A DNA stretch of 64,000 nucleotides, taken from an uncultured Winogradskyella sp. Its GTDB lineage: Bacteria; Bacteroidota; Bacteroidia; Flavobacteriales; Flavobacteriaceae. The translations under genes and the position numbers were made by a program. A model generated the notes under the pieces. That model was given only the letters and a program-made list of their open reading frames with translations. It was not told the origin of the DNA and made no database searches. This document shows positions 1-64,000 of this stretch, one piece after another (the first letter of the stretch is position 1; each line of letters begins with the position of its first letter). The stretch spans positions 18,988 to 82,987 of the forward strand of contig CAJXLB010000011.1 of the NCBI GenBank assembly GCA_913055905.1. Reading direction: 5' to 3'.

Positions 1-313
1 GAAAAAACTTAAGGCCGTATCTTAATAATCGCGCATTTAGAATAAAAAAAGCCACAACTTGAACGTTGTGGCTTTTTTCTATAATTAAGGATCGATTAAT
101 TTAATATTGCATTCTTTAGTATGCTTGATAAGAGAATGGCAATACAGTTGATAGCACATTTATTTGATACGAATATATACCGTAATATTGCCACCTGAGA
201 AAAATAGATTCAATTTTTAGTCCAATTGACTAAAATTCCGATTTCAGTAATCGCAGTACAAGTTTTACCGATGAATTGCGAACGTCTTGAATTCTTTACT
301 CTGAAAAATGAGA
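1..313. other. Intergenic stretch with end of an upstream gene (uncertain)
   Basis: No complete gene is visible here. A plus-strand reading frame open from the window edge ends in TAA at 23-25 (last residues KKLKAVS) and is followed directly by a strong terminator hairpin, so the tail of an upstream gene is possible, but eight codons are too few to prove it. The remainder is AT-rich and lies downstream of the GH3-like gene on the minus strand. A small hairpin, TTTTAGTC / GACTAAAA with loop CAATT, sits at 215-235. Confidence 0.4.
44..78. terminator. Bidirectional intrinsic terminator
   Basis: An 8-bp stem, GCCACAAC (51-58) with GTTGTGGC (65-72), carries a run of A on the left and a run of T on the right. 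It can therefore terminate transcription from either side. Confidence 0.8.
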
Positions 314-1831
314 CTAAGCCTTATTCATGTTTAATAGGGCTTCAACATAATCCCTGGAATTGGAAAGTCTAGGAACCTTGTGTTGGCCGCCTAGCTTGTC
401 ATTGGCCTTTAGCCAATCGTAAAAAAGGTGTGGTCTAGCCACATGAATTTTAGGTTTGTTAAGCGTCATGTTGTTGTAGCGCTTGGCTTCATAATCAGAA
501 TTTAGGGCTTTAAGCGCGTTGTCAAACAGCTCGTTGAAGTAGTTCATGTTATTAGGTGGAGTTTTAAATTCAATAATCCACTCATGAGCACCTTTTTCAT
601 TGCCATCCATAAATATTGGTGCAGCTGTATAATCTACAATTTCTGCTCCTGTGCGCTTGCATACTTTTTTAAGTGCTTCTTCGGCATTCTCAATAATGAG
701 CTCTTCGCCAAAAGCATTGATATGGTGTTTGGTTCTACCTGTAACTTTTATTCTGTGCGGATTTAAGGATACAAACCTTATGGTGTCTCCAATCTTATAG
801 CGCCATAAACCAGCATTGGTTGTAATAACTAAAGCGTAATTCGTGTTTAGTTTAACATCGCTCAAGGGAATGGCGTATTGAGCTTCCGTACCATAAACAT
901 CCATTGGGATGAATTCGTAAAAAATACCGTAATCTAGCATTAAGAGTAAGTCGCCCGAATAGTTTTGGTCCTGTATGGCAAAAAAGCCTTCAGAAGCATT
1001 ATAGATTTCGTAATATTTAAATGTTTTGGATGGAATAATACGTCGATATTGTTCGATATAAGGATTGAAACTTACACCACCGTGGAAATAAACTTCTAGG
1101 TTAGGCCAAACCTCAAAAAGATTGTCTTTTCCGGTATATTCCAAAACCGAATTTAGTAAAACGAGCATCCAAGAAGGCACTCCGGCCAGAGAGGTCACAT
1201 TTTCATTTGTGGTTTCTTCTACTATGGCTTTCATCTTGGATTCCCATTCGCTCATCAAAGACACCTTGTTACTTGGCGTACTGCTAAATTCTGCCCAAAA
1301 CGGCATATTATCTATTAAAATAGCACTGAGATCCCCGAATACTGTACCGTTTTCCTTGTACAATTCCTTACTGCCTCCCAAGCGTAGACTTTTTCCGGTA
1401 AATAGATTGGCATCTTCATTGTTATTGAGATACATACAGAGCAAATCTTTGCTCGCTGCATAATGGCAATCTTCTAACGATTCATTGCTAACTGGGATAA
1501 ATTTACTCTTAGCGTTGGTTGTGCCACTGGATTTTGCAAACCATTTAATAGGCCTAGGCCAAAATATGTTTTGTTCTCCTCTGCGAGAACGTTCTATCAT
1601 GGGTTGTACGGTTTCGTAATCTACAATTGGGATACGCTCATTAAAATCGTTGTAGGTCTTTATAGAGGCAAAATCGTAGCGCTTTCCTATTTCAGTATCT
1701 TTGGCAAACTTAAGAAGGCTAAACAGCAATTCTGACTGAACTTCATTGGGATATTTTAAAAACAAGTCTATTTGATGAAACCGTTTTTTTAAAAACCACG
1801 AAGCAATGGAGTTTACAATGGGAATTGGCAT
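314..1831 (-). CDS. GH3 auxin-responsive-promoter family acyl-adenylating enzyme
   Basis: This 505-residue protein belongs to the GH3 family (named after plant GH3/JAR1 acyl acid-amido synthetases, not glycoside hydrolase family 3). Family members adenylate a carboxylic acid with ATP and may pass it to an amine. Visible motifs are the phosphate-binding SSGTTNAKSKFIP near residue 100, YNASEGFF near 280, and LWRYKIGDTIRF near 345, the usual ATP/AMP sites of the ANL-like fold. There is no signal peptide or membrane segment, so it should be cytosolic. It is divergent from the DUF2797 gene, with 52 bases between the two starts. Family membership is clear; the substrate in bacteria is not known to me and nothing nearby reveals it. 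Confidence 0.85.
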   Translation of the reverse strand: MPIPIVNSIASWFLKKRFHQIDLFLKYPNEVQSELLFSLLKFAKDTEIGKRYDFASIKTYNDFNERIPIVDYETVQPMIERSRRGEQNIFWPRPIKWFAKSSGTTNAKSKFIPVSNESLEDCHYAASKDLLCMYLNNNEDANLFTGKSLRLGGSKELYKENGTVFGDLSAILIDNMPFWAEFSSTPSNKVSLMSEWESKMKAIVEETTNENVTSLAGVPSWMLVLLNSVLEYTGKDNLFEVWPNLEVYFHGGVSFNPYIEQYRRIIPSKTFKYYEIYNASEGFFAIQDQNYSGDLLLMLDYGIFYEFIPMDVYGTEAQYAIPLSDVKLNTNYALVITTNAGLWRYKIGDTIRFVSLNPHRIKVTGRTKHHINAFGEELIIENAEEALKKVCKRTGAEIVDYTAAPIFMDGNEKGAHEWIIEFKTPPNNMNYFNELFDNALKALNSDYEAKRYNNMTLNKPKIHVARPHLFYDWLKANDKLGGQHKVPRLSNSRDYVEALLNMNKA

Positions 1832-1883
1832 GGAATGGCTATCTTTACGCTAATAATCACGCTAAAAATACTAAATTTCTTCA

Positions 1884-2678
1884 ATGGTTTACAAAGGGGT
1901 TCTAACAAAAATGAAAACTGAATTTTTAGATCCGATTCAGTATTATTTGGTCTTTGAGAATGATTTTATTCACATGAATCAATTGTTGAATAAAACCGTT
2001 GCCATGACCAAGGTGGGAGAGCAATGTTTAAGTTGCGGGCTTTCGCGCCCAATCTTTAGACAAGGCTTTTGTAGAACTTGTTTTTTTGAGAAACCTATGG
2101 CAGGAGATTGGATAATGAAACCAGAGCTTAGCACAGCGCATTTAGATAAGGAAGATAGAGATTTAGAATTTGAGAAGAAAATGCAATTGCAACCTCACGT
2201 GGTCTATCTTGCCAATTCAAGTAATGTCAAAGTTGGGGTTACACGAAAAAGCCAAGTACCTACTAGGTGGATTGATCAAGGTGCTCATGAGGCCATAGAA
2301 ATCGTTGAAGTGCCCAATAGGTATTTGGCGGGAATTACGGAAGTTGCATTAAAGGAACACGTATCAGACAAAACCAATTGGCGAAATATGCTAAAAAACA
2401 ATCTTAAGGATGAGGACCTTGTGGCCTGGCGAGAGCGTTTAAAGCCGTATATACCAGATGAGGCACAACCGTATTATTTAGAGCATAATAAAGAAACACA
2501 GATTCACTTCCCTGTAGAGCATTATCCAAGCAAACCAAAGAGTATAAACTTGTCTAAGTTTTCTAATTACGAGGGTAAACTTGTGGGCATTAAGGGGCAA
2601 TATCTCATGTTTGATGATGATGCGGTCTTCAACGTTAGGTCCAATGAGGGCCTGGTTGTAGAAATTGCTGTTGCTTAA
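1884..2678 (+). CDS. DUF2797 protein with zinc-binding cysteines
   Basis: The 264-residue protein matches the DUF2797 family. A C-x2-C-x11-C-x2-C cluster (CLSCG ... CRTC) near residues 48-65 should bind zinc. A following segment, VVYLAN then KVGVTR and RWIDQG (about residues 105-130), looks like the core of a GIY-YIG-type fold, although I cannot confirm nuclease residues. No signal peptide is present. The ATG at 1884 is used because the reading MVYKGVLTKM fits the family start as I know it; the ATG at 1911 is the alternative. The function is unknown; a nucleic-acid role is an inference from the zinc ribbon and the GIY-YIG resemblance. Confidence 0.8.
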   Translation: MVYKGVLTKMKTEFLDPIQYYLVFENDFIHMNQLLNKTVAMTKVGEQCLSCGLSRPIFRQGFCRTCFFEKPMAGDWIMKPELSTAHLDKEDRDLEFEKKMQLQPHVVYLANSSNVKVGVTRKSQVPTRWIDQGAHEAIEIVEVPNRYLAGITEVALKEHVSDKTNWRNMLKNNLKDEDLVAWRERLKPYIPDEAQPYYLEHNKETQIHFPVEHYPSKPKSINLSKFSNYEGKLVGIKGQYLMFDDDAVFNVRSNEGLVVEIAVA

Positions 2679-2747
2679 GATGTTAGAGTTGCGTTAAAAC
2701 CAATTTTGTTTAAGTTCAAATAACTATCTTTAAACAAAGATAATAAA

Positions 2748-2996
2748 ATGAAATCGCCATTCCCTTATATCGCAATTACTACATTGCTGCTAATTACTAT
2801 CACTATAATGAGTGCCATGGACTTTCCGTTCAATTGGGTGTTTTACCTTACGGTGCTAGGACAGATTTTTTTAGTGATTATGGTGTATAAAGTGCTTACA
2901 GACGACTATTCTACAGACAAAACCTTTGATCATTTTTATGAAGACAGACCTATAGAGCCCATTGAGGTTCCCGTTGAAAAAGAAAAATTCAGGTAG
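2748..2996 (+). CDS. Small two-helix membrane protein, unknown function
   Basis: An 82-residue protein with two hydrophobic segments (about residues 8-24 and 29-48) and a charged, acidic C-terminal tail. It follows the DUF2797 gene by 69 bases in the same direction and is followed by a strong terminator, so it is probably the last gene of that unit. I recognise no family. It is considered real because of its position, its clean membrane topology and the terminator directly downstream. Confidence 0.65.
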   Translation: MKSPFPYIAITTLLLITITIMSAMDFPFNWVFYLTVLGQIFLVIMVYKVLTDDYSTDKTFDHFYEDRPIEPIEVPVEKEKFR

Positions 2997-3018
2997 TGCA
3001 AATTGTTAACAAAAAAAA

Positions 3019-3047
3019 AGAGCAACCAAGTGGTTGCTCTTTTTTTA
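3019..3047. terminator. Bidirectional intrinsic terminator
   Basis: The stem AGAGCAACCA / TGGTTGCTCT (3019-3028 and 3031-3040, loop AG) is flanked by A on the left and T on the right. It separates the plus-strand small membrane gene from the minus-strand rpsU and can serve both. Confidence 0.85.
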
Positions 3048-3069
3048 TTGCAGCAATAAAATTAAGCTG

Positions 3070-3264
3070 TTATATATTTTCTTCATCTCTTAGACTCTGA
3101 ATGTATTGGGCTTTTTGAATTTCCCTTCTTCTCTTTACGGAAGGTTTAGTGAAATAACGCGACTCCCTAAGGTTTTGCATAATTTGTACATTTCTATGCT
3201 TACGCTTGTAACGCTTTAACGCGCGCTCTATATTTTCACCTTCTTTGATTTCTATTTTAATCAT
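3070..3264 (-). CDS. rpsU: 30S ribosomal protein bS21
   Basis: The 64-residue basic protein shows the bS21 pattern: IKIEIKEGENIERALKRYKRK at the N-terminus and the arginine-rich SVKRRREIQKAQY near the C-terminus. It is a small-subunit protein that sits near the 3' end of 16S rRNA. It lies 79 bases downstream of the primary sigma factor gene on the same strand, so the two may be co-transcribed; a dnaG gene, which separates these two in enterobacteria, is absent here. Unlike most genes in this window it has a Shine-Dalgarno-like GAGGT just upstream of the ATG. Confidence 0.95.
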   Translation of the reverse strand: MIKIEIKEGENIERALKRYKRKHRNVQIMQNLRESRYFTKPSVKRRREIQKAQYIQSLRDEENI

Positions 3265-3267
3265 TTA

Positions 3268-3272
3268 ACCTC
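3268..3272 (-). promoter_or_regulatory. Shine-Dalgarno site of rpsU
   Basis: Reading the minus strand, GAGGT is followed by TAA and then the ATG of rpsU. Nearly all other genes in the window have only A/T-rich sequence before the start. In Bacteroidota the anti-Shine-Dalgarno tail is occluded by a pocket that includes bS21, and rpsU itself is known as a gene that keeps the site, allowing feedback by bS21. Confidence 0.6.
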
Positions 3273-3343
3273 GTTTATGTGGTACGACAATTTCTATAAA
3301 TGGTCGGCAAATATAGTCTAACTTCTTGAAAATAAAAAATTAA

Positions 3344-4207
3344 TTAGCCTAAATAGGTCTTTAAAATTTTACTCTTGCTGGCATGTCTCAAGCGTCTAAT
3401 ACCTTTTTCCCTTATTTGTCTTACGCGTTCTCGGGTTAAATCATAGATACTTCCAATTTCCTCCAACGACATCGCAGGCTGGTTGCCAATCCCAAAGTTT
3501 AAACGTATTACATCTTTTTCCTTTTGGGTCAAGGTATCTAGTGCACGTTCAATTTCAATTTGTAGGGAATCATGCATCAAGTCTTTATCTGGCCTTGGTG
3601 AATCTTTTTCACTAACAACATCATAAAGGCTAAAGGTCTCACCATCTTTTAGCGGTGCATCCATGGACAAGTGTCGTCCAGAGTTTTTCATGGATTGTTT
3701 TACTTCACGAACGCTTATATCCAATTCCCTAGCAATTTCAGCGGCATTTGGTGGACGCTGGTAAATCTGCTCTAAGTGGGAGTAGGTCTTATTAATTTTA
3801 TTTATTGTGCCTATTTTGTTGAGCGGAAGCCTTACAATACGGGATTGTTCTGCTAATGCCTGTAAAATAGATTGGCGGATCCACCAAACGGCATAAGATA
3901 TAAATTTAAACCCTCTGGTCTCATCAAAACGTTTTGCCGCCTTAACCAATCCTGCATTTCCTTCGTTAATTAAATCCGGTAGTTTTAATCCTTGGTTTTG
4001 ATATTGCTTGGCTACGGAAACTACGAATCTCAAATTAGCCGTTGTCAATTTTTCTAGGGCCTCTTGATCACCTTTTTTAATACGTTGCGCTAATTCTACT
4101 TCTTCATCTGCGGTTATCAACGGTATCTTGCTTATGTCCTGTAAATATTTATCTAGGGATTTGTCTTCTCTGTTGGTAACCTGCTTGGTGATTTTTAATT
4201 GCCTCAT
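3344..4207 (-). CDS. rpoD: Primary RNA polymerase sigma-70 factor
   Basis: This 287-residue sigma factor is the short flavobacterial form of the housekeeping sigma, lacking the long region 1.1 of enteric RpoD. Region 1.2 ([18 protein letters not shown]), region 2 ([13 protein letters not shown], the [20 protein letters not shown] block, [10 protein letters not shown]), region 3 (about 115-190) and region 4 with the helix-turn-helix [18 protein letters not shown] are all present in order. It directs polymerase to the TTTG / TAnnTTTG promoters that can be picked out elsewhere in this window. The gene precedes rpsU on the same strand. Confidence 0.95.
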
Positions 4208-4313
4208 ATATTTTTTTAAATTTTAGTCAATCTACATTATAGTTTAAATTTTAAGAATTCCAAGAAAATCGTTAAGAATTAACAATTTTTGGCAAAAAAA
4301 TTGGTAAAAAGAC

Positions 4314-6983
4314 CTAAAAGCCATTGTTTTTGATTGAATCTTTCTTTTTGTCAGTGGATTCTTTGGATGATTTCCCTTTAATTAAATTATTTAAAAGCGA
4401 ACCAGCTTTTTTCTTGAGGGTTTCCTCTGTTGTTGTTTTTGTACTATCCTTAGCATTATTATCAGCCGAAGAACTATCATCTTTTTTTCCGCCAAGTAAA
4501 TCGTCAATAAAGGAATTGACTTTTTCTGACCCTGTATTTAACAGTTTTTGCTTTTGAATCTCTACAAGTTGTTGGGTGAGATTACTTATGCTAGAAGACA
4601 GGTCAGTTGCTATTCTCGGTTGAGCAAACGTACCGCTGATGTTGGCGGTAACAGGTACAGTAATGTTATTGACGTGTGCGTCATTAATTTGTCCAATAAG
4701 TCTATTGACATCGCTTCCTAAATATGTTGCAGGCACTTGGAGGGTAGCCTTATAATCCATTTGATTATCAAAACCGTGAGTACCACTGATTTCAACAGGA
4801 ATATCCTTATAATTAACGCTAAAAGGAGAAACTAGAACTTTGCCATCCTTAAAGCTAAGCTCCATTTCAAGGTCATTAAGTTCAAGGTCTTCTAGGTCTA
4901 TGAAATTGAGATTATTTGCTAGGCCGTTAAGCATAGGACTTGCATTAGCCATTACTTTCTCCGTCATTAGTTTTGCTTGTGCATCTCCAGCTATTGTTTT
5001 TATCTCTGGCGAAAACGTTGCGTCTAGTAAACCATTAACATTAATTGCTGCATTGAGTTTACCTTGTAAAACATTAGCAATTGGTGCTAAGGCTTCGAGC
5101 ATTTTCAGCTCTTTGAAGGATTGTGAGATATTAAATCCTTGCATACCAAGATTGACATTGAACGTAGGCTGCTTTTCATTTGTAGAGATATTCCCGGACA
5201 TTACTAATTTACCGTCAAATAAATCGGAGGTTAGGCTAATCACGTCTGCTTTTTGGTCTTTAATCCGTAATTCACCATTAACATTATTAAGGATGAGATT
5301 GTCGTAGACGACGTTCTTCGCATTGGCCGTAATGGTGCAATCTAAAAACTCAGGTATTTTGGGAGACTCTATATTCGAAGGTGTATCATTGGCCTCTGGA
5401 CTAGCGCTGGTATCTTCAGCCATAAAATCCGAAATTGTAAAGGAATCTGAACTAACGTTGAAATTACCCTGCAGCTTTTTGTCCCTCAATAAGAAGCCCA
5501 GTAAATTCCGTAGGCTACCCTTGGCAGAAATATCACTCGACCCTGTTAGAGCTTCTAGATTATTCAAATCAATCACTCCTGGAGTAAAACTTAAGTCGGC
5601 ATTGTTAATTTGAAAGGGATTAGGAATTTCGTCTGAGGAGAACACAAAATTCGATATAGCAACGCTTCCAGAATTCTTAATTCGGGAATAGGTATTGGAT
5701 GAAATCGCGTCCATATCAAAATCTGTAGTGAGGTCAAGCTTTAAAATTCCCGTGAGTTGGTTTTCTAACTTTAAAGGATAGGTTTGCGCTATATTAGCCA
5801 AATTCAGCGAGCCATTTAAAGTCGCATTAACCTTCATATTTGTGCCTAAATTTTTAATATGAGCTTCGGACCTAAAGCTATCTTCATCAATTTTAAAATT
5901 GAAGGCGTTTACATCTATATAGGTGTCTCGTGATGAGCCTGTGGTATTGACAATCTCGGCATTGATTGTAATATTTTCGGCCTTTTTAGGAAGTGAAGGA
6001 TATTTAAAAGACGCATTGTCTGAAACTATTTGAATGCTAAAATTTGGGATTGTGGTTTCAGAGAGTAACCCTTTTATGGTTCCATTAACTGAAAAATCGC
6101 CAGAGGTTTCAACATTTTCAAGATTGTTGGCGTATTGTTCTGGGACAATAGCCAAAAAATCTCTAAAATTAGATTCTGGATTTGTAAATTTTAAATCTAT
6201 TTCTTGGCCAGCATCAACCAGTGTTACATAACCCGCAAATTCTAAGGGTAAGGCATTGATAAGCGCTTTGTTGTCTTTAAACCTGTAAGTGTTGTTTTCT
6301 AAGTCCAGTTCAATCAGGGCATCAAGCTTAGTTAATGTATTATTTAGATATGTTGTACTATCGACGGATAGGCTGACTTTAGCTGAAGTTTTAGTGTCTA
6401 ATTCGGAGCGATTCCCAGAAAAAATCCCCTTGCCTTGATGATTTACTTCCGTTAAATAAATGGTGGAATTGTTTTCCTCATTAATATAGGTGACCGCGCT
6501 GTTGATAATGCTATAATTCTCAACATCAAAGCTAAAACCATTACCACTCTCGTCGTTATTGAATGCTTCGGCCTCTTTCTGAATTACAATGTCGTAGTTG
6601 GTTGTACCGTTTTGGTTAGACTTCAGTGTTAGCAGCAGCTCTTCAGCACTAATATCTGTAATAATTAAGGGTTCTTCTGTGCCTTTAAAAAGTTCCTTAA
6701 TGGGCATCTTAAAAGCCATGTCTTTTGCTGTAGCAAGTATCTCGTCTTCAAATGGAGCGCGATTGGTTATTTTAAGGTCCTCAACGCTAACTTCAGCATT
6801 GGGAAAGCTCTTTATCAAACTTAAGTTTACGTCCCTGAAATCGAATTCAGCATTTAAGTTTTGCGCTGCATAGTTCTTTACTATCGCATCAATTTTAGAT
6901 TCCAAAAAAAATGGTATAAGAATTAATATACCTAGTAGTACAATAAATATAATACCAAGTGATTTCAGTAGTTTTTTCATCAT
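4314..6983 (-). CDS. AsmA-like envelope protein
   Basis: The 889-residue protein has an N-terminal membrane segment (about residues 8-26, LGIIFIVLLGILILIPFF) followed by a long beta-rich periplasmic region typical of AsmA/TamB-like proteins, which are thought to bridge the envelope and help lipid or outer-membrane protein traffic. The C-terminal AsmA-like block (about 590-800) carries repeated short beta motifs. The last roughly 60 residues are a low-complexity Lys/Ser/Asp tail. Two adjacent ATG codons (6983 and 6980) could start it. It stands alone between rpoD and the transporter gene. The family assignment is firm; the cargo is unknown. Confidence 0.85.
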   Translation of the reverse strand: MMKKLLKSLGIIFIVLLGILILIPFFLESKIDAIVKNYAAQNLNAEFDFRDVNLSLIKSFPNAEVSVEDLKITNRAPFEDEILATAKDMAFKMPIKELFKGTEEPLIITDISAEELLLTLKSNQNGTTNYDIVIQKEAEAFNNDESGNGFSFDVENYSIINSAVTYINEENNSTIYLTEVNHQGKGIFSGNRSELDTKTSAKVSLSVDSTTYLNNTLTKLDALIELDLENNTYRFKDNKALINALPLEFAGYVTLVDAGQEIDLKFTNPESNFRDFLAIVPEQYANNLENVETSGDFSVNGTIKGLLSETTIPNFSIQIVSDNASFKYPSLPKKAENITINAEIVNTTGSSRDTYIDVNAFNFKIDEDSFRSEAHIKNLGTNMKVNATLNGSLNLANIAQTYPLKLENQLTGILKLDLTTDFDMDAISSNTYSRIKNSGSVAISNFVFSSDEIPNPFQINNADLSFTPGVIDLNNLEALTGSSDISAKGSLRNLLGFLLRDKKLQGNFNVSSDSFTISDFMAEDTSASPEANDTPSNIESPKIPEFLDCTITANAKNVVYDNLILNNVNGELRIKDQKADVISLTSDLFDGKLVMSGNISTNEKQPTFNVNLGMQGFNISQSFKELKMLEALAPIANVLQGKLNAAINVNGLLDATFSPEIKTIAGDAQAKLMTEKVMANASPMLNGLANNLNFIDLEDLELNDLEMELSFKDGKVLVSPFSVNYKDIPVEISGTHGFDNQMDYKATLQVPATYLGSDVNRLIGQINDAHVNNITVPVTANISGTFAQPRIATDLSSSISNLTQQLVEIQKQKLLNTGSEKVNSFIDDLLGGKKDDSSSADNNAKDSTKTTTEETLKKKAGSLLNNLIKGKSSKESTDKKKDSIKNNGF

Positions 6984-7081
6984 TATGTCAAGCCGTGATT
7001 ATACTATACAGAAGATACGTAAAAGCCACTACAAAAGTTGTATGGTTTACCGATTTTAATAAGAATTTAATGTTTTGAGCA

Positions 7082-7786
7082 CTAGGCCAGATCTATTTCT
7101 TCGTTTAATGCTAGATTGAAACGTTTTCTAAACAGGTACACGGTGAGGTAAAGAAAAGGTGTGTCCAATGCTGCGATAATAACTTTAAATAGAAAGCCCG
7201 CTGTGAGCAAACCTAGAAATCTGTCCCATTCTATTTTCCCAAAACTACAAAGTAATAGTAGTACTGTTGCGGTATCTACAAATTGGGATGAAAATGTTGA
7301 AAAATTATTCCTGAGCCAAAGGTATTTTCCTTGTGTTAGATTTTTCCAAAAGTGGTAAATATGAATGTCTACAAACTGAGCTAAAAGGTAAGCCATCATG
7401 CTAGCAAAAACGGCTATTGCGGTAGACCCAAAAACCGTTGTAAACAAGCTGTCTTGAACTGGAGACCATGGTGTTGCTGGCACAGCATTGGCTATGTAAA
7501 TAATGAGCATTGAAAAAAACGATGCAAAGATACCTGCTATCACCACTTCGTTGGCACGCTTTTTACCAAATATTTCGCTGATGAGGTCGGTAATTAAAAA
7601 TGTAATTGGATAGGGCAAAATGCCTACAGAAACTTCAAATAGTTTGCTGCCAAAGAACTCTACATCTACAGGGTACCAATAAAAAAACTTTTGAAAAATA
7701 AGATTGGAAACAACAAGAGAGGTTATAAAAAGGGCACCTAAAAAGAGATAAATACGTTGGGCTAAAAGCTTGTCTTTAAGAGTCAT
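7082..7786 (-). CDS. Queuosine precursor transporter (YhhQ/DUF165 family)
   Basis: A 234-residue, multi-spanning membrane protein (about six helices) of the YhhQ/DUF165 family, which imports queuosine precursors for modification of tRNA wobble positions. Family marks include FLITDLISEIFGKKRANEVV near residue 60, YLLAQFVDIHIYHFWK near 130 and the SQFVDTATVLLL segment near 170. It is divergent from folK-dNK with 70 bases between. I looked for a preQ1 riboswitch in that gap and see none. Confidence 0.9.
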   Translation of the reverse strand: MTLKDKLLAQRIYLFLGALFITSLVVSNLIFQKFFYWYPVDVEFFGSKLFEVSVGILPYPITFLITDLISEIFGKKRANEVVIAGIFASFFSMLIIYIANAVPATPWSPVQDSLFTTVFGSTAIAVFASMMAYLLAQFVDIHIYHFWKNLTQGKYLWLRNNFSTFSSQFVDTATVLLLLCSFGKIEWDRFLGLLTAGFLFKVIIAALDTPFLYLTVYLFRKRFNLALNEEIDLA

Positions 7787-7856
7787 TAAAAATTGTCGAT
7801 AAAATCTGAGCCCAAAGATAACCTATTAAAAATTGTTTTAGTTATTTTGACCCTGC

Positions 7857-8984
7857 ATGGGCCAGAATTCAATTGTTTATATCGGTTTAGGAAGCAATAA
7901 AGGCAATAAGCTCCAGTTTCTTCAAAAAGCTGTTGATGCTATATTTGAATCCGTTGGAACGGTAAGAAAGATTTCTAAAGTCTATAAAACTCCTGCCTTA
8001 GGATTTGAAGGGGACGATTTTTGCAATGCGGTCATTAAGGTGGAAACGGATTTAGCTCCGAAAAAGCTTTTAAAAAGGCTACAACAGATCGAAAAAGACC
8101 TTGGAAGAACCGCAAAAACAAAAGCAGGTTATGAGTCACGTGAGATAGATATCGATGTTTTATTTTATGATGATGCAGTTGTTGATTTAAAGGATTTGAA
8201 AATTCCGCACTCGGAGCTTCATCATCGTAAGTTTGTGCTTCAACCGTTAGCAGATATTGCTCCAGACGTCCTACACCCGACGTTGAGTCAGTCAGCTTTG
8301 AATTTGCTTGAAGAATGCAAAGATACTTCTGAAATAGAGCCTTTGAATATTTGGCTGAAGAATCCTAAAAAGCGCTATAAGTTTTCAGGCTATAATTACA
8401 TTGCTATCGAGGGAAATATCGGAGCAGGGAAAACCAGTTTGGCCACGAAGATTTCCAAAGACTTTAATGCCAAATTAATTTTGGAACGTTTTGCGGATAA
8501 CCCCTTCCTTCCCAAGTTTTATAAGGAGCCAGAGCGCTATGCCTTTACCCTGGAAATGTCCTTTCTTGCAGATAGGTATCAGCAAATCTCAGATGACTTG
8601 TCGCAATTGGATTTATTCAAGGATTTTATGGTCAGTGATTATGATGTGCACAAGTCTTTAATTTTTTCTAAAGTAACGCTCCCAGAAGATGAGTTTAAGT
8701 TGTACCGAAGGCTTTTTTATCAGGTTTACAAAGATATTGCTCGGCCAGATCTTTATGTTTACCTCTACCAAAATACCGAACGCTTACAGCAAAACATCAA
8801 GAAACGTGGGCGTAACTACGAAAAGGAAATTAAGGATGATTATTTGGAAAAAATCAATTCTGGATATATTAACTTCTTAAGAAATCAGGAGGCTTTAAAC
8901 GTAAAGATCATTGATATTTCTGAATTGGATTTTGTAAAGAACCGAAAAGATTATCTCTGGCTGTTAAATGAGATCAATTCCTAA
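7857..8984 (+). CDS. folK: FolK / deoxynucleoside kinase fusion
   Basis: This 375-residue protein joins two enzymes. Residues 1-150 are 2-amino-4-hydroxy-6-hydroxymethyldihydropteridine pyrophosphokinase (start YIGLGSNKGNK; signature SREIDIDVLFYDD near 95-106), a folate-pathway enzyme. Residues 178-375 are a deoxynucleoside kinase with P-loop EGNIGAGKTS (185-194) and the ERFADNPFL signature, which phosphorylates deoxyadenosine/deoxyguanosine-type nucleosides for salvage. The fusion is found in Bacteroidota. It ties folate synthesis to dNTP supply, as do DHFR, ThyA and the nucleoside transporter further along. Its stop overlaps the convergent methyltransferase stop by four bases. Confidence 0.92.
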   Translation: MGQNSIVYIGLGSNKGNKLQFLQKAVDAIFESVGTVRKISKVYKTPALGFEGDDFCNAVIKVETDLAPKKLLKRLQQIEKDLGRTAKTKAGYESREIDIDVLFYDDAVVDLKDLKIPHSELHHRKFVLQPLADIAPDVLHPTLSQSALNLLEECKDTSEIEPLNIWLKNPKKRYKFSGYNYIAIEGNIGAGKTSLATKISKDFNAKLILERFADNPFLPKFYKEPERYAFTLEMSFLADRYQQISDDLSQLDLFKDFMVSDYDVHKSLIFSKVTLPEDEFKLYRRLFYQVYKDIARPDLYVYLYQNTERLQQNIKKRGRNYEKEIKDDYLEKINSGYINFLRNQEALNVKIIDISELDFVKNRKDYLWLLNEINS

Positions 8985-9637
8985 GACAATCGATAAAAGG
9001 TCGTTACGATTTTTCCTTTATTATCACCAATTACGATTTCATTTAAAATTGTTTTTGATGTCACTTTAAGTTCAAAAGGTTTTGCCATGACATCCACACC
9101 ACTGTTTTGCTTTAGGCGTATCCCTTGACTTGCAATCTTATCTTTATTTGGTACAAAAGCGTGCATAGGAGTGTGTTCTGTAAGGATGAGAAAGTTGTAT
9201 TGAGAAAGTTTTTTAAGGATAGCTGAAATCTCAGCATTGGATAAATGTTGAAGTACTTGCCTCAGGATAACAACATCTGCCTTAGGTAATGGGTCTTTAA
9301 CGATATCAAGGCAAAGAAATTGCAGCTGTTCTGCCTTATAACGTTGCTTATTTCGTTCAATCAGGGATTCTACAATATCAATGGCAATGTACTTTTTGGT
9401 GTATGGCACCAGGTGTTGGCCAATATTGAAATCGCCACATCCCAAATCACAAACTGAGAGTTTTTCTTTTCTGCAATCAAGAAATGCGGTAATGGCTTCC
9501 AAATAAGGTAAAGTAAATTCTTGTTTATGCGATCCCTCTCCAGAATAGAAATCAAATTCTGGTCCACCCCAAAGGTGTTTCTCGTAAATCTGCTGCATTA
9601 CAGCTTTGGTGGGCCAAGGTTGCTTTGCAGAAGGCAT
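8981..9637 (-). CDS. Class I SAM-dependent methyltransferase, substrate unknown
   Basis: The 218-residue protein has a Rossmann-type methyltransferase core with motif I VCDLGCGDFNIG near residue 62, an acidic strand end at YIAIDIVE and a motif IV-like ADVVILRQVLQHL. No signal peptide or membrane helix. It starts within one base of the stop of the upstream four-helix membrane protein, so the two are translationally coupled, and the SpoU methylase gene lies just upstream of that. The substrate cannot be told from sequence. Confidence 0.8.
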   Translation of the reverse strand: MPSAKQPWPTKAVMQQIYEKHLWGGPEFDFYSGEGSHKQEFTLPYLEAITAFLDCRKEKLSVCDLGCGDFNIGQHLVPYTKKYIAIDIVESLIERNKQRYKAEQLQFLCLDIVKDPLPKADVVILRQVLQHLSNAEISAILKKLSQYNFLILTEHTPMHAFVPNKDKIASQGIRLKQNSGVDVMAKPFELKVTSKTILNEIVIGDNKGKIVTTFYRLS

Positions 9638-10083
9638 TATTTGGTGTCTTTTAAGCCCTCAAAATAACGTAAAAGTGTATAGGCAATTAAAAGAATAATT
9701 GGCGCGATTACTTGGAAATATATGATATTCCAATATAAAATTGAGGCTTCAGGACTTCCTATATAACCACTTGCACCAGAGCTGAAATTAAAACCTAAAT
9801 TTCCAGAAAGTAAATAGGCGATTCCAAACCATAGAAAGGCTATGACGATTAATCCCAATATTAAAAAACGTAATATTTTACCTAAAACAGAACGGCTTCC
9901 CTTAAACCCCTTTTTTAAGCTGTAAGCGCCTAGTTGAAGTGCAATAAAGCCAATCCATATGATGATATTGCCTGCAGGAATTCCAAGTAAATTATAAGTT
10001 AGAATGGAGGAACCAGTTGAAAAAAGGATAACAACAATACCGATAATTAGCAATGAGATAGATGAGACGGTTTTGTAAGTCAT
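9637..10083 (-). CDS. Four-helix membrane protein, unknown function
   Basis: A 148-residue protein with four predicted membrane helices (about 7-27, 37-54, 69-92, 119-139) and little soluble sequence. It overlaps the downstream methyltransferase start by one base and follows the SpoU methylase by two bases, so the three form an operon. I recognise no family. The tight spacing and clear topology support it being real. Confidence 0.75.
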   Translation of the reverse strand: MTYKTVSSISLLIIGIVVILFSTGSSILTYNLLGIPAGNIIIWIGFIALQLGAYSLKKGFKGSRSVLGKILRFLILGLIVIAFLWFGIAYLLSGNLGFNFSSGASGYIGSPEASILYWNIIYFQVIAPIILLIAYTLLRYFEGLKDTK

Positions 10084-10085
10084 TT

Positions 10086-10625
10086 TTATGATTTTAAACG
10101 TTTTAATTTAGAAAACACATCCCAAATCACTACGCCAGCACTTACGGAAATGTTTAAAGAATGCTTTGTTCCAAATTGAGGGATTTCAACAACAACATCA
10201 CTTGCATCAACGACCTCTTGGGCCACTCCCTTAACCTCATTGCCAAAAACAAAAGCATATGTAGTGTTTTTGTCGGGCTCAAAGTCATTAAGCATCACGG
10301 CATGCTCTGCCTGCTCTATAGAACAAATGGTTACATTTTGTTTTTTTAATGTTTTAATGGCTTCTAAGGTGCTTTCAAAATAGTCCCATTCCACGGATTC
10401 AGTACTTCCTAGAGCTGTTTTTCTAATATCGTTGTGTGGTGGTTTTGCGGTAATACCACAAAGGTAGATTTTCTCAACAAGAAAGGCATCACTCGTCCTA
10501 AAAACCGAGCCTATATTGTTAAGGCTTCTTATATTATCAAGAACAATTATGATCGGTGCCTTTTCCGCTGCTTTAAATCCTGGAATATCTAAACGGTCTA
10601 ATTCGCTATTCTTTAATTTGCGCAT
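10086..10625 (-). CDS. TrmH/SpoU-family RNA methyltransferase
   Basis: The 179-residue protein carries the three SPOUT motifs: NIGSVFRTSDAF near residue 36, FVFGNEVKGV near 127 and LNISVSAGVVIWDVF near 153. These form the trefoil-knot SAM site of 2'-O-ribose methyltransferases acting on tRNA or rRNA. It has no extra RNA-binding domain at the N-terminus, so it is a minimal form, close in layout to TrmL/TrmH-like enzymes. It is divergent from mutS and heads a three-gene operon. Confidence 0.88.
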   Translation of the reverse strand: MRKLKNSELDRLDIPGFKAAEKAPIIIVLDNIRSLNNIGSVFRTSDAFLVEKIYLCGITAKPPHNDIRKTALGSTESVEWDYFESTLEAIKTLKKQNVTICSIEQAEHAVMLNDFEPDKNTTYAFVFGNEVKGVAQEVVDASDVVVEIPQFGTKHSLNISVSAGVVIWDVFSKLKRLKS

Positions 10626-10656
10626 GTTGACATCTTAGGTTTTTTGTAGATAACTT

Positions 10657-13347
10657 ATGAGCTTATCACTTTATAAAACAAGCCTATTTGGCTACTTTAG
10701 CGTACTTACTGTAAAAGCAAAAATACATAAACCGTTGGCTAAAAAGGCAAAAAAAGAGACCCCTTTGATGAAGCAGTACAATGCCATTAAAGCAAAGTAC
10801 CCAGATGCCTTGTTGCTGTTTAGGGTTGGTGATTTTTATGAAACGTTTGGAAGTGATGCCATTAAGGCTGCAAAGATTTTAGACATCATCTTAACCAAGC
10901 GTGGCTCTGGTAGCGAAAGTGAAACGGAATTGGCTGGATTTCCTCACCATTCCTTAAATACCTATTTGCCCAAATTGGTAAGAGCAGGAGAGCGTGTTGC
11001 TATTTGTGACCAGCTGGAAGACCCTAAGCAGACCAAAAAAATAGTTAAACGTGGAGTTACCGAATTAGTAACACCAGGCGTCGCCTTAAATGATGATATT
11101 TTACATTCAAAATCCAACAACTTTTTATGTGCGGTACATTTTGATAAGAAATATATAGGCATCGCATTCCTGGACATTTCAACGGGCGAATTCTTGACCT
11201 CGCAGGGAAATGAGGAGTATATAGATAAGCTGCTGCAGAACTTCAATCCGAGCGAGGTCCTTATCTCTAAAAAAAACAGGAAAGAGTTTTCAGAAACTTT
11301 TGGTGACGATTTCCATACCTTTTATTTAGAAGATTGGGTGTTCCAGTCGGACTATACGTATGAAACTTTAACCAAACATTTTGGTACAAAAACATTGAAA
11401 GGTTTTGGTATTGAAGACTTGTTTGAAGGTATAATAGCTTCAGGTGTTGTGCTTCATTATTTGGGAGAGACCCGCCACAATAAATTGCAGCACATTGCTA
11501 CCATAGCACGAATTGCTACCGATGATTACGTGTGGATGGACAAATTCACCATCAGAAATTTGGAGCTTTATCATTCAACAAACACTAATGCGGTAACGCT
11601 CATTAATGTTATTGACAAGACCATTTCGGCAATGGGTGGGCGCACCTTAAAGCGTTGGTTAGCTCTGCCATTAAAGCATGCCGAAAAGATAAAACAACGG
11701 CACAACGTCATACAATTTATGTTGAATAATGATACGGTACTTCAAAAGATACAGGGCCAAATCAAACATATCGGAGATATAGAACGCTTAATTTCCAAAA
11801 TTGCAACTGTTAAGATCAGTCCTAGGGAGGTCATTCAACTCAAAAATTCATTGGCAGCAATCATTCCAATAAAATCTATGGCCGAAGCCTGTGAAAATGA
11901 GGCCTTGAATGTTATAGGAGGTAATCTCAATAATTGTAATCTTTTAATTGAAAAAATAAAACAAACCTTAAACGAGGATGCGCCAGTAAATGTTTTAAAA
12001 GGAAATACTATCGCTGAGGGCTTTTCTAAAGAGCTTGATGACCTGAGAAATCTCTCAAAATCAGGTAAGGATTATCTTGACAATATGCTTGAGCGTGAGA
12101 GTGAGCGTACCGGAATTCCATCTCTTAAAATTTCTTCTAACAATGTGTTTGGGTATTACATAGAAGTTAGAAACACCCATAAAGACAAGGTGCCGCAAGA
12201 ATGGATTAGAAAACAGACGCTTGTTAGTGCGGAGCGCTACATAACAGAAGAGCTTAAAGAATACGAAGCAAAAATACTTGGAGCAGAAGAGCGTATTTTA
12301 GCTATTGAGCAGCAACTCTTTTCTGAGTTGGTAGTATGGATGCATCAGTTTATTGTACAGGTACAACAGAATGCCCAGCTCATAGGTCAGTTAGATTGTC
12401 TTTGTGGTTTTGCGAGCCTAGCAAAATCCAATAATTACCATTGTCCAATTATTGAAGACAGTTATGACTTGGATATAAAAGAAGGTAGACATCCAGTTAT
12501 AGAGAAGCAGTTGCCACTAGGTGAAGCCTATGTTGCCAATGACGTTTACCTAGACCGCGAAACGCAACAGATTATTATGATTACGGGTCCTAATATGTCT
12601 GGGAAATCGGCGATATTAAGACAAACCGCACTGATTGTTCTTTTAGCCCAAATAGGAAGCTTCGTCCCAGCGAAGGAGGCCAGGATAGGCCTTGTAGATA
12701 AGATTTTTACACGTGTTGGCGCGAGTGATAATATTTCAATGGGAGAATCTACTTTTATGGTAGAAATGAATGAGACCGCATCTATACTTAATAACATATC
12801 TGATCGCAGTTTAGTACTTTTAGATGAAATAGGTCGAGGTACTAGTACTTATGACGGTATATCCATTGCTTGGGCTATTAGCGAGTATCTTCATGAGCAT
12901 CCTTCTAGGCCAAAAACCCTCTTTGCTACTCATTATCACGAACTTAATGAGATGACAGAAACCTTTGAACGCATTAAAAACTTTAATGTTTCCGTTAAGG
13001 AGTTAAAGGATAAAGTGCTTTTTGTGAGAAAACTTGTTGAAGGCGGTAGCGAGCATAGTTTTGGAATTCATGTGGCCAAAATGGCTGGGATGCCTCAGCA
13101 GGTCATTAGGCGGGCCAATAAAGTGTTAGCAAAACTGGAAAAATCGCATTCCAATGAAGAGCTCACTGATAAAGTAAAATCCTTAAAAAACGATATGCAG
13201 TTGAGTTTCTTTAATCTAGATGATCCCTTGCTAGAGGAGATTAAGGACGAAATTTTACATACTGATATTGATACCTTGACACCTGTTGAAGCCTTGATGA
13301 AGCTTAATGAAATTAAGCGAATGCTGGTAAAAAAGAAACAAGCTTAA
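10657..13347 (+). CDS. mutS: DNA mismatch repair protein MutS
   Basis: The up to 896-residue protein has the full MutS layout: mismatch-reading domain with [11 protein letters not shown] (phenylalanine and glutamate that probe the mismatch), connector, lever and clamp, then the ATPase with Walker A GPNMSGKS, Walker [17 protein letters not shown] and [11 protein letters not shown]. It recognises mispaired bases and starts repair with MutL. The first 26 residues after the ATG at 10657 are unlike usual MutS N-termini; a TTG at 10735 would give [15 protein letters not shown], which fits relatives better, so the annotated start is uncertain. It is divergent from the SpoU methylase. Confidence 0.95.
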
Positions 13348-13373
13348 AATGCCATTTTTTATTTCAAAAAGTC

Positions 13374-13403
13374 TTTGCTTTTATAAGAAATAGTTTAAAT
13401 TTG
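13374..13403 (+). promoter_or_regulatory. Promoter of the tRNA-Gly/tRNA-Leu unit
   Basis: A TTTG box (13374-13377) and a perfect TAnnTTTG box, TAAATTTG (13396-13403), are separated by 18 bases. Transcription would begin about 30 bases upstream of tRNA-Gly. Confidence 0.6.
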
Positions 13404-13440
13404 CATCCGCTTTTATAGCGATAATGTTCTTATTTATAAT

Positions 13441-13512
13441 GCGAAAGTAGCTCAGGGGTAGAGCATCACCTTGCCAAGGTGAGGGTCGCGGGTTCAAATC
13501 CCGTCTTTCGCT
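13441..13512 (+). tRNA. tRNA-Gly(GCC)
   Basis: A 72-base cloverleaf: acceptor GCGAAAG pairs with CTTTCGC, discriminator T, anticodon loop CTTGCCA with anticodon GCC, and T-arm GGTTCAAATCC. CCA is not encoded. It is followed 39 bases later by tRNA-Leu. Confidence 0.97.
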
Positions 13513-13551
13513 CTTTTTTATATTACTTAGGTTATTGTTCATAACCTAGAA

Positions 13552-13636
13552 GCTGAAGTGGTGGAATTGGTAGACACGTTGGACTTAAAATCCAATGGCC
13601 ATTATGGCCGTGCGGGTTCAAGTCCCGCCTTCAGTA
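13552..13636 (+). tRNA. tRNA-Leu(UAA)
   Basis: An 85-base class II tRNA: acceptor GCTGAAG pairs with CTTCAGT (one G-U pair), anticodon stem TTGGA/TCCAA, loop CTTAAAA giving anticodon TAA, long variable arm TGGCCATTATGGCC, and T-arm GGTTCAAGTCC. It is the second gene of a two-tRNA unit. Confidence 0.97.
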
Positions 13637-13643
13637 CTTTAAT

Positions 13644-13671
13644 AAGCCGAAACGAAAGTTTCGGCTTTTTT
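13644..13671 (+). terminator. Intrinsic terminator after tRNA-Leu
   Basis: The stem AAGCCGAAAC / GTTTCGGCTT with a GAAA tetraloop is followed by a T run. It closes the tRNA unit. Confidence 0.9.
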
Positions 13672-13736
13672 GTTTATACATCCTTTTGTTTAGGTACATG
13701 TTGTGCAATTTGGATAGGTGAATTCATTCTAATTAA

Positions 13737-13748
13737 CTATACAGAATT
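13737..13748 (+). promoter_or_regulatory. Candidate regulator-binding site upstream of the PUL regulator
   Basis: CTATACAGAATT lies about 86 bases before the regulator start and is identical over 12 bases to a site upstream of susC (16660-16671). This suggests autoregulation; it is an inference from sequence identity only. Confidence 0.35.
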
Positions 13749-13833
13749 TATCATTCTTTCTCTTTACTGTTCGTAAATACGGGTCTCATATATTTTTTTT
13801 ACCTTAACAACCTTGTAACTTACATTTTTCAAT

Positions 13834-16656
13834 ATGATAAGACGGCATAGTTTAATTATACTGTTGTACTGTATTTTTAATTCAGTTATTTCCATACAGA
13901 TATCCGCACAAGAATTACCACCCATTGAAATATATAATCCTTCGGATTATGGCGCAGATGACCAAAATTGGGACATCGATCAAGGTCCAGATGCCTCAAT
14001 TTACATCGCTAATAATAAAGGTCTCTTAGAATATAATGGATCTAATTGGAATCTTAACGCCATACCATCTCAGACTATAATCAGGTCTGTGAAATGTGTT
14101 GGTGATAAGGTGTTTACAGGGAGTTACATGGACTTTGGGTATTGGCAAAAGGATAATTATGGCAAACTAAATTATAGTTCCCTATCTAAAGCATTAGATA
14201 TTCCCTTAAAAGAAGATGAGGAATTTTGGGACATTGTTGAGGTTAACGATTGGATTGTGTTTCAATCATTAGACCGAATTTATGTCGTAAATCTTGAGAC
14301 TAACAGTTATGAGACAATTACGGTAGAAACCCGTATAAACGACTTATTTGTTGTTGGTGATGTTATTTATTTTCAGCAAAACTCGAAAGGAATCTACAAG
14401 ATTGAAAATGGTAAGGCTGTCCTTGCTATCGATGATGCTATAGTTTTGCAAAATGACGTTGTAGGTTTGTATGAAGGAGAAGACAATGCTTTACTTGTGC
14501 TCACGAAGGAGGGTGGATTCTACACGTTTAAAAACGATATTCTTAAGCCTTGGATGATAGAAGCACAGAATTTATTACAAAATGTAAGTGTTTACAGTAG
14601 TATTAGATTAGAGAACGGTAATTTTATTTTGGGGACAATCTCCAATGGTGTGATTGAAATTGATAGCTCTGGGGCCACTCCATTTAGGGCAGATAAAACC
14701 TACGGCTTATCAAACAATACTGTTCTTTCGGTTTTTGAGGATAAATCTGGAAATGTGTGGCTTGGCCTAGACAATGGGATCAATTGTGTCAACTTAAAAT
14801 CCCCTTATAAACTTTACAGGGATATACAAGGAAATTTAGGTACGGTTTACGCTGCTGCGAGTACAGAGGATTATCTTTATCTAGGAACTAACCAAGGACT
14901 GTTCTACAAATCAAGATCTGAAAACGACAGTTTCACCCTTGTTCCTGAAACCATGGGGCAAGTTTGGGTCTTGAGAAAAATTAATGAACAATTGTTTTGT
15001 GGCCACGACAAGGGGACTTTCCTTGTTAACGGGACCAAGGCAACACAAATTTCTGAAGAGAAGGGGACTTGGGACGTAAAAAGAATTCCTGGAGAGGAAT
15101 CACTCCTCATTCAAGGGAATTATAAGGGGCTTAGTGTAATTCGGCAGGATTTAAATGGCCAATGGCGGTTTCTTAAAAAATTAAGAGGTTATGAGATGTC
15201 ATCGCGATATTTTGAATTTACCGACGAAAAAGAGCTTTTGGTAAGCCACGAATATAAAGGCGTGTTTAAGCTGCAATTGGATGATGGTTTTTCAGAAGTC
15301 ACCAGTGTTAAGAAATTACCGATTCAAAAAGGGATTAGTTCTAGTGTCTTTAAATATATTGATTCGGTTTATTATGCCTATCAGGACGGTGTCTACAAGT
15401 TTGAAAAGTCTACCGATACTTTCGAGAAAGACAGTTTGTTGAGTACCTATATCAATAAAGACACTTATGTGTCAGGAAAAATCATCCCAAATGAACGAAA
15501 GGATGAGTTGTGGGTTTTTAATAAGGACCAAATCATATACATAAAACCTGGTCTAGTATCCAGAGCTCCAGAGCTAAATTATATTCCAATACCATATAAC
15601 ATCAGAAATAGTAAATTGGGCTACGAAAGTATCTTACTTTTGGAAGACAATAGATTTTTGGTTGGCACTACTCAAGGTTATTTGATTGTTGATTTAAATG
15701 GACTACAGCAGAAGGATTATACCCTCAAACTGGCGCGAGTTAATAATTATGAAACATTACAAGAGAAGAGCTCCGTCCAATTAATGGATGATATTTCTTT
15801 TCAAGCTAATCGAAATAATCTTGAATTTAGTTTTAGTATTCCCGATTTTAATGCCCTGTACCGTAAAAGCTTTCAATATAGGTTAAAGGGGCTCAACGAT
15901 GACTGGTCGGATTGGCGGAATGACTCCAAGCTCATTTTTGAAAACTTACCGTATGGCGACTATACTTTGGAAATTCGCGGTCGGGTTGGTGAGACCCTAA
16001 CTTCTAATATGTTAAGCTATAATTTTAGGATTCAAAAACCTTGGTATTTAACACCAATTGCTATTGCTGCTTATGTGGTAATCGCACTGTTGCTGGGCCT
16101 AATGGTTCATTTAGCTAACAGGAGGCACTATAAAAAACAGAAACAGAAGTTAATTGCAGAAAAAGAGCGGGAATTAGAACTGGAACAGCTGGATAATCAA
16201 CGTCAGCTCATGGAGTTTAAAAATGAAAACTTACAATTAGATATAGATAATAAAAGTCGGGAATTGGGTATTGCCACGATGAATTTGGTTAAAAAGAATG
16301 AATTGCTCAGTGATATTAAATCAGCATTGATGAAGAGCAAATCTATGGCGGAAGTGAAAGAGGTAATAAAAACCATTAACGTTAACATGAACGATACAAA
16401 CGATTGGAAGTTGTTTGAAGAAGCGTTTAATAATGTGGATCAAGATTTTATGAAGCGTGTTAAGGAGCTTCATCCTTCCATTACGCCCAATGATTTACGG
16501 CTTTGTGCTTACCTAAGACTTAACCTGTCTTCAAAAGAGATTGCACCACTTTTAAACATCTCCCATAAAAGTGTTGAGGTTAAACGATATCGTTTGCGTA
16601 AAAAGATGGGATTAGATCATGATGTGAGCTTATCCAACTATATTATCGAGCTTTAG
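13834..16656 (+). CDS. Membrane-spanning PUL regulator: propeller, Y_Y_Y, LuxR-type HTH
   Basis: The 940-residue protein has a signal peptide (about 1-25), a large beta-propeller ligand sensor made of two-component-regulator propeller repeats (about 30-640; for example NNTVLSVFEDKSGNVWLGLD), a Y_Y_Y domain (about 660-730), one membrane helix (about 740-762), a coiled coil (about 765-860) and a C-terminal LuxR-type helix-turn-helix (LSSKEIAPLLNISHKSVEVKR). It lacks kinase and receiver domains, so it differs from the hybrid two-component PUL regulators and must signal directly from periplasm to DNA. It lies just upstream of susC and should control the PUL in response to a glucan oligosaccharide. 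Confidence 0.9.
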   Translation: MIRRHSLIILLYCIFNSVISIQISAQELPPIEIYNPSDYGADDQNWDIDQGPDASIYIANNKGLLEYNGSNWNLNAIPSQTIIRSVKCVGDKVFTGSYMDFGYWQKDNYGKLNYSSLSKALDIPLKEDEEFWDIVEVNDWIVFQSLDRIYVVNLETNSYETITVETRINDLFVVGDVIYFQQNSKGIYKIENGKAVLAIDDAIVLQNDVVGLYEGEDNALLVLTKEGGFYTFKNDILKPWMIEAQNLLQNVSVYSSIRLENGNFILGTISNGVIEIDSSGATPFRADKTYGLSNNTVLSVFEDKSGNVWLGLDNGINCVNLKSPYKLYRDIQGNLGTVYAAASTEDYLYLGTNQGLFYKSRSENDSFTLVPETMGQVWVLRKINEQLFCGHDKGTFLVNGTKATQISEEKGTWDVKRIPGEESLLIQGNYKGLSVIRQDLNGQWRFLKKLRGYEMSSRYFEFTDEKELLVSHEYKGVFKLQLDDGFSEVTSVKKLPIQKGISSSVFKYIDSVYYAYQDGVYKFEKSTDTFEKDSLLSTYINKDTYVSGKIIPNERKDELWVFNKDQIIYIKPGLVSRAPELNYIPIPYNIRNSKLGYESILLLEDNRFLVGTTQGYLIVDLNGLQQKDYTLKLARVNNYETLQEKSSVQLMDDISFQANRNNLEFSFSIPDFNALYRKSFQYRLKGLNDDWSDWRNDSKLIFENLPYGDYTLEIRGRVGETLTSNMLSYNFRIQKPWYLTPIAIAAYVVIALLLGLMVHLANRRHYKKQKQKLIAEKERELELEQLDNQRQLMEFKNENLQLDIDNKSRELGIATMNLVKKNELLSDIKSALMKSKSMAEVKEVIKTINVNMNDTNDWKLFEEAFNNVDQDFMKRVKELHPSITPNDLRLCAYLRLNLSSKEIAPLLNISHKSVEVKRYRLRKKMGLDHDVSLSNYIIEL

Positions 16657-16658
16657 TA

Positions 16659-16737
16659 CCTATACAGAATTAAAAAAAACCTATACATAACCCATACATT
16701 AACATAAATAGTAATTAATGTTAAGGGATAGTTAAGG
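16659..16737 (+). promoter_or_regulatory. Cluster of phased direct repeats upstream of susC
   Basis: CCTATACA occurs at 16659 and 16680, and the variant CCCATACA at 16691, so spacings are 21 and 11 bases, close to two and one helical turns. GTTAAGG occurs at 16720 and 16731, again 11 apart. An inverted repeat TTAACAT / ATGTTAA lies at 16699-16724. A protein binding as repeated units on one DNA face would fit; the adjacent LuxR-type regulator is the obvious candidate. Confidence 0.5.
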
Positions 16738-16807
16738 TTATGTTATTAAGTTTAAATCCTAAAAACTAAAGGTTCAACAAAGAATATCACAAAAAAACCT
16801 GCAATTT

Positions 16808-16842
16808 TTTGAAATGTATATTTTTTGTATAGTCTAATTTTG
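16808..16842 (+). promoter_or_regulatory. susC promoter
   Basis: A TTTG box (16808-16811) and a perfect TAnnTTTG box, TAATTTTG (16835-16842), are 23 bases apart, at the long end of the flavobacterial range. The start of transcription would fall near 16849, leaving a leader of about 45 bases before the ATG. Confidence 0.6.
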
Positions 16843-16893
16843 AGAATCGTGCAAAATTAAATATTAAGTTAGTCCTACTAATTTAATTAACCG

Positions 16894-19800
16894 ATGAAAA
16901 TAAAAATTCTCTATCTGTGCGCATTGTTCTTCTCAATGATAATGCAGGGACAGACTGTTAATGTAAAAGGAACTGTTACAGAAGCTTCCTCGGGCTTACC
17001 ACTACCCGGAGTAAATGTGGTTATCAAAAATACCACCAAAGGGGCTTCAACAGATTTTGATGGTAATTTTACCATCGAGGATGTAAGTTTAAACTCAATT
17101 TTAGTAGTGTCCTACTTAGGTTTCCAAACACAGGAAATCAAAATAGTAGACGATAAACCGCTTTCAATCGCCTTGGTAGAAGATGCAGAAGCACTTAATG
17201 AAGTTGTAGTTATAGGTTATGGCACACAAACAAAGAAAGAGGTAACAGGTGCCGTGTCGGTAGTTTCTAGTGAAACTATAGAAGAATTAAAACCAACTCG
17301 AGTGGAGCAGGCACTTCAGGGTCAAGTTGCAGGTGTAAATATTACGTCCACTTCTGGTTCTCCAGGTTCAGCGTTAACCATTAATATTCGTGGTATTTCC
17401 ACAAACGGAGATAACCGTCCCTTAATACTCGTAGATGGTAACGTTATAGAGGATTTAAGTGTTTTAAACCCTAACGATATAGAAAGTGTTAACGTCTTAA
17501 AAGATGCGACTGCTGGTATTTATGGTGTACGTGCCGCCAATGGTGTTATTCTTATTAAGACCAAAACCGGTCGTAAAAACATGCCAACCACGGTTGAAAT
17601 CAATGCGTGGGGTGGTGTTCAAGAGACCACGAGGAAATTACCAACACTTAACGCAACAGAATATGCCTTGTTGGCCAACGAAGCTTTTGCTGCTAACGGA
17701 GAGGCTCTGCCATTTCCAGATGTCTCTGGTTTAGGTCAGGGAACTAATTGGCAGGATGAAGTTTTTGAAAGAGCTCCTATTTACAGTACTGCTGTGAGTA
17801 TAAGAGGTGGTACCGAGACTCAAACGTTTGCTTATGGCGCATCTATATTTTCTCAAGATGGTATAGTAGGTGGAAACAGAGCCAATTTTACACGACTCAA
17901 TCAAAGTCTAAATTATAGTTTGGACGTAACTGAAAATTTAAAATTCAATGCAGGAGTTATTTGGAATTACACCAACAGAAACAGATTAAATGAAGGCGGT
18001 ATTGGTTCGGTATTGTTTAATGCGGTCAATAATGCGCCAACCTTACCGGTAAGACAAAATGGTGGCTTCTCTATTTCTGAAGGTTTAGGTAATGAAGTAG
18101 TAAATCCTCTGCAACAAATTCAAAATAGTTATAATAGGCAACACGTAGATAGAATAAGTGGTGTGGCTGGACTATCCTACGATTTTCTCGATTATTTCAC
18201 AGCACAGGTAAATTATCAATTTAATTATACGGAAGAAGGTATTAGAACATTCCTGCCAGAACAGTTTTATGGAAGCGGTAAGGTATTCAATATTTTCACG
18301 AGTCAATTAACCGAAAATGAAAATATTTTTAGGGATTACACCTTTGATGCTTTCCTAAAGTATCAGAGATCATTTAATGAGGTGCATAATTTAAGTGTGC
18401 TTCTCGGAACGTCAGTATTCAAGACTGAAGGTTTTTTCTCAGGATTTATTGGGTTTGATGTAGGCAATGATATTGCTAATGCTAGTTTGGATAATACCTC
18501 TAATGTTGAGAGTATTTTTATAGGCCTACCACGTAATCCGTTTTTCGATTCTAGATTGCTTTCTTATTTCACTCGTATCCAATATGATTATAAAGGAAAA
18601 TACCTGTTCAGTGCAGTATTAAGACGCGATGGGTCTTCCGCATTTGGTCCAGAGAATAAATTTGGTTATTTCCCGTCATTTTCTGCTGGTTGGGTAGCTT
18701 CGGATGAGTCCTTTCTGGAAAATAATTCATTTTTCGACTTCTTAAAGCTACGTGCATCTTATGGTATTTTAGGTAACGACAGAATACCAGCTTTTGCTTT
18801 TGTCAGTACCCTCGACGGTGAGGCAACCTATGTATTAGATGGTACACGAGCTTTTGGCCAAGCAACAGGAAGAATTGCGAATCCAGAAATACAGTGGGAA
18901 CAGCAAAAAACGTTTGACATCGGTCTTGATGCCAGATTTTTGGACAATAAGTTCGATTTAACAATGGATTATTATATCCGTAGAACTGAAGATTTATTGG
19001 TATCTCCTCAAGTAAGCGGATTGCTAGGGCCAAGTGCGCCAGGTGCTTCTGCTCCTTTGGTTAACGCAGGGGTGATTGAAAATAAAGGATTTGAACTGGC
19101 CCTAGGGTACAATGATTATATAGGTGACGACTTTAAAATATCTGCGCGGTACAACTTAACAACTATAGATAATGAGGTGATTTCGGTAAGTGATGGCGTA
19201 GAATTTTTGGTCGGAGGTGCTTTTGGGATTGGACAAGACCCACCGGCACGCATGGAGACAGGGTTCCCATTAGGTTACTTTAGAGGTTTCAAAACAGCTG
19301 GCATATTCCAAAACCAAGCACAGGTTGAAAGTTTACCAACTATCAATGACAATGTAAGACCTGGAGACCTCATATTTGTTGATATTAACAACGATGGTGT
19401 CATAGATGATGATGACCGTACAAATATCGGTAATCCTATACCCGATTTCACCATGGGCTTTAACTTGTCCTTTGAATATAAAAATTTCGATTTTGTAGCC
19501 TACGCGTTCGCTTCTATTGGTAATGAAATAGTAAGAAATTACGAGCGTAATAATCCATTAACCAATAGAACTACCTATTATTTAGATCGATGGAGAGGCG
19601 AAGGTACAAGCAACTCATTTCCAAGAGTGACCACTGGAGCTAATTCCAACATTCTCTTTTCAGATTTTTATGTGGAAGATGGCTCATTCTTAAGAATGCA
19701 AAATATTACGTTAGGATACAGCTTGTCTGACAAGGCTTTGGAAAACAGCAAGTTAAGCAAGGTAAGATTTTATGCGGCTGTACAAAACTTATTTACATTA

Positions 19801-19920
19801 ACTGAATATCAAGGATTTGACCCAGTTCTCTCATCTGGAGCTCCAATAGGTGGTGGAATAGATGGTGGTGGCTACCCAAATCCACGTCAATTCTTATTAG
19901 GTATGAATTTAAAATTTTAA
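16894..19920 (+). CDS. SusC-type TonB-dependent transporter
   Basis: A 1008-residue outer-membrane transporter that imports glucan oligosaccharides using TonB energy. After a signal peptide (to about GQ at residue 20) come a carboxypeptidase-regulatory-like domain (VKGTVTEASSGLPLPGVNV), the SusC signature region ALNEVVVIGYGTQTKKEVTG, the plug (about 115-235, with the NIRGIS and LVDGN motifs) and a 22-strand barrel ending in phenylalanine (LLGMNLKF). susD starts four bases after its stop. It is the first gene of the PUL operon. Confidence 0.95.
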   Translation: MKIKILYLCALFFSMIMQGQTVNVKGTVTEASSGLPLPGVNVVIKNTTKGASTDFDGNFTIEDVSLNSILVVSYLGFQTQEIKIVDDKPLSIALVEDAEALNEVVVIGYGTQTKKEVTGAVSVVSSETIEELKPTRVEQALQGQVAGVNITSTSGSPGSALTINIRGISTNGDNRPLILVDGNVIEDLSVLNPNDIESVNVLKDATAGIYGVRAANGVILIKTKTGRKNMPTTVEINAWGGVQETTRKLPTLNATEYALLANEAFAANGEALPFPDVSGLGQGTNWQDEVFERAPIYSTAVSIRGGTETQTFAYGASIFSQDGIVGGNRANFTRLNQSLNYSLDVTENLKFNAGVIWNYTNRNRLNEGGIGSVLFNAVNNAPTLPVRQNGGFSISEGLGNEVVNPLQQIQNSYNRQHVDRISGVAGLSYDFLDYFTAQVNYQFNYTEEGIRTFLPEQFYGSGKVFNIFTSQLTENENIFRDYTFDAFLKYQRSFNEVHNLSVLLGTSVFKTEGFFSGFIGFDVGNDIANASLDNTSNVESIFIGLPRNPFFDSRLLSYFTRIQYDYKGKYLFSAVLRRDGSSAFGPENKFGYFPSFSAGWVASDESFLENNSFFDFLKLRASYGILGNDRIPAFAFVSTLDGEATYVLDGTRAFGQATGRIANPEIQWEQQKTFDIGLDARFLDNKFDLTMDYYIRRTEDLLVSPQVSGLLGPSAPGASAPLVNAGVIENKGFELALGYNDYIGDDFKISARYNLTTIDNEVISVSDGVEFLVGGAFGIGQDPPARMETGFPLGYFRGFKTAGIFQNQAQVESLPTINDNVRPGDLIFVDINNDGVIDDDDRTNIGNPIPDFTMGFNLSFEYKNFDFVAYAFASIGNEIVRNYERNNPLTNRTTYYLDRWRGEGTSNSFPRVTTGANSNILFSDFYVEDGSFLRMQNITLGYSLSDKALENSKLSKVRFYAAVQNLFTLTEYQGFDPVLSSGAPIGGGIDGGGYPNPRQFLLGMNLKF

Positions 19921-19924
19921 GACA

Positions 19925-21391
19925 ATGATAAAGACAAAACACATATATATAATTTTGGCTATGGTTTTCATTGCCTCATGCAGTGATGACTTTGTAGATG
20001 TGGATCCACCGTTTGCAAATTCTGCAGATTACTTCAATTCAGAAGAAGATTACCAGAATGCACTTATTGGCGCTTATGATTTGTTGCAAACCACCTATAT
20101 CAACGTTATGATTGGGGAAATTGCCTCAGACAACACCTTGTCCGGTGGCGAAAGTGCAACGGACGTTATTGGAATACAAGAGATTGATGAGATGCAGCAT
20201 AACCCAGTAAATCAACAACTAAGAGATATTTGGGGCTGGATGTTTTCTGGTGTTAATAGAGCAAATTATATCATGCAGTATGAAGATAAAACACCTTTTC
20301 CAGGAAAAGAGAATGTAATAGCGCAAACCCGTTTTTTAAGAGCGTATTATTACTTTGAATTGGTCAAATTCTTTGGTGATGTACCATTAGTAAGGGATCG
20401 TGTTGTCGAATTTGGAGATGAGCGTGATATTCCAAAAGCACCCAAGGAAGACGTCTATGCATTAATAGAGGAAGACTTAATTTATGCGGCTAACAATTTG
20501 CCACTTCAGCAATCTGAAACCGGAAGAGCAACAAAAGGCGCTGCACAAGCGCTTTTAGGAAAGGCTTATCTCTATCAGGAAAAATATGCCGAAGCAGCTG
20601 ACGTTTTGCAAGAGGTGATTAATTCTGGACAGTATGCCTTATTAGAGGATTACAGTACTATGTTTGAGAATAACAATGAGAATAATATCGAATCCGTTTT
20701 CGAAGTGCAATATACAGACGAAGAAGGAGCCGGTTTTGGTTGTTTGCAATGTAGTGAAGGTAATATCGCTGTTGGCTTTAATGGAATTAGAAACTACAGT
20801 GGTCCAGTATTTGGGTCTGGTTTTAGCTTTAACGTACCTACCCAGGATGTCGTTGATGCTTTTGAAGACGGAGATACAAGACTCGAAACAGCTATTTTGG
20901 ATATTGAGGCCTGGGCAGAAGAAACAGGCGCTACTTATGCCATTGGGTATAAACATACAGGATATTACAATAGAAAATATATTGCCAGGCAAGGAGATGC
21001 GGATATTGGAGATGCTAACTTAACTAATCCTAACAATTACAGAGCTATACGATACGCCGATGTGCTCTTAATGGCGGCAGAGGCTTTGGCTAGTCCAGAG
21101 GTTGGAAATGATTCACAAGCCTTGATTTACCTTAATCAAGTTAGGGAACGTGCTTTTGGAAGTACAGCCAATAATCTATCAGTAGGAGGAATTGGACTAA
21201 GAAACGCTATCCAACAAGAACGCCGTGTAGAGCTCGTTGGAGAAGGGCACCGCTTCTTTGATTTGGTAAGAACAGGTGAAGCAGCCAATGCTATCGATGG
21301 TTTTCAAACCGGAAAAAATGAGGTATTCCCAATACCACTTATCGAAATAGAATTAGCTGGAAATCAGTGGGAGCAAAATCCAGGGTATTAA
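19925..21391 (+). CDS. SusD-type glycan-binding lipoprotein
   Basis: The 488-residue lipoprotein forms the lid of the SusC pore and binds the incoming glycan. The lipobox cysteine is at residue 19 (FIASC) and is followed by SDDF, which matches the flavobacterial surface-export signal. Tetratricopeptide-like helices of the SusD/RagB fold are seen at RANYIMQYEDK, RFLRAYYYFELVKFFGDVPLV and the C-terminal YRAIRYADVLLMAAEA, QERRVELVGEGHRFFDLVR, all standard SusD signatures. Confidence 0.95.
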   Translation: MIKTKHIYIILAMVFIASCSDDFVDVDPPFANSADYFNSEEDYQNALIGAYDLLQTTYINVMIGEIASDNTLSGGESATDVIGIQEIDEMQHNPVNQQLRDIWGWMFSGVNRANYIMQYEDKTPFPGKENVIAQTRFLRAYYYFELVKFFGDVPLVRDRVVEFGDERDIPKAPKEDVYALIEEDLIYAANNLPLQQSETGRATKGAAQALLGKAYLYQEKYAEAADVLQEVINSGQYALLEDYSTMFENNNENNIESVFEVQYTDEEGAGFGCLQCSEGNIAVGFNGIRNYSGPVFGSGFSFNVPTQDVVDAFEDGDTRLETAILDIEAWAEETGATYAIGYKHTGYYNRKYIARQGDADIGDANLTNPNNYRAIRYADVLLMAAEALASPEVGNDSQALIYLNQVRERAFGSTANNLSVGGIGLRNAIQQERRVELVGEGHRFFDLVRTGEAANAIDGFQTGKNEVFPIPLIEIELAGNQWEQNPGY

Positions 21392-21401
21392 AAATAAAGT
21401 T

Positions 21402-23396
21402 ATGAAAAGAATAGGTTTTATAGTATTAGCATCAGTATTAACAGTGCTGATGGCCTGCTCGGAAGACGAGCGCGATATAGATTTTATTAATGATGTAGAA
21501 GCACCTTCAGACGTATCAATATTATTTGTGCCAACAACAGATAATAGTGGTTTGGTGACCTTAATTCCTAGTGGAACTGGAGCTTCCTTTTTCGATGTAT
21601 TCTTTACCGAGAATACGCAAAACCCAGTGAGACTTGGGGCCGGAGAAGTGACTCAAAATATTTATGAAGAAGGGACTTACACTGTTAAGACCATTGCAAC
21701 TGGTGTTACAGGAAAACAGACAGTAGTTGAGCAAACGCTTAATGTGTCATTTATTCCTCCTCAGAATTTGGAGGTAAACATTGCCAACGATGGTGCAGTT
21801 TCCAATACAGTTCGTGTTACGGCAACAGCTGATTTCGGAATAAATTATGAAGTAGACTTTGGAGAGACTATAGGTGACGATAGTGACGTGGTTATGGCCA
21901 ATATTGGTGACGAAATCGTGTATGAGTACGATGAACCTGGCCTCTACACCATAGTTGTTACTGCTTTTAGTGCAGCCATAGAGACAACGGAATTTATTAT
22001 AGAGGATTTTGAGGTTACAGAGGTATTGGCACCAATTACGGCAGCACCAACACCAGCTGTACCTGCAGCTGACGTCATTGCTATTTATAGTGACTCGTAT
22101 GATGTAATTACCACCAACGAGTTTCCAACTGAGTGGTCCAACTCTGGTTTTGAAGAAATACAAATTGATGGAAATAATACTATTCAATACGGAAATCTTG
22201 CCTTTACAGGTATTGTCACAGACTATAGTAATCCTACCGACTTATCCACAATGGAATTTGTACATTTCGATTATTGGACAGCCGATGCAACTACATTAGG
22301 ATTTAAAATCGTAAATACAGCTTTAGATCCACCTCAAGAAGATATCGTGGAATTACAAGAAGTAGTGCAAGATCAATGGGTAAGTGTTGATATTCCATTG
22401 GACGATTATAATATGGATCGTTCTCAAGTCACACAATTATTATTTGATACGCTAGGAAATGTCGCCACTGTATTTATAGATAACTTGTACTTCTACAGGG
22501 AATCAACATCGTTCTTCTTCAATGATGGGCTTGTCACTAACGGTAACTTCCAAGCAGGAAGCGATAATTGGATTGTTGGTGTTGATGATAATGCGCCAGC
22601 ACCAGTAACCTCTCAAGCAGGAAATATTTTCTATAGCGTTGATGTAACCACCCCTGACCCTGGACAGCCATTCTTAGTGAATGTGAGTCAGAAATTAGAA
22701 ATTATTGAAGGTGAGACTTATGAACTTTCATTCGAAGCATGGTCAAATGTTAACCGATCTATTATCGCAGGTATAGGTTTAAGCGGACCTCCTTTTTCAG
22801 CTACAGTCGAGACAGTGAGTATTACGCCAGTAGTAACCAGATACACTTTGGAGTTGCCTGCTTCTGGATTTGGAGCCTTGGATGCCCGAATTTTATTTGA
22901 CCTAAATGGTGATGCAGGAATCGTTAACATAGATAATGTCTATCTAAGAAGAGTTCCTCCAAATGATTTAGTAACAAATGGGGATTTTGAAAATGGAAGT
23001 GAATTGTGGTTGGTAGGAGTAGATGACAACAGTTCTGCACCTACAGCGACCTTAAATGGTGACACCTTCTATTCGGTTGATGTTACTAGCCCAGATCCAG
23101 GTCAGCCATTTTTAGTAAACCTAAGTCAAAAACTTGAAATTATCGAGGGCGAAACATATACGCTAACATTTGACGCTTGGTCTAATGTTAATAGATCAAT
23201 TATTGCAGGTATTGGATTAAGTGGTGGCAGTTTTGCTAATAATAGCCAGACTGTAAACATAACCCCAGAAATTACAACCTACTCGCTAACATTGACCGCT
23301 GACGGTTTCGGTGCTCCAGATGCAAGAGTGCTATTCGACAATGCAGCTGAGGCAGGAGTTGTGAATATAGATAACGTAACCTTGGAGCTCAATTAA
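21402..23396 (+). CDS. Multi-domain surface glycan-binding lipoprotein
   Basis: The 664-residue lipoprotein (lipobox MAC, cysteine 19, then acidic SEDERDID) is built from two PKD-like domains (about 30-118 and 119-205), a beta-sandwich module (about 215-366) that recurs in two other proteins of this locus, and two tandem CBM4-like domains (375-518 and 521-663) that share blocks such as DPGQPFLVN, SQKLEIIEGETY and AWSNVNRSIIAGIGLSG. It has no catalytic domain. It occupies the SusE/F position right after susD and should hold glucan at the cell surface. The repeat DNA is far more diverged than the protein, which suggests selection to keep both copies. Confidence 0.85.
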   Translation: MKRIGFIVLASVLTVLMACSEDERDIDFINDVEAPSDVSILFVPTTDNSGLVTLIPSGTGASFFDVFFTENTQNPVRLGAGEVTQNIYEEGTYTVKTIATGVTGKQTVVEQTLNVSFIPPQNLEVNIANDGAVSNTVRVTATADFGINYEVDFGETIGDDSDVVMANIGDEIVYEYDEPGLYTIVVTAFSAAIETTEFIIEDFEVTEVLAPITAAPTPAVPAADVIAIYSDSYDVITTNEFPTEWSNSGFEEIQIDGNNTIQYGNLAFTGIVTDYSNPTDLSTMEFVHFDYWTADATTLGFKIVNTALDPPQEDIVELQEVVQDQWVSVDIPLDDYNMDRSQVTQLLFDTLGNVATVFIDNLYFYRESTSFFFNDGLVTNGNFQAGSDNWIVGVDDNAPAPVTSQAGNIFYSVDVTTPDPGQPFLVNVSQKLEIIEGETYELSFEAWSNVNRSIIAGIGLSGPPFSATVETVSITPVVTRYTLELPASGFGALDARILFDLNGDAGIVNIDNVYLRRVPPNDLVTNGDFENGSELWLVGVDDNSSAPTATLNGDTFYSVDVTSPDPGQPFLVNLSQKLEIIEGETYTLTFDAWSNVNRSIIAGIGLSGGSFANNSQTVNITPEITTYSLTLTADGFGAPDARVLFDNAAEAGVVNIDNVTLELN

Positions 23397-23442
23397 GTTT
23401 AAATTTTTAGTTGTTTAGATGACATTATATAAAAATGGAAAA

Positions 23443-24378
23443 ATGAAAAAATTAAAGAATATATTTTCAATACTTTTAGTTCTTGCGGTTACGACGAGTT
23501 GCCAAGAAGAAGACCAGGAATTTGGACCAGTGTTGGCGCCTACTAACATCAATATTGAATTAACATACTTAGACGATATTGACGATGATGGCGAATTGGA
23601 TGAGGTCGATGCACCAGGATTAGGCAGTGGCTTTGTTAAGTTTAGTGCCACAGCAGACAATGCCATTTCTTTTGTTTTTGAAATTGACAATATTAGAACT
23701 ACAGCAGTAAATGGTGAGGCTACTCTCATTTTTTCAACACTTGGCCTAAACACCTACAATGCCACAGTTATTGCCTACGGTACTGGTGGAGCCTCTTCAA
23801 GTCAAACCATTCAGCTAGATGTTTTGTCAACTTTTGAAGCGCCAGCAGAATTAATTACCATGCTTACTAATGATAGTGAGCGTACTTGGCGTATAAAAGC
23901 CGAAGTGCCTGGCCATTTTGGTCTGGGACCAATAGGAGGGATCTTCAACGAATTCTTTTCCGCACCTGCATTTGATAAAGAGGGTGTAGGAATGTATGAT
24001 GATCGCTATGTATTTAATGTAGATGGTACCTTTACTCACATCACGGATAGTACAAATGATAGTCCAGATGTAAATCCAGAGGGTACTGTATTCGGCAGGG
24101 AAAACCTTATAAACGAACTTAACGGTCCAGGAAGTGGTACACCTAATGGTGCCGATATCGAAAATTATCCATATTCGGACTACACGGAAAGTTGGTTTAT
24201 CACGGGTCCTGGTGGTGTAGAAACCTTAAATTTAACAGGAATTGGGTTCTTAGGTTATTACATTGGAGGTGATCATACTTATACCATTGAAAGCAGATCT
24301 ACCAATGAAATGGTAGTAAGGTCCACGGATGGCAATGGCGAATTTGATTGGGGTTTTATATTAATTGCTGATGAATAA
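23443..24378 (+). CDS. PKD-containing surface lipoprotein
   Basis: An acidic lipoprotein of 311 residues from the ATG at 23443, which gives a normal signal peptide (MKKLKNIFSILLVLAVTTSC); an upstream ATG at 23419 would add eight residues. The cysteine is followed by QEEDQE, a surface-type signal. A PKD-like domain (about 25-135) is followed by a compact C-terminal domain (about 140-311, beginning SERTWRIKAEVPGHFG) rich in Gly, Phe and Asp that resembles domains often found beside SusCD pairs. Non-catalytic; probably a second glycan-binding protein. A strong hairpin follows it. Confidence 0.75.
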   Translation: MKKLKNIFSILLVLAVTTSCQEEDQEFGPVLAPTNINIELTYLDDIDDDGELDEVDAPGLGSGFVKFSATADNAISFVFEIDNIRTTAVNGEATLIFSTLGLNTYNATVIAYGTGGASSSQTIQLDVLSTFEAPAELITMLTNDSERTWRIKAEVPGHFGLGPIGGIFNEFFSAPAFDKEGVGMYDDRYVFNVDGTFTHITDSTNDSPDVNPEGTVFGRENLINELNGPGSGTPNGADIENYPYSDYTESWFITGPGGVETLNLTGIGFLGYYIGGDHTYTIESRSTNEMVVRSTDGNGEFDWGFILIADE

Positions 24379-24493
24379 TGCTATTGAAGCCTTCAATAAG
24401 CTATACAAAAACACTACGATAGAAATTTTAACACATATAAATTAATGCGGATGAATTTAGATGTATCCTAGGAAAAACAAGGCTTTATTAAAC

Positions 24494-24527
24494 ATATGGC
24501 AAAAAACAAGCACGTTTTTTGCCATAT
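24494..24527. terminator. Perfect 14-bp hairpin between PUL blocks
   Basis: ATATGGCAAAAAAC (24494-24507) and GTTTTTTGCCATAT (24514-24527) form a perfect 14-bp stem with loop AAGCAC. It ends the susCD block and sits just upstream of the promoter for the next gene. A terminator or processing site is most likely; an operator is possible because it is a perfect inverted repeat. Confidence 0.65.
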
Positions 24528-24533
24528 CCTTTC

Positions 24534-24564
24534 TTTGTGAAGTAAGAATATTGTGATATTTTTA
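24534..24564 (+). promoter_or_regulatory. Promoter of the GH/barrel gene
   Basis: TTTG (24534-24537) and TATTTTTA (24557-24564), one mismatch from TAnnTTTG, are separated by the favoured 19 bases. It lies directly after the 14-bp hairpin, so the second PUL block can be transcribed on its own. Confidence 0.5.
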
Positions 24565-24633
24565 AAATGACTTACAAAAACCGAAGAGGCCCCTACCATA
24601 ACTAACTCCTTAAAAAAACTAAATTATTTAACT

Positions 24634-27600
24634 ATGAGAAAATACCTATTTGCGCTAACCTTTATGTTTGGCTGTTCATTAGTCTTTTCCCAATCCAATG
24701 TACGGGTGTCAAAAGACGCTAGTGGTATGACATTACTAGTTGATGGCAAAGAATTTATGATTAACGGTATGAACTGGGATTACATTCCAATTGGTACCAA
24801 TACAGTTGATGCCAAATTTTGGGAAAAATCAGATGATGTCATCAAGGCAGGTTTAGACACTGAAATGTCCCTATTGAAAAATATGGGCGTAAATGTAATT
24901 AGACAATATACTGGCGTTCCAGCAAGGTGGATCCGATATATTTATGAGAATTACGGCATTTACACTATGTTAAATCATTCTTTTGGCCGATATGGTTTAA
25001 CCTTAAATGGAGTATGGACACCTGTTACTATATACGACGACCCTGTTACCGAGGAATTTTTAATGCAAGAGGTAACCCAATTGGTAGAGGAGTACAAAGG
25101 AACGCCTGGCTTGTTGTTTTATCTTTTAGGTAATGAAAATAATTATGGTTTGTTCTGGCAAGGAGCGGAAACAGAAGATTTTCCAGATGACGAAGATCAA
25201 AAGGCCTATATCGGTGAAAAACGCGGTCGTCCTATGTATAGACTTATGAACGAAGCGGCAAAGGCCATGAAGGCTATAGACCCCTCACGTCCTGTGGCTT
25301 TGTGTAACGGTGATGTGTTGTTTATAGATATTATAGCAGAAGAGTGTCCAGATATTGATATTTATGGTACCAATACCTATCGTGGAGTTTCTTTTACAGA
25401 TATGTTTGATACCGTGAAGAATAAATTGGATATGGCTTTGGTTTTTACAGAATTTGGCTCCGACGCCTATAACGCAAAAGAAAATAAGGAAGACCAAAAA
25501 ATGCAAGCCTATTACAATTTAGGAAACTGGAAAGAAATCTATCAACATGCCGCAGGGTTAGGAAAAACAGGCATATCAATTGGTGGATTTACGTTCCAAT
25601 TCAGTGACGGTTGGTGGAAATATGGTTTTGATGATCGCGAAAATGCAGACAGACATGATAACAATGCCTCATGGACCAATGGAGGTTACGACTGGGATTT
25701 AGCGCCTGGACAAAACAACATGAACGAGGAGTGGTTTGGTATTTGTGCCAAGGGTCCTACTAACGAAAGAGGACTTTACGACCTATATCCAAGAGCAGCA
25801 TATTACGCATTAAAAGAGGCACATCAACTCGATCCCTATGCAGATGGCATGACAGCAGAGTTTGTTGAGAATTACTTTAACAGTATCAACTTAATGGATG
25901 CCGTACTTAGAGCAAGAGGAGATAAAGCTGCTTTAGAAGGTAGTGGCGCCGAGAAGCTAAGAATTAGCCAATTACAAGCAAAGTTTACAACCTTTAATAC
26001 AGGAGGAACACTTATTACAACGCCAGACAATCCTGATGCCACACAACCAGACGCTGTTCCTAATCAACTTGGATTTGATCATATGCAGTCATTTTTCGTT
26101 GGTGTTGAAGGAAATCCAGCAGCTAATTTAAGAGCGGAGGTTGTTTTAAACGTTGTTGGTAACGTTGCACAAAATCCTATCGATGAGATTTTTTACGAGA
26201 CCATCACAAGACGCATAATAGTTGATGAAGATACAGATGCCGTTGTTAATCAAGGAGATCGCGTAAATCTTTATCAAGCCGAATTCGAGTGGAATGCTAA
26301 AGATTTCGATGTAAGAGGATTTTATCGTACAGGCCATTATCATTGGCAATATGAAGGAGATTTCTTCGGTTTGTATCCAGAAGCTAACTATGGTCCTAAT
26401 CTGGACATTTATGGCGGTGAAATTTTAGGTGCTGAAATCGACGGTAAAGGAGATTTAGAAGGGTTAAAAGCTGCCATTGGTCCACAATTGTGGTGGGGAG
26501 CCAACCCAACCATGTTATTTAAGTATCAGAAAAAATTAGGCCATTTTGATGTTGCAGCGATTTATCATCGCGATTTTGAAACAGATTTACAATTTGATGA
26601 GTCTGGTCGTCGTGTTTTAGACCAGAACCAAGTACGAAGTGGTATTATTCCAGCTTGGCCCACGGAACGCGCTTCGATTGCTATTAATCGGGAATTTGGA
26701 AAATTCGGTGTAACCCTTGGAGGTATTTGGGCCGGTAGTCCGCTAAACGGCAGTTCTTTCCAAGATGTGGAGAATGGTGTTGTCTTTGTAGATAAAGTAG
26801 AAAGCAAAGATAACTTCGGAGGAAAAGTAAAAGTTACTTATGAAGGCGGTAAATTCAATTGGTATGGCCAAGGCTCGTATATGGGACTTGTGGCCAACGG
26901 TGGTTTTGATGCTACTCAAACTTTTACAGGCTGGAAACTTAAGGATTCAGGAAGTGGAAACATGACTAATTTCTTGACTGGTTTCACTTATTCTTTCGAT
27001 AATTTCCAAATCGCACCAAATTTTATGTGGCAAAAGCCATTGGTTGATCCAATGCCAAATAATGGGCCAGCACCAGGTCGATTAAGAAATGTTATTGACG
27101 ATCCGTTTGCCGTTAGGGATTGGAACAGGGAAACTACTGCAGGTGAAATCTTATTCACTTATGATCCTACACCGGGAACGTGGATGTACCAATGGGATAA
27201 TGACAGATCAGAGGATGCCAAGTTCGCTATGAATTTAGGTTTTGTCTACAGACATTTACCAACAACCATGGATGCACATATTGGTTTCTTGGCCACTCGT
27301 GAATTTTTTGCTTTCCCAACATCGGTTCCGGCACAGGACTTATGGGAAGTGCATTCCAGAATGGTGTCTAAATTATCGCCAGATTTAGGAATTATTGGTA
27401 ACTTCTACTACGGAAATGGACAGGCCAATGGTGATAGCGATAGAACAATTTACCGTTTTGGTGGCGATATAAGAGCCATATACAAAAAGATGAAATTAGA
27501 GACTCATTTAAAAATTAACGATTGGGGACCATTCGATTATCACAGGGATTTTAACTTAACGTTCCCAGTGCAGTTTATGATGGACATTTCAACCTCATTT

Positions 27601-27807
27601 GGGAAACCAGACTGGTTTATTCTTCCCAATACCACTATTGGTTTAAGAGGAACATGGCGATCCTTAGATGAATTCTCTAACAGATACGCGCCAACATTTG
27701 TCCCAGCTGACACCTTTGCTACAGATCCAGTATTAACTCCTGTAGGATTCCCTGATGGTTCGGAATGGGAAATAAGAACGTACGTGCACATTAACATTGG
27801 TAGATAA
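24634..27807 (+). CDS. Clan GH-A glycoside hydrolase fused to an outer-membrane beta-barrel
   Basis: The 1057-residue protein begins with a signal peptide without lipobox (cleavage near FSQ|S, residue 20). Residues 22-400 form a TIM barrel of clan GH-A type with probable acid/base Glu168 (LLGNENNYG) and nucleophile Glu273 (VFTEFGSDAYN). A linker (about 400-478) leads to about 580 residues of alternating aromatic/Gly-rich strands (for example AEFEWNAKDFDVRGFYRTG, KKLGHFDVAAIYHRDF, KFGVTLGGIWAGS, INIGR at the end) with short turns and long loops, the pattern of an outer-membrane barrel of roughly 16-20 strands. It is the first gene of the second PUL block. The GH family is uncertain (GH2-like, GH5, GH158 or GH72-like are candidates); a beta-glucan substrate is inferred from context. 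Confidence 0.75.
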   Translation: MRKYLFALTFMFGCSLVFSQSNVRVSKDASGMTLLVDGKEFMINGMNWDYIPIGTNTVDAKFWEKSDDVIKAGLDTEMSLLKNMGVNVIRQYTGVPARWIRYIYENYGIYTMLNHSFGRYGLTLNGVWTPVTIYDDPVTEEFLMQEVTQLVEEYKGTPGLLFYLLGNENNYGLFWQGAETEDFPDDEDQKAYIGEKRGRPMYRLMNEAAKAMKAIDPSRPVALCNGDVLFIDIIAEECPDIDIYGTNTYRGVSFTDMFDTVKNKLDMALVFTEFGSDAYNAKENKEDQKMQAYYNLGNWKEIYQHAAGLGKTGISIGGFTFQFSDGWWKYGFDDRENADRHDNNASWTNGGYDWDLAPGQNNMNEEWFGICAKGPTNERGLYDLYPRAAYYALKEAHQLDPYADGMTAEFVENYFNSINLMDAVLRARGDKAALEGSGAEKLRISQLQAKFTTFNTGGTLITTPDNPDATQPDAVPNQLGFDHMQSFFVGVEGNPAANLRAEVVLNVVGNVAQNPIDEIFYETITRRIIVDEDTDAVVNQGDRVNLYQAEFEWNAKDFDVRGFYRTGHYHWQYEGDFFGLYPEANYGPNLDIYGGEILGAEIDGKGDLEGLKAAIGPQLWWGANPTMLFKYQKKLGHFDVAAIYHRDFETDLQFDESGRRVLDQNQVRSGIIPAWPTERASIAINREFGKFGVTLGGIWAGSPLNGSSFQDVENGVVFVDKVESKDNFGGKVKVTYEGGKFNWYGQGSYMGLVANGGFDATQTFTGWKLKDSGSGNMTNFLTGFTYSFDNFQIAPNFMWQKPLVDPMPNNGPAPGRLRNVIDDPFAVRDWNRETTAGEILFTYDPTPGTWMYQWDNDRSEDAKFAMNLGFVYRHLPTTMDAHIGFLATREFFAFPTSVPAQDLWEVHSRMVSKLSPDLGIIGNFYYGNGQANGDSDRTIYRFGGDIRAIYKKMKLETHLKINDWGPFDYHRDFNLTFPVQFMMDISTSFGKPDWFILPNTTIGLRGTWRSLDEFSNRYAPTFVPADTFATDPVLTPVGFPDGSEWEIRTYVHINIGR

Positions 27808-27811
27808 AAAA

Positions 27812-29287
27812 ATGCAAATGATGAAAAATATAAATTACAAAATAGGTAGAACCACAATCGTATTGGGATTATTATTAATCTTCAATTTAGGTTGTGAAAG
27901 AGACCTTACGGATGAAGCTGTCTTAGCAACGTTTCCTACTACAGCAGAGATATATACCGATAACCCTGTTGGTCTAACAGACGAGTTCTTTATTTCTTTT
28001 GATCCAGCTGTTGGTGCTAATCCTGAGGCTTTCGGTACAGATGATAACGAGTCTTATGAAGGAACCTCTTCCATACGCATAGACGTTCCTGGACCAAACG
28101 ACCCAAATGGGACGTTTGCCGGCTGTATATTTAGAGACCGTGGTGAAGGAAGAAATTTAACGGGTTACGACGCCTTAACGTTTTGGGCAAAAGGAAGTAC
28201 CACTGGGGTTTTAGGAGAAGTTGGTTTTGGTGTCGATTTCCTTGAAAATAAATTTCCTGTGAATCGTGCGAATATTCAATTATCTACAGATTGGAGAAAA
28301 TATGTCATTCCAATTCCTAATCCAGAAAAATTGGTTCAGGAAAGAGGCATGTTTTTAATTGCTGTGGGATCCTTCGATGTGTTGGGCAACGATGACCCAG
28401 CACTGGCAGATTCTTTTAGCGACAATTCTGGTTGGATTGTTTGGTTGGATGAAATTAAATTTGAACGTCTCGGAACTACGCTGACGGTGAATGCAGAAAT
28501 ATTGGATGGACAAAACCTTGTTCAGGAATCCTTTTCAAATACCACTACGACTATTACGGGCTTGAGTCAAACGGTTAACCTAGCAACTGGTGAAAATGTA
28601 ACAGTTGGCGTAGCACCAACTTACTTTGATTTTAATTCATCAAATCCTGCAGTAGCAACAGTTGATGAGAATGGTGTTGTTAATGTCGTTGGACAATCTG
28701 GCACTACTACGATTACCGCTGTTCTTGGTAATAATCAAGCTCAAGGCTCGTTGGAGATAACGGCACTGGGAGATTTTCCTTTGGCACCCGTACCAGACGA
28801 CCCGGCCGCCAATGTTCTTTCTATTTTTAGTGATTCCTATACAGATGTTGTGGATGCTAATTTTACACCTGGATTTGGAGGGTCCACGACACAAGCTTCA
28901 GTATTAAGTATTGGCGGAGAGGAATTTGTAACCTATGAAAATAACAACTTCACGGGTATCATGTTCGATAATAATCCAATAGATGGTTCTGCTATGTCGT
29001 TTTTACATGTTGATATTTTTGCACCTGACGCTTCTACTCAAGTAGAATTTCAAATTAGGGACATAGGAAGTAACCAGGAGATAGAAACAAATGAATTTAC
29101 CGGTTTCCCCACGGGAGATGATGTAGATTATAGAGTAACACTCAATGGACTAACACCAAATGAATGGAATTCTATAGACATACCGCTAGTTGGAAATTTA
29201 ACAACTCAAAGAAACAATCTCGGAGCTATAATATTAGTTGGTGGTCCAAGCTTTATTTTGGATAACATCTACTTCTTTACCGAATAA
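27812..29287 (+). CDS. Carbohydrate-binding lipoprotein with Big_2 domain
   Basis: A 491-residue lipoprotein from the ATG at 27812 (further ATGs at 27818 and 27821); an upstream in-frame start at 27797 would overlap the previous gene. The lipobox cysteine, at residue 28 (FNLGC), is followed by ERDLTDE. Three parts are visible: a CBM-like beta-sandwich (about 35-220, with YDALTFWAKGS and WRKYVIPIPNP), a bacterial Ig-like Big_2 domain (about 225-318, SNPAVATVDENGVVNVVG), and a C-terminal module (about 325-491) homologous to modules in the proteins at 21402 and 41381. No catalytic site. A surface glycan-binding protein. Confidence 0.8.
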   Translation: MQMMKNINYKIGRTTIVLGLLLIFNLGCERDLTDEAVLATFPTTAEIYTDNPVGLTDEFFISFDPAVGANPEAFGTDDNESYEGTSSIRIDVPGPNDPNGTFAGCIFRDRGEGRNLTGYDALTFWAKGSTTGVLGEVGFGVDFLENKFPVNRANIQLSTDWRKYVIPIPNPEKLVQERGMFLIAVGSFDVLGNDDPALADSFSDNSGWIVWLDEIKFERLGTTLTVNAEILDGQNLVQESFSNTTTTITGLSQTVNLATGENVTVGVAPTYFDFNSSNPAVATVDENGVVNVVGQSGTTTITAVLGNNQAQGSLEITALGDFPLAPVPDDPAANVLSIFSDSYTDVVDANFTPGFGGSTTQASVLSIGGEEFVTYENNNFTGIMFDNNPIDGSAMSFLHVDIFAPDASTQVEFQIRDIGSNQEIETNEFTGFPTGDDVDYRVTLNGLTPNEWNSIDIPLVGNLTTQRNNLGAIILVGGPSFILDNIYFFTE

Positions 29288-29310
29288 AAAGAAAAAAATT
29301 GAACTATAAA

Positions 29311-30174
29311 ATGAAGCAAATGAAGATTTTAAAATCAATACTCGCATGCGCTGTGTTATTAGCTGGTACTTTGTTAATAACAAATTGTGAGGTGGATGAG
29401 ACCCAGACCGTCACAAATTTTGAAAACCTCGTCATGGCGGATGAATTTGATGTCGATGGCGCTCCTGACCCAACCCTTTGGACATACGATATTGGCGATG
29501 GATCGGCAGAAGGTATTCCAGGTTGGGGCAATAATGAATTGCAATATTATACAGACAGACCCGAAAATGTTAAAGTAGAAAACGGACTGCTTGTTATCAC
29601 GGCAAGAGAAGAGGCCTTCGATGGAAGTTCCTATACCTCCGCCAGGATTACAACACAAAATTTATTCGAGCAACAATATGGTCGATTTGAAGCGCGAATT
29701 AGAATGCCACTTGGTAAAGGCATTTGGCCAGCGTTCTGGTTGCTAGGTAATGATTGCGACATCAATCCATGGCCACAGTGTGGTGAAATTGATGTTATGG
29801 AATATCTAGGGGACGCACCAACCATCGTTTTCGGTAGTGCCCATGGTCCAGGATATAACGCAGGTGATTCCATCTCAAAAGAATACGAGTTGGAGAACGA
29901 TCGTTTTGATACAGGATTCCATGTATTTGGAATAGAGTGGGGTCCAGATTATATCAATTACTACGTTGATGACGAATTGTACCAACAAATAACCCCAGAA
30001 ACAACTGCTGAAGAGGCTGTTGATAATGTTCCTAATCCTGGAGAATGGGTTTTCAATCGCCCATTTTACATTATTCTGAACATAGCAGTGGGTGGCAACT
30101 TGCCAGGCGCACCAAATGAAGATACCCAATTTCCACAACGAATGTATGTGGATTATGTTAGGGTGTATAACTAA
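29311..30174 (+). CDS. GH16 endo-beta-1,3-glucanase (laminarinase) lipoprotein
   Basis: A glycoside hydrolase family 16 enzyme of 287 residues from the ATG at 29311 (a TTG at 29299 is less likely). The signature GEIDVMEYLG places the nucleophile at Glu159, the assisting Asp161 and the acid/base Glu164. GIWPAFWLLG, FGSAHGPGYN and FHVFGIEWGPDYINYYVDD are further laminarinase marks, and the bulge residue (methionine between D and E) fits the beta-1,3-glucanase branch. The lipobox cysteine (TNC) is followed by EVDE, pointing to the cell surface. It makes the first cuts in laminarin-type glucan. Confidence 0.92.
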   Translation: MKQMKILKSILACAVLLAGTLLITNCEVDETQTVTNFENLVMADEFDVDGAPDPTLWTYDIGDGSAEGIPGWGNNELQYYTDRPENVKVENGLLVITAREEAFDGSSYTSARITTQNLFEQQYGRFEARIRMPLGKGIWPAFWLLGNDCDINPWPQCGEIDVMEYLGDAPTIVFGSAHGPGYNAGDSISKEYELENDRFDTGFHVFGIEWGPDYINYYVDDELYQQITPETTAEEAVDNVPNPGEWVFNRPFYIILNIAVGGNLPGAPNEDTQFPQRMYVDYVRVYN

Positions 30175-30186
30175 AAATAAGACAAC

Positions 30187-31008
30187 ATGATAGCTTTAAA
30201 AAATAAAATTAGCATAGTATTCGGCTTAATCATGGCCTTGATTATGGTCTCTTGTGATGGCAAGGAAGAAACTGAAACGTTTAATTTAGAGGCAAGGTTT
30301 ATAAGTGATGTTCAGGGCAGAACGATTAATTTTACCAATGTTTCTAATGATGCAACAAGTTACCTTTGGGATTTTGATAATGGTACAACGTCTTCGGTTA
30401 TCGACCCTGTCGTTGAATTTGAAAACGGCACCTATACGGTAACCTTAACTGCTTTTGACGGTAGAGGGAATTCAGCAAGTTTTAGTCAGACCTTTGATAT
30501 TGACTGTGAAACAGATGAGAATATAGATCCGGCTAACGGTAATCTCAATTGGACGTTCTTAACTGCATCTCCAGCAACAACGTTTGATGCCTTTGGGAAC
30601 ACAGGAGGAGGTATAGTACAAAATCCTGTTGAAGATGCAGTAAATTCAAGTTGTAATGTACAGCAATTCGTAAAAATACCAGGATGTTTTACGTTTGCAG
30701 GTTTAGGTAAAGAGTTAAATACAGCGCTGGATTTTAACGATCCGGACGCGAGTAAAGTCTTTACAATGAAAGTACTAGCCGAGACTCAGGTCACTGAAGT
30801 AACATTAAGACTGGAGTTTATGCCTTTCCCAAATGTAGATCCGGCCGTAGACCGTGTTGCAACAATCACAGAAGTGGGAGAGTGGCAAGAGCTTACCTTC
30901 GATTTTACGGGCGTAACAGGAACATTTAAGAGTATGATTATCTATTTTGAGAGAAACGCACCTTGCGATGGCGATGTCTATTATTTTGATGATATAATTC
31001 AGCAATAA
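30187..31008 (+). CDS. PKD lipoprotein with C-terminal carbohydrate-binding-like domain
   Basis: The 273-residue lipoprotein (lipobox VSC followed by DGKEETET) has one PKD domain (about 30-105, with ATSYLWDFDNGTTS and YTVTLTAFDGRGN) and a C-terminal beta-sandwich (about 110-273) that ends in YYFDDIIQQ, a typical last strand of CBM-like domains. It follows the GH16 gene by 12 bases, so it is co-transcribed. In many laminarin loci such a protein helps the GH16 enzyme bind glucan. No catalytic residues seen. Confidence 0.8.
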   Translation: MIALKNKISIVFGLIMALIMVSCDGKEETETFNLEARFISDVQGRTINFTNVSNDATSYLWDFDNGTTSSVIDPVVEFENGTYTVTLTAFDGRGNSASFSQTFDIDCETDENIDPANGNLNWTFLTASPATTFDAFGNTGGGIVQNPVEDAVNSSCNVQQFVKIPGCFTFAGLGKELNTALDFNDPDASKVFTMKVLAETQVTEVTLRLEFMPFPNVDPAVDRVATITEVGEWQELTFDFTGVTGTFKSMIIYFERNAPCDGDVYYFDDIIQQ

Positions 31009-31030
31009 CAACCGTTTGAGTAAGTAAATT

Positions 31031-31058
31031 TGCGGCTTTAATTTATTTTATGGCCGCA
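31031..31058. other. Hairpin between PKD lipoprotein and phosphorylase genes
   Basis: TGCGGC (31031-31036) pairs with GCCGCA (31053-31058) across an AT-rich loop and is followed by TTTTG. It may attenuate or process the transcript between the surface-protein genes and the cytosolic phosphorylase gene. Confidence 0.35.
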
Positions 31059-31106
31059 TTTTGTCTCTTATAAATGATAACCTTATTACTAATCTAAAAA
31101 CACAAA

Positions 31107-34100
31107 ATGGTTGCTACTAACCAAGATACCAAATCAAAACAAAAGGAAGTAACTTTATCTAAGGTAAAGTTAGATAACAAGGCGTATTTTAAAATTGCGA
31201 ATCACGATAAGATGCGACCGTTCTTTATGAGCATTGTTAGTGACTCTAATCACTGGATGTTCATTTCAAGTAATGGTGGCCTTACCGCAGGACGCAAAAA
31301 TGCAGAGTATGCACTATTCCCCTACTATTCTGACGATAAGATCACCGAATCTGCTGAAATAACTGGAGCAAAATCCATATTTCAGGTAAAACGAAAAGGA
31401 GAAACGTATATATGGGAACCTTTTTCTATTCGTTTTCAAGATAAATACAAGATCAAGCGAAACTTGTATAAAAGCATATACGGCAATTCCATAGTTTTTG
31501 AGGAAGTAAACCTTGATTTACAGCTAACCTTCAAATATGAATGGTCTTCTAGCAACCTATACGGATTTGTAAAAACATCCACACTTTCCAATCAAGCAGA
31601 AGATGCGGTGGAAGTGAATATTCTAGATGGTATTCAAAATGTGTTGCCATTTGGCGTGAGTAGTGCTCTTCAAAATGCCAGCAGTAATTTGGTAGATGCC
31701 TACAAACGCACAGAATTAGTAAAAGATTCTGGAATAGGAATCTTTGCCTTAAGTGCTATCATTGTTGACAAGGCAGAGCCAAGCGAGGCCCTCAAGGCCA
31801 ATATAGCGTGGTCACTTGGTTTGGAGTCTCCCAAGTATCTATTGTCGTCACTTCAGCTTAAGGATTTTAGGGCATTCAAGGATATAGAACAAGAAACAGA
31901 CATTAAAGCTGAGAAAGGTGGTTACTTCGTAAACAAAACAATCACCTTAGCTTCAGGAGCTCAAAAGAAATGGTACATCGTTACCAACGTGAATCAAGAC
32001 AAATCGGATATTGTAAGCCTTTCGCAGGCTATACAAAAAGATGACGAGCTCGAACATAAACTACTGGATAACGTGGCATTGGGCACGCAAAAACTTATAG
32101 CCCTTAATGCCGCATCAGATGGACTTCAGTTAACATCAGATAACTTAAGAGACACACGCCATTTTTCCAATACGCTATTCAATATTATGCGTGGTGGTAT
32201 TTTCGATGATGGCTACACCATTGAAACATGGGATTTTAGAAAATATATAAAAGAGGCTAATAAAGATGTTTCAATTAGGCAAGCCAACCTTTTGAACAGT
32301 CTTAATGACAAAATAACCTTGTCGGAGTTAAAGGAAATTGCCAATACATCGCAAGATGAAGATTTTTGCAGGTTGGCATTGGAGTATATGCCATTGAAAT
32401 TTAGTCGCAGACACGGAGATCCAAGTCGACCTTGGAACAAATTTTCCATTAATACCAGAAGTGAGGTCGATGGGTCAAAGATTCTGGATTACGAAGGTAA
32501 CTGGAGAGATATTTTCCAAAATTGGGAGGCCTTGGTGCATTCTTATCCAGAGTACATCGAGAACATGATTCACAAATTCTTAAACGCCTCTACGTTTGAT
32601 GGTTATAATCCTTACCGAGTTACCAAAGGAGGTTTTGATTGGGAGACTATAGAGCCAGACGACCCTTGGTCTTATATAGGGTATTGGGGCGACCACCAAA
32701 TTATTTATCTTCAAAAATTCTTGGAATTTATCCAAAATCATGAACCAGGTAAGTTAGAGAGCTTCTTTACAAGAGATATATTCGTTTATGCCAATGTGCC
32801 TTATCGCATTAAATCCTATGAAGCGATTGTTCAAAATCCAAAGGATACAATAGAATTTGACGAAGAATCCGATCGTAAGATAAGAGCTAAACGTAACGCT
32901 ATAGGTGCTGATGGTGCTTTGTTATGCAATGCAAAAGACGAAGTAGTCAGAGCCAACTTTATCGAAAAGATTCTAGCGACCACCTTGGCGAAGCTTTCCA
33001 ACTTTATTCCCGAAGCAGGAATTTGGATGAATACGCAACGTCCAGAATGGAACGACGCGAACAATGCACTCGTTGGTAATGGCGTATCTATGGTCACGCT
33101 TTATTACTTAAGACGATTTTTAAAGTTTTTTGAACACATATTTGACCAAGCGTCTGTTAACGAAGTATTGGTGTCAAAGGAAATAGCTGACTTTTTTAGT
33201 GAGGTTAAAGAAACCTACAGTTCTAATGAGGGACTTTTAGCATCTGCAATTAGTGATAAAGACAGAAAGCTGATGATGGATGCTTTAGGAAAAGCAGGAA
33301 GTACATATAGAGACCGTGTCTATTCGAGTGCCTTTTCTGGAGAGAGGGAAACAATTACATTTTCAGAACTGAAAAATTTTGTGGCATCTGCACTAAAACA
33401 TTTAGAACATGCCATAAAAGCCAACAAGCGCGATGATGATATGTATCACGCTTATAATCTTATTACAATTAACGAAGATAATACGGTGTCTCTCTCCTAC
33501 TTAGATGAGATGCTAGAAGGTCAAGTGGCCGTTTTAAGTTCGGGCTATTTAAGTTCTAAGGAGAATCTAAAGGTATTAGATGGACTGAAACACAGTAGTC
33601 TGTTTAGGCCAGACCAATACAGCTATATCTTGTATCCCAATAAGGAACTAAAAGGCTTTATGGAGCGTAATAATGTTCCTCAATCAGCTGTCCAAGATTC
33701 AGAATTGTTACAAAAGCTGTTAGAAGATGGCAATACTCAATTGATTAAACAAGATATCAATGGCGGCTATCACTTTAATGGTAATTTTAAGAATGCAGAA
33801 GACGTTAAAGCTGCCTTAAATGACTTGGAGGAGACGAGCTACAAAAATTTAGTTACAGAAGATAGAAGAAAAGTTCTAAGGATATTTGAGCAAGTGTTCA
33901 ACCACAAGGCTTTTACGGGCCGTTCTGGCACCTTCTATGGTTACGAAGGATTAGGCTCAATCTATTGGCATATGGTGTCTAAACTTCAACTGGCAGTGCT
34001 TGAATGTTGTTTAAAAGCGATTCACGATAGTGAAGATGAGGTTGTTGTAGGGAAGCTGTTAGAGCATTATTATGAAATTAATGAAGGTATTGGCGTGCAT

Positions 34101-34565
34101 AAATCGCCACAGCTTTATGGGGCCTTTCCAACAGACCCATATTCCCATACACCATTTGGCAAGGGGGCTCAACAACCAGGTATGACGGGACAGGTTAAGG
34201 AAGATATTTTATCTAGGTTTGGAGAGCTTGGTGTTTTTGTAAATGATGGGCAACTATATTTTGATCCTTGTATGTTGCGACGAGAAGAGTTTTTGTCTCA
34301 AGCCATGACCTTCAAATATGTTGATGTTGCCGGGAAACAGGAAACTATCCAGCTCCAGCCAAAACAATTGGCATTTACATATTGTCAAGTGCCAGTGATT
34401 TATGAGGTTTCTAACCACAATGGACTTGAAGTGTCACTAGAAGATAATTCAACTCAAAAGTTCGACAAACTAACGTTAAACAAAAATCTTAGTTCATCTG
34501 TGTTTGAAAGGAAAAATGAGGTCAAACATATTAAGGTAACAATTGAAAAAAGTTATTTAAAATAA
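31107..34565 (+). CDS. GH149-type beta-1,3-glucan phosphorylase
   Basis: The 1152-residue protein has no signal peptide and so is cytosolic. Its plan, an N-terminal beta-sandwich (WMFISSNGGLTAGR near residue 50) followed by a long helical-barrel catalytic region (PDDPWSYIGYWGDHQ near 515-531) and a C-terminal beta domain, is that of inverting glycoside phosphorylases related to GH94. The length and the beta-1,3-glucan setting point to family GH149, which cleaves beta-1,3-oligoglucans with phosphate to give glucose 1-phosphate. It conserves ATP compared with hydrolysis. GH94 or GH161 are alternatives that a family search would separate. The GH17 genes follow directly. Confidence 0.75.
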   Translation: MVATNQDTKSKQKEVTLSKVKLDNKAYFKIANHDKMRPFFMSIVSDSNHWMFISSNGGLTAGRKNAEYALFPYYSDDKITESAEITGAKSIFQVKRKGETYIWEPFSIRFQDKYKIKRNLYKSIYGNSIVFEEVNLDLQLTFKYEWSSSNLYGFVKTSTLSNQAEDAVEVNILDGIQNVLPFGVSSALQNASSNLVDAYKRTELVKDSGIGIFALSAIIVDKAEPSEALKANIAWSLGLESPKYLLSSLQLKDFRAFKDIEQETDIKAEKGGYFVNKTITLASGAQKKWYIVTNVNQDKSDIVSLSQAIQKDDELEHKLLDNVALGTQKLIALNAASDGLQLTSDNLRDTRHFSNTLFNIMRGGIFDDGYTIETWDFRKYIKEANKDVSIRQANLLNSLNDKITLSELKEIANTSQDEDFCRLALEYMPLKFSRRHGDPSRPWNKFSINTRSEVDGSKILDYEGNWRDIFQNWEALVHSYPEYIENMIHKFLNASTFDGYNPYRVTKGGFDWETIEPDDPWSYIGYWGDHQIIYLQKFLEFIQNHEPGKLESFFTRDIFVYANVPYRIKSYEAIVQNPKDTIEFDEESDRKIRAKRNAIGADGALLCNAKDEVVRANFIEKILATTLAKLSNFIPEAGIWMNTQRPEWNDANNALVGNGVSMVTLYYLRRFLKFFEHIFDQASVNEVLVSKEIADFFSEVKETYSSNEGLLASAISDKDRKLMMDALGKAGSTYRDRVYSSAFSGERETITFSELKNFVASALKHLEHAIKANKRDDDMYHAYNLITINEDNTVSLSYLDEMLEGQVAVLSSGYLSSKENLKVLDGLKHSSLFRPDQYSYILYPNKELKGFMERNNVPQSAVQDSELLQKLLEDGNTQLIKQDINGGYHFNGNFKNAEDVKAALNDLEETSYKNLVTEDRRKVLRIFEQVFNHKAFTGRSGTFYGYEGLGSIYWHMVSKLQLAVLECCLKAIHDSEDEVVVGKLLEHYYEINEGIGVHKSPQLYGAFPTDPYSHTPFGKGAQQPGMTGQVKEDILSRFGELGVFVNDGQLYFDPCMLRREEFLSQAMTFKYVDVAGKQETIQLQPKQLAFTYCQVPVIYEVSNHNGLEVSLEDNSTQKFDKLTLNKNLSSSVFERKNEVKHIKVTIEKSYLK

Positions 34566-34574
34566 ATAAAACGC

Positions 34575-35861
34575 ATGCTTAAAACGAGAATTTTATGGAT
34601 AACTGCGCTCCTGGTTTTTGTGTTGTCGTGCAATGATAAAAAAAATAAGGACCTCAAGTCCGTAACCCAAATTAGTAAAAACGTGACTGCTAAGGATATA
34701 TTAGGTAACCCTAAGTATATGGCCATCTCCTACGGTGGGTATAGGGAAAAAACAAGGGACATTCAGCCTACGATAGAAGAGCTGAAAGACGACATGAAAA
34801 TATTGTCGGCTATGGGCATAAAGGTTTTAAGAACCTACAATGTTCAATTACCTCATGCAACAAATGTGCTTAAAGCTATAAGGGAACTCAAAAAGGAAAA
34901 CCCTGATTTTGAGATGTACGTCATGCTTGGGGCATGGATCGATTGTCTCAATGCATGGACAGACAAACCTGTGGACCACAATGTTGAGAGTCCTAACAAC
35001 AAAGATGAAATTGCACGAGCGGTGGCTATTGCAAATCAATATCCGGATATAGTAAAAGTTCTGGCCGTTGGTAACGAAGCTATGGTAAAATGGGCTACAA
35101 ATTATTACGTTCAGCCCAGTGTTATCCTAAAATGGGTTACCTACTTGCAAGATTTAAAAAAGTCAGGAAAGTTACCTAAAGATTTATGGATTACAAGCTC
35201 AGACGATTTTGCCTCGTGGGGAGGAGGAGAGGCATCCTATCATGTTGAGGATTTAGAGAAACTGGTAGAAGCTGTTGATTACATTTCAATGCATACGTAT
35301 CCATATCATAACACACACTATAATCCAGAGTTTTGGGGTGTGCCTGAAGCCCATGCAGGAATGCCAGATACAACCAAGATTGAGATGGCAATGGAGCGAG
35401 CACTGAAATTTGCACAAAAACAGTACGATAGCGTGACCAATTACATGAAAAGTTTAGGAATCAACAAACCAATTCATATTGGAGAGACGGGCTGGGCCAG
35501 TGTTTCCGATGGGCATTATGGTGATAAAGGCTCTAGAGCAACCGATGAGTACAAACAAGGACTCTATCACCGCTTGATGCGTGACTGGACCAATAAGGCC
35601 GGAATATCATGTTTCTATTTTGAGGCCTTTAACGAACAATGGAAAGATGCAAGAAATCCTAAAGGGTCCGAAAATCATTTTGGGCTATTCACTATAGATG
35701 GTGAGGCCAAATATCCTATTTGGGATTTAGTAGATAAAGGCATTTTTGAGGGCTTGACCCGTAATGGTAATCCTATCACCAAAACTTACGGAGGTGATAA
35801 ACAAGAGCTTTTAAAGGATGTTCTTGTTCCACCATCCGAAGAGGAGATTATGTCTAAATAA
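34575..35861 (+). CDS. GH17 beta-1,3-glucanase lipoprotein, copy 1
   Basis: The 428-residue lipoprotein (lipobox LSC, cysteine 19, then NDKKNKDLK) is a GH17 TIM barrel. Acid/base Glu168 lies in AVGNEAM and nucleophile Glu304 in HIGETGWASVS. The residues after the cysteine are lysine-rich, not acidic, so it should stay on the periplasmic side. It is followed 25 bases later by a close paralogue with long identical stretches (DFEMYVMLGAW, KDLWITSSD, VEDL, ISMHTYP), a tandem duplication. It would cut imported beta-1,3-oligoglucans. Confidence 0.9.
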   Translation: MLKTRILWITALLVFVLSCNDKKNKDLKSVTQISKNVTAKDILGNPKYMAISYGGYREKTRDIQPTIEELKDDMKILSAMGIKVLRTYNVQLPHATNVLKAIRELKKENPDFEMYVMLGAWIDCLNAWTDKPVDHNVESPNNKDEIARAVAIANQYPDIVKVLAVGNEAMVKWATNYYVQPSVILKWVTYLQDLKKSGKLPKDLWITSSDDFASWGGGEASYHVEDLEKLVEAVDYISMHTYPYHNTHYNPEFWGVPEAHAGMPDTTKIEMAMERALKFAQKQYDSVTNYMKSLGINKPIHIGETGWASVSDGHYGDKGSRATDEYKQGLYHRLMRDWTNKAGISCFYFEAFNEQWKDARNPKGSENHFGLFTIDGEAKYPIWDLVDKGIFEGLTRNGNPITKTYGGDKQELLKDVLVPPSEEEIMSK

Positions 35862-35886
35862 CGTAAAGCTCAAAAAGTAAAGACAA

Positions 35887-37203
35887 ATGACAATTAGTAA
35901 GAACAAACTACAAAAAGTGACTTTAAACACCTTCAAGGCAGTACTGATACTTTTATGTGTTTGGTCTTGTAAACAAAATCCCAAATTGAACGAACAATCC
36001 CAACCCAAAAACAGTCCTACAGCTAAAGAAATCTTAGGCAACCCTAAATATTTAGCTATGTCTTATGGTGGTTATCGCCATGTGGATCACGACATAGAAC
36101 CAACAATCGAAGAACTTAAGGAAGACATGCTGTTGCTCTCGGCAATGGGAGTAGGTATTATCCGTACTTACAAAGTCTATTTGCCTCATGCCTCTAACGT
36201 CCTTAAAGCCATAAAGGAGTTGAAAAGTGAGGACCCAGATTTTGAAATGTATGTCATGCTTGGCGCTTGGATTAATTGCAAGAACGCGTTTACAGACAAG
36301 GAGCCTGACCATGCTTCGGAGAGTCCTGATAATGCCACGGAGATTGAAAAAGCGGTAGCATTAGCAAACGAATATCCCGATATTGTAAAGATTATCGCTG
36401 TTGGAAACGAAGCTATGGTAAAATGGCAAGCGCAATATTATGTAGAGCCAGGAATCATATTAAAATGGGTGACCCATCTACAAAATCTAAAAGAGGAAGG
36501 AAAATTACCTAAAGACCTATGGATAACAAGTTCCGATAATTTTGCGTCTTGGGGCGGAGGAGGAGAAGAATATCATGTGGAGGACTTAAACCGCTTGATC
36601 AAGGCTGTAGATTTTATTTCTATGCATACCTATCCTATGCATGATACCCATTACAATCCCGACTTTTGGTACACGCCAGAATCTGATTCTAGCCTTTCAG
36701 ATATGCAAAAGATAGAAAAGGCGATGCAACGTTCATTGGCTTATGCTAAGACGCAGTACCAAAACGTCGCTCGGTATATTAAGTATTTGAACTTAGAAAA
36801 ACCTATTCATATTGGAGAAACAGGTTGGGCTACGGTTTCCAATGGGTTCTACGGTACAGAAGGTTCTAGAGCCACGGATGAATTTAAGGAAGCGCTTTAT
36901 TATGAGGCCATTAGGGATTTTACCAATGAAAATAAAATCTCTTGTTTCTATTTCGAAGGCTTTGATGAGCCTTGGAAAGATGCCTCTAATCCCAACGGTT
37001 CAGAGAATCATTTTGGTCTTTTTACGGTTGAAGGAAAGGCAAAATTTGCCCTATGGGACTTAGTAGATAAAGGAGTTTTTGATGGTCTAAAACGAAATGG
37101 AAATACAATAGAAAAGACATATAATGGTGATAAATCTGCCCTAATGAAAGATGTTATGGTGCCTCCAACAGAAGAAGAAATTCTAGCACAACACTCAAAT
37201 TAA
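35887..37203 (+). CDS. GH17 beta-1,3-glucanase lipoprotein, copy 2
   Basis: The 438-residue paralogue of the preceding gene: signal peptide with lipobox WSC (cysteine 28, then KQNPKLNE), acid/base Glu175 in AVGNEAM, nucleophile Glu311 in HIGETGWATVS. The catalytic barrel aligns end to end with copy 1, but the loops around residues 250-275 (FWYTPESDSSLSD against FWGVPEAHAGMPD) differ, which may alter product length or branch tolerance. Periplasmic location is inferred from the non-acidic residues after the cysteine. Confidence 0.9.
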   Translation: MTISKNKLQKVTLNTFKAVLILLCVWSCKQNPKLNEQSQPKNSPTAKEILGNPKYLAMSYGGYRHVDHDIEPTIEELKEDMLLLSAMGVGIIRTYKVYLPHASNVLKAIKELKSEDPDFEMYVMLGAWINCKNAFTDKEPDHASESPDNATEIEKAVALANEYPDIVKIIAVGNEAMVKWQAQYYVEPGIILKWVTHLQNLKEEGKLPKDLWITSSDNFASWGGGGEEYHVEDLNRLIKAVDFISMHTYPMHDTHYNPDFWYTPESDSSLSDMQKIEKAMQRSLAYAKTQYQNVARYIKYLNLEKPIHIGETGWATVSNGFYGTEGSRATDEFKEALYYEAIRDFTNENKISCFYFEGFDEPWKDASNPNGSENHFGLFTVEGKAKFALWDLVDKGVFDGLKRNGNTIEKTYNGDKSALMKDVMVPPTEEEILAQHSN

Positions 37204-37215
37204 AAGTAAACTTTG

Positions 37216-38703
37216 ATGCGTTTTATACAAAATATTAAGATTTTAGTTTTAGTTATAATTTTTATGAGTTGCAATACACCTCAAGAACAATTAAAAACAG
37301 AAGTTTACGAAACATCAGTCAATGGCAATAAGCTAACGTTAGTTTCTGATGTTAAGCAAGTTGAGGAACCTACAACAATCACTTTAAATCCTGATAAAAC
37401 ATTTCAAAACATCACAGGCTTCGGAGGCTCATTTACAGAGGCCTCTGCATCGCTTTTAAATAAACTAAGTGCGCCAAATAGAGCGAAAATTATCGAAGCT
37501 TATTTCGGCGAAAGTGGAGCACAATACTCCCTCACTCGCACTCATATGAATTCCTGTGACTTTTCCTTAGGACAATATTCTTATGCACCAGTTGAAGATG
37601 ACATGGACCTAGAGCATTTTACTATTGAAGAGGATAAGAACGACATAATTCCCATGATAAAAGATGCCATGAAAGCATCTAAGGATGGATTTAAAATTTT
37701 AGCGTCACCTTGGACTGCTCCACCATGGATGAAAGATAATAACGACTGGAGAGGTGGAAAATTATTACCGAAATACAACGATACTTGGGCTCTGTTTTTC
37801 TCTAAGTATTTAGACGCTTACAAAGCGGAAGGAATTGATATTTGGGGCTTTACCGTTGAAAATGAACCTTTAGGTAATGATAGTAACTGGGAAAGTATGC
37901 ATTTTACGCCTGAGGAAATGACGGATTTCGTTGAGAATCATTTAGGACCAAAGCTAGAGGCTGATGGCCACAGCGTTCAAGTTTTGGGCTATGATCAAAA
38001 TAGGGAACATTTAAAAGAATGGGTAGATGTCATGTATAGAGACGAATCATCTTCAAAATATTTTGATGGTACTGCTATCCATTGGTATGCCAGTACGTTT
38101 GAAGTTTTTCCCGAAGCACTGCAATACGCACATCAAAAGGCACCGAACAAATATTTGATACAGTCTGAGGCTTGTGTAGACGCTGAGGTGCCAAAATGGA
38201 AAAATGATAAATGGTATTGGTCAAAAGAAGCTACAGATTGGGGCTGGGACTGGGCGCCAGAAGACCAGAAATATCTCCATCCTAAGTATGCACCTGTAAA
38301 CCGTTATGCCAGAGACATAATTGGCTGTTTAAATAACTGGGTAGATGGATGGATAGATTGGAACATGGTTCTTAATCGGCAAGGCGGGCCAAATTGGTTT
38401 GAGAATTGGTGTGTGGCACCAGTTATTGTTGATGAAGAGCAAGATGAGGTCTATTTTACACCGCTGTATTATGTCATGGCTCATTTTAGCAAATACATAA
38501 GACCAGAGGCTAAAGTAATAGAGTCCATTGTAGACGATAAAGATTTACAAGTAACTGCTGCTCAAAATCCTGATGGAACAATTGCAGTGGTGGTATTCAA
38601 TGAAGAGAAACAACCAAAACAATTCCGTTTGGATTTAGGAGATAAAAAAGCCAACGTTGAGATTAGTGGGCAGGCGATTCAAACCATTGTTATATCTAAC
38701 TAA
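37216..38703 (+). CDS. GH30 lipoprotein, probable beta-1,6-glucanase or beta-glucosidase
   Basis: A 495-residue GH30 enzyme from the ATG at 37216 (a TTG three bases earlier is not needed). The TIM barrel has acid/base Glu217 in TVENEP and nucleophile Glu318 in LIQSEACV, and the ASPWTAPPWMK motif is typical of GH30 subfamilies 1 and 3. A C-terminal beta-sandwich (about 420-495) completes the fold. The lipobox cysteine (MSC) is followed by NTPQEQ, not acidic, which suggests the periplasmic face. In a laminarin locus the likely job is removing beta-1,6-linked glucose branches. Confidence 0.9.
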   Translation: MRFIQNIKILVLVIIFMSCNTPQEQLKTEVYETSVNGNKLTLVSDVKQVEEPTTITLNPDKTFQNITGFGGSFTEASASLLNKLSAPNRAKIIEAYFGESGAQYSLTRTHMNSCDFSLGQYSYAPVEDDMDLEHFTIEEDKNDIIPMIKDAMKASKDGFKILASPWTAPPWMKDNNDWRGGKLLPKYNDTWALFFSKYLDAYKAEGIDIWGFTVENEPLGNDSNWESMHFTPEEMTDFVENHLGPKLEADGHSVQVLGYDQNREHLKEWVDVMYRDESSSKYFDGTAIHWYASTFEVFPEALQYAHQKAPNKYLIQSEACVDAEVPKWKNDKWYWSKEATDWGWDWAPEDQKYLHPKYAPVNRYARDIIGCLNNWVDGWIDWNMVLNRQGGPNWFENWCVAPVIVDEEQDEVYFTPLYYVMAHFSKYIRPEAKVIESIVDDKDLQVTAAQNPDGTIAVVVFNEEKQPKQFRLDLGDKKANVEISGQAIQTIVISN

Positions 38704-38714
38704 AAATAAAAACT

Positions 38715-40145
38715 ATGTCAAACGTTAAAACTGCTGCAAAAGATAAAGTGCCTATTGGCCAGAAGGCCGCATTTGGGGCTGGACATTTAGTACTCAATTT
38801 GTTACCGGGAGCGTTAGGAATATTTATGTTCTTTTTACTTACTGCTTTTGGTATGGATCCTGTGCTGGCAGGTTTATTAGGTGGTCTTCCTAGAATATTT
38901 GATGCTATTACAGACCCAATTATGGGCTTCATTTCAGATAACACCAAATCTAAATATGGTAGAAGGCGTCCATATATTTTTGTAGGTGCAATACTCAGTG
39001 GTGTTCTTTTTGCGGTGCTATGGCAACTAGATGCAGATAATTCCCAAACCTATAATTTTTGGTATTTTCTCATTTTCTCTTTGTTGTTCTTAGTTGGTAA
39101 CACCATGTTTGCTACACCTCTAGTAGGTTTAGGTTATGAAATGACTTCAGATTATAACGAGCGAACAAGATTAATGGCATTTTCTCAAACTATAGGACAA
39201 ATCGCATGGATGATAGTGCCTTGGTTCTGGGTATTAATAGCAGATGAAGATTTATTTGCAACCCAAGCCATTGGGGTCAGGCAGCTCTCCGTAATGGTAG
39301 GTGCGGTTTGTTTGGTTCTAGGAGTTTTGCCAGCCATTTTTTGTAGAGGACTTGACGGCGGTAATATGGAAAATAGAAAAGAGATTTCACTTAAGTCATT
39401 GGGTGCCAATTTAAAAGAGTTATTTGCCGGCATTATTCAGGTTTCTAAAAACAGGCCCTTCATGAAACTTTGTGGCGCTACGTTTTTAGTATTTAATGGG
39501 TTTCAATTAGTGGCCTCTTTTAGCTTTTTTATTATCGTTTATTACATGTTTAATGGTGATTTTGCCGCGGCGGGAAATTGGCCAGCTTGGTTTTCTACCA
39601 TAACAGCTGTGGTAACTGCCTTTGCTGTAATCCCAATTATATCTAAACTATCGGATGTCTACGGAAAAAGAAGTGCCTTTATTATTTCAACAGCGATTTC
39701 AATTGTAGGTTATATTTTAAAATGGTGGGGCTTTGATCCTGGGAATCCTTGGTTGATGTTTATGCCTATACCGTTTATGGCATTTGGCCTGGGAGGCTTA
39801 TTTACCTTAATGATGAGTATGACCGCAGATGTGTGTGATTTGGATGAATTGGAAAACGGTATGCCGCGTAAGGAAGGTACTTTTGGAGCCATCTATTGGT
39901 GGATGGTAAAAATGGGGCAAGCCTTAGCTTTAGTTTTACAGGGATTTGTGCTGAAAATGGTTGGATTTATATCCGATGCACCAACGCAAACGGCTGAGAC
40001 CATGACTAATTTAAGAATAGCAGATATTGTTATTCCCGTGGCAACTGCCGGTATAGCGATTATAGTGATGTGGAAATACAGCCTCACAGAAGAAAGGGCG
40101 AGAGAAATTAAAGCAGAGCTTATAGAAAGACGCGGAGAATTATAA
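38715..40145 (+). CDS. GPH-type sugar:cation symporter (MFS)
   Basis: The 476-residue, 12-helix inner-membrane transporter belongs to the glycoside-pentoside-hexuronide family of the MFS. The signature DAITDPIMGFISDNT followed by KYGRRRPYIFVGA near residues 60-95 is diagnostic, and DVCDLDELENGMPRKEGTFG near 375 is the second family mark. It lies between the periplasmic GH30 and the cytosolic GH17 genes, so it should carry glucose or short beta-glucan oligosaccharides from periplasm to the phosphorylase, driven by Na+ or H+. Confidence 0.9.
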   Translation: MSNVKTAAKDKVPIGQKAAFGAGHLVLNLLPGALGIFMFFLLTAFGMDPVLAGLLGGLPRIFDAITDPIMGFISDNTKSKYGRRRPYIFVGAILSGVLFAVLWQLDADNSQTYNFWYFLIFSLLFLVGNTMFATPLVGLGYEMTSDYNERTRLMAFSQTIGQIAWMIVPWFWVLIADEDLFATQAIGVRQLSVMVGAVCLVLGVLPAIFCRGLDGGNMENRKEISLKSLGANLKELFAGIIQVSKNRPFMKLCGATFLVFNGFQLVASFSFFIIVYYMFNGDFAAAGNWPAWFSTITAVVTAFAVIPIISKLSDVYGKRSAFIISTAISIVGYILKWWGFDPGNPWLMFMPIPFMAFGLGGLFTLMMSMTADVCDLDELENGMPRKEGTFGAIYWWMVKMGQALALVLQGFVLKMVGFISDAPTQTAETMTNLRIADIVIPVATAGIAIIVMWKYSLTEERAREIKAELIERRGEL

Positions 40146-40166
40146 ATAATAGAATTAAGAAATTTA

Positions 40167-40200
40167 TTGCAATTAGAGAGGGATATGATTAAAATTGCAA
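40167..40200. promoter_or_regulatory. Inverted repeat upstream of the cytosolic GH17 gene
   Basis: TTGCAATT (40167-40174) and AATTGCAA (40193-40200) are perfect 8-base arms separated by 18 bases, ending 20 bases before the GH17 start. It may be an operator or an mRNA hairpin. Confidence 0.35.
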
Positions 40201-40220
40201 AGACTAAAATTTAACTAACT

Positions 40221-41138
40221 ATGTCTTACAGGAAAGAAAATTTATTAACCGAGGAGTATAGAAAATTCTTAGCCTCTTTAGATGAACATAATCACACCAA
40301 AGGACTATCAAAAGATGAGCTTATAAAGCTTTTTCGCAAGATTGTGAAAGGGGGAATGTCAGGTCTATGTTTTAGCATGTATGAAGATGGCCAGCAGCCT
40401 GGCGATAACATAACCGAGGAACAAGTAATGCGTAGAATGAAGATTTTACAACCTCACATCAAATGGATAAGATCCTTTTCTTGTATCGAAGGAAATGAGT
40501 TTGTTCCAAAAGTTGCGAAGGAATTGGGTATTAAGACGCTTGTAGGGGCTTGGATTGGAGATGACAGGGAAAAAAACAGACAAGAAATCGATGCGCTCAT
40601 AGATTTAGCCAATAAAGGGATGGTTGATATTGCAGCAGTGGGGAATGAGGTACTGTATAGAAATGATATCCCTTTGGAAGAATTGAAAGAGCATATCCGT
40701 GAAGTGAGAGCTGCTATTCCTGCAGACATTCCAGTGAGCTATGTAGATGCCTATTATGAGTTCTCAGTTCATCCAGATTTAACGGATTTATGCGATGTCA
40801 TCCTCACCAACTGCTATCCGTTTTGGGAGAGTTGTCACATCGATTATTCATTGGCCCATATGCAGCAAATGTACGGTCAGGTTTTAGGGGCGGCAAAAGG
40901 CAAAAAGGTAATTATTTCAGAAACAGGTTGGCCTAGTAGAGGTGAAAGTTTAGGAGCGGCCCAGCCCTCTGATGAAAACTTTTTAAAGTATTTTATTAAT
41001 ACGCAGCTTTGGTGCCAAAAAGCGGATATAGATTGCTTTTATTTTTCATCCTTTGATGAGTCATGGAAAGTTGGAGATGAAGGCGATGTGGGCGCGTATT
41101 GGGGAATTTGGGATAAGAATGAAAAATTAAAATACTAA
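40221..41138 (+). CDS. Cytosolic GH17 glucanase or glucosyltransferase
   Basis: This 305-residue GH17 protein has no signal peptide and is only distantly related to the two lipoprotein copies. Acid/base Glu143 lies in AAVGNEVLY and nucleophile Glu234 in IISETGWPSRGE; the FYFSSFDESWK motif near residue 280 lines the cleft. The barrel is complete, only the short N-terminal helix (residues 1-40) is unusual. Its location with the phosphorylase in the cytosol suggests that it trims or re-forms short beta-1,3-oligoglucans to lengths the phosphorylase accepts. Some GH17 enzymes are transglycosylases, so hydrolysis is not certain. Confidence 0.88.
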   Translation: MSYRKENLLTEEYRKFLASLDEHNHTKGLSKDELIKLFRKIVKGGMSGLCFSMYEDGQQPGDNITEEQVMRRMKILQPHIKWIRSFSCIEGNEFVPKVAKELGIKTLVGAWIGDDREKNRQEIDALIDLANKGMVDIAAVGNEVLYRNDIPLEELKEHIREVRAAIPADIPVSYVDAYYEFSVHPDLTDLCDVILTNCYPFWESCHIDYSLAHMQQMYGQVLGAAKGKKVIISETGWPSRGESLGAAQPSDENFLKYFINTQLWCQKADIDCFYFSSFDESWKVGDEGDVGAYWGIWDKNEKLKY

Positions 41139-41140
41139 CA

Positions 41141-41150
41141 AACCCATACA
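41141..41150 (+). promoter_or_regulatory. Copy of the CCCATACA motif upstream of the T9SS gene
   Basis: AACCCATACA here is identical over ten bases to 16689-16698, one of the phased repeats upstream of susC. It could link this gene to the same regulator. The evidence is only the match. Confidence 0.25.
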
Positions 41151-41257
41151 AACAACAAAATAAACACAACACCACCACTACAATATAGATTTAAATAGTC
41201 TTAATAATTCTTTAAAAATTTGATTATTAGATTTATAAGTTTTATTTTCTATTTTGA

Positions 41258-41271
41258 CTACAACGTTGTAG
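41258..41271. promoter_or_regulatory. Candidate LacI-family operator
   Basis: CTACAACGTTGTAG is a perfect 14-base palindrome centred on CG, the shape expected for LacI-type repressors. A TTTG box lies two bases before it. It stands about 110 bases upstream of the type IX-secreted protein gene, which is followed by the lacI-like gene. Confidence 0.55.
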
Positions 41272-41380
41272 TTGTATAAGAATTGTAGCGGTGAAATTTT
41301 TAGATACGTACATTTAAATAGGTATCTTTCGATAAATTCACATAAGTGAACTTTAATTTTAACTAAAATAAATAACGATT

Positions 41381-43036
41381 ATGAAAAAAATTACTTTTCT
41401 ATTTTTTTTAATGTGTGCTGCTTTGTCCTTTGGACAATCATTGCCAGTTGACTTTGAAGACGGCACCACGACACCAGCATTTGCATTCGGAGGTGTAGGC
41501 TTCGGAAATGTGGCCAATCCCGATGTTCAAGCACCTAATACTTCTTCTCGTGTTCTTGAAGTGAACAAACCAGAAACCGCAGATTGGTTTGGCGGTTTTG
41601 GATTTCAGACAACAGGTGCCCCTCTGATTGATTTTAACTTAGGAACGGAAATTACTTTTAAGTTTTGGACCCCAATTCCAAATTTACCATTACGGGTTAG
41701 AGTTCAGGCAGATTTAGATGCAGGGGCTAACGAGGCTTATGACTTCGATACTGTTGTTACAACAGCCAATGCATGGCAGGAAATCACTATCGACTTCGCA
41801 GGAATTCCCGGTGTTGATGGTAACGAGCAATTCCAAGAATTTGTGATTTTCCCATTTTATGATCCAGCTTGTGTAGGGGCAGACCCTGCATGTACAACAG
41901 TTGGTACGGGTAATGGAGCTTTATATTATGTCGATGACGTAGCTCAAACTATTACTTTTGACCCAGATGCGGACGCTAGTTTATCTGACCTTACACTAGA
42001 TGGTGTTACAATTGATGGATTTAATTCAGGCGTAACGAATTATTCAGTAGGTCTTGTTAATGGTACAACAACAGCTCCAACAGTAGCCGGTGTTGCTACC
42101 CAAGCAGGCAATGGCTCATCCAATGTCGTGGTAATGCAAGCAGGTGGTGTACCAGGAACAGCAACCTTGGACGTTACAGCACCTAATGGTGTTGATACAG
42201 AAACGTACACCGTAAATTTCTTCGAATTACCACCAGCGGCTCCAGTGCCCTCTCTTCAACCCAATGAGGTAATTCCTGTAATCACAAATAATCCAGCTTA
42301 TACGGATATTGGAGTGAATTTCTTAGAACCATTTGGTTCAATCGCTGAGGAATTGGATTTAGATGTCAATGGTTCGCCTGATACCTTCACCTTCAATGGA
42401 GGTAACGGCGGTCAGTTAAACTATTTTGCAGGGTCAAACTTTTTTGATATAACAGCAGCAGGTGTCTTCCATTTTGACTTCTATGCAGAAACTTTAAATG
42501 CTGGAGATAATTTAAATGTAATTTTATTCGGTAGTGATCCAGGAACACAAAATCAAAACTTTAGGGTTTTTGTTGATGAAACCCAAACAGGTGTATGGCA
42601 ATCTTTTGAGATAGGTTTGAATGGAGCTGGTTCTGGTTTGCCTGATGAGTTTAACGGTACAGCTAACACGGCTTTTAGTCAATTAGCTTTAATTCAATTT
42701 ATCACAGGTGAAGTAGGAAGTACTTTGCCAGGAACGACAATATACATTGGTAATGTATATTTCCGAGGAGGCACCTTGTCAACTCCAGATGTTGAGTTAG
42801 GTAATAGTTTCGCGGTGGCACCAAACCCATCAAATGATGTTTGGAACATTAAAGCAGCGAATAACCAAAACGTAACATCTATTGTAGTATACGATATGTT
42901 AGGTAAGCAAGTCTTATCACTTGAGCCAAATACCAACGAAGTAACATTGAACGCTGCAGATTTAAAAAGCGGAATTTACTTGGCTAAATTGGCTACAGCT
43001 AATGGTAGCAAAACAATTAAACTAGTTAAAAACTAG
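41381..43036 (+). CDS. Type IX-secreted carbohydrate-binding protein
   Basis: The 551-residue protein has a non-lipoprotein signal peptide (to about FGQ, residue 19), a CBM-like beta-sandwich (about 20-190, with W and D residues near AYDFDTVVTTANAWQEITIDF), a cadherin-like beta-sandwich (about 195-278), a module shared with the proteins at 21402 and 27812 (about 285-468) and a type A type IX secretion C-terminal domain (about 475-551: NSFAVAPNPSNDVWNIKA ... LKSGIYLAKLATANGSKT). It is the only PUL protein with that sorting domain. No catalytic site; it may be released or attached outside as a glucan binder. Confidence 0.85.
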   Translation: MKKITFLFFLMCAALSFGQSLPVDFEDGTTTPAFAFGGVGFGNVANPDVQAPNTSSRVLEVNKPETADWFGGFGFQTTGAPLIDFNLGTEITFKFWTPIPNLPLRVRVQADLDAGANEAYDFDTVVTTANAWQEITIDFAGIPGVDGNEQFQEFVIFPFYDPACVGADPACTTVGTGNGALYYVDDVAQTITFDPDADASLSDLTLDGVTIDGFNSGVTNYSVGLVNGTTTAPTVAGVATQAGNGSSNVVVMQAGGVPGTATLDVTAPNGVDTETYTVNFFELPPAAPVPSLQPNEVIPVITNNPAYTDIGVNFLEPFGSIAEELDLDVNGSPDTFTFNGGNGGQLNYFAGSNFFDITAAGVFHFDFYAETLNAGDNLNVILFGSDPGTQNQNFRVFVDETQTGVWQSFEIGLNGAGSGLPDEFNGTANTAFSQLALIQFITGEVGSTLPGTTIYIGNVYFRGGTLSTPDVELGNSFAVAPNPSNDVWNIKAANNQNVTSIVVYDMLGKQVLSLEPNTNEVTLNAADLKSGIYLAKLATANGSKTIKLVKN

Positions 43037-43059
43037 ACTGATTTTTAGCAAATAATGAA

Positions 43060-43091
43060 GAAAAGGGTGTATTTTTAATATGCCCTTTTTT
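43060..43091 (+). terminator. Intrinsic terminator between T9SS gene and lacI-like gene
   Basis: AAAAGGG (43061-43067) pairs with CCCTTTT (43083-43089), followed by more T. It separates the two genes, so the regulator may have its own transcript. Confidence 0.55.
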
Positions 43092-43107
43092 ATTTAATTC
43101 GTTAACT

Positions 43108-44112
43108 ATGACAACACTTAAAGAGTTATCTAAACTGCTCAATTTATCAGTTTCCACTGTGTCCAAAGCTCTAAATGATAGTCATGAAATTAGTGATAAA
43201 ACCAAAAAGAGGGTGCATGAATTGGCTGCGAAACTTAACTACAAGCCAAATCGTATTGCACAACAGCTTAAATCCAATAGGACTAAAACCATAGGTGTGA
43301 TTTTACCAACGGTAACCAATCCTTTTTTTGCAGAGGTACTGCATGGCATAGAAACTGAGGCCACAAAAAATAACTATGATATTATTGTTTGTCTGTCTGA
43401 TGAGCACCTCGATAAGGAAGAACGAAGTTTAGAATTATTGTCCAATGGAAGTGTAGACGGCTTCATCATGGCTGTAGCTAGGGAAAGTCAGGTTAAATCT
43501 AAAACAGAGCATCTAGAAAAAACGTTAAATCAAGGTCTTCCAATTGTGTTATTTGACCGTGTGGTAAAGTCTATATCTTGCGATAAGGTCATTGTAGATG
43601 ATTTTAAATCGGTTTATGAAGCTACCAAGTACTTAATTGATAAAGAGGAGCGAAAAGAGATTTTATTGATTAGTAATATTGAAGAGCTAAGCGTTGGTAA
43701 GCTTAGAACCAAAGGTTATAAAACTGCAATGAGCGAAGCAGGTCTCAAACCGCGCGTCTTAAATCTAGGACAATCCCCTGATGTTGAAGCAGAAGTTTAC
43801 AACAACCTTTCAAATTATCCAGAAATTGATGCTGTTGTATCCATAGACCATATTACGGGAATTGTTGCTATTAACATGGCTAGAAAACTGGGTCGTGCCG
43901 TCCCTGAGGAGCTTTCGGTAATTGGCTTTGGCTATGAACATACGCAGCTCGTGTCTAGCCCAAAAATTTCAATTATTCATCAAAAAGCTTATGCTATTGG
44001 CGAAATGGCAATGAAGACTATTATTGCCAACCTAACTTTAGAAGCATATGAAGTTAAAACACAAGTGGTGCCAAGCGAGTTGAAGCTCAGCGAATCCACA
44101 AAAAAAGCCTGA
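43108..44112 (+). CDS. LacI-family transcriptional regulator
   Basis: The 334-residue protein has an N-terminal LacI helix-turn-helix (LKELSKLLNLSVSTVSKALN, with hinge helix NYKPNRIAQQLKSNRT near residues 48-63) and a periplasmic-binding-protein-like sensor (about 62-330, starting KTIGVILPTVTNPFFAEVL). It should repress transcription until a sugar binds. The nearest candidate operator is the CTACAACGTTGTAG palindrome upstream of the preceding gene. It closes the PUL and adds a cytosolic sensor to the periplasmic sensing of the propeller regulator. Confidence 0.92.
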   Translation: MTTLKELSKLLNLSVSTVSKALNDSHEISDKTKKRVHELAAKLNYKPNRIAQQLKSNRTKTIGVILPTVTNPFFAEVLHGIETEATKNNYDIIVCLSDEHLDKEERSLELLSNGSVDGFIMAVARESQVKSKTEHLEKTLNQGLPIVLFDRVVKSISCDKVIVDDFKSVYEATKYLIDKEERKEILLISNIEELSVGKLRTKGYKTAMSEAGLKPRVLNLGQSPDVEAEVYNNLSNYPEIDAVVSIDHITGIVAINMARKLGRAVPEELSVIGFGYEHTQLVSSPKISIIHQKAYAIGEMAMKTIIANLTLEAYEVKTQVVPSELKLSESTKKA

Positions 44113-44127
44113 CACTAGGCCAGGCTT
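44105..44127. terminator. Hairpin overlapping the lacI-like stop
   Basis: AAGCCTG (44105-44111) pairs with CAGGCTT (44121-44127); the stop codon lies in the hairpin. The T run is weak, so efficiency is uncertain. It lies between convergent genes. Confidence 0.5.
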
Positions 44128-44150
44128 CATATTAAATTAAAAACAACGTT

Positions 44151-44567
44151 TTAGTTGTTTTCTTTCATTTTGTCCATAGCATCGTTACCAGCTTTTTTAG
44201 CATCATCGATAACTTTATTACCAGCCTCTTGAGCCTTGTCCATAGCTTCGTTACCGGCTTCTTTGGCTTTATCTACAGCTTCATTAGCAGCGTCTTTAAC
44301 GTCGTTTGCTATGTCTTCGGCACCTTCTTTTACGCTATCAACTGCGTCATTAGCAGCATCAGTGGCATCATCCATAGCTTCACTGGCAGCATCTGCCGCA
44401 TCGTTAGCAGCGTCTTCAACAGCGTTAGCTGCATCGCTAGCTGCATTTTCTGTAGCCTCAGTAGCCTCTTCAACAGCATTTTCAGTTTTCTCTTTGGTTT
44501 CTCTGCACGATGTAAAGGATAGACCTAATACGGCGATAAGCATTAAACTTAATACAATTCTTTTCAT
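44151..44567 (-). CDS. Alanine-rich coiled-coil lipoprotein
   Basis: The 138-residue protein has a lipoprotein signal (lipobox TSC near residue 21) and then about 115 residues composed almost only of Ala, Asp, Glu, Asn, Lys and Val in quasi-repeats of the type DAANAVEDAAND and KEAGNEAMDKAQ. This is an extended amphipathic helix or coiled coil, similar in composition to late-embryogenesis-abundant-like and YtxH-like stress proteins. The opposite strand is open in two frames because of this bias, but those frames are not genes. Role unknown; a stress or envelope-spacing function is a guess. Confidence 0.8.
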   Translation of the reverse strand: MKRIVLSLMLIAVLGLSFTSCRETKEKTENAVEEATEATENAASDAANAVEDAANDAADAASEAMDDATDAANDAVDSVKEGAEDIANDVKDAANEAVDKAKEAGNEAMDKAQEAGNKVIDDAKKAGNDAMDKMKENN

Positions 44568-44661
44568 TTTAGTGGTTTTAGTGTTATACGTTAATGGTTT
44601 TAAAAATAATAATTTATTTGAAACTTGCTTAATTTAAAGCTAAAAGTCTCAATAATATGGC

Positions 44662-45900
44662 TTATATACGGATATGATTAAGTATTTGGACTACGGCACC
44701 CTTATTTTTTCTAATAAAATCACTATTAATTTGTCCTTGCTCTACTCGTAAGGTCTTATCGGAAATCAAAGCATCGGTTTGTTCTTTGAAGTCTTTTGGA
44801 ACTTTAATAACCGTAACACCGCCAGATGTAATGAGTTGTTTTGCCTCTGGAAATTTATGGTAGTTCTTGCCTATGAGTATAGGAATACCAAATACAGCAG
44901 GTTCCAAAATATTATGCAATCCAGTAGTACCTGCAGCGCCACCAACATAGGCTATATCGGCATAACTATAGACCTTGCTTAGGTAACCAATAGTATCCAG
45001 AATGAAAACCTGGTAACCCGACAGATCAGTATCAGGGTGCATTTTAGAGTAGCACATCGTCTTTACCTTTAATTGTTTCAGTAGGGAATTGACATAACGA
45101 CTGTTAATGTTATGCGGTGCGATGATAAATTTTAAATTATCACAAGTATTGCTGTTAATATAATCTAGATAAAGTTTATCATCGTCGGGCCATGTGCTTC
45201 CTAATACCATACATATGGCATCACCAATAAAGCGCTCTATGAAATCGACAGAATTGTCTTGGTTCAATTGTTTGGTAACCCTGTCAAATCTCGTGTCACC
45301 AGACACAGTAACGTGATTATAATCGATGCCTTTTAATAGAGCCTTAGATTGTTCGTCTTGAGTGAAAATATGATTAAAGGCTAAAAGAGCTTGACGCATA
45401 AGACCACCATACCACTTAAAAAAACTTTGATTTTCTCTAAAAACAGCCGAAATTAAATAGAGGTTTAGGTTTCTCTTCTTCAGTTCGAATAAAAAATTTG
45501 GCCAGAATTCGTATTTAACAAAGATGGTCAATTGAGGATTTACAATACTTAAAAATGCGTTTGCATTGGCACGAGTATCTAATGGTAAATAAACTACGAT
45601 GTCTGCTATCGGAGTGTTTTTCCTAACCTCGTAACCGGATGGTGAGAAAAAGGTCAAGACAACTTTATAATCGGGATAGTTTTGTTTTAAAGCTTCAAAA
45701 ACGGGCAGCCCTTGTTCAAACTCCCCAAGGGACGCACAATGAAACCAGAAATAGGTATCATCTGGATTTATGTTTTCTTTCAGAGTACGGAATGTTTGCC
45801 GTCGCCCTAAGACGCCAGACCTAATTTTTCCATTAAAAAGGGCCAAAATACTTAGAATAAACTTGGCAATATAAATTCCAAAAGAGTATGCAATCCTCAA
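44662..45900 (-). CDS. waaA: 3-deoxy-D-manno-octulosonic acid (Kdo) transferase
   Basis: A 412-residue GT30 glycosyltransferase that adds Kdo to lipid A precursor at the inner membrane. The N-terminal hydrophobic helix (about 5-22) anchors it. WFHCASLGEFEQG near residue 52, VLTFFSPSGYEVRKN near 80, VKYEFWPNFLFELKKRN near 128 and the C-terminal AYVGGAAGTTGLHNILEPAVFGIPI motif (split here: AYVGG, GLHNILEP) are characteristic. It is divergent from the aminotransferase gene with 115 bases between starts. Confidence 0.93.
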   Translation of the reverse strand: MRIAYSFGIYIAKFILSILALFNGKIRSGVLGRRQTFRTLKENINPDDTYFWFHCASLGEFEQGLPVFEALKQNYPDYKVVLTFFSPSGYEVRKNTPIADIVVYLPLDTRANANAFLSIVNPQLTIFVKYEFWPNFLFELKKRNLNLYLISAVFRENQSFFKWYGGLMRQALLAFNHIFTQDEQSKALLKGIDYNHVTVSGDTRFDRVTKQLNQDNSVDFIERFIGDAICMVLGSTWPDDDKLYLDYINSNTCDNLKFIIAPHNINSRYVNSLLKQLKVKTMCYSKMHPDTDLSGYQVFILDTIGYLSKVYSYADIAYVGGAAGTTGLHNILEPAVFGIPILIGKNYHKFPEAKQLITSGGVTVIKVPKDFKEQTDALISDKTLRVEQGQINSDFIRKNKGAVVQILNHIRI

Positions 45901-46015
45901 AACAAGTAGTTTGTGCTAAAATACACTTCTTTCAATAAATTGCATTGGTAATAGCCGTTACAATTTCGTATTTTCGCTAAAGGCTTTTTTGCCAAATCAC
46001 AAACGCAATTCAAGT

Positions 46016-47176
46016 ATGAAAAAAATTCAAATGGTTGACCTTCAGAGTCAATATGCCCATATAAAAGAAACGGTGGACCCTTCAATTCAAGAAGTTATTG
46101 ATACTGCTAGCTTTATAAATGGACCAAAGGTTCATCAATTTCAGAAGCATTTAGAAGACTATTTAAAAGTTAAACATGTAATTCCATGTGCCAATGGTAC
46201 GGATGCTTTGCAAATTGCCATGATGGGTTTGGGTTTAGAACAAGGTGATGAGGTGATTACTGCCGACTTTACCTTTGCAGCCACGGTGGAAGTAATAGCG
46301 CTATTAAAACTAACACCAGTTTTGGTAGATGTGGATCCTGTAACGTTTAATATAGATGTAGATGCCATTAAAAACGCTATTACACCAAAAACAAAAGCGA
46401 TAGTACCAGTGCATCTGTTTGGATTGGCAGCCAATATGGACGAGATCATGGCGATAGCTAAAGAACATAATCTTTACGTTATAGAGGATAACGCTCAAGG
46501 TATAGGTGCTAACTACACCCATAAAGATGGGTCTAAAACCAAAACAGGTGTGATAGGTCATGTGGCTTCAACATCATTTTTTCCATCGAAAAATTTGGGC
46601 TGCTATGGTGATGGTGGTGCCATTTTTACCAATGACGATGAATTAGCTCATACCATAAGAGGCATTGTAAATCATGGTATGTACCAGCGTTACCATCATG
46701 ATGTTGTGGGTGTCAATTCAAGATTAGATTCCATTCAAGCGGCTGTTTTAGATGTAAAGTTGCCATATCTTGATCGTTATAATGATACCAGAAGAAATGC
46801 AGCAAGAAAATATACCAAGGCTTTTAAAGACCACCCACAAATTACAACTCCAAGTGGTCGCACAGCATGTAATGGTATTTGCGACACTTGTGATTGCCAC
46901 GTGTTTCATCAGTATACCTTAAAATTGGAAGGTGTAGATAGAGATGCCCTTGTAAGTCATCTCAATGAAAAAGGTATTCCGTGCGGTGTATACTATCCAA
47001 TTCCGCTTCACAAGCAGAAGGCCTATGCAGATGAGCGCTATAATGAAAGCGATTTTGAAGTTACCAATCATTTAGTGGACAATGTGATTTCTCTCCCTAT
47101 GCATACAGAACTTGATGATGAGCAAATTGACTACATAACGACCACTGTTTTAAGTTTTATAAATTCCAACGCTTAG
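46016..47176 (+). CDS. DegT/DnrJ/EryC1 family sugar aminotransferase
   Basis: A PLP-dependent aminotransferase of 386 residues from the ATG at 46016; a TTG 27 bases upstream is not supported. The Schiff-base lysine is Lys192 in FFPSKNLGCYGDGG, with EDNAQ at 157-161 and PVHLFGL near 131. It makes amino sugars for cell-surface polysaccharide (WbpE-like). Unusual is a cysteine cluster, Cys285, 289, 292 and 294 (ACNGICDTCDCHVF), which could bind metal. galE starts at the base after its stop, so the two are coupled. Confidence 0.9.
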   Translation: MKKIQMVDLQSQYAHIKETVDPSIQEVIDTASFINGPKVHQFQKHLEDYLKVKHVIPCANGTDALQIAMMGLGLEQGDEVITADFTFAATVEVIALLKLTPVLVDVDPVTFNIDVDAIKNAITPKTKAIVPVHLFGLAANMDEIMAIAKEHNLYVIEDNAQGIGANYTHKDGSKTKTGVIGHVASTSFFPSKNLGCYGDGGAIFTNDDELAHTIRGIVNHGMYQRYHHDVVGVNSRLDSIQAAVLDVKLPYLDRYNDTRRNAARKYTKAFKDHPQITTPSGRTACNGICDTCDCHVFHQYTLKLEGVDRDALVSHLNEKGIPCGVYYPIPLHKQKAYADERYNESDFEVTNHLVDNVISLPMHTELDDEQIDYITTTVLSFINSNA

Positions 47177-48193
47177 ATGAAAATACTTGTTACTGGCGGA
47201 CTAGGCTATATTGGATCACACACGGTTGTAGAGCTGCAATCCGAAGGGTTTGAGGTTGTGATTATTGATGATCTTAGCAATGCTTCGGAAAAAGTTCTAG
47301 ACGGCATAGAAGCCATTACCCATAAAAGACCCATTTTTGAAAAATTAGATCTAAAGTCTAAAATAGGCGTTACCGATTTTTTTAAAAGGCATAAGGATAT
47401 TGGAGGCGTAATTCATTTTGCGGCTTATAAAGCAGTAGGCGAAAGCGTCAACAATCCTTTAATGTACTACGAAAATAACATTAATAGCCTTGTCTATTTG
47501 TTGCAGGAAATGGCTCAACTAGACAAAAAGAACTTTATTTTTAGTTCCTCTTGCACGGTTTATGGGCAGGCAGATAAATTGCCAATAACAGAAGATGCGC
47601 CAGTAAAGCCAGCAGAATCACCCTATGGAAACACGAAGCAAATCGGTGAAGAAATTATAAGGGATACTTGTCGGGTAGACCAAGATTTTAAAAGCATAGC
47701 TCTGCGCTATTTTAACCCTATAGGTGCTCATCCCAGTGCAGAAATAGGTGAATTGCCAATTGGAGTGCCACAGAATTTGGTGCCTTACATTACACAGACG
47801 GCAATTGGTATTAGAGAACAACTATCTGTTTTTGGAAACGACTATCCAACTCCAGATGGCACTTGTATACGCGATTACATACACGTTGTCGATTTGGCCA
47901 AGGCGCATGTTGTAGCCTTAAATCGACTTTTAGGAAATAAAAATGAGGCCAATTTTGAGGTTTTTAACTTAGGTACGGGAAAAGGGAGTTCCGTCTTAGA
48001 AGCCATAAAATCATTTGAAAAAGTGTCTGGCACAAAGTTAAATTATAAAATTGTAGGGAGACGAGAGGGAGATGTTACTGCAGCTTATGCAGAAACGACA
48101 AAGGCGAATACAATTTTGGGTTGGAAGACTAAATCATCTTTAGACGATGCTATGGCTTCGGCATGGCGTTGGGAGCAGAGAATTAGAAAGTAA
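47177..48193 (+). CDS. galE: UDP-glucose 4-epimerase
   Basis: The 338-residue short-chain dehydrogenase-type enzyme interconverts UDP-glucose and UDP-galactose. NAD binding is at GGLGYIGSH (7-15), the catalytic serine lies in FSSSCTVYG near 122-130, and the Tyr150-x3-Lys154 pair in SPYGNTK. RYFNPIGAHPSAEIGE and YPTPDGTCIRDYIHVVDLA are GalE signatures. It is coupled to the aminotransferase gene, suggesting a shared role in surface polysaccharide precursor supply. Confidence 0.95.
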   Translation: MKILVTGGLGYIGSHTVVELQSEGFEVVIIDDLSNASEKVLDGIEAITHKRPIFEKLDLKSKIGVTDFFKRHKDIGGVIHFAAYKAVGESVNNPLMYYENNINSLVYLLQEMAQLDKKNFIFSSSCTVYGQADKLPITEDAPVKPAESPYGNTKQIGEEIIRDTCRVDQDFKSIALRYFNPIGAHPSAEIGELPIGVPQNLVPYITQTAIGIREQLSVFGNDYPTPDGTCIRDYIHVVDLAKAHVVALNRLLGNKNEANFEVFNLGTGKGSSVLEAIKSFEKVSGTKLNYKIVGRREGDVTAAYAETTKANTILGWKTKSSLDDAMASAWRWEQRIRK

Positions 48194-48481
48194 ACTAATT
48201 GTAATAAGTTACAATAGGCATAAGCCTTGGATTTTATGACTCAAGAAAGTGCTAATTGAGATGGTAATCACCTCTTTTTTTGAACTAGGGAAAAGAATTC
48301 ATCTATTTGCCGATTGATAATTTAATAGAATGTTGGACAAAAGTTCTAATTATTCTTAAAACAAACGGCTTATTTTTAAGTATATCTAACTCAACGAGCT
48401 GCTTAACAATGATTTAACAGTCATATTTTGTATATAGCTCAGGGTCTTTGTTGTTTTGTACTCAATGTTAAGGGAATTTAA

Positions 48482-48673
48482 ATGAAATTGATTAGAGTAA
48501 AACGACAAACACGTGTGGAGAAACGCTTCTCTCCAAAAATGGGTAAATTATATACAAATGTTACCTACATCAAAAAAGAATTTCTAACTATTCCAGTAAA
48601 AACCCTTCATAAGTATAGGGAGACGTATTATGGAGAAATAAAAGACTGTGAAGAATGTCTTTTAAGTCGCTAA
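48482..48673 (+). CDS. Small basic hypothetical protein
   Basis: A 63-residue lysine/arginine-rich protein with a C-terminal C-x2-C (KDCEECLLSR). I recognise no family. It has no membrane segment. Its stop overlaps the convergent lspA stop by four bases, within a GTCGCT/AGCGAC palindrome. The 288-base gap before it contains no other gene. Basic residues suggest nucleic-acid binding but this is only a guess. Confidence 0.55.
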   Translation: MKLIRVKRQTRVEKRFSPKMGKLYTNVTYIKKEFLTIPVKTLHKYRETYYGEIKDCEECLLSR

Positions 48674-49170
48674 GCGACCTCCTTTTCTGATTTTTCTTTT
48701 TTGTTGAAAAAACTTCCAAACAGCAACATAATCATTCCGGTGGTTACTGATAGATCGGCAAAGTTGAATATGCCTGTTTTGAAAACGCCACCAAGATCAA
48801 TAAAGAAAAAATCCGTGACTTGTCCATAAATGATGCGGTCAAAGACATTAGCAACACCACCACCAATAATACAGCAGAAAGCAATTAAGCTAAGTCTATC
48901 TAATTCTTTGGACTTAACAATGTAGTACACTACATAGCCCAATACCACGACTGGTAAAATAAGCAGGAAAATGAGTTTTAAATAATCTGGCATATCGCTT
49001 CCCATTCCTAAAAAGGCTCCTTTATTCTCTACATATTGCATAATAAAATTATCGCCTATAAGCGGCTTAATTTCACCATACTCAAAATTAGCACGAACCA
49101 GAACCTTGGAAATTTGGTCTAAGGCAATGTTAATTGCAATCAATACAACTATAAATAGATTTCTTTTCAA
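48670..49170 (-). CDS. lspA: Lipoprotein signal peptidase (signal peptidase II)
   Basis: A 166-residue, four-helix aspartic protease that cleaves lipoprotein signal peptides after lipidation. The catalytic pair is Asp111 (NVFDRI) and Asp139 (FNFADLSV), with the family motif YVENKGAFLG near 46-55 and GGGVAN near 103. It is needed for the many lipoproteins of the PUL. It lies 11 bases downstream of fabD on the same strand. Confidence 0.95.
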   Translation of the reverse strand: MKRNLFIVVLIAINIALDQISKVLVRANFEYGEIKPLIGDNFIMQYVENKGAFLGMGSDMPDYLKLIFLLILPVVVLGYVVYYIVKSKELDRLSLIAFCCIIGGGVANVFDRIIYGQVTDFFFIDLGGVFKTGIFNFADLSVTTGMIMLLFGSFFNKKEKSEKEVA

Positions 49171-49181
49171 GGGAATTTGGG

Positions 49182-50075
49182 TTAAGCGTTAGCGTTGTAT
49201 TCTGCAGAAGAAGTTTCTGCTTCTCTGTGTATTTTTTTCACCAAACCTTGTAGTACCTTTCCAGGACCTACTTCGGTAAAATGGGTAGCGCCATCGGCAA
49301 CCATTTGTTGCACAGATTGTGTCCAGCGAACAGGAGCGGTTAATTGCGCAATGAGATTAGACTTTATCTCATCACTATTTGTAACCGCAGAAGCTGTTAC
49401 ATTTTGGTAAATAGGACATAAAGGGTTTAAAAATGTAGTACCTTCTATGGCAGCTGCAAGCTCTTCTTTGGCAGGCTCCATCAAAGGTGAATGAAAAGCA
49501 CCACCAACAGGTAAGACCAAAGCACGCCGTGCACCTTCTTCTTTTAAGGTGTCACAAGCCTTGTTAACGGCATCCACTTCTCCAGAAATCACCAACTGAC
49601 CAGGGCAGTTATAATTAGCAGCAACAACAACCCCTTCGGTCAGTGCACAGATTTTTTCTACAACATCATCATCAAGGCCTAAAACAGCAGCCATAGTACT
49701 TGGTTGAAGCTCACATGCTTTTTGCATGGCTTGGGCACGTTGCGAAACGAGTTTTAAGCCGTCTTCAAAGTTTAAACCACCGGCAGCAACCAAAGCCGAA
49801 AACTCTCCTAAGGAATGCCCAGCAACCATATCAGGTTTAAACGCATCTCCCAAAACTTTAGCCAAGATTACGGAATGTAAGAAAATCGCAGGTTGGGTTA
49901 CCTTAGTTTGCTTGAGGTCTTCTGCTGATCCTTCAAACATTATATCTGTAATATGAAATCCTAAAATGGAATTAGCTTGTTCAAAAAGTTCTTGAGCCAA
50001 TGATGAGTTTTCATATAAATCGAGACCCATCCCAGAAAACTGGGCACCTTGGCCGGGAAAAATATATGCGTGCAT
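49182..50075 (-). CDS. fabD: Malonyl-CoA:ACP transacylase
   Basis: The 297-residue enzyme moves malonyl groups from CoA to acyl carrier protein in fatty-acid synthesis. GQGAQFSGMG is at residues 8-17, the nucleophile Ser88 in AGHSLGEFSA, the catalytic histidine in GAFHSPLM near 195, and the conserved Q in NCPGQLVISG near 155. It is in an operon with lspA. Confidence 0.95.
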   Translation of the reverse strand: MHAYIFPGQGAQFSGMGLDLYENSSLAQELFEQANSILGFHITDIMFEGSAEDLKQTKVTQPAIFLHSVILAKVLGDAFKPDMVAGHSLGEFSALVAAGGLNFEDGLKLVSQRAQAMQKACELQPSTMAAVLGLDDDVVEKICALTEGVVVAANYNCPGQLVISGEVDAVNKACDTLKEEGARRALVLPVGGAFHSPLMEPAKEELAAAIEGTTFLNPLCPIYQNVTASAVTNSDEIKSNLIAQLTAPVRWTQSVQQMVADGATHFTEVGPGKVLQGLVKKIHREAETSSAEYNANA

Positions 50076-50109
50076 AGTCTTAAATTATGTGCTGCAAAAA
50101 TAGGAATAT

Positions 50110-51045
50110 TTATCGTCTTTCATAGGTAATAAAAGAAAAGGCATAATCATGATTCTCATCCGCATCATGAGTTTTACGCCCAACTTCTTTCCACTCCGTT
50201 TTGTCAATGTCAGGGAAATAGGTATCTGCCTCTGGGAAGTCTGCATGCACTCGAGTAATTTCTAGTGTGTCTGCTAAAGGCAATGCTTGTTTGTAAATCT
50301 CTCCACCACCGATAATAAAAGGTTGAGAATCGGATCGTGAGGCCTCAATAGCATCTTCTAAAGATTTAACAACAGTGACTCCGAAAGGAACTTGGTAGTC
50401 TTTCTGTCTTGTAATTACAATGTGCGTTCTATTGGGCAAAGGTTTGGGAAAGCTTTCAAAGGTTTTGCGGCCCATTATAATATGATGGCCGTTTGTTAAG
50501 GTTTTAAATCGTTTGAGATCCTCGCTGAGGTGCCAGATTAGGTCATTGTTTTTTCCTATGGCATTATTTTCTCCGGCAGCAACTATAATTGTTAGATTAG
50601 AGGCCTTTTTTTTTTCGGAATTACTTTGTTGGGTGTCTTGGGTTTCGTTTTGTATTTGGGTCTCTGCAATCTTTCTTTCCTCTTTTACGATGTTTGCCTT
50701 GAGCTCATCAATGCGTTGCTGTTGCTTATTTACAAGTTTGTCTAATTGTACTTTCTCCCATTCTTTACCCATGAATTTATTAGTAATAAAGACATTTATA
50801 AAGTGGTACACAAACAAAAACAGCCAAGCTAAAATGGCAAACACAAACCAATTTATGCCTAAGATGGTAAAATCTTTACCAATACCCAGAACCGTATTAG
50901 CGAGAATCAAGAATACGGCACCAATAAGGAATAGGACAAAATGAATGTATAGGCGTTTTTTTTGTTTAATACGTTTCTGAGCGTATTCTATAAGTTCGAG
51001 TTGTTCTTTGTCTATTTTGGTTTTGTGCTTTTTCTTGCCGAACAT
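50110..51045 (-). CDS. folA: Dihydrofolate reductase with N-terminal two-helix membrane anchor
   Basis: The 311-residue protein is about twice the usual DHFR length. Residues 1-85 form a 2TM-type domain with helices at about 33-53 and 63-84, followed by a charged coiled coil (95-145), then DHFR (151-311: IVAAGENNAIGKNNDLIWHLSEDLKRFK, GRKTFESFP, FIIGGGEIY). Catalytic Asp lies in WHLSEDLKRF. It reduces dihydrofolate made by ThyA. The anchor would tie the enzyme to the inner membrane with the catalytic part in the cytosol. The fusion is unusual. thyA is about 700 bases downstream on the same strand. Confidence 0.9.
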   Translation of the reverse strand: MFGKKKHKTKIDKEQLELIEYAQKRIKQKKRLYIHFVLFLIGAVFLILANTVLGIGKDFTILGINWFVFAILAWLFLFVYHFINVFITNKFMGKEWEKVQLDKLVNKQQQRIDELKANIVKEERKIAETQIQNETQDTQQSNSEKKKASNLTIIVAAGENNAIGKNNDLIWHLSEDLKRFKTLTNGHHIIMGRKTFESFPKPLPNRTHIVITRQKDYQVPFGVTVVKSLEDAIEASRSDSQPFIIGGGEIYKQALPLADTLEITRVHADFPEADTYFPDIDKTEWKEVGRKTHDADENHDYAFSFITYERR

Positions 51046-51127
51046 AGTTACTGTTTTACACCGTAAAGATACCTTTTTTAAACTAAAACGTTATCGTACA
51101 AATGTTGTTTTGGGATTTGGGAGTTTT

Positions 51128-51141
51128 CGAAATCGATTTCG
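51128..51141. promoter_or_regulatory. Perfect palindrome in the DHFR/CBM48 divergent region
   Basis: CGAAATCGATTTCG is a perfect 14-base palindrome located between the two divergent genes. It could be an operator; no partner is known. Confidence 0.3.
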
Positions 51142-51300
51142 TTGATAATCAGTAAAAAAGACTTCAAAAATTCGTTGAAAAACTACTAAAAAAAGACTTT
51201 AAATATTGATTAGTTTACCAAAAAGTAAGGGCTATTTTATTAAAATGATAATTCTTTCATTTTAACATCATAAATTTCATGTTATTACTGTGTTGTGTTA

Positions 51301-51308
51301 TAATTTTG
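51301..51308 (+). promoter_or_regulatory. -7 promoter element of the CBM48 gene
   Basis: TAATTTTG is a perfect TAnnTTTG match 22 bases before the ATG. The upstream box is only TTTC (51275-51278). Confidence 0.45.
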
Positions 51309-51330
51309 GCGCGTAATTAAATCGATTATT

Positions 51331-51630
51331 ATGGCAATTAAAAAACAATACTTAAAAAGCAAGCCAGTTTGTAAAGTAACATTTACGGTACCAGCTGAGG
51401 AAGCAAAAAAAGTAGCGGTTGTTGGAAGCTTTAACGAATGGAACACCAAAAAAGCAGTTCAACTTAAGAAATTAAAGAACGGTAACTTTAAAGGTACTGT
51501 TGATTTAGAAAAAGACAATTCTTATGAATTTAGATATTTAGTTGATGGTACTTATACCAATGACGAACAAGCTGATGCCTATGCATGGAACGACTATGCA
51601 GGTGCAGAAAATTGTGTTCTAAATTTATAG
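51331..51630 (+). CDS. Stand-alone CBM48 / isoamylase N-terminal-like domain protein
   Basis: The 99-residue protein consists of one CBM48-type (AMPK/isoamylase N-terminal) fold, with VAVVGSFNEWNTKKAVQLKK and NSYEFRYLVDGTYTNDEQAD, the normal glycogen-binding surface. In the AMPK relatives this domain binds glycogen or starch. There is no catalytic domain attached. A terminator follows, so it is a single-gene unit. It may tether or sense glycogen. Confidence 0.88.
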   Translation: MAIKKQYLKSKPVCKVTFTVPAEEAKKVAVVGSFNEWNTKKAVQLKKLKNGNFKGTVDLEKDNSYEFRYLVDGTYTNDEQADAYAWNDYAGAENCVLNL

Positions 51631-51655
51631 AAAACACTAAAGCTATTAATCTACG

Positions 51656-51682
51656 AAGCCTCTATTTTAGAGGCTTTTTTAT
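51656..51682 (+). terminator. Intrinsic terminator of the CBM48 gene
   Basis: AAGCCTCTA pairs with TAGAGGCTT (51656-51664 and 51668-51676, loop TTT), followed by a T run. Confidence 0.88.
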
Positions 51683-51753
51683 TTAAGTAAAGAGAAGTTT
51701 TTTTAATTTGTTTTGCCCTTGGCGGCTATGAACATTTATGTGCTTCGTAAGTT

Positions 51754-52578
51754 TTAAACGGCCACTGCACCCTTAATATGAGGATGCGGATTGTAATCTA
51801 CGAGTGTAAAGTCTTCAAATGTAAATTCAAAGATGTCTTTAACTTCAGGGTTTAATATCATTTTGGGTAAGGGTCTTATGTCCCTGGACATTTGCAGCTC
51901 CAATTGCTCTAGATGATTGCTGTAAATATGAGCATCTCCAAAGGTATGGATAAACTCTCCAGGCTCATAGCCACAGACCTGCGCCATCATCATGGTTAAA
52001 AGTGAATAGGAGGCGATATTAAAAGGAACACCAAGAAAAATGTCGGCACTGCGCTGATACAACTGGCACGATAATTTTCCATCTGCTACATAAAATTGAA
52101 AAAAAGCATGACAGGGCGGAAGAGCTGCTTTACCCTCTGCTACATTTTGGGCAAATGATTTTGATGTGTCTGGTAATACAGAAGGGTTCCAAGCAGAAAC
52201 CAACATTCTTCTACTATTGGGATTGGTTTTTAAAGTGTCTATAACTTGTTTTATCTGGTCAATCTCTTCACTATTCCAATTGCGCCATTGATGACCATAA
52301 ACAGGACCAAGGTCTCCATTCTCATCGGCCCACTCATTCCAGATTCTTACGCCATTATCAGTAAGGTATTTTATGTTGGTATCGCCATGTAAGAACCACA
52401 AAAGCTCATAAATGATAGACTTAAGGTGCAACTTTTTTGTTGTAACCATAGGAAAGCCTTCACTTAAATCAAAACGCATTTGATAGCCAAAAACACTCTT
52501 TGTTCCGGTTCCGGTTCTATCGCCTTTTTCGTTACCATGCTCAAGCACGTACTTAACTAAATCGTGATACTGTTTCAT
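51754..52578 (-). CDS. thyA: Thymidylate synthase
   Basis: The 274-residue enzyme methylates dUMP to dTMP with methylene-tetrahydrofolate. The catalytic Cys156 lies in [21 protein letters not shown] near 22, [11 protein letters not shown] near 58, [12 protein letters not shown] near 121 and the C-terminal [14 protein letters not shown] are all family marks. It is part of a nucleotide-metabolism neighbourhood with DHFR and the nucleoside transporter. Confidence 0.97.
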
Positions 52579-52703
52579 ATATTATTGCCTTAATAAAGGA
52601 ATATTTGACATTATAAATCTAAATTTTAATAGCTGTTTGGTTGTGCTGTTTACAACACACCAAAAGCGAAAATAAATAAAATGATAAACAGCGAATAGTT
52701 TAG

Positions 52704-52800
52704 GTACCTTTCAAATATTAAAAGTTATTAACCAAATGCCGAAATTGATTGTACTATTAATGATATATAGTACCTGCTAAATATTTTGAGAATTAACCAA
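52704..52800. repeat. Pair of degenerate direct repeats at the nupC-type gene 3' end
   Basis: GTACCTTTCAAATATT (52704-52719) and GTACCTGCTAAATATT (52770-52785) match at 13 of 16 bases, and each is followed about ten bases later by ATTAACCAA. The spacing is 66 bases. The second copy overlaps the stop of the transporter gene. A partial duplication is likely. Confidence 0.4.
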
Positions 52801-54490
52801 TTATCATTCCAGCTATAGTCGCAGATAGAAGGGAAGCTAGTGTTCCGCCAATTAAGGCACGAAGCCCAAACTCAGAGAGTGTTTTACGTTGTCCAGGAGC
52901 CAGGGAGCCAATACCTCCGATTTGAATGCCAATGGAGGCGAAATTTGCAAATCCGCATAGCATGTATGTTGCCATTATAATGGATTTCTGATATTTGAGG
53001 TGCATAGGATTTGCTATGTTTTTGAGCTCTGATAGTTGAATGTAACCCACAAATTCACTAGCGGCTAACTTTATGCCTATTAGTTGTCCCATTAACGTCA
53101 TGTCTTCTTTTGCTACGCCAATGAGCCACATGAGTGGTGCAAACAAATAACCGAGAATAAGTTCTAAAGAGAATGAATCGTAACTTGTATTGGCGGCAAT
53201 CCAAGGATTAAGGGTGGTCATGTCACCGACCCAACCCAGAATACCGTTAATCATGGCGATAAAAGCCAAAAACACGAGGAGCATGGCACCCACATTAACA
53301 GCCAGTTTTAAACCTTCGGTAGTTCCGTTGGCAATGGCATCTAAAATATTGGAGCCTATGACGTCTTGACTGACTTCCACATCCTCATTGATAGGTGCTT
53401 GTTGGGGATACAAAATTTTTGAAATCACAATAGCTCCCGGAGCTGCCATAACAGAAGCTGTTAAAAGATGTTTCGCATAAAAAATCCTTAGCGCTTCGTC
53501 TTCACCTCCTAAAAAGCCAATGTAAGCAGCCAAAACGCCTCCAGCAACGGTGGCCATACCGCCAATCATTACCAAAAGAATTTCAGACTTGGTCATTTTT
53601 TCTAAATAGGCTTTTATCATTAAAGGAGATTCGGTCTGTCCTAGAAAAATATTTCCGGCTACACTAAGGCTTTCTGCTCCTGAAATTTTAAGAAGTTTGG
53701 TAAGTAACCAGGCCATGGCCTTGACCACTTTTTGAATGATACCTAAATAAAAAAGGACCGAGGTCAATGCCGAGAAGAATATTATGGTTGGCAATATGGA
53801 GACTGCAAATGTTAACAAGGCATCGGCAATTTCATTGGTGCTAAACGCTGCAAACAAAAACTTGGTGCCAGCCATGGTAAAATCCAATATGCTCACAAAC
53901 CCTTTTCCAACGGTTTCAAAAACGGTTTGGACCAAAGGGATTTTCAATACTCCAATAGCCAGAAGCAACTGGGCGGCGAGACCAAAGCCTACGGTACGCC
54001 AATTAATGGCTTTTCGGTTTTTACTTAACAGAATAGCAAGTAACAGAAGTACTAGCATTCCTAGAGCGCCTCTACTAAGACTTTTCATGGAAAAACCTTG
54101 GCTAGGAATTATGGGTTTATCCGTAGCGACAACTTTTTTATAAGGCTTAAATTTGTACGTTACTCCAGATTCTGTAAAGACGAGTGACGAATCGGTTAGT
54201 TCCGTAATTCTGTAGTGTCTTATGGTATCTTGCGGCTTGGTGTAATAAAAAAGCAAAATATTGTTTTGGGAGAGGTAATCGCCCGAAGCTTTTAAATTGT
54301 TTTTTGTTTTAAGTGTATATGAAAACTTTCCTTGGCTAAGGGTGAGCGTGTCTGCGTCTGAAATATCAAAAAGCGCTTTATTATTGCTGTTTTCAATGGC
54401 CTTAAACTGCCAAGTTTGCTCTAGATTTTGAGCTAAAACCGCACTAAGCCCTAAAAAAAATGCAATAATAGTCTTAAAAGCTGTTGTCAT
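52793..54490 (-). CDS. nupC: Concentrative nucleoside transporter with N-terminal periplasmic domain
   Basis: The 565-residue protein has a signal peptide (about 1-20, LSAVLAQ), an extracytoplasmic lipocalin-like beta domain (about 21-115, WQFKAIENSNNK ... YRITELTDSSLVF) and then the CNT-family membrane region (about 140-565). Core motifs are FLGQTESPLMIKAYLE near 285, the TVAGGVLAAYIGFLG segment near 315 and ANFASIGIQIGGIGSLAP near 520. It imports nucleosides with Na+ or H+, feeding the deoxynucleoside kinase and ThyA. CNT proteins usually lack the beta domain. It lies 15 bases downstream of the nuclease-family gene. Confidence 0.92.
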   Translation of the reverse strand: MTTAFKTIIAFFLGLSAVLAQNLEQTWQFKAIENSNNKALFDISDADTLTLSQGKFSYTLKTKNNLKASGDYLSQNNILLFYYTKPQDTIRHYRITELTDSSLVFTESGVTYKFKPYKKVVATDKPIIPSQGFSMKSLSRGALGMLVLLLLAILLSKNRKAINWRTVGFGLAAQLLLAIGVLKIPLVQTVFETVGKGFVSILDFTMAGTKFLFAAFSTNEIADALLTFAVSILPTIIFFSALTSVLFYLGIIQKVVKAMAWLLTKLLKISGAESLSVAGNIFLGQTESPLMIKAYLEKMTKSEILLVMIGGMATVAGGVLAAYIGFLGGEDEALRIFYAKHLLTASVMAAPGAIVISKILYPQQAPINEDVEVSQDVIGSNILDAIANGTTEGLKLAVNVGAMLLVFLAFIAMINGILGWVGDMTTLNPWIAANTSYDSFSLELILGYLFAPLMWLIGVAKEDMTLMGQLIGIKLAASEFVGYIQLSELKNIANPMHLKYQKSIIMATYMLCGFANFASIGIQIGGIGSLAPGQRKTLSEFGLRALIGGTLASLLSATIAGMIIG

Positions 54491-54505
54491 ACCGCTTTGT
54501 CTCGG

Positions 54506-55120
54506 TTAGCGCTTGGATATTTCATCCCTAATTTTAGCCGCTTTTTCGTAGTCTTCATTTGCCACGGCTTCGTCTAGCAACTTATGAAGTTCATCCAATG
54601 ATTTATCCTTATAGCTTTCTTGCTCAACAGCAGCAGATTCTATTTCCTCAGCAATAAGGTCGTCTACCAAAATGCTGTCTTGTTCTTCCTCTTCTTTTTT
54701 CGGGTTGACCTTGAGGTAAATTCCAGCTTTGTCCAGGATATTTTTATAGGTAAATATTGGTGCCTGAAACCTTAAAGCGAGTGCAATAGCGTCACTGGTT
54801 CTAGCGTCGATGATTTCCTCAATTTTATCGCGTTCACAAATTAAGCTAGAATAAAAAACGCCATCTACCAGTTTGTGTATGATCACTTGTTTCACAACAA
54901 TGTCAAAACGATCAGCAAAGTTTTTAAATAAGTCGTGCGTAAGTGGTCTTGGTGGTCGTATTTCTTTTTCTAAGGCTATGGCAATGGACTGTGCTTCAAA
55001 AGCACCAATCACTATTGGAAGTTTCCTGTCGCCATCAACCTCATTAAGAATGAGGGCATAAGCTCCATTTTGGGTTTGGCTGTAAGAAATTCCCTTTATG
55101 TTTAATCGAACTAAACTCAT
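54506..55120 (-). CDS. Bifunctional nuclease (BFN) family protein with C-terminal UVR motif
   Basis: A 204-residue protein from the ATG at 55120; an upstream TTG adds only hydrophobic residues. Residues 1-140 are the BFN/DUF151 domain (LPIVIGAFEAQSIAIALE, RPLTHDLFKN, ARTSDAIALALRFQAPIF). An acidic linker follows, and a UVR motif (LDEAVANEDYEKAAKIRDEI) ends it, as in UvrB/UvrC. Biochemical data for the bacterial family are limited; nuclease activity is named from a plant relative. The transporter gene follows directly. Confidence 0.88.
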   Translation of the reverse strand: MSLVRLNIKGISYSQTQNGAYALILNEVDGDRKLPIVIGAFEAQSIAIALEKEIRPPRPLTHDLFKNFADRFDIVVKQVIIHKLVDGVFYSSLICERDKIEEIIDARTSDAIALALRFQAPIFTYKNILDKAGIYLKVNPKKEEEEQDSILVDDLIAEEIESAAVEQESYKDKSLDELHKLLDEAVANEDYEKAAKIRDEISKR

Positions 55121-55269
55121 AATTATAGACACAAAGAACTGTTTAAATTTGGACTTTACCAACTGCTAAGCGCAGATTTGGATATTTTCCCAATAGTTTC
55201 GATAAGTGGTTAAACTAAATTTGGGAAATCGAAATTTAAACAGTCCTTTATCTATTAAAGGTAATAAAA

Positions 55270-56232
55270 TTATGCGTTTTGTGCCTTGAATGCTTTTAAT
55301 TTTTCGGTAAGCTCCGGAACCACTTCAAAAGCATCGCCTACAATACCATAATCTGCAGCTTTGAAGAATGGTGCCTCAGGGTCTGTGTTTATAACCACCT
55401 TAACTTTTGATGCGTTAATCCCTGCTAAATGCTGAATAGCTCCAGAAATACCAATAGCAATATAAAGGTTTGAGGCTACGGGTTTACCTGTTTGGCCAAC
55501 ATGTTCGCTATGAGGTCTCCAGCCTAAGTCAGATACTGGTTTTGAGCAGGCCGTTGCAGCACCTAAAACTTCGGCTAAATTTTCAACTAGAGCCCAGTTT
55601 TCAGGTCCTTTAAGTCCTCTTCCGCCAGAAACCACTACTTCAGCGTCTGCAATAGTTACTTTATCTGTAGCCTTGTCTACTGATGCTACTTCAACACCAC
55701 TTTCTGGAATTTCTGCTGAAAAGTCTTCCACGTTAGCCGTGCCGCCTGTTTCTACTAATCCGAATGAATTTTTAGATAGACCAACTATTTTCCTATCTGT
55801 AGTAATCTCGGTATTGGCAAATGCTTTATTGGTAAAAGCTGTCCTTTTAACTGTGAAGGGCGAAAGATTAGAAGGAGCTTCAACTACATTAGACACATAG
55901 CCTGCGTCTAGGCCCATGGCCAAAATTGGCGCCAAGTACTTACTATCTGCGCTCGATGATATTACGATTACGGAGGCGTCTTCTTGCTTTGTAGCGGCTT
56001 CAATGGCTGCCGCATACTTTTTGGCATTGAACGTCTCTAAAGCGGGATTGGCTATGTTAAGAACTTTGGATGCACCATAGTTTCCCAAACTCTCTGGAGC
56101 ATTGGCATTGATAGCTATGGCAGTAACCTCAGTGCCCATTTTATCTGCAATGGCCTTGGCATAGGACACTACTTCAAAAGCCGTCTTTTTAAACTTTCCT
56201 TTTTCTGATTCTGTATATACTAAAACTGACAT
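55270..56232 (-). CDS. etfA: Electron transfer flavoprotein, alpha subunit
   Basis: The 320-residue subunit binds FAD through its C-terminal domain (GGRGLKGPENWALVENLAEVLGAATACSKPVSD, HVGQTGKPVASNLYIAIGISGAIQHLAGI). With EtfB it passes electrons from acyl-CoA and other dehydrogenases to the quinone pool. It lies 98 bases after etfB, which is a looser spacing than usual but on the same strand. Confidence 0.96.
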   Translation of the reverse strand: MSVLVYTESEKGKFKKTAFEVVSYAKAIADKMGTEVTAIAINANAPESLGNYGASKVLNIANPALETFNAKKYAAAIEAATKQEDASVIVISSSADSKYLAPILAMGLDAGYVSNVVEAPSNLSPFTVKRTAFTNKAFANTEITTDRKIVGLSKNSFGLVETGGTANVEDFSAEIPESGVEVASVDKATDKVTIADAEVVVSGGRGLKGPENWALVENLAEVLGAATACSKPVSDLGWRPHSEHVGQTGKPVASNLYIAIGISGAIQHLAGINASKVKVVINTDPEAPFFKAADYGIVGDAFEVVPELTEKLKAFKAQNA

Positions 56233-56330
56233 GTTATTCTGTTTTTTTATCTCCTGATGTTATATCAGGCTTTCATTAAATTTTTAAACTTACACACGAT
56301 TTGAGCGAATTCTAACAAGTTGTATACCTG

Positions 56331-57077
56331 CTAAATTACTTTAGCTTCGTTATGGAGTAGATTTACTAACTCGTCAATGTTGTCAGCATCCACAAGTTTA
56401 ACAGCACCTTTTGGAGCTGGTTTTTCATAACTCACTGATGAGGTTTTGGCATCTGCTTCAACAGGCTCCAATACATTCAATGGCTTTTTACGGGCCATCA
56501 TTATGCCTCTCATGTTAGGTATTCTCAAGTCGCTTTCTTCCACCAATCCTTTTTGACCACCAATTACAAGAGGTAGTGAGGTGTTAACCGTTTCTTTTCC
56601 GCCATCAATTTCACGCACGGCTACTGCTTTGTCGCCATCAATTTCAAGGCTAATACAATTGGTTACAAAGTTGGCGCCTGTTAATGTAGCCAACATGCCA
56701 GGAACCATTGCTCCGTTGTAATCTATTGATTCCCGTCCTGCAATGATTAAATCGTAATTTCCATCTTCAACTACTTTGGCAAGTTGTTTAGCCACTACGA
56801 AGCCATCTGTAGCTTCCGTATTAACGCGAATAGCGGCATCTGCTCCAATAGCTAGCGCTTTTCTCAAAGTGGGTTCTGTTTCAGGACCACCAACATTTAC
56901 TACATCAACGCTTGCACCCTGTTTTTCCTTAAACCACATGGCGCGTGTAAGGCCAAACTCATCGTTGGGATTTATAACGTATTGCACGCCATTAGTATCA
57001 AACTTGGTGTCTCCATCTGTAAAATTGATTTTAGATGTCGTGTCTGGAACATGACTAATACAGACTAATATTTTCAT
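56331..57077 (-). CDS. etfB: Electron transfer flavoprotein, beta subunit
   Basis: The 248-residue AMP-binding partner of EtfA shows KILVCISHVPDT at the start, VINPNDEFGLTRAMW near 35, AGRESIDYNGAMVPGMLA near 118 and the C-terminal MMARKKPLNVLEP. etfA follows downstream. The gene is divergent from pdhB. Confidence 0.96.
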   Translation of the reverse strand: MKILVCISHVPDTTSKINFTDGDTKFDTNGVQYVINPNDEFGLTRAMWFKEKQGASVDVVNVGGPETEPTLRKALAIGADAAIRVNTEATDGFVVAKQLAKVVEDGNYDLIIAGRESIDYNGAMVPGMLATLTGANFVTNCISLEIDGDKAVAVREIDGGKETVNTSLPLVIGGQKGLVEESDLRIPNMRGIMMARKKPLNVLEPVEADAKTSSVSYEKPAPKGAVKLVDADNIDELVNLLHNEAKVI

Positions 57078-57123
57078 ATAATTACGTTTTTATTTTGCGT
57101 TGACGAAGATACTTATAAATTTT

Positions 57124-57131
57124 CAAAAATA
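57124..57131 (-). promoter_or_regulatory. -7 promoter element of etfB
   Basis: On the minus strand TATTTTTG is a perfect TAnnTTTG match about 47 bases before the etfB ATG. No clear TTTG box lies at the expected distance. Confidence 0.4.
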
Positions 57132-57350
57132 CTATGCATGCATAATAAAATTTTGTAAAAATTCAGTTCTTTTTTACATAAGGTTATTTTTTTTGAATTT
57201 TATGTAATGCTTTAGCACAAGCCTTAGAATTCTAGTCATTTTGAGTAACAATGAGAGAGATAAATTTAAGTAAAGGCCCTAACCTTGGCCACACTTTCAA
57301 TTTTGACATATTATTACACTTTTAACTCATGCTAATTTAGTTGCAATTAT

Positions 57351-57358
57351 TATTTTTG
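57351..57358 (+). promoter_or_regulatory. -7 promoter element of pdhB
   Basis: TATTTTTG is a perfect TAnnTTTG match 22 bases before the pdhB ATG. The upstream box is poor. Confidence 0.4.
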
Positions 57359-57380
57359 CTATTCGATTTAAAACAAGAGC

Positions 57381-58358
57381 ATGAAGACAATTCAATTCAG
57401 GGAAGCCGTTTGTGAAGCCATGAGCGAGGAAATGCGTCGAGATGAAAGCGTTTATCTTATGGGAGAAGAAGTTGCCGAATACAATGGCGCTTATAAAGCC
57501 TCAAAAGGAATGTTAGATGAGTTTGGTCCTAAGCGCGTTATAGATACACCCATCGCAGAGTTAGGTTTTGCTGGTATTGCCATTGGGTCAACAATGACTG
57601 GCAATAGGCCTATAGTAGAATATATGACCTTTAATTTCTCACTGGTTGGGATTGATCAAATTATAAATAATGCTGCCAAGATCAGACAAATGTCTGGTGG
57701 CCAGTTTAAGTGCCCAATAGTATTTAGAGGGCCTACAGCTTCGGCAGGTCAATTAGCAGCTACCCATTCCCAGGCTTTCGAAAGTTGGTTTGCCAACACA
57801 CCAGGCCTAAAGGTAATTGTGCCTTCTAATCCTTATGACGCAAAGGGACTATTAAAATCTGCTATTAGAGACGACGATCCCGTAATTTTCATGGAGAGTG
57901 AACAAATGTATGGCGATAAAGGTGAGGTCCCTGAAGGGGAATATACCATTCCTATTGGTGTAGCAGATATTAAAAGGGAAGGAACGGACGTTACTATTGT
58001 ATCCTTTGGAAAAATAATCAAGGAAGCCTATAAAGCTGCTGATGAGCTGGAAAAGGAAGGGATATCTTGTGAAATCATCGATTTAAGGACGGTAAGACCA
58101 ATGGATAGAAAGGCCATTATAACTTCCGTTAAAAAAACAAATAGGTTGGTAGTTCTTGAAGAGGCTTGGCCCTTTGGTAATGTTGCCACAGAAATTACAT
58201 ATTTGGTCCAATCTGAAGCTTTTGATTATTTAGATGCTCCTATTGTAAAATTGAATACTGCAGATACTCCTGCACCTTATTCGCCAGTTTTATTGGAAGA
58301 GTGGTTACCTAACAGCGATGATGTTATCAAGGCTGTTAAAAAAGTAATGTATAAATAA
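57381..58358 (+). CDS. pdhB: Pyruvate dehydrogenase E1 component, beta subunit
   Basis: The 325-residue subunit of the thiamine-dependent decarboxylase, with AVCEAMSEEMRRDESVYLMG at the start, VIDTPIAELGFAGIAIG near 55, FRGPTASAGQLAATHSQ near 115 and DLRTVRPMDRKAI near 232. With the alpha subunit it converts pyruvate to acetyl groups for the citrate cycle. The alpha subunit is not in this window. Its layout is the alpha/beta-type E1 seen in Bacteroidota. Confidence 0.95.
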   Translation: MKTIQFREAVCEAMSEEMRRDESVYLMGEEVAEYNGAYKASKGMLDEFGPKRVIDTPIAELGFAGIAIGSTMTGNRPIVEYMTFNFSLVGIDQIINNAAKIRQMSGGQFKCPIVFRGPTASAGQLAATHSQAFESWFANTPGLKVIVPSNPYDAKGLLKSAIRDDDPVIFMESEQMYGDKGEVPEGEYTIPIGVADIKREGTDVTIVSFGKIIKEAYKAADELEKEGISCEIIDLRTVRPMDRKAIITSVKKTNRLVVLEEAWPFGNVATEITYLVQSEAFDYLDAPIVKLNTADTPAPYSPVLLEEWLPNSDDVIKAVKKVMYK

Positions 58359-58443
58359 ATATTTCCCATTATTCTACGTTTAATAGACTTCATTGGTAGC
58401 TATTGAGTTTTTCCATGGATACTAATGAAGTTTATATTTTTAT

Positions 58444-60954
58444 ATGAGATTAAAACTATTCTTTTCTCTTTTTCTACTACCTCTATATGTCCTTATAGCC
58501 CAAACTAAGGTAAGTGGTTATGTCTTTGATGAAAATGATGAACCTGTGGCCTATGCCAACGTTTTGTTTAAAGGGTCAACAGAAGGGACTACAACAGATG
58601 AGAATGGAAGGTTTTATTTAGAATCTGATGAACGCTGGCAGACCTTAATCGTATCCTTTATCGGTTTTGAAACGCTGGAAATTCCCTTAGAGAAAAGCGT
58701 TAGTTACAATTTAAGGTTTGTTTTGAAGGAGGAAGCGGCTTCTCTAGATGAAGTTGTTATAGTTACAGGGAAGCAGTCAAAAAAGGCTTCGGAAAACCCT
58801 GCTATCAGAATCCTCAAAAAAATTTGGGAGCGAAAGCGCCAAAATGGTCTCAGTCAATTTAATCAATACGAATATGACCAATACGAAAAAGTAGAATTCG
58901 ATTTAAATACTATTGATAGTGCTTTAATAAAAAGTAAATTGTTTAAGGGAATGGAATTTGTTTTTGAGGAGGTCGATACCTCAAGCATTACAGGTAAAAC
59001 CTACCTGCCTATTTTCTTAAATGAATCCGTAAAACGAATCTCTGGAGATAACCTTATCAATAAAGAGCGCGTTGATTTAGTAGGTAATAAGAACTCTGGT
59101 TTTAGTAACAACCAAGTTATCATAGACTTTATTGACGATTTGTATTCAGATTACAATGTTTACGACAATTACCTAAAGTTCTTTGATAAGAGCTTTGTGA
59201 GTCCCATAGGCCGTACAGGGATTCAGTCTTATAATTATGTGCTTTCAGATAGTGCCTATATTGATAACAAATGGTGTTATAACATCATTTATTACCCAAG
59301 GAGAAAAAATGAATTGACCTTTAAGGGTGATTTTTGGGTCAATGATTCAACCTATGCCATTAAGGAAATAAATATGCAGGCCTCAAAAAGCGCCAATATT
59401 AATTGGGTTAAGGAAATTTATATTGAGCAAGAGTTCGAGGTGTTGAATGATTCGGTATTCTTAATTAAACGCGATTATTTCCTATCGGATTTTGCCCTTA
59501 ATAAAAAGGAGGCATCACGAGGGATTTACGGAAAGCGAACAACCTTGTATGACAATTATAAGTTTAATGAGCAGAAAGATGCTAAGTATTACGACAAGGT
59601 TGTGTATAACTATGATGCTGATGTGTACAATAGGGATAAGGACTTTTGGGAGCAAAATCGACTTGAGGCCTTAAACAAGGACGAGAAAGGTATCTACACC
59701 ATGTTAGATACCCTAAAAACTGTAAAGAAATTCAAGAGATTGTACAATTTGGGTAGCATATTGGCTTCAGGGTATGTAGAATTTCCAAGTATAAACTTTG
59801 ATTATGGTCCTATCTTTTCCACATTTGGTTATAACGAAGTAGAAGGTCTTCGCCTCAGAGCAGGTGGCCGAACCTACTTTGGTCCTAATGATCTATGGCG
59901 ACTAGAAGGCTTTCTAGCCTATGGCTTTGGAGATAATAAATTTAAACATGGTATTTCGGGGAAATGGCTTTTAGATAAGAGGAGCCGATTCATTGTCTTT
60001 GGAGGTCATCGTAGAGATATCGAGCAAATAGGTGCGAGTCTAACAAGTTCTACAGACGTGTTGGGAAGAAGTTTGGCCTCCAACGCTGTGTTTACGGCCG
60101 GAGCTAATGATAAATTATCTAATATAAACCTCACTAATTTTGGGGTTGCGATTGAACCTTTGCGTAATTTAGAATTACGCTGGGATGGTAGTTTTAGAAG
60201 AATTAGTAGTGCCTCTCCAACCTTTAGCCTAGACTTTAATGACCCAAACTCGCCTACTGGCGTTTCCTCAGAAGTGTACCAATTTGAAAGTCGGTTTTCC
60301 TTAGGGTATTTTCCTAAGCGTCAAATGACAGGTTTTGGTGTAGAACGCAGAGAAAAGAATGATAATTTTGCGCGCCTCTTTGCACAAATCACCAAAGGTG
60401 AAAGAGACTGGTTCAATAGTGATTTTGATTATACCAAATTACAGTTCTCCTACATTCAGCCTTGGCAGATAGGTGGTTTTGGAAGGCTTACCAGTTCTGT
60501 GGAGTTAGGAAAGACTTTCGGTGAAGTACCTTTGGCATTGCTTAGTGTGGTTCCTGGAAACCAGACCTATTTCTCAATATACAATACATTTCCGCAGTTA
60601 GATTTTTATGAGTTTGTAACCGATACCTACACCTCCATACATTTAGAGCATAATTTTAATGGTAGAATTTTCTCAAGAATTCCTTTTTTGAAAAAATATA
60701 ATTTGCGGGCCATCGTAGCTTTAAGAGGGGTTTGGGGTGAATTATCGGAGGAAAATATTGCCCTAAATACAACAGGAAATCCTGTGGAGTTTCCTTTAAT
60801 AGCTCCAGATTCCAGGGTGTACTATGAATATAGTTTCGGAATCGCTAATATTTTTAAGGTACTGCGCATCGATTTTAATTTTAGAGGAAATTACCTTGAC
60901 AATCCAGATGCACGACGTTTTGGCATCACCGGAAGCTTCGGTTTTTATTTTTAA
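58444..60954 (+). CDS. DUF5686 / carboxypeptidase-regulatory-like outer-membrane protein
   Basis: The 836-residue protein has a signal peptide (to about IAQ, residue 20), a carboxypeptidase-regulatory-like domain (about 22-100: VSGYVFDENDEPVAYANVLF) and a long DUF5686 region (about 120-836), predicted as a barrel, ending GSFGFYF with a terminal phenylalanine as expected of outer-membrane barrels. The family is common in Bacteroidota and resembles the TonB-dependent family in its N-terminal domain but lacks a plug. Function unknown. The pyrophosphatase gene follows. Confidence 0.85.
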   Translation: MRLKLFFSLFLLPLYVLIAQTKVSGYVFDENDEPVAYANVLFKGSTEGTTTDENGRFYLESDERWQTLIVSFIGFETLEIPLEKSVSYNLRFVLKEEAASLDEVVIVTGKQSKKASENPAIRILKKIWERKRQNGLSQFNQYEYDQYEKVEFDLNTIDSALIKSKLFKGMEFVFEEVDTSSITGKTYLPIFLNESVKRISGDNLINKERVDLVGNKNSGFSNNQVIIDFIDDLYSDYNVYDNYLKFFDKSFVSPIGRTGIQSYNYVLSDSAYIDNKWCYNIIYYPRRKNELTFKGDFWVNDSTYAIKEINMQASKSANINWVKEIYIEQEFEVLNDSVFLIKRDYFLSDFALNKKEASRGIYGKRTTLYDNYKFNEQKDAKYYDKVVYNYDADVYNRDKDFWEQNRLEALNKDEKGIYTMLDTLKTVKKFKRLYNLGSILASGYVEFPSINFDYGPIFSTFGYNEVEGLRLRAGGRTYFGPNDLWRLEGFLAYGFGDNKFKHGISGKWLLDKRSRFIVFGGHRRDIEQIGASLTSSTDVLGRSLASNAVFTAGANDKLSNINLTNFGVAIEPLRNLELRWDGSFRRISSASPTFSLDFNDPNSPTGVSSEVYQFESRFSLGYFPKRQMTGFGVERREKNDNFARLFAQITKGERDWFNSDFDYTKLQFSYIQPWQIGGFGRLTSSVELGKTFGEVPLALLSVVPGNQTYFSIYNTFPQLDFYEFVTDTYTSIHLEHNFNGRIFSRIPFLKKYNLRAIVALRGVWGELSEENIALNTTGNPVEFPLIAPDSRVYYEYSFGIANIFKVLRIDFNFRGNYLDNPDARRFGITGSFGFYF

Positions 60955-61005
60955 GCCGCTCAAGTCTATCTTAATTTATATCTTCGCAGCATTAAATCTA
61001 ATGGA

Positions 61006-61533
61006 ATGGCAGACAAAGATATTTTAACCTTTGACGTGTTAATCGAAATACCAAAAGGAAGTCGAAACAAATACGAATATGATTTTAAATTGAAAAAAAT
61101 TCGATTTGATCGTATGTTGTTTTCGTCCATGATGTATCCTGGTGATTATGGTTTTATTCCGGAAACCTTGGCTCTGGATTCAGATCCATTAGATGTTTTG
61201 GTATTGGGCCATGAACCAACATTTCCTATGTGTGTTATGGAGGTAAAACCCATTGGAGTTTTTCATATGGCGGATGAAAAAGGACCAGATGAAAAAATTG
61301 TATGCGTACCAGTGTCCGATCCAATTTGGAGCTTAAAGGATGACATTGCCGACTTAAACCCTCATAGATTAGATGAGATTACCCACTTTTTCCAAGTGTA
61401 CAAAGATTTGGAAAAGAAGAAGGTTGATGTAGGCGGTTGGGGCAATGCAGATGAGGCTAAGGTCATAGTAGAGCAAAGTATAAAGCGCTACCAAGATAGT
61501 AATCATAGCACTAAGGGCAATTTCATGATTTAA
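61006..61533 (+). CDS. ppa: Soluble inorganic pyrophosphatase (family I)
   Basis: The 175-residue enzyme hydrolyses pyrophosphate, pulling biosynthetic reactions forward. The active-site signature DSDPLDVLVLG, EIPKGSRNKYEYD near 14-26, MYPGDYGFIPETL near 43-55 and the C-terminal lysine-rich helix (THFFQVYKDLEKKKVDVGGW) match family I. A membrane pyrophosphatase gene begins 130 bases downstream, so the organism has two ways of handling pyrophosphate side by side. Confidence 0.96.
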   Translation: MADKDILTFDVLIEIPKGSRNKYEYDFKLKKIRFDRMLFSSMMYPGDYGFIPETLALDSDPLDVLVLGHEPTFPMCVMEVKPIGVFHMADEKGPDEKIVCVPVSDPIWSLKDDIADLNPHRLDEITHFFQVYKDLEKKKVDVGGWGNADEAKVIVEQSIKRYQDSNHSTKGNFMI

Positions 61534-61619
61534 TTGGCCTCATTCCGTTGAGAAAATAAAGGAAGAAAATACATTGTAAGCAGGTTAAAAAAGGGTTTTT
61601 CTATTACCATTCAATTCAC

Positions 61620-61627
61620 TACTTTTG
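61620..61627 (+). promoter_or_regulatory. -7 promoter element of hppA
   Basis: TACTTTTG is a perfect TAnnTTTG match 36 bases before the hppA ATG; TTTT at 61597-61600 stands in for the TTTG box at 19 bases distance. The gene therefore probably has its own promoter in addition to any read-through from ppa. Confidence 0.45.
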
Positions 61628-61663
61628 CCCAGCTAAATTATAAAACAAACTAAATACACTTAT

Positions 61664-64000
61664 ATGGAATCTAACGTGATTTTTATCCCAATGGCACTAG
61701 CAATCATTGGATTGTTTTTTATGTTTATAAAGATGTCTTGGGTAAAAAAGCAACCTGCAGGCGATGAAAAAATGCAGAGCATTTCTAAATCAATTAAAGA
61801 AGGAGCACTAGCTTTTCTGGCAGCAGAATACAGGTTACTTGTAATTTTTGTGATTATGGCCTCTGTATCTCTGGCCGCAGTGGCTTTTTTAGTAGATACA
61901 ACACCATACATTATCATATTGGCCTTTATTTTCGGAGCTGTCTTTTCCGGATTAGCAGGAAATATCGGTATGCGTATAGCAACAGATGCCAATGCTAGAA
62001 CGGCAGAGGCTGCCAAAACAAGCTTGCCTCATGCACTAAAAGTATCTTTTGGTGGTGGAACGGTTATGGGACTTGGCGTTGCAGGACTCGCTGTATTGGG
62101 TTTGAGCTTATTCTTTTTCCTCTTCCTTAAAATGTTTGTCACTGGAGAAGGTGCTTTTTATGAAGAAATGACTGTTGCTCTTGAAGCCTTAGCAGGATTT
62201 TCTTTAGGAGCTGAGTGTATTGCTTTATTTGCAAGAGTTGGAGGCGGAATCTACACAAAAGCAGCTGACGTTGGTGCTGATTTGGTTGGTAAGGTAGAAG
62301 CTGGAATTCCAGAAGATGACCCAAGAAACCCTGCCACAATCGCCGATAACGTTGGTGATAATGTTGGTGATGTTGCCGGTATGGGTGCCGACTTATTTGG
62401 TTCTTATGTGGCTACGGTTCTAGCTGCCATGGTATTGGGTAATTATGTGATAAGAGACATGTCTGCAGATGTGCCATTCAGCGATGACTTTAATAATATG
62501 GGACCAATCTTATTGCCATTGGTAATTGCTGGTGTTGGTGTTGTAGCATCCATTTTAGGAACTTTTTTGGTGCGTATCTCTAGCAATGATGCAAAGGAAT
62601 CCATAGTTCAAGGCGCTTTAGATAGAGGTAACTGGTTTTCTATAGGCATTACTTGGGTGGCTTCATGGTTTTTAATCCGCTGGATGTTACCAATGACTAT
62701 AGAAATGAATTTCTTCGGAGAAGGTATTAGGGAGATTCCTTCAAGGCATGTGTTTTATGCCGCTACCATTGGCTTAGCTGTAGGTGCATTGATATCTATG
62801 GTTACCGCGTACTATACAAGTTTAGGTAAAAAACCGGTTTTAAAAATTGTAAAAAATTCATCAACTGGTGCTGCTACAAATATTATATCTGGATTGGCTG
62901 TTGGAATGAAATCCACTTTTTTATCCGTAATTCTCTTTGCTGTGGCCATCTGGAGTGCTTATGTGCTAGCTGGATTCTACGGTGTAGCTTTAGCGGCATC
63001 TGCAATGATGGCAACGACAGCTATGCAATTGGCCATTGATGCTTTTGGACCAATAGCTGATAATGCAGGTGGTGTTGCCGAAATGAGTGAATTGGAGCCT
63101 CACGTTCGTGAGCGCACCGATATTTTGGATTCGGTAGGTAACACAACGGCAGCTGTGGGTAAAGGGTTTGCCATTGCCTCAGCAGCTTTAACGGCATTAG
63201 CGCTATTTGCAGCCTACGTAACATTTACAGGGATAGATGGAATAAACATCTTTAAAGCTCCTGTCTTGGCGGCTTTATTTATAGGTGGAATGATTCCTGT
63301 AATCTTCTCGGCCTTGGCCATGGAATCTGTTGGTAAAGCAGCAGGACAGATGGTTGAGGAAGTTAGAAGACAGTTTAGGGAAATACCAGGAATAATGGAA
63401 GGAACAGGTACTCCAGAATACGGTAAATGTGTAGACATTTCAACTAAAGCTGCTTTAAAGGAAATGGTTGTCCCTGGTCTTATAACTATTGTAACTCCTG
63501 TTGTTATGGGAATTGGTACAGCGATAGTAAATGACGATTTCTTACTTGGTGCAGAAGTACTTGGTGGTTATATGGCTGGTGTTTGTGTGAGTGGTGTCAT
63601 GTGGGCTATATTCCAAAATAATGCAGGTGGTGCTTGGGACAACGCCAAAAAATCATTTGAGGCTGGTGTTGAAATCAATGGAGAAACCTATTACAAACAT
63701 AAAGAAGACAATCCATCACCTCCACACCAAGCAGCGGTAACTGGTGATACGGTTGGAGATCCATTTAAGGATACATCAGGACCTTCGATGAACATCCTTA
63801 TTAAATTAACCTGTTTAGTAGGTTTAGTAATAGCTCCAATTTTAGGAGGTCACTCTGAGACAGGTTTGGCAGCTACTGAGACTAAAGACCTAAATATAGA
63901 GATGTCCATTAACTCTGATGATTTGGCTACAGCTACTATTGAATATAAGATTATTGAAAACGGAGTTGAAGTTTTGAAAACCGAAACTTTTGAAGGGACA
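61664..64000 (+). CDS. hppA: Membrane ion-pumping pyrophosphatase (partial, runs off the window)
   Basis: 779 codons are visible and the frame is still open at 64000. It couples pyrophosphate hydrolysis to H+ or Na+ export across the inner membrane. Motifs: [39 protein letters not shown], the [20 protein letters not shown] block, and [17 protein letters not shown]. Alanine (not lysine) after GNTTA marks the potassium-dependent branch, many members of which pump Na+. The usual protein ends near [10 protein letters not shown]; here at least 45 more residues follow ([20 protein letters not shown] ...), a beta-rich extension that should be periplasmic. Confidence 0.92.

Follow-up and report, generated by a model that had tools for sequence, protein, structure and literature searches.

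In the 64,000-nucleotide stretch analysed here (the window), from an uncultured Winogradskyella sp., a single open reading frame encodes a glycoside hydrolase (GH) joined to a predicted outer-membrane barrel. We propose, with a probability of roughly 0.6, that this fusion tethers a periplasmic beta-1,3-glucanase to a plug-less pore and imports laminarin fragments, instead of or alongside SusCD. Laminarin ranks among the largest flows of sugar in the sea, and SusCD is the usual explanation for how Bacteroidota take it up; a conserved fusion heading a gene set that often lacks SusCD suggests an overlooked route of algal-sugar uptake.

A hydrolase and a predicted barrel in one chain

The first-pass annotation of this DNA had described a signal peptide, a hydrolase and a barrel with no stop between them, and the frame is indeed unbroken over 1057 residues (Table 1). 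A near-full-length chain, at 68-89% identity, is carried by all 80 of the genome loci listed (520 relatives in all), so the fusion is no assembly accident. Together with the structure models, strand hydropathy and fold matches described below, these loci confirm that enzyme and barrel belong to one chain, while the barrel itself and its topology are predicted. The N-terminus reads by eye as a Sec-type signal peptide ending in LVFSQ before a serine. Cys14 (FMFGC) lies inside it and is replaced by Leu in the nearest relative (L002), which makes it unlikely, from the sequence, that the protein is a lipoprotein. Type IX secretion is also rejected, as we found no C-terminal sorting domain in the fusion with a search that did match one on the neighbouring gene at 41381-43036. 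In Pfam searches up to E 0.1 a single domain was found, Glyco_hydro_2_C (PF02836), which covers residues 34-304 and clears its cut-off of 21 with 26.7 bits, and a public record is titled “glycoside hydrolase family 2 TIM barrel-domain containing protein”. Within the linker, the GD of RGDKAA is invariant across the 81 rows of alignment A4.

Table 1. Features of the fusion gene and its neighbourhood (window coordinates).
Feature	Position	Strand	Basis
Reg_prop/Y_Y_Y/LuxR-type regulator	13834..16656	+	domain models
SusC, plug domain present	16894..19920	+	domain models
SusD	19925..21391	+	domain models
CBM4_9 lipoprotein	21402..23396	+	Pfam
319-aa lipoprotein, no family above cut-off	23419..24378	+	Pfam
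14-bp hairpin with T-rich tail, between SusCD gene block and fusion gene	24494..24527	+	z -5.1
Fusion gene	24634..27807	+	one ORF, 1057 aa, stop-free throughout
Signal peptide, residues 1-20	24634..24693	+	sequence reading; Q20 invariant in alignment A1
GH158-like clan GH-A TIM barrel, residues 23-428	24700..25917	+	Pfam PF02836, 6pal/9oro profile matches, Foldseek, AF2
E168, predicted acid/base	25135..25137	+	alignment with E137 of BuGH158; invariant
E273, predicted nucleophile	25450..25452	+	alignment with E220 of BuGH158; invariant
Linker, residues 429-441	25918..25956	+	AF2 and alignment A4
Predicted outer-membrane beta-barrel, ~24 strands, residues 442-1055	25957..27798	+	AF2, hydropathy, Foldseek; no Pfam family
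Lipoprotein, Big-like domain, C-terminal part like that of the CBM4_9 protein	27812..29287	+	Pfam, comparisons
GH16 lipoprotein	29311..30174	+	Pfam
PKD lipoprotein	30187..31008	+	Pfam
GH149 beta-1,3-glucan phosphorylase, no signal peptide seen	31107..34565	+	NCBIfam NF058639, 6hq6
GH17 lipoprotein	34575..35861	+	Pfam
Second GH17 lipoprotein	35887..37203	+	GH17 score 21.5, under Pfam cut-off 28.2
GH30 lipoprotein	37213..38703	+	Pfam
MFS/GPH-type sugar symporter	38715..40145	+	domain models

The enzyme domain resembles GH158 more than GH2

The clan GH-A barrel with glutamates at 168 and 273 proposed earlier is borne out: E168 sits in NEN after beta4 and E273 in TEFG on beta7, and both are invariant in the 65-row alignment A1. 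Loss of this pair in all homologues had been named as one of two findings that would count against the first reading; instead, glutamates occupy both positions in 191 of the 191 loci where both align, a count in which some loci represent one genome present twice. The family assignment is less sharp. GH158 structures (6pal/9oro) are the first matches of the domain in both the PDB-profile search and Foldseek, and whole-sequence profile comparison gives E 8.5e-8 and 6.7e-5 against two GH158 members, with no single stretch reaching 1e-3. Other models also score on members of this group, namely GH2 (26/28), GH72 (6/28) and GH53 (4/28). GH2 enzymes carry N-terminal sugar-binding and Ig-like sandwich domains. 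Although the Glyco_hydro_2_C model scores above its cut-off, the TIM barrel of the fusion starts near residue 40 without these sandwich domains (Pfam, AF2), and we therefore reject GH2 membership. The sequence resembles the GH158 endo-beta-1,3-glucanases more, and for residues 23-428 we predict the activity of a GH158-type retaining beta-1,3-glucanase, with a substrate that we infer.

A predicted plug-less barrel with periplasmic ends

In both the full-chain and the barrel-only AF2 model (pTM 0.74 for the latter) the stretch from residue 442 to residue 1055 holds about 24 strands, at moderate confidence (mean pLDDT 70-72, from 65-81 input sequences at 66-89% identity), so that the strand number could be 22-26. 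The outer-membrane barrel of about 580 residues suggested at first is thus recovered as a model, with a start nearer 442 than 480, and residues 442-1055 are modelled as a membrane barrel rather than as soluble beta-sandwiches. The mean hydropathy difference between alternate positions is 2.32 in 26 predicted strands, whereas 2000 shuffles within strands gave 1.43 on average and never more than 2.16. The predicted structure also has the even strand number, amphipathic strands, long loops with short turns and signal peptide expected of an outer-membrane barrel. Many such barrels end in an aromatic residue; the C-terminus here, IGR/IGK or ..INI, is not aromatic.

With the barrel alone as query, all 50 PDB matches listed by Foldseek are, by title, outer-membrane barrels or complexes holding one. 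Their TM-scores are low (0.24-0.40), and the barrel therefore has no close solved relative; sequence searches of Pfam and PDB likewise returned chance-level matches only. Neither a plug domain nor a TonB-receptor model matched the fusion in Pfam up to E 0.1, with the plug of the window's SusC found as a control, and we reject a plug. Descent from SusC is also rejected, by an hhalign probability of 1.3% against the local SusC barrels, a weak test given how narrow the two profiles are (Neff 2.1 and 2.9).

Turns after even strands average 4.9 residues and loops after odd strands 23.5, which, for a barrel of about 24 strands, predicts that both barrel ends, and so the GH domain, lie on the periplasmic side. 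Only about 13 residues (429-441) separate the GH domain from strand 1, in our judgement too few to thread the domain through the pore. These predictions do not support the integral surface enzyme suggested in the first-pass annotation. A related alternative has the barrel as an anchor or autotransporter-like translocator, with the GH domain exported through it or kept on the outside. Type V secretion systems do include enzyme-then-barrel chains, and laminarin needs cutting outside before it fits a pore. However, classical type Va autotransporters have a 12-strand C-terminal translocator, whereas this barrel has about 24 strands in 614 residues and matches no Pfam autotransporter model, so type Va membership is rejected; the linker is, as we judge it, not long enough to span the membrane with the domain left outside, strand 1 is predicted to start in the periplasm, and the operon already supplies a GH16 lipoprotein with a surface-like N-terminus. 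We consider surface display quite unlikely.

A probable laminarin gene set, often lacking SusCD

The laminarin context read from this DNA at the outset is supported by the downstream genes, for instance a GH149 protein that scores 1799 bits with its NCBIfam model, against a cut-off of 1150. The lipoprotein following the fusion starts 4-13 bases after its stop codon and adjoins it in 80 of the 80 close loci listed and 27 of 28 wider loci. Judged from gene content, the conserved unit is the fusion, this lipoprotein and GH16, usually with GH149, GH17, GH30 and MFS. In 49 of 72 loci the fusion is preceded by a regulator that ends no more than 600 bp away. The hairpin upstream of the fusion is a possible terminator, in a region with two terminator-like sites in 1.5 kb against a mean of 1.0 in shuffles. 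The opposite direction of transport, with the fusion as exporter or remodeller of a self-made glucan, could draw on the alginate exporter AlgE among the weak fold matches and on the weak GH72 transglycosylase scores, but the gene set is catabolic and no glycosyltransferase model matched among the proteins scanned (13.8-41.1 kb); we regard it as very improbable.

The barrel profile matched in 35 of 395 genomes sampled across the phylum, and 33 of the 36 matches lie in frames of at least 1028 residues, with room for enzyme and barrel (the other three are fragments). In a class sample of 295 genomes, partly overlapping the first, it matched in 13, all in frames of at least 1041 residues. Since scoring in both samples was limited to each genome's best 3 or 4 candidates, a separate barrel paralogue could have escaped notice. 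No relatives were confirmed in viral contigs.

The fusion had been suggested to act beside SusCD. This is true of the window, which has the susC/susD pair of a canonical PUL, but it is not the rule: among close relatives with about 10 kb on both sides, SusC is missing within that distance in 39 of 59 and nearby in 20, and it occurs in 3 of 28 wider fused loci and in 0 of 24 outside the window's family (absence here covering ~7-10 kb each side). In two fusion-bearing genomes, each 99% complete, searches for SusC (E<=1e-20) and for SusD_RagB (E<=1e-5) both came back empty. Of the 14 genomes in the SusCD-less class, 12 encode SusC elsewhere, so uptake through a distant SusCD is possible in those 12. 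One SusCD-less locus, L197, has two Porin_O_P genes no more than 5.2 kb upstream.

We also found nine stand-alone forms of the GH domain. They nest within the fused clade (in a tree with long-branch outgroups and several weak forks), so a stand-alone ancestor is not favoured. Eight of the nine adjoin other genes of the laminarin set. SusCD is present at three, which leaves a clean trade-off of barrel or SusCD incomplete; at the other six, either the flanks are short or we recognised no outer-membrane transporter. That the enzyme is kept without a barrel in these forms, that SusC is nearby in the window and 20 close loci, and that L197 has its upstream porins could mean that the barrel is a non-conducting anchor for a periplasmic enzyme, with uptake through SusCD or general porins. 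Yet a lipid anchor would suffice for this purpose, a 614-residue barrel conserved at 52-60% identity among the wider rows would be an expensive anchor, and two fusion-bearing genomes have no detected SusC or SusD. An anchor alone seems to us unlikely.

Proposed mechanism

We return to the tethered pore, which retains the cutting and uptake role first suggested. The fusion, its catalytic pair, the gene order and the spread across the phylum can be read from sequence; uptake is likely, and we infer the pore function and the division of labour. In this model some 24 strands (residues 442-1055) would build an outer-membrane pore without a plug, with the GH domain hanging at its periplasmic mouth by the 13-residue linker. 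The surface GH16 lipoprotein would cut laminarin first, the lipoprotein encoded next to the fusion would retain the fragments at the cell exterior, and oligosaccharides would pass inward through the barrel. Cleavage by the tethered GH domain as they enter would maintain an inward gradient and trap the products, and the GH17 and GH30 lipoproteins, the MFS symporter and cytosolic GH149 would complete degradation. Because most relatives examined have no adjoining SusC/SusD, this set can be the outer-membrane entry step where those are missing; in the window it would work alongside SusCD. We give about even odds to the broader proposal of a phylum-wide SusCD-independent glycan entry, in which pore, endo-glucanase and glycan-binding lipoprotein replace SusC/SusD and cutting at the pore mouth takes the place of TonB energy.

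Comparison with known systems

Laminarin sets of GH149, GH17, GH16 and GH30 without susCD are in print (PMC5827456, PMC10108472 and PMC10811738, the last partly on Colwellia); their passages on these sets mention no enzyme fused to a barrel and do not settle how the outer membrane is crossed. A Muricauda laminarin cluster includes a “GH2” that is very likely this fusion; the contig listed for the cluster (SGIU01000001.1) also carries one of the relatives (L015). The “GH0” of laminarin PULs in PMC10108472 may be the same gene. A search of open-access PMC literature, a weak check, listed no paper recognised as describing a glycoside hydrolase-outer-membrane barrel fusion. We therefore put the fusion forward as a candidate for the outer-membrane step in susCD-less laminarin sets, hidden behind a “GH2” label.

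Like the GH158 enzymes (BuGH158, 6pal; GH158(Pro), 9oro/9p25/9p26), the fusion has a clan GH-A TIM barrel and a beta-1,3-glucan context, at 12-14% identity in structural alignments. N136-E137 and E220 of BuGH158 align with the N-E pair after beta4 and the glutamate on beta7 of the fusion, so that its catalytic residues align with those mutated in BuGH158; that enzyme is described as starting with a type II signal peptide and ending in an Ig-like domain, whereas in the fusion an outer-membrane barrel begins about 13 residues after the TIM barrel. SusC and other TonB-dependent transporters, the top fold matches, are also large outer-membrane barrels, and SusC likewise heads a glycan gene set and adjoins a surface-type lipoprotein, but it has a plug. 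The E. coli chitoporin is a specific sugar porin of 16 strands with no enzyme domain. It shares the proposed role, oligosaccharide entry, and is a weak fold match (7vtz, TM 0.29); if our reading is true, the fusion would unite a pore with its own enzyme in a single chain.

A hydrolase and a predicted outer-membrane barrel in one chain

The fusion gene encodes a single chain of 1057 residues, with one match across the whole genome, that joins a TIM barrel to a predicted outer-membrane barrel, as the first-pass annotation had read it. Glyco_hydro_2_C is the sole Pfam domain on the chain, covering the TIM barrel only, and a sub-threshold beta-galactosidase match is the sole NCBIfam result.

Features of the fusion and its neighbourhood, in gene order (window positions unless residues are given)
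Feature	Position	Strand	Remark
Regulator			start of 5' block
SusC	16894-19920	+	5' block
SusD	19925-21391	+	5' block
CBM4_9 lipoprotein	21402-23396	+	5' block
319-aa lipoprotein	23419-24378	+	5' block
Hairpin	24494-24527		z -5.1
Fusion	24634-27807	+
Signal peptide	residues 1-20
TIM barrel	residues 23-428
Linker	residues 429-441
Outer-membrane barrel	residues 442-1055		predicted
Partner lipoprotein	27812-29287	+	Big-like domain
GH16
PKD
GH149			firm assignment
GH17, GH17	34575-37203		tandem lipoprotein paralogues
GH30
MFS
GH17; Por_Secre_tail protein; putative LacI-like regulator	40221-44112		beyond MFS gene

The paired glutamates singled out earlier, E168 and E273, are conserved in 191 of 191 loci and lie after beta4 and on beta7 of the predicted structure, in which residues 326-367 have low model confidence. 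Searching PDB with a 28-row profile, we found GH158 structures at the top (6pal, the endo-beta-1,3-glucanase BuGH158, E 8.5e-8; 9oro, 6.7e-5), followed by GH2 beta-galactosidases; aligned against GH158, no individual stretch gets to 1e-3. The profile alignment to 6pal sets N-E on N-E and the E of TEFG on the E of TEWG, which correspond to N136-E137 and E220 once the 6pal chain numbering is shifted by 22. Alanine mutants of these BuGH158 residues are inactive, according to excerpts of PMC7157763. In Foldseek, GH158 chains take the first six places for the full model (E 8e-13 to 2e-11; TM by target 0.52-0.55), with alignments of 519-557 columns at rmsd 19-21 A that thus extend beyond the enzyme domain; GH2 glucuronidases come next, many at rmsd 6-8 A (TM by target 0.36-0.41). 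By likeness, we predict a GH158-like, beta-1,3-glucan-type clan GH-A enzyme. Since models for GH72 (6 of 28 members), GH53 (4/28) and Glyco_hydro_cc (5/28) also score weakly, we assign no firm CAZy family.

Predicted topology of the barrel

Predictions for the full chain (pLDDT 70, pTM 0.49) and for the barrel alone (pLDDT 72, pTM 0.74) concur on about 24 strands, bearing out the C-terminal barrel first suspected from strand pattern. Strand alternation exceeds every one of 2000 shuffles. Connections average 23.5 residues after odd strands versus 4.9 after even ones (rank test p 9e-5, the side having been picked after the data were seen), with exceptions among even turns (20 and 10 residues) and odd loops (7, 7 and 11), and the odd loops hold nearly all length variation among 33 relatives. 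The 50 Foldseek matches listed for the barrel are, by title, all outer-membrane barrels or barrel-holding complexes (TonB-dependent transporters, LptD, ushers, the Mtr complex, Occ-type porins, AlgE, chitoporin, general porins), at TM-scores of 0.24-0.40 to the query. No sequence relatives of the barrel were found in Pfam or PDB. Profile-profile comparison, with both profiles narrow, does not support the barrel as a plug-less SusC.

Given the even strand number and the loop pattern, the model places both barrel ends in the periplasm. Joined about 13 residues ahead of strand 1, the GH domain should therefore be suspended at the mouth on the periplasmic side. The first pass had pictured an integral surface enzyme; surface display is at odds with this predicted topology and seems quite unlikely. 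Of the stand-alone GH relatives, which have no barrel, some start with a plain signal peptide (L139 and L179 among them) and others with a likely lipobox (among them L140, L141, L143 and L178); these signals would fit a periplasmic enzyme, short of proof.

Surface lipoproteins of Bacteroidota are marked by acidic residues after the lipobox Cys. In the ten residues that follow it, the window's SusD, CBM4_9, 319-aa, partner lipoprotein, GH16 and PKD proteins have 3-5 acidic residues, and its GH17s and GH30 have 1-2 acidic and 1-4 basic; on this basis GH16 and the partner lipoprotein look exposed, and GH17 and GH30 periplasmic.

Gene neighbourhood

Two terminator-like sites, versus 1.0 in shuffles, fall in the 1.5 kb holding the hairpin, which separates the 5' block from the fusion. 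Best matches to the second of the tandem GH17 paralogues turned up in just 16 of the 59 loci with about 10 kb on each side. Beyond the MFS gene lie a GH17 in which no signal peptide is visible, a protein bearing a Por_Secre_tail domain for type IX sorting, and a regulator that we take to be LacI-like.

The placement beside SusCD holds in the window but not in most relatives examined. Among close loci with about 10 kb on each side of the fusion (59 of 80), SusC occurs in 20, twice on the opposite strand. The partner lipoprotein and GH16 are present in all 59, GH149 in 52, a GH30 match in 34 and MFS in 20; the GH30 and MFS genes often lie beyond the stretch covered. In 49 of the 72 loci with at least 4 kb available upstream, no more than 600 bp separate the end of the regulator from the fusion; in 20 the gap exceeds 2 kb, and in 3 no regulator was found. 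SusD was detected at E<=1e-60 in 4 of 31 genomes with the regulator within 600 bp, at 36-39% identity, so we find no close orthologue of the window SusD among them.

A wider set comprises 28 fused loci of further genomes, with flanks of 7-10 kb for the most part and 2.6 kb on the upstream side of one. Three of these loci have SusC, all in the window's family; none of the 24 outside it does. Ten proteins scanned from three SusC-less loci of this set included a mutase, a redoxin and GH81 upstream, and no TonB-dependent receptor. In one locus (L197, 3176-7931) two Porin_O_P genes lie directly upstream of the fusion operon. SusC is encoded somewhere in 12 of 14 genomes with such loci; two genomes, each 99% complete (G109, G311), gave no SusC at E<=1e-20 and no SusD_RagB at E<=1e-5, in a search that found SusD_RagB in 4 others.

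Distribution of the fusion

We examined 80 of 520 relatives as loci, all near full length. Among congeners, the match is full-length in 21 of 36, split in one further case and a fragment in another; in L105 (G031:C164:56417-59580), of the same genus, the gene is broken near residue 264. The chain was matched in 54 of 395 genomes sampled across the phylum and in 51 of 346 across the order, many of the latter over short GH-part stretches only. The barrel was matched in 35 of the 395. The phylum sample gave 36 barrel matches, 33 of them within frames of at least 1028 aa and the remaining 3 fragments; all 13 in the class sample (295 genomes, partly overlapping) lie in frames of at least 1041 aa. 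Thus, among the best 3 or 4 candidates per genome, we saw no barrel apart from the enzyme. The GH domain occurs without the barrel in nine genomes (50-68% identity). Stand-alone forms nest among fused ones in the tree, where well-supported branches require at least 5 label changes, so the simpler reading is that the barrel was lost repeatedly. A second, separate form consists of distant GH-domain relatives of about 350 aa, encoded between the GH17 and GH30 genes of laminarin clusters without the fusion (L148, with a lipobox, L180, L181).

The fusion is present in two named records. One is a Persicobacter plasmid; the other is from Bacteroides finegoldii (WP_022275059.1), where a partner-lipoprotein relative, GH16 and, further on, bglX follow, and no susCD is annotated or matched across the 27-kb stretch. 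The B. finegoldii 'plasmid 29' (L204, NZ_OY725931.1 18790-45784) has valine-tRNA ligase, rpsA and mazG aboard and so seems to be part of a chromosome deposited under a plasmid label.

A proposed role in import

We propose that the fusion acts in import, with cutting at the inner mouth of a barrel whose pore function we infer (probability about 0.6). Three points suggest this: the gene set is catabolic, the partner lipoprotein is constantly present, and no other outer-membrane transporter was recognised among the genes of the set. Less likely rivals are a barrel that serves only as membrane anchor and, behind it, surface display. Under the import mechanism, sugar cleaved at the inner mouth would be trapped without TonB.

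No description of an enzyme-barrel fusion appears in excerpts of PMC13188888, PMC7157763, PMC10108472, PMC10811738, PMC5827456, PMC6246565 or PMC13352502. The excerpt of PMC13188888 does present a Muricauda cluster with a 'GH2' and lists SGIU01000001.1, the contig of our locus L015, where the fusion lies between regulator and lipoprotein. Comparable clusters are on record: the PMC10108472 excerpt describes, for an NS4 genome, a laminarin PUL of variant 1 that lacks susCD, and notes GH0 genes among such PULs, and that of PMC5827456 mentions GH149 CAZyme clusters without susCD.
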